From a virus, in the IMG/VR virus record IMGVR_UViG_3300020469_000280, positions 1 to 22,964 of that record: a DNA stretch of 22,964 bases, one strand, 5' to 3'. How positions within the stretch are numbered: the stretch's first letter is position 1; the number at the start of each line of letters is the position of its first letter. Position numbers and translations under genes: made by a program. Below, piece after piece: positions 1-22,964 of the stretch. The notes under the pieces are model-generated. The model had not been told where the DNA came from. It saw only the letters and a list, made by a program, of their open reading frames with translations, and searched no databases.

Positions 1-723
1 ATCTTCTTATATCAAACGATTGATGGCGTGATTCACTTGGTATCATATAGCGAACTATTAAAAGAAAAGGTTCATGGCGTTTACCGTGACACTCGCGCGT
101 TTACACAGAACCCCCAATCTCTAGAGGATTATAAGGAGAGAGCTACTCGTCTATTGAGCGTTACATCTAATCTACGGTTTGGTAGAGTCTTTCAATCTCA
201 ATCTGGTGCGTTTGCTTCTAAGATGAATTATGTTGATATCGCTACGAAGACATATGGTACGAAACACTATGGCTATAATATTGAGCAAAACACTCTGACT
301 GGTAATCCCCCGTTTAGTAGTGCATTCAAAATTTCGGACAAAGGGCTTGGTGAATACTATGACGCTCACTCAAATAAGGTATCTATTAATTCTCTTGCGT
401 ATGGTGATCAAAAGAATACAAATGATTCTCGTGTAAGATACGAACAAAAGATTCGTTCCTTTAATGAAAGTCTTGAGACGATGACTCACGATATTAAGAT
501 ATATGGTGATTATGAATTTCATCCAGGTAAGATAATCAATTTAAAATTTCCTAAGGCTATTGACCCGCAGGATTCATCGGGTTCTACAGAAGAAGACCAT
601 CCAGGTGAAGATCAGTTATTAAGTGGAAAGTATATAGTTACATCTGCGCAACATACGTTCGAAGATGGTCAATACTTTATTAATGCTAGAGTGAAACGTG
701 ATTCTATGGGAGTAGAGATATAA
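1..723 (+). CDS. 27: Baseplate hub protein, gp27-like (5' end outside window)
   Basis: This is the C-terminal part of a central baseplate hub subunit. In T4, gp27 forms a trimeric ring at the end of the tail tube and holds the gp5 spike. The frame is open from the first base, reading IFLYQTIDGVIHLVSY, so the GTG at 28 is probably internal and the true start lies upstream. That leading stretch resembles the F-Y-x-T-x-x-G pattern of gp27/late-control-D hub proteins. The last ~70 residues (IKIYGDYEF, HPGKIINLKF, LSGKYIVTSAQHTF) match the hub pattern of a barrel ending in a 'G-x-Y-x-V-x-x-x-x-H' strand. An acidic, Ser-rich loop near codons 185-205 of the visible reading frame interrupts this barrel. 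The stop TAA shares one base with the ATG of the following gp5-like gene, which suggests translational coupling, and the hub partner next door supports the call. The family assignment is from pattern and context; I cannot align it. Confidence 0.68.
   Translation: MFLYQTIDGVIHLVSYSELLKEKVHGVYRDTRAFTQNPQSLEDYKERATRLLSVTSNLRFGRVFQSQSGAFASKMNYVDIATKTYGTKHYGYNIEQNTLTGNPPFSSAFKISDKGLGEYYDAHSNKVSINSLAYGDQKNTNDSRVRYEQKIRSFNESLETMTHDIKIYGDYEFHPGKIINLKFPKAIDPQDSSGSTEEDHPGEDQLLSGKYIVTSAQHTFEDGQYFINARVKRDSMGVEI
708..712 (+). promoter_or_regulatory. Ribosome binding site of the gp5-like gene
   Basis: GGGAG lies 10 bases before the ATG at 723, inside the last codons of the hub gene. It is one of the few recognisable Shine-Dalgarno sequences in the window and supports the choice of the ATG that overlaps the upstream stop codon. 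Confidence 0.5.
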
Positions 724-1625
724 TGAATAGAGAAGATTACGCAGAAAGCCATTCCTTTGTATGGTTCATTGGAGTTATAGAAGATATAAACGATCCCAAA
801 GAAATGGGGCGAGTAAGAGTTCGCTGTTTCGGATACCACGATGCAAATAAGATTACGATTCCCACAGAGAGTTTACCCTGGGGTTCTGTAATGACACCAG
901 TCACTAGCGCGTCGACGTCCGGTGTGGGTAACTCTTCGACTGGCCTCGCGCAGGGTTCATGGGTAGTCGGATTCTTTCGAGATGGTACTTCGGCTCAGGA
1001 CCCTGTTATTATGGGAAGTCTTCCGTCGCAACATATCGCCAAACAGGAAAATCCGAACATAGGATTCTCTGACCCCGATAGCGTGTTTCCCCTTAAAGAA
1101 AAATTAAGCGAGCCTGATGTGCCGAGGGAAGCGCGAACAGATTTTATTAATTCATATTCGTATATTACAAAGAAAGATGCAAAGGAGAAATATAAAGGAA
1201 TAGCAACCGCAAATAATGGACCCGCATGGAATTTTCCTAGCGTCTCTGATGTAATTAAACCTGTCTATCCTTCTAACCATGTTCATGCGTTTCTGAATAA
1301 TTCAAATGTAATAGAATATGATTCGTCGTCACCAACCGCTCGTTATTCTCATGTAGGTCCTAACAAAACTTTCACTGAGATTGATAAAGACGGAAGTGAG
1401 TCTCAGGTAATTACAGGCGCGAGGTATAAAGTAATCGCGAAGGGTGATAACGTTTATATTACAGGTGGATGTAATCTTACGATCGAAGGTGGATGTCGAA
1501 CCAAGATAGATGGTAACTGGGAGATATACGTGAACGGAAATAAAAATGAAGTTATTACTGGTAGTGAGACAAGAAAAGTTACTGGCAATATCGACATTGA
1601 CGCGGCAAGGATTGACTTAAATTAG
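723..1625 (+). CDS. 5: Baseplate hub and spike protein, gp5-like, lacking lysozyme domain
   Basis: This 300-residue protein is the central spike that leads the tail tube through the host envelope. Residues ~12-107 form the gp5/gpV-type OB-fold: WFIGVIED, GRVRVRCFGYH, LPWGSVMTPV, GSWVVGFFRDG and PVIMGSLP are all hallmarks. Residues ~110-215 are a linker of the cyanophage type (SDPDSVFPL). Residues 230-293 consist of eight octads in strict 8-residue register with the (I/V)-x-G pattern of the T4 gp5 triple-stranded beta-helix needle; the second octad has Lys in the Gly position. T4 gp5 is 575 residues and carries a lysozyme domain between the OB-fold and the needle. Nothing like it is present here, and there is no room for it. 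Cys250 and Cys258 occupy the same column of adjacent octads. The gene overlaps the hub gene by one base. Base composition in 841-1140 is clearly richer in G+C than in the later genes. Confidence 0.93.
   Translation: MNREDYAESHSFVWFIGVIEDINDPKEMGRVRVRCFGYHDANKITIPTESLPWGSVMTPVTSASTSGVGNSSTGLAQGSWVVGFFRDGTSAQDPVIMGSLPSQHIAKQENPNIGFSDPDSVFPLKEKLSEPDVPREARTDFINSYSYITKKDAKEKYKGIATANNGPAWNFPSVSDVIKPVYPSNHVHAFLNNSNVIEYDSSSPTARYSHVGPNKTFTEIDKDGSESQVITGARYKVIAKGDNVYITGGCNLTIEGGCRTKIDGNWEIYVNGNKNEVITGSETRKVTGNIDIDAARIDLN
1410..1601 (+). repeat. Octapeptide repeat of the gp5 needle (8 units)
   Basis: This is a protein-level tandem repeat, not a DNA one. Residues 230-293 of the gp5-like protein fall into eight consecutive 8-residue units. 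Seven begin with I/V-x-G, for example ITGGCNLT and VNGNKNEV, and one (IAKGDNVY) has Lys in the third position. This matches the VxGxxxxx consensus known for the T4 gp5 C-terminal beta-helix. T4 has roughly twice as many units, so this needle should be shorter. Confidence 0.85.
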
Positions 1626-1633
1626 TATAAATA
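1626..1633 (+). promoter_or_regulatory. Late promoter, TATAAATA, before gp25
   Basis: An exact match to the T4 late promoter word TATAAATA (NATAAATA in marine cyanophages) begins one base after the TAG of the gp5-like gene. It ends six bases before the gp25 ATG. T4 late transcription starts about six bases past this word, which would place the start at about 1639, immediately before the ATG. The match is seen directly; promoter activity and start position are inference. Confidence 0.72.
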
Positions 1634-1639
1634 GAGTAT

Positions 1640-2068
1640 ATGGCAACTGCAATTTCAGATAGTTCAAGCTCGATACGTGTATCGATGCCGAGAGTTTATA
1701 GAGACCTTCCAATGTCTTTTCAAAAACATCCCGGCACTGGTGATATTCGTCCTATTGAAGATTTGGCGGCTGTAAAGCAGGCAGTAAAAAATTTAATACT
1801 AACCAATTATGGAGAAAGACCATTTAATAATAATATAGGAAGTAATGTTACTTCTTATTTATTTGAACTAGTAAGTCCATTTACGGCAAATGCAATTGAA
1901 AGAGATATTGAAAATGTACTTTCTGAGCAGGAGCCAAGAATAAATGGTGTTCTAGTTCGAGTATATGATAAGTCAGATGAAAACGCATATGTGGTTGAAC
2001 TACAATATAATATCGTATCATTAAATATACAAGTGGAGACTTCATTCTTTTTAAGAAGACTAAGATAA
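1640..2068 (+). CDS. 25: Baseplate wedge protein, gp25-like
   Basis: This 142-residue protein is close to the 132 residues of T4 gp25. In T4 it joins the wedge to the hub and acts as the template on which the contractile sheath starts to polymerise. The gp25/W-like lysozyme-superfamily pattern is clear: RVYRDLPMSF at the N-terminus, AVKQAVKNLILTNYGERPF in the core, and the diagnostic EPR motif within EQEPRINGV at about residue 96. The final strands (VVELQYNIV) complete the fold. The catalytic-sounding family name does not imply enzyme activity. The start at 1640 is set by the late promoter just upstream and by the position of RVYRD relative to homologues. Only one base separates its stop from the next gene. 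No Shine-Dalgarno is visible, apart from a GAG at 1634-1636. Confidence 0.95.
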   Translation: MATAISDSSSSIRVSMPRVYRDLPMSFQKHPGTGDIRPIEDLAAVKQAVKNLILTNYGERPFNNNIGSNVTSYLFELVSPFTANAIERDIENVLSEQEPRINGVLVRVYDKSDENAYVVELQYNIVSLNIQVETSFFLRRLR

Positions 2069-2069
2069 C

Positions 2070-4265
2070 ATGGCTACTCAACTCAATACAACCGAATTAG
2101 ATTTTAAGAAGATTAAAGATAACCTTAAGAGTTATCTCAAGAACTCTGACTCGTCATTTAAAGATTATGACTTCGAAGGCTCTGGTCTAAATCATCTTCT
2201 TGATGTCCTTGCATATAATACTCACTATAATGCGATCACAGCCCACATGGCTGTAAACGAATCCTTTCTCGATACCGCTCAGGTAAGAGCTAACGTGGTT
2301 TCTCACGCTAAGTTAATTGGTTATACTCCAAAGAGCGCATCTTCATCTCAAGCTAAGATATCTCTTAAATTAAAAAGAGATGCTGGTACAAATTCAGCTG
2401 CGACTCTTGCAAGCGGAACCCTTTTTACAACTTCAGTGAATGGTGTAAACTATTCTTTTCAAACATTAGCTGAAGTTGTTTCTAATCGATATAATTCTAC
2501 TACAGGTAATTTTGAATTTGATGAAATAGATTTGTATGAAGGTCAATCAAAAACATCAAAGTTTTTCTTTAATAATTCAAATAACGAAAAGTTTTCATTA
2601 CCTGACAATAATATTGACACAAATACTTTAAAGGTTATAGTCAAAGATTCTTCAAGTGCTATTAGTAGTACGACATATACTGAATTTAAAAAAGAGTCTA
2701 TTGTTGATAGTAATAGTACCATCTACTATTTGAATGAAAACTATGATGGTTTATATCAGATTCAATTTGGAAACAATAGTCTAGGAAAACAGCCTATTGC
2801 TAATTCTGTTATTGAGTGTACTTATTTAATATCAAACGAAAGAGAACCAAACGGCGCAATTACTTTTGAAGGGCCGAGTTCATTTCCAGCAAACACGTCT
2901 CTTGCAGATAGCGGAGCAATTGTTACAACATCAAACGCATCGGGTGGAGCTTCAAAGGAATCGATAGAGTCTATACAATTCAATGCACCACGATCTTTTA
3001 TATCTCAGAATAGAGCAGTTACTCTTTCAGACTATGAGGTATCAGTAAGAGAGGCTATAAGTGATGTCCAAGATATTGCAGTCTATGGGGGTCAAACATT
3101 AACACCACCCCAATATGGTAAAGTATTCATATCTGTAAAACCGCAATCAGGTTTATATCTCACTGATGGACAAAAGAAAATAATTTTAAACTATCTTGAA
3201 TCGAAAAAAATTGTTACGGTCATACCTGAAGTTGTTGATGCAGACTATACCTTTATTTACGTGAATGTATCCACTAAATACAATTCTAATAATACTTCGT
3301 TAACTAAAGCTCAGCTAGAGGGTGAAATTAGAGAATCTATTAATACGTTTAATACCACTTTCTTACAAAGGTATGGTAATAATTTTAGATATTCAAAATT
3401 ACTAACTAGTATTGATAACACTAACGAATCTATATCAGGTACTATAGCTCAAGTCTATGCGTATAAAAGACAATCACTAATACCCGGTTCGACATCTCCG
3501 CTTTCTGTTGATTTTGGATTTCAGTTTTTAGGAGATGTTAGTCAGGCCGGGTCATTTATATCATCAACTGGGTGGACTTTTAATTCAAAAACATATTATC
3601 TTGAAGACAAACCAATTAGTGGAGATAATAATAAACGAACAATTGAAAGATATTATTTAAATGATAATAATATAAAAGTAACTGAAAAAACAAATGTAGG
3701 TTATCTTTATCCACAAACAGGAAAAATAACTTTAGAGTCTCAACCATCAGATGCTGAAACCTTTATTGATATAACAATCATACCACTTTCTTATGATATA
3801 CCAGGAATTGAAAATAAACTATTGACTATTGACTTAACTAAGTCTATAGTACTTGCAGATAATAATCTTTCTACAAAAAATAATGGTATAGTCGCAGATT
3901 CTTATATAGTAGCACCTGATGCTCCAATGTTAGCAGATGCATATAATCCTACTGCTTCAGGTATATTTGTTCCTCATACAATGTATGACCCAAATACTGG
4001 AGTTGCTTACTATGCGGGTACACAGGCATTGCATATGGAATATTCGGCACAGGGGTATGTTCACTATATTCCGGCAACATCAGCCTCTGTACAACAAACA
4101 TCTACTATTATAGCCACCTCGACAATCGATGTACCATCTGCTCCAGTGGCAGCTTCAACTACGACGACGACGACTACAAATAATACTGGAACAACTAATA
4201 CAGGCAACGGAGGTAGTACATATACACCACCAGCAAGTAACGGCGGATATCCACCATCATATTAG
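2070..4265 (+). CDS. 6: Baseplate wedge protein, gp6-like (baseplate J family)
   Basis: This is the main wedge scaffold. In T4, gp6 dimers link the six wedges into the ring around the hub. The protein is 731 residues against about 660 in T4. The N-terminal ~90 residues are very typical of the family: LDFKKIKDNLKSYLKN, KDYDFEGSGLNHLLDVLAYN, NESFLDTAQVRANVVSHAKL and GYTPKS. The baseplate-J-like core includes APRSFISQNRAVTLSDYE at about residue 307, which also fits gp6/gpJ proteins. From about residue 610 the sequence leaves the recognisable fold and ends in a low-complexity tail of Ala/Ser/Thr, then Thr-Asn-Gly, then Pro-Gly-Tyr. That tail may account for the extra length. Start is the ATG one base after the gp25 stop; no strong ribosome binding site is visible, so translation may be coupled to gp25. 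Confidence 0.94.
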   Translation: MATQLNTTELDFKKIKDNLKSYLKNSDSSFKDYDFEGSGLNHLLDVLAYNTHYNAITAHMAVNESFLDTAQVRANVVSHAKLIGYTPKSASSSQAKISLKLKRDAGTNSAATLASGTLFTTSVNGVNYSFQTLAEVVSNRYNSTTGNFEFDEIDLYEGQSKTSKFFFNNSNNEKFSLPDNNIDTNTLKVIVKDSSSAISSTTYTEFKKESIVDSNSTIYYLNENYDGLYQIQFGNNSLGKQPIANSVIECTYLISNEREPNGAITFEGPSSFPANTSLADSGAIVTTSNASGGASKESIESIQFNAPRSFISQNRAVTLSDYEVSVREAISDVQDIAVYGGQTLTPPQYGKVFISVKPQSGLYLTDGQKKIILNYLESKKIVTVIPEVVDADYTFIYVNVSTKYNSNNTSLTKAQLEGEIRESINTFNTTFLQRYGNNFRYSKLLTSIDNTNESISGTIAQVYAYKRQSLIPGSTSPLSVDFGFQFLGDVSQAGSFISSTGWTFNSKTYYLEDKPISGDNNKRTIERYYLNDNNIKVTEKTNVGYLYPQTGKITLESQPSDAETFIDITIIPLSYDIPGIENKLLTIDLTKSIVLADNNLSTKNNGIVADSYIVAPDAPMLADAYNPTASGIFVPHTMYDPNTGVAYYAGTQALHMEYSAQGYVHYIPATSASVQQTSTIIATSTIDVPSAPVAASTTTTTTTNNTGTTNTGNGGSTYTPPASNGGYPPSY
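4130..4262 (+). repeat. Low-complexity Thr/Gly/Pro-rich tail of gp6
   Basis: The 3' end of the gp6-like gene is simple-sequence coding DNA. It includes four perfect ACG units at 4161-4172 continuing into ACT/ACA codons (a run of seven Thr), then alternating Thr/Asn/Gly, and a Pro/Gly/Tyr end. This is probably a flexible, disordered tail; the triplet run could vary in copy number by slippage without breaking the frame. Confidence 0.7.
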
Positions 4266-4269
4266 GAAA
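4264..4269 (+). promoter_or_regulatory. Ribosome binding site of the gp7-position gene
   Basis: AGGAAA overlaps the last base of the TAG stop of the gp6-like gene and lies six bases before the ATG at 4276. It is the best-placed Shine-Dalgarno sequence of the cluster. Confidence 0.55.
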
Positions 4270-4275
4270 TAAATT

Positions 4276-6570
4276 ATGAAAGGCCTTGAAAAAATAAGAG
4301 TTGATGAATTGGTGCCTGAGCAATTGCGCGATGTGGCTCAGAATCTTATTGACTTTCTTAAAGTATATTATTCTCAAGATGTTAATCCCACAACCTTTAT
4401 TGAGGAGATAACACAAAGTAGAGATATTGACCAGGTTGCAAATGATGCCTTTCTTGAAAAACTTGCAGAAACTATTGCTAAAGATATACCCGACTCATCG
4501 GTTGTACAGAAAACTTTTTTATTAAAAAGGTTGGTCGACTATTATAATTTAAAAGGAACAAACCAATCAGTTGTAATTTTCTTTCAATTGTTTTATGACA
4601 AAATGGCTATAGTGTTTGAGCCATGGTCTAAAGTTTTAGAAACGTCTTCAAATAATATTGGAGCTAATAAGTTAGTAAGAGTGAGGCCAATAGAAGGTAA
4701 AAATATTTTTGAACTAGAAGGTAAAGATATAACACTTCAAAATGAATTTGGGATCGTCTTAGCTTCAGGCTATGTTCAAAGAATTTCTATTGAGCAATAT
4801 GACGAATTGTTATATGTTATTCATTTTGATTCGGGTTCTACTACAGGACTATTCACGCCTGGCTATAATATTATCAACAACAATGAGATATATGGTACCT
4901 CAGTTGAAAGTTTACAATCTATTAATATACTTGATGGTGGTAGTGGATATGAAAGAGGAGACATATTATATTTAAAAGATGCAGCACTTACCTCGTTTCA
5001 AGCCAAAATAATATCAACTGATATAGACGGAAGAGCTTTAAAGTTTGATATTATTCAAAGAGGGAATGGGTCAGGTCCTAATCAGACTCGCTTTTCACGA
5101 AACAATGAGCCTATAGTTTACCAATTAAGAAAAAAGGATGGACGCATTTCAAATCCAACTACAACAGGCGCTGGGGTTGCTATGGATTTGAGTTTGAATT
5201 TTTCTACTCTTATTGATGATCCATCACAAACTACAGATAACAAAGGATTACTTTCTGACAATATTGTTTTACAGGATGGAAACTATTATAGTAAGTATAC
5301 TTATGAAGTTAGTGTTCAAATTCCATTTAGTGAATATAAAAATTCATTTGAAAATTTAATTCACCCGGTAGGTTATAATCTTTTTAATAATTTACAACTA
5401 GAAAATTTACCTCCATTAGAATTTAAAGAGAGAAGAAGTATTACAGAACTAAGTACGGTTGGTTCAGCTAACTTTTTACCGGGCGGAACCAATAGACCCT
5501 ATTCTTTATTAGGCGCTAAGATGTCAGATGCTACACCTGATGAAAATATTAGTCTTTCTCGTCACATGGGGTTAAGTAGAGATAACTATAGTGGATATCA
5601 ATCACCATATCAATCTGTTTCTCAAACCGCAGATGGACCTCTAAATTATGGACCTCACCAATATTTAAATGCTGTCACTGGAACTAGTAATGCTGGTAGA
5701 GAAACTGCTGGTCATTTTATGGAAGACTTTGTTGACCAATCTCCAACATTCAGAAATATATATGTTACAAATTCTGATTGTCCTTTGCATGATGGTCGAT
5801 ATATTCCTGGTGATTACTTAAGTCCACGAGTCATTGGAGCATTAAATGAAAATCAATTTTCAACAACTTTTGGCGGAGAAGTATACGATGCAATAGATGT
5901 TCGAACAAACGGAGGTCATGGTCCTAAAAGATATTATCGAATAGCACCTACTAATTCCAATTACCCAAGTGCGTTTGATTCAATAAGTGGAGCATACACA
6001 TATCAATATTGGACAGCACTTGCTGACCCATCAACATTTGAGAATGGTGTAAACTATAGTCATGCATTTGTACGAAGCGCAACAACTGGAAAGTGGGTTT
6101 CGGTTAGTTCTTCAGGTAGTGGCACTAACTATACAATGACTTCCAGTACTACAATCGAAGACCCTGAAGATATTTCAATGGCAGATATCGATGTAGAAAC
6201 CAGTGGTGCAAGTTATTTTAGCGCAAGTCGAACTCCAGCAGCCTCTGGAAAAGGAGCTTATCCTAGATTTGGTAAGATAAACGAATTGCCATATTATGTA
6301 CAAGATACTCGCCCTGCATTTGGAATCATATACAATCCACAGTCTGAAGATACATGGAGTTCAACCAAACATGGCAGGTGGAGACTTTCATACTATTCAC
6401 CAAGTGGTGGCTCGGCCAATGCAGACCGTGTTCAGGTTGGATTATCAATTTCCAACTCTACTACAAATTTTAATCAACCATTGAATAGGCCACCTAATAG
6501 TATAGGTTCATCTCTATTAGCTCACGAAGAAATAATTAAAGACGACAGCTATGTTGCAGAATTTAGATAA
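4276..6570 (+). CDS. Baseplate wedge protein in the gp7 position
   Basis: This 764-residue protein sits between gp6 and gp8, where T4 encodes gp7 (1032 residues), the wedge spoke. Residues ~10-125 form a helical domain I recognise as recurring in T4-like phage structural proteins: 'LIDFLKVYY', 'SRDIDQVANDAFLEKLAE', 'LLKRLVDYYNLKGTNQS', then a segment ending EPWSKVLE. Residues ~213-270 carry an 'I-x-x-G-G-S-G-Y-x-x-G-D' repeat (LDGGSGYERGD). Residues ~390-764 are rich in Tyr, Ser, Gly and Asn and look beta-structured; I recognise no domain there. No signal peptide or membrane segment is present. The start is backed by AGGAAA six bases upstream. Calling it a gp7 equivalent rests on gene order; sequence identity to T4 gp7 cannot be judged by eye. 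Confidence 0.7.
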   Translation: MKGLEKIRVDELVPEQLRDVAQNLIDFLKVYYSQDVNPTTFIEEITQSRDIDQVANDAFLEKLAETIAKDIPDSSVVQKTFLLKRLVDYYNLKGTNQSVVIFFQLFYDKMAIVFEPWSKVLETSSNNIGANKLVRVRPIEGKNIFELEGKDITLQNEFGIVLASGYVQRISIEQYDELLYVIHFDSGSTTGLFTPGYNIINNNEIYGTSVESLQSINILDGGSGYERGDILYLKDAALTSFQAKIISTDIDGRALKFDIIQRGNGSGPNQTRFSRNNEPIVYQLRKKDGRISNPTTTGAGVAMDLSLNFSTLIDDPSQTTDNKGLLSDNIVLQDGNYYSKYTYEVSVQIPFSEYKNSFENLIHPVGYNLFNNLQLENLPPLEFKERRSITELSTVGSANFLPGGTNRPYSLLGAKMSDATPDENISLSRHMGLSRDNYSGYQSPYQSVSQTADGPLNYGPHQYLNAVTGTSNAGRETAGHFMEDFVDQSPTFRNIYVTNSDCPLHDGRYIPGDYLSPRVIGALNENQFSTTFGGEVYDAIDVRTNGGHGPKRYYRIAPTNSNYPSAFDSISGAYTYQYWTALADPSTFENGVNYSHAFVRSATTGKWVSVSSSGSGTNYTMTSSTTIEDPEDISMADIDVETSGASYFSASRTPAASGKGAYPRFGKINELPYYVQDTRPAFGIIYNPQSEDTWSSTKHGRWRLSYYSPSGGSANADRVQVGLSISNSTTNFNQPLNRPPNSIGSSLLAHEEIIKDDSYVAEFR

Positions 6571-6573
6571 ATA
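6566..6573 (+). promoter_or_regulatory. Probable late promoter, GATAAATA, before gp8
   Basis: GATAAATA fits the NATAAATA form of the late promoter. It contains the TAA stop of the preceding gene (6568-6570) and ends five bases before the gp8 ATG. With T4 spacing the transcript would begin at or next to that ATG. It is a weaker match than the three exact TATAAATA sites, but its placement parallels the one before gp25. Confidence 0.5.
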
Positions 6574-6578
6574 GAATT

Positions 6579-8471
6579 ATGAGTCAGTTAGTATTAAAAA
6601 ATGCAAAAAGTTCAAAGACCCCAGGTAAGAGTTTACTTACGATTGGAAAAAGCTTTAACTTTATTACTCAATCATTGAAAACTAAGTTTATTGATTCATT
6701 TGAATCTGATTTAGACAATAATCCTTTATACTTATTTTATGGAAGGGCTAATACATGGGATTCACCTGCTGATACCTATGAAGCAGATTCTCCTCCGCAA
6801 CCATCGAATGCTATTCAGACAGACATAGATGCTAGAAGAGATATGTTAGCTGCTAAAAGAGTACAGCCTTCAGATACTAAAGTTGCGTTTCGAAAAGTTA
6901 CTTGGAAAAGTAATACTGTGTTTGACCAATATGATACAAGAATTGATCAGACTGTAGATGGGAATAATAACTATTATGTTGTACAAGACAATCCTACCAT
7001 AATTAATTACGGTGCAGTATATAAATGTTTAGACAATAATGGCGGTTCAATTTCTAAATATAAACCATTTCAATATATTAACCCTGCGGTAACACCTCAA
7101 ATTTTACCTGATAATTATAAATGGAAATACCTGTTTACAATTTCAGGTTCCGATTTAAGTAAGTTTAATACTAATCAGTCACCGGAAGATAACTTTGTAC
7201 CTATTAAAATCGATACTTCATATAAGACACCATCCGGCACTATTGATAGAATTGATATCGACTCACCTGGATTTGGTTATAAGCCAACATTAGAAAATTC
7301 AAAATACTATGGGGTTTATGATAGTCCAGTCGTTCCAATGTTCATTGAAGGAGATGGCATAGAAATTGATTCGGCTCAGTTAGAAATTTTCTCGGTTAAT
7401 GGAGGAAGTATTACTGCATTTAAGAATGAAGAGCCATCAGATATTAAGTATGGTGACAGACAGGATAAATATACTATTTTAGGAAATCCAAAGTACAACA
7501 ATTGGGTACCTGTTAAGTTTGTTGAAGATTTGGAATCAATCACATTTGAAAGTGAATTGACAACTACCACTAATCGATCGTTCGCGTATGGGTTAGCTAA
7601 GATTGGCCCCGACGGAAAAATAGCTACGCCCGATGATGTTAAAATTATAAGTGGCGGAAGTAATTATGCTAAAGGCTCAAAGGTTAGAGTTATTCAACCA
7701 TCATGTATTGCATTTGGGGTTGGATATCACGATTCACCTGAAGCACTGTCTGGTGCAGCTTCTACTTCTAAAATAAGTAATGGTATACAAAAAGTTGTAA
7801 TTGAATCTGTTGGACAAAATTATGCTAATGCATCTCTTGTACCAATACATGGATCATCTGATAGTGAAGGTCCTAGATTATTTAAATCAGTAGCGCAAAT
7901 TGCTCCATTAAAAGGTCATGGCGGTGATCCAAAATTAGAGTTGGCTGCTAATGCTATTTTCATTAATGCTAGGATTTTAGGACGAGAAGGAAATAGAATC
8001 TCGAGCGCCGATGACTTTCCTGCAGTAAATGATTTCAGACAAGTAGGACTGATTCAATACGCAAAAAATTTACAAGGGTCAAACCTTGACACCTTATCGG
8101 TTTCTGCAAAGTACATAATGAAACTTGATGATGTCGAAAACGCGATTGAAACTTTAAGAACAAGTGGAGACGCAGTCTCTAAAGACTTATTGATTCAAGG
8201 CGTAACCAGTCGGGCTAAAGGTCGTATTGTTGATATCTTTGCCGGCGAAGGAGTAGAAAAGGAAATAAGATACGTTCAAATTGGAACAAGAAAATTTCTG
8301 AAAAACGAATATATTATTTACGAAGGAATCTCTAATGCTCTTCGGATAAAAGACATTAGAGAACCAGAGATTGACGTGTATACTGGCAATATTTTGTATA
8401 TAAATAACAATAGTAAGATACAACGAAACGAAAATCAAACTGAGACAATTAACTTTTTAATTACATTCTAG
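6579..8471 (+). CDS. 8: Baseplate wedge protein, gp8-like, enlarged
   Basis: This is a wedge component that in T4 (334 residues, dimeric) binds gp10 and gp7. The first ~215 residues are typical gp8: NPLYLFYGRANTW, the DMLAAKRV and KVAFRKVTWKSNTVFDQYD segments, NNYYVVQDNP, VYKCLDNNGG and WKYLFTISGSDLSKF. At 630 residues it is almost twice the T4 length. The extra material includes three copies of an 'I-x-x-x-G-x-x-Y' motif: DSPGFGY near residue 231, SGGSNYAKG near 359 and ESVGQNYAN near 409. The same motif occurs in the upstream neighbour. The last ~90 residues (AKGRIVDIFAGEG, IRYVQIGTRKFLKNEYI) look like the distal gp8 strands resuming after the insertion. It begins eight bases after the previous stop, behind a GATAAATA word. 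The gp8 assignment is firm; the inserted region has no known role. Confidence 0.92.
   Translation: MSQLVLKNAKSSKTPGKSLLTIGKSFNFITQSLKTKFIDSFESDLDNNPLYLFYGRANTWDSPADTYEADSPPQPSNAIQTDIDARRDMLAAKRVQPSDTKVAFRKVTWKSNTVFDQYDTRIDQTVDGNNNYYVVQDNPTIINYGAVYKCLDNNGGSISKYKPFQYINPAVTPQILPDNYKWKYLFTISGSDLSKFNTNQSPEDNFVPIKIDTSYKTPSGTIDRIDIDSPGFGYKPTLENSKYYGVYDSPVVPMFIEGDGIEIDSAQLEIFSVNGGSITAFKNEEPSDIKYGDRQDKYTILGNPKYNNWVPVKFVEDLESITFESELTTTTNRSFAYGLAKIGPDGKIATPDDVKIISGGSNYAKGSKVRVIQPSCIAFGVGYHDSPEALSGAASTSKISNGIQKVVIESVGQNYANASLVPIHGSSDSEGPRLFKSVAQIAPLKGHGGDPKLELAANAIFINARILGREGNRISSADDFPAVNDFRQVGLIQYAKNLQGSNLDTLSVSAKYIMKLDDVENAIETLRTSGDAVSKDLLIQGVTSRAKGRIVDIFAGEGVEKEIRYVQIGTRKFLKNEYIIYEGISNALRIKDIREPEIDVYTGNILYINNNSKIQRNENQTETINFLITF
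8399..8406 (+). promoter_or_regulatory. Late promoter, TATAAATA, inside gp8 3' end
   Basis: An exact TATAAATA occurs within the last 75 bases of the gp8-like gene, 69 bases before the ATG of the 2087-residue gene. Using T4 spacing, transcription would begin near 8412 and give a leader of about 64 bases. This would let the longest gene of the cluster be transcribed independently of the wedge genes. Motif seen; activity inferred. Confidence 0.5.
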
Positions 8472-8473
8472 GA
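8470..8473 (+). promoter_or_regulatory. Short-spaced ribosome binding site of the giant gene
   Basis: AGGA overlaps the TAG stop of gp8 (8469-8471) and is only two bases from the ATG at 8476. That spacing is shorter than usual, so the site may be weak or translation may be coupled to gp8. Confidence 0.3.
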
Positions 8474-8475
8474 TT

Positions 8476-11400
8476 ATGGCTATTACATCATACAATGTCG
8501 CACCTTATCACGATGACCTTAATATTAAGGATGCGAGAGGAAATTCAGCGCTGGATAAAAACTATTTAAGAATTTTATTCCAACCAGGTTTTGCGATTCA
8601 AACGCGTGAAATGAATCAAATGCAATCTGTACTTCAAGCACAGATAGATAGACTTGGGTCTTCTTTTTATCGTGACGGACAGGCAGTGTTAGATGGTGAA
8701 GCTACTTTTAGAGATAACATTGTTTATGTGGAAGTTACTACCCCTACTGGAACAACATTGGCAGATTTAACTTCAGATATTTTACTACAACCTACTATTG
8801 AAATTAGAACTGAAGGAATTACTGGAGGGCAATATGCTAAGGTTCTTGGAGTTGAAGGTATTACATCTGAAGTTGCTAGAGTTTATTTACAATCTATTTC
8901 TGATATCTCTGATAGTCCAGCAGCATCTTTAAATACTTTGGTACCAACAGGAGCAACTTTACATTATAAAGAAGATATACAATATACAAGTAAAACTCTT
9001 ACTGTTACAAATACTTCATCTATTGCAACAATTTCTGCTAACGGATACGGGTTTAGTTCTTCTATTCAAGAAGGTATCTTTTATGTAAAAGGGTCTTTTG
9101 TCCATACACCCGCAATAAAACGGTTTTGGATTAAAAATTCATATTCTGAAATTATAAGAGGAGATGTTGTATTAGCAATAACAGAAAAGATTGTAACATC
9201 CGCACAAGACGAAACACTTTTAGACAATTCAACCGGTTCATATAACTTTTCTGGTCCTGGTGCAGATAGATATTCAATTAGCTTAGACCTTGCTTTCTTT
9301 GAAAACCCTGAAGGAGTACTTAGGAATATCACAAACCAAGGTGCAAACTTTTATATAAAGAACAGCCAACAGACATTTGATATTGCTAGATTGTTTACTG
9401 CCAATGAAAGAACTATTGAAAGTGTTGAAGGTATTGAGTCAAATAATTTAGAAAAGAAACTAGCAAAAAGAACCTTTGAAGAATCTGGTAATTATACAAT
9501 AAAACCTTTTAAGGTTGCCGTACGTGAAATGGGAAGAGTTGTTCTATCATCAGAAACTGTGAATGGAATAACAACATATAATTATGATAGCACAAATGAT
9601 CCTCTTTATACTTCAGCTGAACTTGTAGCTCAACAACCATTTGGAATTAATACTATCGAAGAAGCTGAGAAAAAAGTTATATTTCAATTAGACCCGTCTA
9701 CTGCTTACATAAATGGTTTTAGGTATGACTTTCAAGATAAAGTAAATATATTATCAGACAAGGCAAGAGACGAGTCTCATATAAAATCAAAAACCGGTAT
9801 CAATATATCTTTACAACAAGGTAACTATATAGAATTGGATATGCATGATAATCCTTTTTATCAGCTAAGTGGTAATAATCCAAGAAACGACAGTAGTTCC
9901 TATTTTGCAGGTGCAGATGATAACTCCGCGTCACCAACTAAACCATGGACAGTTGATAATGTAAGAGCTGCAAATATTAATGTTCAAACTGGTTATGCTA
10001 ATTCAAAGATAAAGTCAATTCAATTTGTTTCATCTCAGTTAAGAGATGTAAGAAAGAGTGACGGAACTAATTATAAATCAGCCTTTGAAGATGCAAATGA
10101 TGCAGGTTATAATATATCAAGCAATCCCACTTCATCCGGTGTTACTTTGGGAGCAGCTCATAATTCTTCACCTACAGCAACTTATAGGATTTATCTTCAT
10201 AATAAAACAACCTTTCAAGATGTATTGGATACTTTTCCGCATTTTGTAAATAGAAAAGGATTAACAGACGGAACTGCCCCCTATCAACTTGGTAACCATT
10301 CACCGAGTGAGCTGAATGTTCTTGGAACACAATCTGCGTCAAATGCAATTACGGTTAATAATACATCGAAGAATACTTCAGTATTTAAATTACCTGCAGA
10401 AGCAGTACAAAGAGTTAAAAGAGTTAAATACACTAAGTATAAAAAATTCGTGGTTACCACCCCTTCAGTGGTTGGAGCAACAGATGTAGGTCAAGGTACA
10501 ACTGTTCAAGTAACATTAAATTCTATTTCTGCAGTCGGTGGATTGTTAAATGGAGAATCTCTTGTAGGTACAGCAAAAACCGATAAGTTTGATTATTTGG
10601 TTACACTTAAGACAACACGAACAAGTGAGGTTGATCTACATGGAGGTGCTCAACCTGGTATTGATGGTACATTTGAAAGATTGGTGAATCCAAGACATTT
10701 TGAAATTAAAGATGGCGCTACATCTTCCCAGGTTACATTAAAAGGTCTAGATGGTGATGATCACCACTTTGCATTTAAAGAAACCGATGAGGTTACAGTA
10801 TGGGCTCCAGTTGAGGTTGAGGTTGGAGGCGATAGCGGAGGAGCAGTTGGTAGACAAAAAATAAAGACTAGCTATACTCAGAATTTAGGAAGTGTTACAT
10901 ATGCAGCTGGAACTATTATTGAATTGGAAAGAGCTGACGTTATAATTTCTTCTATTGGTGGTACTTTACTGACACCGGGCCAGAACTTTGAAGTAATCGA
11001 TGACGGGTTGCAGGACCCTGAGTTTTATAGAAAACCAAAAATTAAACTAACTCAAAGTGTTAATTTTGATACAACCAGTTCGGGCACTAATGATGATCTT
11101 ACTTTTGATTATTATAAACATGGTGAAGGGGATTTCTTCTGTGTTAATTCTTATGGAAACTATGCATCTACTGGTACGCAATCAGTAAGGTATAACGATA
11201 TACCTCAGTTTAATGGCCAACCTTTATCAGAGTTTCTTGATTTTAGAGTAAAAGATACTTTCTTAGCAGAAGACGCAAGAGAGGCTTCAGATTCTCTACA
11301 AGGGCCTGTGGCTTTAGTTCCAAATAGAACATGCCAAGTTGATATGGATTACTGGGTTGGACGATATGATAGATTGATTATCGGTGATAATGGTATATTG

Positions 11401-14400
11401 CAAATTGTAAAAGGAATACCTTCAGAAAATCCAATTATACCTTCTGAGCCAGAAAATTCAATGACCCTGTATACGATCTTTATGCCTCCATATACTAGGT
11501 CGGCTAAAACAATTAATACTCAATATACAGACAATCAGCGTTCAACGATGAAAGATATTACTCGAATTAAAAACCGTGTATCTTCCATTGAGTACTACTC
11601 AGCTCTTTCGGTTTTAGAAAATAGTGCATTACAAAAGAATTTAATTAATTCTGACGGGTCAAGCAGATTTAAAAATGGAATTGTAGTTGACAACTTTACA
11701 CGAGATAAAACCGCAAATGCTAAAGACCCATTCTACCTGGCAGCCACGGATACTACTAATGGTATACTAAGACCATATTTTCATTCTAATCAATTTAGAA
11801 TATTCTATAAGTTTCCAGCTGGGATAGCAACAAATCGATCAAGCGCAGCGAATTATGATGAGAAAAAATCATCTGAGGTAGAAGATTTTTATGTTAATAA
11901 TGACGCAAATAAATTTAAGTTTAATGTGTTAACTCAGAAGGTAGACCCTAAGACTGGTCGACCACAACAATTGAATGTTCAAGGTTTTACTATTAATACA
12001 GTAAATGACACTTCGACAAATGGTGTCTATACCTTATATAATCCAAACACAAATGGGTTCCCAGAGTATCGTTATGTTTCGGGTAGTGTTGCTTTATCAG
12101 AAGCTCCTCGTCGAATTGTAAAAGTAACAAGTATTGCTGGTGTAACTAGGTGGGAAATTCAATCAATAAAGTCAGATAAAACTGGCTATGAAACTTTATA
12201 TTATTCTGAATTGCCAGGATTTGCAGGTGTTGGAGCTCCTCTGCCAAATTTAGTTGCAGGCGGATGGGTAAATGTTAATATAGAATCTATGCCACTAGTA
12301 AAAATTACTTTGGTTCTAGAAGATCGAATTGAAGAAGAAACATTGCCAGAATCTGACACAGCGAAAGAAGTCGATAGAATTATTCGAACCGGTCAGAATA
12401 ACAGAGAGGTATTAAGTCTTTGGAATGGAACAACAGAAACGTTATTCGATCAACCTAATGCATCAAGAACTGTATCTGTGCAACCTTATGAGGTAACTCA
12501 ATACGAAGGTATTGTAAAACTCTCACCATCAGGTGATGAGTGGGTTGATACTGAAAGACGTCCAGCTCAAATAATCCAAGATAATACTGCAATGGAAGTA
12601 TTAACATTCTTAAATCAAACAACAGACATATTTGAAGGCGTATTAGGAACTCAATGGAATAATGTGGAAATACTTTCACAGGGAGTAGTTGCAACTTCAG
12701 ATCAGAGTATTGTGCAAACCGGCGCATTCGTGACGGATACTATTGCAATAGAGGAACTCGCAACTGGGGTTTCAACTACTTTAGAGTCAAATACTACAAT
12801 TGAAGAATCTCAAGGAGATAAGGTTGTAAATATTAATATTGTACCATTTGTTCGTTCTCGCGATGTTTCAATTTATTGTAGTGGTCTTAAACCTAACACA
12901 AGACTATATTTCTTCTTTGATGGAAAAGACGTTACTAGGTACGTAGCTGCAACAGAAAACTTCCACGAATATTCAGTTCATGAGCAGGTCAAAAATTATA
13001 ATTCTGATTATGAGCCAAACTCTACAGAAGCTGGTGGACCCTTCCAAACTACTGATGTCAATCATTATGATTTGCCATTGTTCTCTTTAGCAGAAACCGG
13101 AGAGTTTTTCGGTACACTTAGAATACCTAATAATGAAAACCTGAGATTTAGGACTGGGTTAAAACAATTTAAAGTTACTAGCTCAAGTGTTAATAATGAA
13201 GAAGATGCAGACACTATTGCAGAAACTACATATTCTGCTTTTGGATTAAACCAAACTGTTGAAGAAACAATTACTTCAACTCGAGTACCTGAAATTGTAA
13301 CAACGCAACTATCTGAAAGAAGATCACGAACAATTCAACAAACAAGATGGTTATGGCGAAGAGACCCCATTGCTCAAACATTTACTATACCTGAAAGATA
13401 TGGAGATGGGCTTTGTGTAACAGATATTGATATATTCTTTGCAGAAAAACCTGCTTTCCCAATAGATGCTCAAGTCTATTTGGTTCCTACGGAATCTGGT
13501 ATACCAACTAATAAAGTTATACCTGGTACTAGAATATCATTACCAAACTCTCAAGTTAGGGTTCCAACAAATGGTAGAGATGAAACAGACCCAAGTAAAA
13601 TTCTTCCAACCAATTTCAAATTTGATTATCCAGTTCACTTAAAAAGCGGCTGCGAATATGCGGTAATTGTATTCTCGCCATCACCAGACTATAGAGTATG
13701 GGTAGCTGAATTAGGTAGACCGAATATTATGAATGCTAATATTCCAATCACTACTAATTCTGATATTGGAGTATTGCTAAAATCACAAAATACCAAAACT
13801 TGGACAGCAGACCAGACTAAAGATATGATGTTCAGATTGAATAAGGGTGTTTTCAAACTAAGCCATACATTTGAATTTAATACTCGCGGGTCTAGCGCTT
13901 CAAGTAACAATCAGCAAGGAATCGGAGAATATAAAGCGGCTCTAGGTGAAAGAAATATTAGACTATCGGCATTTAATATTGCATCAGATAATATAAAAGT
14001 ACCTGGTACAACTCTTACATATGATATCGACTTTACTACCTCAAGCGGCAATTTAGTTAAAGCACCCTATGGAGTACCTGATACTATTCTTCCTAAGAAG
14101 ACATATGAGTTAACTTCTTCTATCGATACTTATAGTGAAAACGTTAATAATATTGTAGTAAAAGCAACTATGAGAGGTAAAGATAGAGGCGATGGATTTT
14201 CAGATGTAACTCCAATGATAGATTTGGACAGACACTCACTTATTACATTTGATAATGTTCTTGAGAAATCGGCTCAATATAAAGTTAACGATGGAACCTA
14301 TTCTCATATTAATGATGCTCGAAAGGGTCAATACGGATTTATTACAAAAAATGTTAAATTAGCAAATCCGGCCGATGAGTTAAAAATCTTTATGAAAACA

Positions 14401-14739
14401 AATCGATTAGCCTCCAGCGGAAACTTAGAAGTCTATGCAAAAGTTAGGGGAGTTGGAGATGATTGCCCTTGGAGTGATAAACTTTGGGAAAAATGTTCTG
14501 TTGCAGATTTAAGTGGAAAAACAGAAATTGATGTTGGTGGATATTCGCCATCAATAGCCATCAATGGTAATATCAATACCTTTAGTGAGTCAGAGTTTAT
14601 TTTAAATGCAGAGGATATTCCTTTAGATAATATCAACGAAATTGTCGAATACGCAATAAAAATCGGATTTGTTAATAATACTTCTGATACCGCTAAAACA
14701 GTTAAAGTGAAAGATTTACGAGTAATAGCGACTGCATAA
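8476..14739 (+). CDS. Giant virion structural protein, DUF4815-like N-terminus
   Basis: At 2087 residues this is the largest gene in the window. The N-terminus (YNVAPYHDDLN, KNYLRILFQPGFAIQTREMN, LQAQIDRLGSSFYRDG) is the DUF4815 pattern found in large structural proteins of marine T4-like phages, and the similarity extends over roughly the first 600 residues (GIFYVKGSFV, FQLDPSTAYINGFRYDF). Residues ~1456-1490 carry FVRSRDVSIYCSGLKPNTR followed by FFFDGKDVT, a motif shared with tail-periphery proteins of many large myophages. At about residue 1623 WLWRRDPIAQTFTI starts a C-terminal domain also recurrent in such proteins. No membrane segment or signal peptide is seen. The position straight after gp8 is where T4 has gp9 and gp10, which hold the long and short tail fibres, so an outer-baseplate or fibre-attachment role is inferred. 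A possible late promoter lies 69 bases upstream. The whole reading frame is uninterrupted. Confidence 0.85.
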   Translation: MAITSYNVAPYHDDLNIKDARGNSALDKNYLRILFQPGFAIQTREMNQMQSVLQAQIDRLGSSFYRDGQAVLDGEATFRDNIVYVEVTTPTGTTLADLTSDILLQPTIEIRTEGITGGQYAKVLGVEGITSEVARVYLQSISDISDSPAASLNTLVPTGATLHYKEDIQYTSKTLTVTNTSSIATISANGYGFSSSIQEGIFYVKGSFVHTPAIKRFWIKNSYSEIIRGDVVLAITEKIVTSAQDETLLDNSTGSYNFSGPGADRYSISLDLAFFENPEGVLRNITNQGANFYIKNSQQTFDIARLFTANERTIESVEGIESNNLEKKLAKRTFEESGNYTIKPFKVAVREMGRVVLSSETVNGITTYNYDSTNDPLYTSAELVAQQPFGINTIEEAEKKVIFQLDPSTAYINGFRYDFQDKVNILSDKARDESHIKSKTGINISLQQGNYIELDMHDNPFYQLSGNNPRNDSSSYFAGADDNSASPTKPWTVDNVRAANINVQTGYANSKIKSIQFVSSQLRDVRKSDGTNYKSAFEDANDAGYNISSNPTSSGVTLGAAHNSSPTATYRIYLHNKTTFQDVLDTFPHFVNRKGLTDGTAPYQLGNHSPSELNVLGTQSASNAITVNNTSKNTSVFKLPAEAVQRVKRVKYTKYKKFVVTTPSVVGATDVGQGTTVQVTLNSISAVGGLLNGESLVGTAKTDKFDYLVTLKTTRTSEVDLHGGAQPGIDGTFERLVNPRHFEIKDGATSSQVTLKGLDGDDHHFAFKETDEVTVWAPVEVEVGGDSGGAVGRQKIKTSYTQNLGSVTYAAGTIIELERADVIISSIGGTLLTPGQNFEVIDDGLQDPEFYRKPKIKLTQSVNFDTTSSGTNDDLTFDYYKHGEGDFFCVNSYGNYASTGTQSVRYNDIPQFNGQPLSEFLDFRVKDTFLAEDAREASDSLQGPVALVPNRTCQVDMDYWVGRYDRLIIGDNGILQIVKGIPSENPIIPSEPENSMTLYTIFMPPYTRSAKTINTQYTDNQRSTMKDITRIKNRVSSIEYYSALSVLENSALQKNLINSDGSSRFKNGIVVDNFTRDKTANAKDPFYLAATDTTNGILRPYFHSNQFRIFYKFPAGIATNRSSAANYDEKKSSEVEDFYVNNDANKFKFNVLTQKVDPKTGRPQQLNVQGFTINTVNDTSTNGVYTLYNPNTNGFPEYRYVSGSVALSEAPRRIVKVTSIAGVTRWEIQSIKSDKTGYETLYYSELPGFAGVGAPLPNLVAGGWVNVNIESMPLVKITLVLEDRIEEETLPESDTAKEVDRIIRTGQNNREVLSLWNGTTETLFDQPNASRTVSVQPYEVTQYEGIVKLSPSGDEWVDTERRPAQIIQDNTAMEVLTFLNQTTDIFEGVLGTQWNNVEILSQGVVATSDQSIVQTGAFVTDTIAIEELATGVSTTLESNTTIEESQGDKVVNINIVPFVRSRDVSIYCSGLKPNTRLYFFFDGKDVTRYVAATENFHEYSVHEQVKNYNSDYEPNSTEAGGPFQTTDVNHYDLPLFSLAETGEFFGTLRIPNNENLRFRTGLKQFKVTSSSVNNEEDADTIAETTYSAFGLNQTVEETITSTRVPEIVTTQLSERRSRTIQQTRWLWRRDPIAQTFTIPERYGDGLCVTDIDIFFAEKPAFPIDAQVYLVPTESGIPTNKVIPGTRISLPNSQVRVPTNGRDETDPSKILPTNFKFDYPVHLKSGCEYAVIVFSPSPDYRVWVAELGRPNIMNANIPITTNSDIGVLLKSQNTKTWTADQTKDMMFRLNKGVFKLSHTFEFNTRGSSASSNNQQGIGEYKAALGERNIRLSAFNIASDNIKVPGTTLTYDIDFTTSSGNLVKAPYGVPDTILPKKTYELTSSIDTYSENVNNIVVKATMRGKDRGDGFSDVTPMIDLDRHSLITFDNVLEKSAQYKVNDGTYSHINDARKGQYGFITKNVKLANPADELKIFMKTNRLASSGNLEVYAKVRGVGDDCPWSDKLWEKCSVADLSGKTEIDVGGYSPSIAINGNINTFSESEFILNAEDIPLDNINEIVEYAIKIGFVNNTSDTAKTVKVKDLRVIATA

Positions 14740-14740
14740 T

Positions 14741-14947
14741 ATGGATATAAAAATTAAAGGACATAATGATTTTATTAGAGATGCTAATAGCGGCGCAGTG
14801 ATAAATACTAATAAAGACGAGTTTACAAAATATAAAGAAAGAAGAAAGTTGGCCAAGGAAAAGGAACAAGAGTTTAAGTCTCTCACACAAAAAGTGGAAA
14901 GATTAGAAAAGTTAGTAAATGAAATTACAAGACAACATACAGATTAA
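14741..14947 (+). CDS. Small coiled-coil protein of unknown function
   Basis: A 68-residue, highly charged protein. The first 30 residues (FIRDANSGAVINTNKDEF) have the style of a small conserved hypothetical protein of marine T4-like phages, in which 'RD-x-N-S-x-A-v-x-N-T' precedes a helix. Residues ~31-65 form a heptad-patterned helix (FKSLTQKVERLEKLVNEI), so an oligomeric coiled coil is likely. It begins one base after the stop of the giant gene with no visible ribosome binding site, so it is probably translated by reinitiation. Its last 29 bases overlap the next gene in another frame. A chaperone or linker for the neighbouring structural proteins is possible, but nothing in the sequence shows a function. 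Confidence 0.75.
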   Translation: MDIKIKGHNDFIRDANSGAVINTNKDEFTKYKERRKLAKEKEQEFKSLTQKVERLEKLVNEITRQHTD

Positions 14948-15512
14948 AGGGGAAGTAAGTTTTACTATTACCGACAAAGATGGTAAAGTAAGAACACACA
15001 CCCAACCAAACCTGATTACCAATGAGGGAATGGAATATCTTGTTTCTAAGTTGTTAGGTAAAAATGAAAAGCTTTATGCTCAAATAGGTCAGCCCACCTG
15101 GTCAACTTTAGCGACTACCGCGGATAAAACAAATTATCATATACAAGAAATTGCAATTGGAACAGATATTACTATTGCAGCAAAAACCCAAACATGGGAT
15201 ACTTTAAAAAGTGTAGGCAAAAAGTTAAAAAAGTCAATTACTAATCTAGAAATGGATAATACTATAGCCGGTCTTGGCTCATGGTTTTATCAATGCACAT
15301 TCGATTCTCAGGCCGCTGATACTTTAATTACTAATGGAAACGAAGAGGCAATAAAGGAGGTTATGCTTTTAGCTAAATATGGTGACTATGATTCACCACA
15401 AGAATCTGTGGTTGACTCTCGTATAATTATATCTAGAACCGTACTTCAACAACCATTTATAAAATATACAACCGACAAGGTTGCTATATCTTGGAAACTA
15501 AAACTTGGATGA
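14919..15512 (+). CDS. Virion structural protein (197 residues), unknown role
   Basis: The N-terminus 'IKGEVSFTITDKDGKV' followed by 'NLITNEGMEYLVSKLLG' follows a pattern common in small tail-tip or fibre-associated phage proteins: a beta hairpin, then 'N-L-v-t-x-x-G-x-x-x-i-x-x-x-L'. The C-terminal part (SRIIISRTVLQQPF, KVAISWKLKLG) is consistent with a beta-sandwich ending in the strand used for subunit packing. It starts at the only ATG upstream of the conserved hairpin. This forces a 29-base overlap with the coiled-coil gene, so the two products are probably made in a fixed ratio. No strong Shine-Dalgarno is visible. It ends seven bases before the start of the beta-helix fibre protein, which makes it a candidate connector or accessory of that fibre. 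The function is not established by sequence. Confidence 0.8.
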   Translation: MKLQDNIQIKGEVSFTITDKDGKVRTHTQPNLITNEGMEYLVSKLLGKNEKLYAQIGQPTWSTLATTADKTNYHIQEIAIGTDITIAAKTQTWDTLKSVGKKLKKSITNLEMDNTIAGLGSWFYQCTFDSQAADTLITNGNEEAIKEVMLLAKYGDYDSPQESVVDSRIIISRTVLQQPFIKYTTDKVAISWKLKLG

Positions 15513-15519
15513 TTTAAAA

Positions 15520-18500
15520 ATGTCTACTATATTACTTAGAAATCAACTTACAGGCACAAAAGATTATAAAGTTACTGATGTAGCTTTAACAGGTGTTTCT
15601 TTTGATGCAGCTCGAAATGAGACAACATTAGATATTCCGTCGACAGATAGCCGACATGATGCTATTTCTATTGGACAGCATATTATTCCTATGAGGCAGG
15701 GCAATCCTTTTTCAAATACTAGTGGTTATAATAGCTTAGATATTCTTCACCCTGAAGAATCTTTACGAGTCATTAATAAAATTACTGGTACAGCAGAAAG
15801 AAAGCTAGTTTTATATGGAGACCAAAGAGAAAAATTTCCTGGTGCAAATGGAAATGGGCAAACTGGAAATGGTTCACCTGATGCTTATAATTTAGCAATT
15901 AGTGTTTCTAAAATAAAAAGAAACCGAAAGTATCGTATTGTTGACCCCGGTGAAACTACTTGGAAGTATTTTGGAAATTTGCATAATAACTCAGCTGAGG
16001 CTTCTCGTGATAGTAGATTAGCTTCAGTTGGAACAACTTTTATTGCATCATCATCTGGTACATCTACAAATTCAGGTGATGCTGATTCTCCAATTTTTGA
16101 TATTGGACCATATTTTGGTGGTGTTGGATCAACAGACCTTTCTTATACAATTAATTCTACAGGTATTACGGCTGGAAGAGAAACCGCTGATGTAATTGGA
16201 AGATACGATAAAGTAACTCCTTACTTATACCAAAATGAAACAAGTGATATAGTAATTCAAAAAATAGGTGCTACTGATAATAATGTAACAGGAAGGTGGA
16301 CAATTTGGAATAGAAATACTGGAAAGATTTATTTTGAAGATAAGTTAGCTTCATCTTCCAGCTCTTATAGATTTGATTCACCTAGTTTAAATTCTGCAAC
16401 TACTACTTCAACTGCCTTATCATATAGGCCGGGTATTGGAGATATACCATCTCAAGCTCCAGCTATTGTAGGAAGTGCTAACTCACCAAAAATTGAATGG
16501 AATGATAGAACAGTTAGTGTACCAACTCAATTTCAATATACAACTTTTCCTGAGTCGGCCGGCACAGTCGTTGAAGTAGCTCATGTTAGTTCTATGTTTG
16601 GACTAAATAGACCACTTTCTAATACTGATATTGATGGTAACTTTGTTCATTTAGAAAATAGTAAATTAGCCTCTGATGGTTCTCAACCTGTTGATGGTAA
16701 CTTAATTGTAAATGGAAGTTTAAGTTCTCAATCTTTAGATGTGACAAATCAAATTGCTGTTGGTGGTGCAGAACCTTTTTCTTCAAATACTGGTCTTACA
16801 TTAGGAGGTATGGACTTAGAAGTTAATAACATTAGACTTTCTGGTACTATTAATGACGATGCTCTATTTAAAACATATGGTATAATTGGATTCCCACATT
16901 CATTTATTGCCGATTATAATCCTAAGTATAGCGGAATTGAGCCAGTTACAATTTTATACTTTAGTAATGTTTCTGATATAGCTGCTGGTAATAATATTTC
17001 TACATTAGGAAATAGTAAAGCAGGAAGAGTACGAAGAGTTAATTCAGAATATAATTATGTTCAAGTGTCAGAAACTAATGCGACAAATAAATTTATTGTC
17101 GGTGATACGCTAACAGGTAAAGCTAGCTTAGGACCAATTTTAAGAGTTCTTAACCCTGAAGATTATTTAAAGGTTGGACAGAATTTGCGCATCTTTGGCC
17201 TTGGACAAAGAGGTGATCCATTAAAAACTTATACGGGTGATTCATCACCTAATCATCTTATCTTTAAGGCAAGTACGCCTTCAGCTCCTTCAGTAACAGG
17301 AAGATTTGATCAGCAAGGAAGTAGAACTTTTAGTTATAAGCTGGCATTATTTAATCAATTAACTGGTAAAATAACTGGATTATCATCTGCTTCAACCGTC
17401 TCAAATGCTCCAAACCTTTTAGATTTTGATAAAAGTAATTACGTTCAATTAACAAACATTTCAAGACCAGCTGCTCATTTCCTTGTATTAATTTATAGAA
17501 AATCAAATGATGAGGCAACTCATCACCTGATTGAGGTTTTAGGAAATGAAGATTTGGGAACACTTACTTCAAGTCTTACACACAATGACTATGGGGCATT
17601 TAATAAACCTCAATGGAGTAAATTAAATAACTCTGGATATTATTATACAGCGGATGCTGGAATGGTTTATGTACCACTAAACGAAGATGAAAGAAACACG
17701 GCAGGTGGTACAGTAGGTTCAAGTAAAACAACCATACCTTATATTGGAGAGCAAAACAAATATTCTAGAGGGTTTTTAGATACTAGAGTTTCTTCAACAA
17801 TGATAAACCCCAAACTTAATTTAAGCGCAAGTCCTGCTTATTTTAGAATTACTGAAACCTCCCTTTGTAAAGGACCTAGTAATGGTTATTCATTAACTGA
17901 AAATAGACTACACGACTCACCAAATATTGAATTAAATTGGTATGATCTTGAAGACCAATTTCAAGGATTTAATAGTCCATTAGGTGATGATGGTAATCCC
18001 AATCCATTGGCTGGCTCTAATGGAACTGGGTATGGAAAAATGAATGAAATAGAGTTTTTCATTGATAACAGTCGAATAGTCGATGGCCCTGACTCAGGAA
18101 TTACTGGTGGAATACAAAAGTTAATTCAAGACAAAATTTCGGCAGGTAGTAGAAGTGTTAGATTGCCAGGAGGTGTTTATTATTCAAAACTAATTACACT
18201 TCCTAGTGATTTTAAATTTCAAGGAGCATCTGATAGAAATACTACAATTAAATCAATTCCATGGCTTGACAACTCTTCAAACACCAAAACAGTTTATGGT
18301 GGTAATGTCTCTGAAATATATGGAAATTTTGCAACCAGCTCTGGTTCAATTAATGATCATGCCGGAGTACCAAAAACCTATCAAGCAAAGGCCGCATTGG
18401 AATTTTATCTTGAAACTACTACAGGTGAAGTTGGCACTTCTTCAACCCTATCTAGTGGAATTTCGAGATTCGGTAATTTCAATTCACAGACAACAAAACT

Positions 18501-20007
18501 AAGTTCATCTGCTGGAATATTTGAAAACGTATTTGCCGGTCAAAAGGCATATGCTCGAGCGGTATTAGAGTTTGATGGAAAAGATAATGTAGAAGTTTCT
18601 GATATACGACTTGATGGTAATGTTATAAATCAAAGTGTGGTTCAAATGGACTTAACTGGAAAAAGTAATTTTACAGTGTCAGGGCAATTAAGTAAAAACA
18701 TTTCAATAAAAAATGTATCTATTGCGGATAATGTTCTTGGAGGTTTTTACGGAGAAGAAATTTCTGAAGGTATTATTGAAGGTAGTATTATTAAAGATGG
18801 CGGAATTGTATTAAGCACAAGCAATAAAGCAGCTGGATTATATATGCCTGGGTCTTCAAGAATGAGACTAACATCAAACTCAATAGAAAACTTTTCAAAT
18901 GCAAATGATTTAACTTCAAATCAAAACACTACTTTGGTTGGCAATATCGTGCGAGACACCGGTTCTGGTATATTGGCATATGCTACTTCTAATTTTATTC
19001 ACGAAGGAAACCTTATATTAGGTCCAGCCGATGAATATATACCAGTTGTTGATACACTAAACTCTGAGTATGATCAACTTAACATCAATCTTATTACAGA
19101 ATCAGGTGCTGGAGTTGGAGATTTTATTTCTGACACAATACAATTTTTAAGAGACAACTCACCAATGGACTTAAGGCCTAATGATAATACTAAGCCTGAT
19201 GTAATAGATCAGGTTGGGGTAGGATTAACAACTACTATTAGAACTATGGTCGGGTTAGGGACTCAAACATATTTCTTACCTGATGATATCAATGGAGTTG
19301 GATTTAATTACTCATTTGGTGACCCAACAAATACCTCAGCTAGTGGATATATAATTCAGCCTAATACTGAAGTTGAAGATGGAACTATCACTTTAGCAGC
19401 TGGTAACTTATCATATAAAATTCCGCAAGCAAAAATTCAAGAATTAAAAACTGCAGCTGGGTTTGATGTCTTAAGTACAAGGTATAGTTCATTACCTAGT
19501 CGACCGGTCGGTGAGCAATTAATTGGTTTAGTTTATGATGTTAATGGAATAGAATATCTCTACATGGAAAATGACGGTGATATAATTAAATGGAATAAGA
19601 TCGAAGTTAATGATACTCTAGATGCTCAAACTATTAAGTTTACCATTGATGCAAATTTTGCTAACTTATTTGCAATAGGAGATAGAATAATCTTTACTTC
19701 AGGTGCACCATCATCATCAATAGGTAGAGCCGACAACTTCTCAACATCATTAATATCTCCAGTTAAAGATGCTAATAATAGAGATTTGTATCGATCATTA
19801 CCAGTAAAAGGCAAAACAGTTAAAAATGCATCCTCGGCAGAGATTGTTGTTGGAATTAGTAATGACGACGGGTTTACATCAAATGATAGAGATGGTATTA
19901 GCAACCAACCATTTGATACTCGAGATTTAACTGCGACTAAACAAAATGAATGCAGACTTGGTATACAAAATACTTTTTCAATCACTCGAGGTAGAATAGT
20001 TATATAA
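15520..20007 (+). CDS. Large fibre/tailspike-like protein with beta-helix region
   Basis: This 1495-residue structural protein probably contacts the host surface. In order: residues ~1-130 are an N-terminal region (TILLRNQLTGTKDYKV). Residues ~136-185 hold a 'G/K-x-Y-x-I-x-x-x-G-x-T-x-W' module seen in many marine phage tail proteins (KYRIVDPGETTWKYFG, then VGTTFIAS). Around residue 360, 'GLNRPLSNTDIDGNFVHLEN' is a repeat-type fibre motif, followed by DGNLIVNGSL. Residues ~586-690 look like a fibronectin-III-type sandwich (SYKLALFNQLTGKITGLSSA). Residues ~840-1170 resemble a right-handed pectate-lyase-like beta-helix: an 'I-Q-x-x-I-x-x-x-x-x-x-x-V-x-L-P-G-G-x-Y' entry, then stacked strands such as NISIKNVSIADN and TLVGNIVRDTGSGI. 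The remainder is unassigned. The frame also allows a TTG at 15505 that overlaps the upstream gene; the ATG at 15520 is preferred because conserved sequence begins there. No enzymatic residues can be confirmed by eye. Confidence 0.83.
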   Translation: MSTILLRNQLTGTKDYKVTDVALTGVSFDAARNETTLDIPSTDSRHDAISIGQHIIPMRQGNPFSNTSGYNSLDILHPEESLRVINKITGTAERKLVLYGDQREKFPGANGNGQTGNGSPDAYNLAISVSKIKRNRKYRIVDPGETTWKYFGNLHNNSAEASRDSRLASVGTTFIASSSGTSTNSGDADSPIFDIGPYFGGVGSTDLSYTINSTGITAGRETADVIGRYDKVTPYLYQNETSDIVIQKIGATDNNVTGRWTIWNRNTGKIYFEDKLASSSSSYRFDSPSLNSATTTSTALSYRPGIGDIPSQAPAIVGSANSPKIEWNDRTVSVPTQFQYTTFPESAGTVVEVAHVSSMFGLNRPLSNTDIDGNFVHLENSKLASDGSQPVDGNLIVNGSLSSQSLDVTNQIAVGGAEPFSSNTGLTLGGMDLEVNNIRLSGTINDDALFKTYGIIGFPHSFIADYNPKYSGIEPVTILYFSNVSDIAAGNNISTLGNSKAGRVRRVNSEYNYVQVSETNATNKFIVGDTLTGKASLGPILRVLNPEDYLKVGQNLRIFGLGQRGDPLKTYTGDSSPNHLIFKASTPSAPSVTGRFDQQGSRTFSYKLALFNQLTGKITGLSSASTVSNAPNLLDFDKSNYVQLTNISRPAAHFLVLIYRKSNDEATHHLIEVLGNEDLGTLTSSLTHNDYGAFNKPQWSKLNNSGYYYTADAGMVYVPLNEDERNTAGGTVGSSKTTIPYIGEQNKYSRGFLDTRVSSTMINPKLNLSASPAYFRITETSLCKGPSNGYSLTENRLHDSPNIELNWYDLEDQFQGFNSPLGDDGNPNPLAGSNGTGYGKMNEIEFFIDNSRIVDGPDSGITGGIQKLIQDKISAGSRSVRLPGGVYYSKLITLPSDFKFQGASDRNTTIKSIPWLDNSSNTKTVYGGNVSEIYGNFATSSGSINDHAGVPKTYQAKAALEFYLETTTGEVGTSSTLSSGISRFGNFNSQTTKLSSSAGIFENVFAGQKAYARAVLEFDGKDNVEVSDIRLDGNVINQSVVQMDLTGKSNFTVSGQLSKNISIKNVSIADNVLGGFYGEEISEGIIEGSIIKDGGIVLSTSNKAAGLYMPGSSRMRLTSNSIENFSNANDLTSNQNTTLVGNIVRDTGSGILAYATSNFIHEGNLILGPADEYIPVVDTLNSEYDQLNINLITESGAGVGDFISDTIQFLRDNSPMDLRPNDNTKPDVIDQVGVGLTTTIRTMVGLGTQTYFLPDDINGVGFNYSFGDPTNTSASGYIIQPNTEVEDGTITLAAGNLSYKIPQAKIQELKTAAGFDVLSTRYSSLPSRPVGEQLIGLVYDVNGIEYLYMENDGDIIKWNKIEVNDTLDAQTIKFTIDANFANLFAIGDRIIFTSGAPSSSIGRADNFSTSLISPVKDANNRDLYRSLPVKGKTVKNASSAEIVVGISNDDGFTSNDRDGISNQPFDTRDLTATKQNECRLGIQNTFSITRGRIVI

Positions 20008-20010
20008 ATA
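20003..20010 (+). promoter_or_regulatory. Late promoter, TATAAATA, before last structural gene
   Basis: An exact TATAAATA includes the TAA stop (20005-20007) of the beta-helix protein gene and ends 16 bases before the next ATG. T4 spacing predicts a start near 20016 and an 11-base leader beginning with AGAGA (20016-20020), which could serve as a weak ribosome binding site. It is the best-placed promoter of the window. Confidence 0.72.
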
Positions 20011-20026
20011 ACAACAGAGAAACGAT

Positions 20027-22964
20027 ATGGCAACTTATAAATCAGTAAATAAATCAACAAACATCGTATCGGTAGGAAGAACAGCTCCGGTAGGAAGAGG
20101 TCAAACTACCGCGGACAACTCACTTCCAGTGGTGTTAGCTAGTGATGCTGGAGCAATACCTGTAGCAGAAACGAACAAGATTGCTTCTGAAGTAGCTCTT
20201 TCTCTTTTGGGGATTCCTCGCTCTGAAGTTGCTCTTGGTATTTTTGCTGATGTTAATACTTATGATGTTAATCCATCAGAGTGGTCTATCAAACCTTTAG
20301 ACAAAAGACAATTTACTGGAACATCTGAAGCTTCAAGTATCAGACCTTTCATATATCATAAAACGACAAATCAACCAGAGATCGATACAAACAATTATAA
20401 CTGGGGACTTACTCACGTACCTGAAGAAGCAGGTGCAATGATCGAAGCACCTCCTGGTGAATCTGCTGTTCTTACCTCAAAGCGATTTTTTAGATATCAA
20501 CCTGGTCGGGTATCTTCTGCTACATTTGGTATTAAGTCTTCCGCAATGAAAGATTTATTGCCTGACCCTGAAGCAAGAAACGTTGCTGTACGAAAATATG
20601 GAATTTATGATAAGTATGATGGTTATTATTGGGAAACTAGACAAACTGGTAGAGGCGATGAATTTGCTGTTTCGAGAAGAACCCAATCTATTATAGATTT
20701 TAGAAATAGGCATGAAGAGTTTACATCAGATGATGAATATCCTAACAACCAAACAGTTGACTATGGTATTGTAGGAAAAGGTAAAGAGATTACCGAAGTT
20801 CGTGAATCAATAATGAAACTAGCTACAGCATATACAAGTGGCAATTCTGAAATTATTATTGAAAACGCATATGTTGATAATTCTGTATCCGCAACTTTTA
20901 AAGATAGTGTTATACCTAGAGTAGGTATGACTATTAGAAACATTACTGTTAATTCACCACACACTCAATTGTTTGGTGATGACGAAAATGATTATGGATT
21001 TTATGTAGCTGATACAGATGCATCTCCATTATTTAGAGAAAGTACTGTTATTACATCAGTAACAAGAACAGGTGACAATCTTGTTCTTGGAATTAATAAT
21101 AGGCCAGTGAGTGGTTCTGTTTCTAGCTTTACAGCAAATGTAAGTTCTTCTATCAATTCTGGAAATGAAACATCAAATGGAAGACTCGAACAAGATTTTG
21201 GAACATTCAGTTCAACTGGAGATGTGTTAACTGATGTTGACGGAACTCAAGTAGGCCACCGAAGAAAGAAATTAAAATTTTCTTTTGCTGGTGAAAATAT
21301 TCTAATTCGTGATAATCTTCCATTATTACAGGCAGCAGTATATGACCCATCTTTAATGAAAGAAAGAACAGAATATAATATTCTAAAGGCTTCAACTACT
21401 GGTGAAATATATTTCAATTTACCAATTTCTGCTCAAGGGAATGAAGATGTTACCGATGCAGATACTAGAACTCGATTATCCACCACTGCAACTGCATTTG
21501 ACGATTCACCTTTAGGACTATATGTTCATAATGTATTTAGCTTTGGTCAAATAGTTGAATATACGACTGATGCAACAAACCTATCTGACGCAGCCGGTTC
21601 TGCCTATCTTGGACAAGATGATAAAAACATTTTTATTATTGATAAAATTGATTGTGCAAAGAATAGTATTCGGTTAAAGCATTTACCAAGTCGAAGTAAT
21701 GGCGGAGTAAGCGGCCCGGCGGCTGGGGTAGATTTATTTACAAATGCTAATGCAATGAGTGAGGCCAGTAATGGAGAAACATCTCATGACTCTGGAGGAA
21801 TTAGAACTAAGCACTTTATTAAAACCCCAGTACCATTTATGTTTCCTGAGGTTGAGTATAATGATGTAAGTAATACTAATGTATCGGACTTAATGTTTCC
21901 ATATACAAGAGACTTTACAGTATTTAGTGGAGATGCTAATCAACCTCAAACACAATTACAAACTACTCAAGGAACAAATACACATAGAAGTGATGGTCAG
22001 ATTGGATGTTTAAATACAAATTTAGCTTCAGATACTGGTGGAGAGCTAGCCACTCTTAATGCGATTAAGTTCGAGACTTATAAGTCAGAAATTAATGATA
22101 TTAATAATGGCCTAGCATGTGGCATGATGGGACAAGGTAGAACATTTAGACCGACAGAAAGTTTTTCTGATACATCTAGAAGTTATAAAGCTTCAGGTTG
22201 GAGATATTGGGTCGATGATAATGTAGACCCAGAGTATTGGGGTGTTTATGAATATAAAGTTCCTCGCTCAAGGTTTTCTTTTGAAAGTTTAAATGGCAAT
22301 GGCGCTGAAAACAATTTTTATTCAGATGTTGTTAAAGATGGAGGTATATTTAAATACCCGGGTCAACAATTTGGAACTACTAATAATCGCGACTCCGTTT
22401 GGGATATTGATTTTGCAAATGTTATAATGAAAAAAATTGAGTTCTCTTGGTATGGTGCTGTTGGAGCTCTCTTCTTAGCATATGTACCATCGAGCGTTGG
22501 TGAAGCAAGATGGGTTCGAGTTCATCACCTAAGATGCTCTAACCAATTGAAAACCGCGTCTCTTGGTAATGCAACATTACCACTAACATACACAGTGTTT
22601 GGTGGCGGTGTTCCAAAACAATATGGTTCTGGTAGTAGCTCATCTGGTGTAGCATCAATAAGAAATACCGGATATGCTTCAGGGCTATCTGCTTCGGAAT
22701 TTATTACCAAGTATGGTTCTTCTTATTATATTGATGGTGGTGACCGAGGTACAGTAAGATTGTTTAATTATGCTGAAAATGCACCCTCTCGAGTTTCTAC
22801 ATCTAGACTAAGTGATGAGAGAATCAAAACTGCAGGGGCCGATGTTGATATTTCGGCCGGAACTTCTCAACCAGTGACACTGGCCAGTGACGGTGGATCA
22901 TACCAGTCAAATACATTTTCGTTAAGAGCACACACTATTGTAGGAGCTCATTCACGACAAGACC
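20027..22964 (+). CDS. Large virion structural protein (3' end outside window)
   Basis: The frame is open from the ATG at 20027 to the right edge, giving 979 codons without a stop, so the gene continues beyond the window. Translation begins MATYKSVNKSTNIVSVG. It is soluble, beta-rich and has no signal peptide or membrane segment. Residues 32-40 read SLPVVLASD, a motif common in tail structural proteins of marine phages; a relative, QPVTLASDGG, recurs at residues 948-957. Residues ~54-77 contain an imperfect 12-residue repeat beginning SEVAL twice. The middle (YDKYDGYYWETRQTGRGDEF, IIDFRNRHEEF) and the part near residue 790 (IEFSWYGAVGALFLAYVP) resemble large structural proteins of T4-like cyanophages, but I recognise no named domain. 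It has its own late promoter and follows the beta-helix fibre gene, so a tail-fibre or outer-baseplate part is likely. Its exact role is unknown. Confidence 0.85.
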   Translation, partial: MATYKSVNKSTNIVSVGRTAPVGRGQTTADNSLPVVLASDAGAIPVAETNKIASEVALSLLGIPRSEVALGIFADVNTYDVNPSEWSIKPLDKRQFTGTSEASSIRPFIYHKTTNQPEIDTNNYNWGLTHVPEEAGAMIEAPPGESAVLTSKRFFRYQPGRVSSATFGIKSSAMKDLLPDPEARNVAVRKYGIYDKYDGYYWETRQTGRGDEFAVSRRTQSIIDFRNRHEEFTSDDEYPNNQTVDYGIVGKGKEITEVRESIMKLATAYTSGNSEIIIENAYVDNSVSATFKDSVIPRVGMTIRNITVNSPHTQLFGDDENDYGFYVADTDASPLFRESTVITSVTRTGDNLVLGINNRPVSGSVSSFTANVSSSINSGNETSNGRLEQDFGTFSSTGDVLTDVDGTQVGHRRKKLKFSFAGENILIRDNLPLLQAAVYDPSLMKERTEYNILKASTTGEIYFNLPISAQGNEDVTDADTRTRLSTTATAFDDSPLGLYVHNVFSFGQIVEYTTDATNLSDAAGSAYLGQDDKNIFIIDKIDCAKNSIRLKHLPSRSNGGVSGPAAGVDLFTNANAMSEASNGETSHDSGGIRTKHFIKTPVPFMFPEVEYNDVSNTNVSDLMFPYTRDFTVFSGDANQPQTQLQTTQGTNTHRSDGQIGCLNTNLASDTGGELATLNAIKFETYKSEINDINNGLACGMMGQGRTFRPTESFSDTSRSYKASGWRYWVDDNVDPEYWGVYEYKVPRSRFSFESLNGNGAENNFYSDVVKDGGIFKYPGQQFGTTNNRDSVWDIDFANVIMKKIEFSWYGAVGALFLAYVPSSVGEARWVRVHHLRCSNQLKTASLGNATLPLTYTVFGGGVPKQYGSGSSSSGVASIRNTGYASGLSASEFITKYGSSYYIDGGDRGTVRLFNYAENAPSRVSTSRLSDERIKTAGADVDISAGTSQPVTLASDGGSYQSNTFSLRAHTIVGAHSRQD

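Follow-up and report, generated by a model that had tools for sequence, protein, structure and literature searches.

A 2087-residue DUF4815/VrlC-family protein encoded downstream of gp8 as the likely baseplate pyramid protein of a T4-like virus

The window analysed here is a 22,964-base metagenomic fragment of the genome of an uncultured, T4-like marine virus, and all statements of absence apply to this fragment and not to the whole genome. Its central open reading frame (ORF) begins with ATG, lies on the plus strand and encodes 2087 amino acids, as given by a first-pass annotation made from the sequence alone (Table 1). Directly upstream is an ORF that matches Pfam Phage-Gp8 (4.1e-9) and PHROG 438 (8e-58), and the giant protein thus holds the place after gp8 that belongs to gp9 and gp10 in the T4 gene order, as that annotation had proposed. 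The same annotation reported that no gp9, gp10, gp11 or gp12 homologue follows gp8, which holds for the 11 ORFs scanned, none of which matches the corresponding Pfam families; searching all six frames of the window with gp9/10_N likewise gave no match at E ≤ 1. ORFs further downstream may encode fibres, and there is one weak tail-fibre PHROG match among them. A 68-aa ORF, which was absent from the first-pass annotation, starts one base past the stop codon of the giant ORF.

Table 1. Genes of the window and features within the 2087-aa protein.
Feature	Position	Strand	Basis
gp7-slot protein	4276..6570	+	PHROGs 17744, 2885, 26741 in common with T4 gp7
gp8-like wedge protein	6579..8471	+	Pfam Phage-Gp8, PHROG 438; C-terminus weakly like A511 gp105/BW3
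DUF4815/VrlC-family baseplate protein, 2087 aa	8476..14739	+	ORF, Pfam, PDB profile searches, predicted structures, hhalign
First DUF4815 stretch, family positions 9-64	8554..8718	+	Pfam
Second DUF4815 stretch, family positions 68-200	9061..9531	+	Pfam; alignment to A511 and phage K
Expanded region, residues about 448-947, with predicted beta-sandwich about 645-780	9817..11316	+	alignment, model
Third DUF4815 stretch (core of highest conservation; predicted helix 1026-1053)	11314..11727	+	Pfam, model, alignment
Lineage-confined insert, residues about 1111-1314 (~200 aa)	11806..12417	+	alignment, database searches
Fourth DUF4815 stretch, family positions 519-568	12412..12558	+	Pfam
SGLKPNTRLYFFFDG motif, residues 1469-1483	12880..12924	+	sequence, family alignment
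Lectin-like jelly roll, residues about 1629-1792	13360..13851	+	predicted structure, fold match
C-terminal jelly roll, residues about 1829-2087	13960..14736	+	predicted structure, fold match
68-aa partner, coiled-coil-like C-terminus	14741..14947	+	PHROG 473 ('virion structural protein'); same gene position as A511 gp107

The 2087-aa protein is a full-length member of the DUF4815/VrlC family. It matches Pfam PF16075 (DUF4815) with E = 2.4e-36 and 125.7 bits against a curated cut-off of 30, and the match is composed of four stretches spread across residues 27-1361. The DUF4815 resemblance first assigned to the N-terminus is therefore real, although it is not confined to that end. A search of PDB sequences with the single protein retrieved 9euf (7.5e-30), and profile searches matched the same chain with both the C-terminal half (7.3e-73) and the N-terminal half (8.7e-49). 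The protein is collinear with Vi01_169c across residues 1-2087. With A511 gp106 it shares four blocks in the same order (residues 5-81, 196-447, 948-1047 and 1315-2082), and the whole-length collinearity extends to phi812 ORF65. When the profile of the C half was compared with A511 gp106, hhalign gave 100% probability (E = 4.5e-54). Identity to the named relatives is only about 26-31%. In the window, wedge proteins are followed by gp8/BW3, DUF4815 and the small gene, and the order gp6-type, gp7 slot, gp8/BW3, DUF4815, small gene is identical in A511 and phage K. What this analysis itself shows is that the protein belongs to the family, is collinear with its members, matches their fold and keeps their gene order, and that the small gene is linked to it. 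The database records examined label DUF4815/VrlC proteins 'hypothetical', 'virulence associated' or 'structural', of which 'virulence associated' is a name only.

The region containing the second DUF4815 stretch aligns with A511 76-254 (residues 196-447) and phage K 75-258 (residues 196-451). The expanded region that follows has a counterpart of only about 137 residues in A511 gp106. Its predicted beta-sandwich shows weak similarity to baseplate beta-sandwiches (Z 5-6), with matches only in phage P1 (one baseplate chain, Z 6.3) and among T4 gp6-type chains (Z about 5), and is treated here as a common arrangement. Coverage in the family alignment reaches 0.99-1.00 at residues 951-1100. The insert at residues 1111-1314 is restricted to the lineage of this virus: two IMG/VR contigs match it, and a search of 50,697 phage records gave nothing at E ≤ 1. 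It is predicted with low confidence, and a fold reading is withheld. Two motifs singled out in the first-pass annotation, SGLKPNTRLYFFFDG in the middle and RRDPIAQTF in the distal part (residues 1628-1636, DNA 13357-13383), are both present and fall in conserved family columns. Around residues 1418-1455 and 1580-1625 the model has long strand pairs, which are of low confidence for most of their length and are given no reading.

Predicted structures of the two halves both have phi812 ORF65 as their best structural match. The C-half model (mean pLDDT 67.5, pTM 0.62, 359 of 1103 residues below 50) aligns with 9euf_0 over 550 residues at 5.8 Å (Z 24.9; Foldseek 2.9e-27), and the N-half model (mean pLDDT 71.1, pTM 0.59, 222 of 1112 residues below 50) aligns with 9euj_G over 340 residues at 6.0 Å and with 9eui_Q over 426 residues at 7.2 Å, each with Z 13.9. 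Foldseek gives query TM-scores of 0.41 (C half, 9euf_0) and 0.25 (N half, 9eui_Q). The fold is thus shared with the solved phi812 chain, as judged from models of moderate confidence. Nine Foldseek matches of the C half reach E ≤ 0.001, of which three are phi812 chains; the other six, all with low probability, are large proteins rich in beta structure and unrelated. The first jelly roll has the Cwp84 lectin-like domain as its best match outside phi812 (Z 14.0, 155 aligned, 3.2 Å), and the C-terminal one resembles meprin, EphA2 and CBM22-like domains (Z about 8-11). Because jelly rolls are common folds, a lectin-like match does not equate to sugar binding.

These results make it likely that the protein is a structural baseplate component that corresponds, in a T4-like virus, to A511 gp106 and phi812 ORF65 and would form a trimeric pyramid at the wedge arm that turns to the cell on attachment. 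Its relatives are baseplate proteins, in keeping with the first-pass description of a large particle component. The description of the least understood large piece of the particle is out of date, as cryo-EM has resolved a homologue in the states that precede and follow contraction. A511 gp106 is reported to form trimers, two per fibre, whose pyramids reorient to the cell wall (PMC9863714; PMC11406892). AG3 ORF206 was detected in virions by mass spectrometry (predicted 177.2 kDa, 36 peptides, 39.6% coverage; PMC3121705), and orf00206 of the AG3 record is a full-length family match with a computed mass of 177.2 kDa. DUF4815/VrlC also belongs to the five proteins that 31 pelagimyophage and four cyanomyophage genomes have in common (PMC7029224).

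By analogy, three copies would assemble into a pyramid-shaped complex, presumably fixed to the peripheral wedge arm beside the gp8-like protein. Once the distal fibres are attached to the host, the pyramids would rotate toward the cell, where the C-terminal jelly rolls might contact surface glycans. This movement would then help to lock attachment and to open the baseplate, letting the sheath contract. The 68-aa product would serve as a dedicated partner of the pyramid protein, either as a chaperone or as a small part of the pyramid. At 1.8 times the length of the A511 and phi812 versions, the 2087-aa protein may have extra functions.

A rather unlikely alternative is that the protein acts mainly as an adhesin or host-range determinant, with the jelly rolls as the receptor-binding unit and the remainder as a long anchor. 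Two lectin-like or CBM-like folds are predicted, and carbohydrate-module folds have been reported in Deep-Blue Gp176 and Vp4 Gp120 (PMC11406892). The C-terminal jelly roll is also less conserved (per-block coverage 0.59-0.89, identity 0.15-0.33 at residues 1801-2087). However, the first jelly roll is conserved like the core (coverage 0.85-0.96, identity 0.29-0.36 at residues 1601-1800), unlike typical receptor-binding tips, and the possible fibre ORFs downstream offer other candidates for this role. In co-culture with the host, S-PM2d084 and gp8 of S-PM2d acquired early mutations (PMC9910659); S-PM2d084 is presumably the DUF4815/VrlC homologue, judging from gene numbers, and its early change under host selection would fit the baseplate reading and would also favour an adhesin. 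A role in host recognition has been raised as speculation in a review of Ackermannviridae (PMC11721090).

The first-pass annotation had suggested that one giant protein fuses or replaces T4 gp9, gp10 and gp11, combining fibre socket, pin and short-fibre (wedge) connector. This is very improbable, even though the slot after gp8 is shared with the T4 proteins. Comparisons by hhalign with T4 gp9 (N half), gp10 (both halves), gp11 and gp12 (both C half) gave probabilities of 0.07-0.31%, as against 100% for A511 gp106 (C half). Neither Pfam nor profiles revealed a relation to gp9 and gp10 (PF07880; gp9 against the N half only), to gp11 (PF08677; C half only) or to the gp12 middle, collar and receptor domains (C half only). 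The best structural relative of both halves is phi812 ORF65. T4 gp9-gp12 are not among the structural matches listed for either half, which by itself does not exclude kinship. Separate gp9/gp10 homologues, named in advance as evidence against a fusion, are absent from this fragment but occur in relatives: seven of the 31 related contigs encode a gp9/10_N-type protein in addition to the DUF4815 gene, as does S-MbCM100. Strict exclusion of gp9/10 by DUF4815 is ruled out by these same genomes.

The distribution of gp11 fits a replacement. Among 16 records, all four with gp11 (T4, KVP40, Aeh1 and RB49) lack DUF4815 and none of the 12 with DUF4815 has gp11; gp11 was found in 0 of the 31 related contigs, where the model that matched those four phages gave no match. 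Thus, gp11 and DUF4815 are mutually exclusive among the 16 records and 31 contigs searched. Ackermannviridae are described in a review as lacking gp9-gp11 and gp12, yet having a VrlC-like protein (PMC11721090). For gp12, the survey comprised Pfam scans of the ORFs in the window plus a single profile comparison. The slot, the DUF4815 match, the baseplate relatives and the restriction of gp11 to four DUF4815-less records of 16 therefore stand from the earlier reading, whereas the merger of gp9, gp10 and gp11 functions does not. What the protein resembles is an elongated form of an already known baseplate component, not several T4 tail-pin proteins fused together.

The published proposal that VrlC replaces T4 gp7, made where no gp7 homologue was reported in pelagi- and cyanomyophages (PMC7029224), is scarcely credible, because the slot is filled in both the window and HTVC008M by proteins sharing PHROGs 17744, 2885 and 26741 with T4 gp7 (a weak link, 1.7e-5 to 3.6e-4), A511 (gp104) and phage K (TmpF/ORF63) have a separate large slot protein beside DUF4815, and the tie to phi812 argues against it. 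Contrary to that suggestion, the gp7 slot is still occupied.

The small gene is linked to the DUF4815/VrlC family nearly always. A profile of the marine small genes gave a borderline match to A511 gp107 (E = 0.0079 among 2357 ORFs from ten regions; PHROG 473, E = 0.02). Competing ORFs of AG3 (0.012), Vi01 (0.018) and phage K (0.054) score near it, and coiled-coil bias could therefore explain the match. Phage K gp147 did not match this profile (E = 6.7), nor did the matches listed at E ≤ 20 include any ORF of T4. In PDB searches, the 68-aa protein found nothing below E = 1.4 and phage K gp147 (52 aa) had no match, and thus a small protein that is a visible fixed part in Kayviruses is not supported. 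The C-terminus of the gp8-like protein resembles the end of A511 gp105 (BW3TFN positions 146-174, E = 0.0041), and the same end is weakly recognized in gp8 of Aeh1 (3.3e-6), T4 (0.0023) and RB49 (0.029), with no match in KVP40. This suggests that BW3 may be a short relative of gp8. As a docking motif for the pyramid, this end is ruled out by its presence in Aeh1, T4 and RB49, which lack DUF4815.

We tentatively raise the broader idea, which we consider somewhat doubtful, that a gp8/BW3-type wedge protein, a DUF4815 pyramid and a 60-80 aa coiled-coil partner might act together as a peripheral adhesion module of three genes that is interchangeable with the gp11/gp12 short-fibre apparatus. Marine T4-like viruses, Ackermannviridae and Gram-positive Herelleviridae would have this module in common. 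The pyramid body would be enlarged by inserts particular to each clade, residues 1111-1314 being one, and would so offer the host a new surface, and the T4-like small partner and A511 gp107 would be one ancient protein.

The protein family itself is known; the new details are the 68-aa gene, the lineage-confined insert and the occupied gp7 slot. The stretch-by-stretch tie to the solved phi812 protein provides a testable picture of attachment in T4-like viruses without a recognisable gp11, and the analysis also draws attention to a very small, linked gene for a partner protein.

Among known systems, T4 gp9, gp10, gp11 and gp12 share the place downstream of gp8 but have no detectable sequence relation to the 2087-aa protein. 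Cyanophage and pelagiphage VrlC proteins (S-PM2p087, HTVC008M 'VrlC protein' and S-MbCM100_086; 2001 to 2747 aa) share the slot between gp8 and the small gene, with about 26-30% identity and different inserts. The Ackermannviridae VrlC/VriC proteins (Vi01_169c, AG3 ORF206, 1612 aa) match over the full length, and the 82-aa gene that comes next matches the small marine family. They have only about 12 residues at the place of the insert, and their gene adjoins a tailspike cluster.

The pyramid protein gp106 of Listeria phage A511 carries the full DUF4815 and is collinear in four blocks, and the order gp104, gp105 (BW3), gp106, gp107 is that of the window. However, gp106 has only 1151 aa, lacking most of residues 448-947 and 1111-1314, and its host is Gram-positive. 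In phage K, gp148 is a phi812 ORF65 homologue of equal length, and the gene after it encodes a 52-aa product that does not significantly match the small marine protein and has no chain in the PDB. Staphylococcus phage phi812 ORF65 (1152 aa; PDB 9euf, 9eui, 9euj) is the top structural match of both halves, at about 20% identity across aligned residues, with chains solved before and after contraction.

The giant protein is a new member of an already known family and as such of low surprise. DUF4815 is the only Pfam family that it matches (four stretches, E = 2.4e-36), and two PHROG families labelled as having unknown function cover residues 2-1112 (PHROG 358) and 1312-1925 (PHROG 877). The two sequence motifs quoted in the first-pass annotation are indeed present at residues 1469-1483 and 1628-1636, where the alignment columns are conserved. 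Relatives were identified by tblastn in 1498 of 50,697 phage records, every one with less than 60% identity, including cyanophages and phages of Staphylococcus, Salmonella, Listeria, and Vibrio. Among PDB sequences, a single-sequence query returned one match at E <= 1, a 1152-residue 'DUF4815 domain-containing protein' named ORF65 (E = 7.5e-30; six stretches printed, in order). Profiles of 65 and 56 sequences recovered the same chain (7.3e-73 and 8.7e-49), which is present in entries for the pre- and post-contraction baseplates of Staphylococcus phage phi812.

Gp106 of Listeria phage A511 is a full DUF4815 protein (2.1e-197) whose entire length is spanned by its PHROG 877 match, and the giant protein aligns to it in four ordered blocks (residues 5-81, 196-447, 948-1047, and 1315-2082) that extend to gp106 residue 1145 of 1151. 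An hhalign comparison with gp106, made for the C half only (residues 985-2087), gave 100% with an E value of 4.5e-54. Likewise, the alignment to Vi01_169c of a Salmonella phage runs from residue 1 to 2087 in three blocks.

Features located in the window, with neighbouring genes and octamers
Feature	Position	Strand	Remarks
gp5-like hub protein	723-1625		300 aa; OB domain; no lysozyme domain in Pfam scan
TATAAATA octamer	1626	+	14 bases 5' of a gene start
gp6-like protein	2070-4265		~140 residues past PHROG 219 match; tail Thr/Asn/Gly-rich, low-complexity
TATAAATA octamer	8399	+	77 bases 5' of a gene start
Giant ORF	8476-14739	+	ATG start; 2087 residues
Small partner ORF	14741-14947	+	68 aa; starts one base past giant-gene stop
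1500-aa ORF	15505-20007		no match in Pfam and PHROG scans
TATAAATA octamer	20003	+	24 bases 5' of a gene start

Structure prediction yielded models of the C half (65 sequences, mean pLDDT 67.5, pTM 0.62) and of the N half, residues 1-1112 (56 sequences, mean pLDDT 71.1, pTM 0.59). The top match of the C-half model is 9euf_0 (Foldseek 2.9e-27; Z 24.9 over 550 aligned residues, 5.8 Å), to which the N-half model also aligns with Z 9.1. The top matches of the N-half model are 9eui_Q (Foldseek 1.3e-14) and 9euj_G (9.5e-12), each with Z 13.9. The C-half model additionally resembles the lectin-like domain of Cwp84 (Z 14.0, 155 aligned, 3.2 Å) and the single jelly rolls of meprin, Eph-receptor, and CBM22 (Z about 8-11). 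The predicted Cwp84-like jelly roll would comprise about residues 1629-1792 plus one strand near 1315, and the second would comprise about residues 1829-2087 plus one strand near 1062; these borders were drawn from model strands, as the structural matches gave only the first and last aligned residues. For two homologues from Bacillus phages, Deep-Blue Gp176 and Vp4 Gp120, published analysis describes a lectin domain resembling that of Cwp84 and, after it, a carbohydrate-module-like domain (PMC11406892).

The first-pass annotation had proposed that the giant protein may combine the jobs of several T4 proteins (fibre socket, pin, and wedge connector). Profile comparison speaks against a fusion of gp9, gp10, and gp11: gp9 scored 0.19% (N half), gp10 0.11% (C half) and 0.07% (N half), and gp11 0.31% (C half); gp12 gave 0.13% against the C-half profile. 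The window is an entire virus record of 22,964 bases, and gene absences apply to this fragment rather than to the whole genome. We surveyed 16 records, comprising 14 named phages and two long IMG/VR contigs, 12 of which carry DUF4815. The gp9/10_N domain was found in T4, KVP40, Aeh1, and RB49, over the cut-off also in the DUF4815 carrier S-MbCM100, and below it in one contig, while gp11 was found only in the first four. Among 31 contigs of more than 31 kb, each recruited by a giant-protein homologue and some being near-duplicates, seven encode a gp9/10_N protein over the cut-off, a lower bound because contigs are fragments; two others fall below it, and none of the 31 has gp11. Thus, the separate gp9/gp10 homologues that the annotation named as grounds for abandoning its proposal do occur beside the giant gene in relatives, in these seven contigs and S-MbCM100. 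The gene missing where DUF4815 appears seems to be gp11 rather than gp9/gp10. The separate proteins, 336-416 aa in length, are encoded in the records of L064, L077, L087, L090, L105, L106, and L109, and also at L037:7042-8268. In S-MbCM100, the corresponding gene lies two genes upstream of gp8.

Genes in the window are ordered as gp5 OB protein, gp25, gp6, a gp7-slot protein, gp8-like, DUF4815, the 68-aa ORF, and three more ORFs, of which the first weakly matches a tail-fibre PHROG and the last matches a virion-protein PHROG. Only four bases separate the gp8-like gene from the giant ORF. The order from the gp6-type protein through the small gene is the same in A511 and phage K. The wedge protein BW3 (PF25691) of these two phages weakly matches gp8 of T4-like phages (E = 5e-7 to 0.03); the matches are N-terminal in pf16, HTVC008M, and S-MbCM100 and C-terminal in Aeh1, HTVC008M, T4, RB49, and pf16, and BW3 therefore looks like a short gp8. 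PHROGs 17744, 2885, and 26741 are common to the window's gp7-slot ORF, its HTVC008M counterpart, and T4 gp7, which argues against a proposal in the literature that gp7 is replaced by VrlC (PMC7029224).

The three exact TATAAATA octamers in the window are all on the plus strand. PMC5587285 quotes this sequence as the consensus of T4 late promoters and reports one upstream of the pf16 VrlC-like gene. Positions within 80 bases of a gene start make up 3.5% of the window, a cut-off picked after the octamers had been seen, and with one mismatch allowed the match count in the window is at chance level. Between positions 8000 and 15600 there are 10 terminator-like hairpins, all inside ORFs, compared to 3.3 (sd 2.0) in shuffled sequences.

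The small partner gene overlaps the next ORF by 29 bases and matches PHROG 473 ('virion structural protein'). An ORF of 50-110 aa starting -60 to +70 from the giant-gene end is present in 122 of 128 fetched loci that include this end and 330 bases beyond (redundant contigs and four named phages counted), compared to 39 of the 386 remaining open frames of 400 aa or more in these loci. The exceptions are L128, L130, L150, L164, L170, and L173. The window protein matches 116 of the 122 by phmmer (E <= 1e-3), and an iterated profile matches all 122. This profile also finds counterparts in S-MbCM100, HTVC008M, pf16, S-PM2, Bakedbeans, Vi01, and AG3 (5.9e-24 to 1.3e-8). A511 gp107 scores only 0.0079, with unrelated ORFs close by at 0.012-0.054, and neither phage K gp147 nor the T4 region gave a match. 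The Deep-Blue and Vp4 counterparts are listed as chaperones (PMC11406892).

A length of 2087 residues is unexceptional, since family open frames reach 2828 aa among the fetched loci and named homologues range from 1151 aa (A511) to 2747 aa (S-PM2). Compared to A511 gp106, the giant protein is about 360 residues longer in the 448-947 region and carries a further, separate insert at residues 1111-1314. The latter is the part for which other relatives were not found: per 50-residue block it is covered by 0.02-0.35 of 99 sequences, it has no match among the 50,697 phage records at E <= 1, and a pattern-based scan that detects close relatives only located it in two IMG/VR contigs (100% and 80% identical). 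In L025, L029, L030, L032, and L033 the family is split over two successive ORFs (e.g. 1478 + 1002 aa or 1804 + 730 aa), the second of which is followed by the small gene; these are either natural two-chain versions or sequence errors.

Experimental data are available for several relatives. Of six intense virion bands analysed by mass spectrometry in phage AG3, one was ORF206, identified from 36 peptides at 39.6% coverage; it ran at 126.3 kDa against a predicted 177.2 kDa and was read as a tailspike by the authors (PMC3121705). The orf00206 of the AG3 record is a full-length DUF4815/VrlC member, for which we computed a mass of 177.2 kDa. When S-PM2d was co-cultured with Synechococcus, early mutations were reported in gp8 and in S-PM2d084, a gene labelled 'associated with virulence' (PMC9910659). 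We identify S-PM2d084 as the DUF4815 gene S-PM2p087 because gene numbers differ by a constant offset of three (S-PM2d081, 3048 aa, is S-PM2p084; S-PM2d088, 3338 aa, is S-PM2p091); this identification is our own. The mutations are a supporting hint for an A511-like role.

In A511, for which both pyramids and their movement have been described, a review depicts the proximal fibre as three gp105 dimers that carry two gp106 trimers, attached via gp104 (PMC9863714). The trimers form pyramids, one directed toward the capsid and one downward, and binding by the distal fibre gp108 causes the upward pyramids to swing to the host and contact the cell wall (PMC9863714; PMC11406892). For phi812, structures exist from either side of contraction. 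By homology and gene order, the giant protein would act on the wedge rim of this T4-like virus as gp106 does in A511, and we infer that it forms trimeric pyramids, contacts sugars, and has a role in triggering contraction. Its placement in this family opens the attachment machinery of a widespread virus group to direct testing. With the family membership, collinearity, fold, and gene order observed here, the giant protein most likely works in a manner analogous to the gp106 pyramids of A511.
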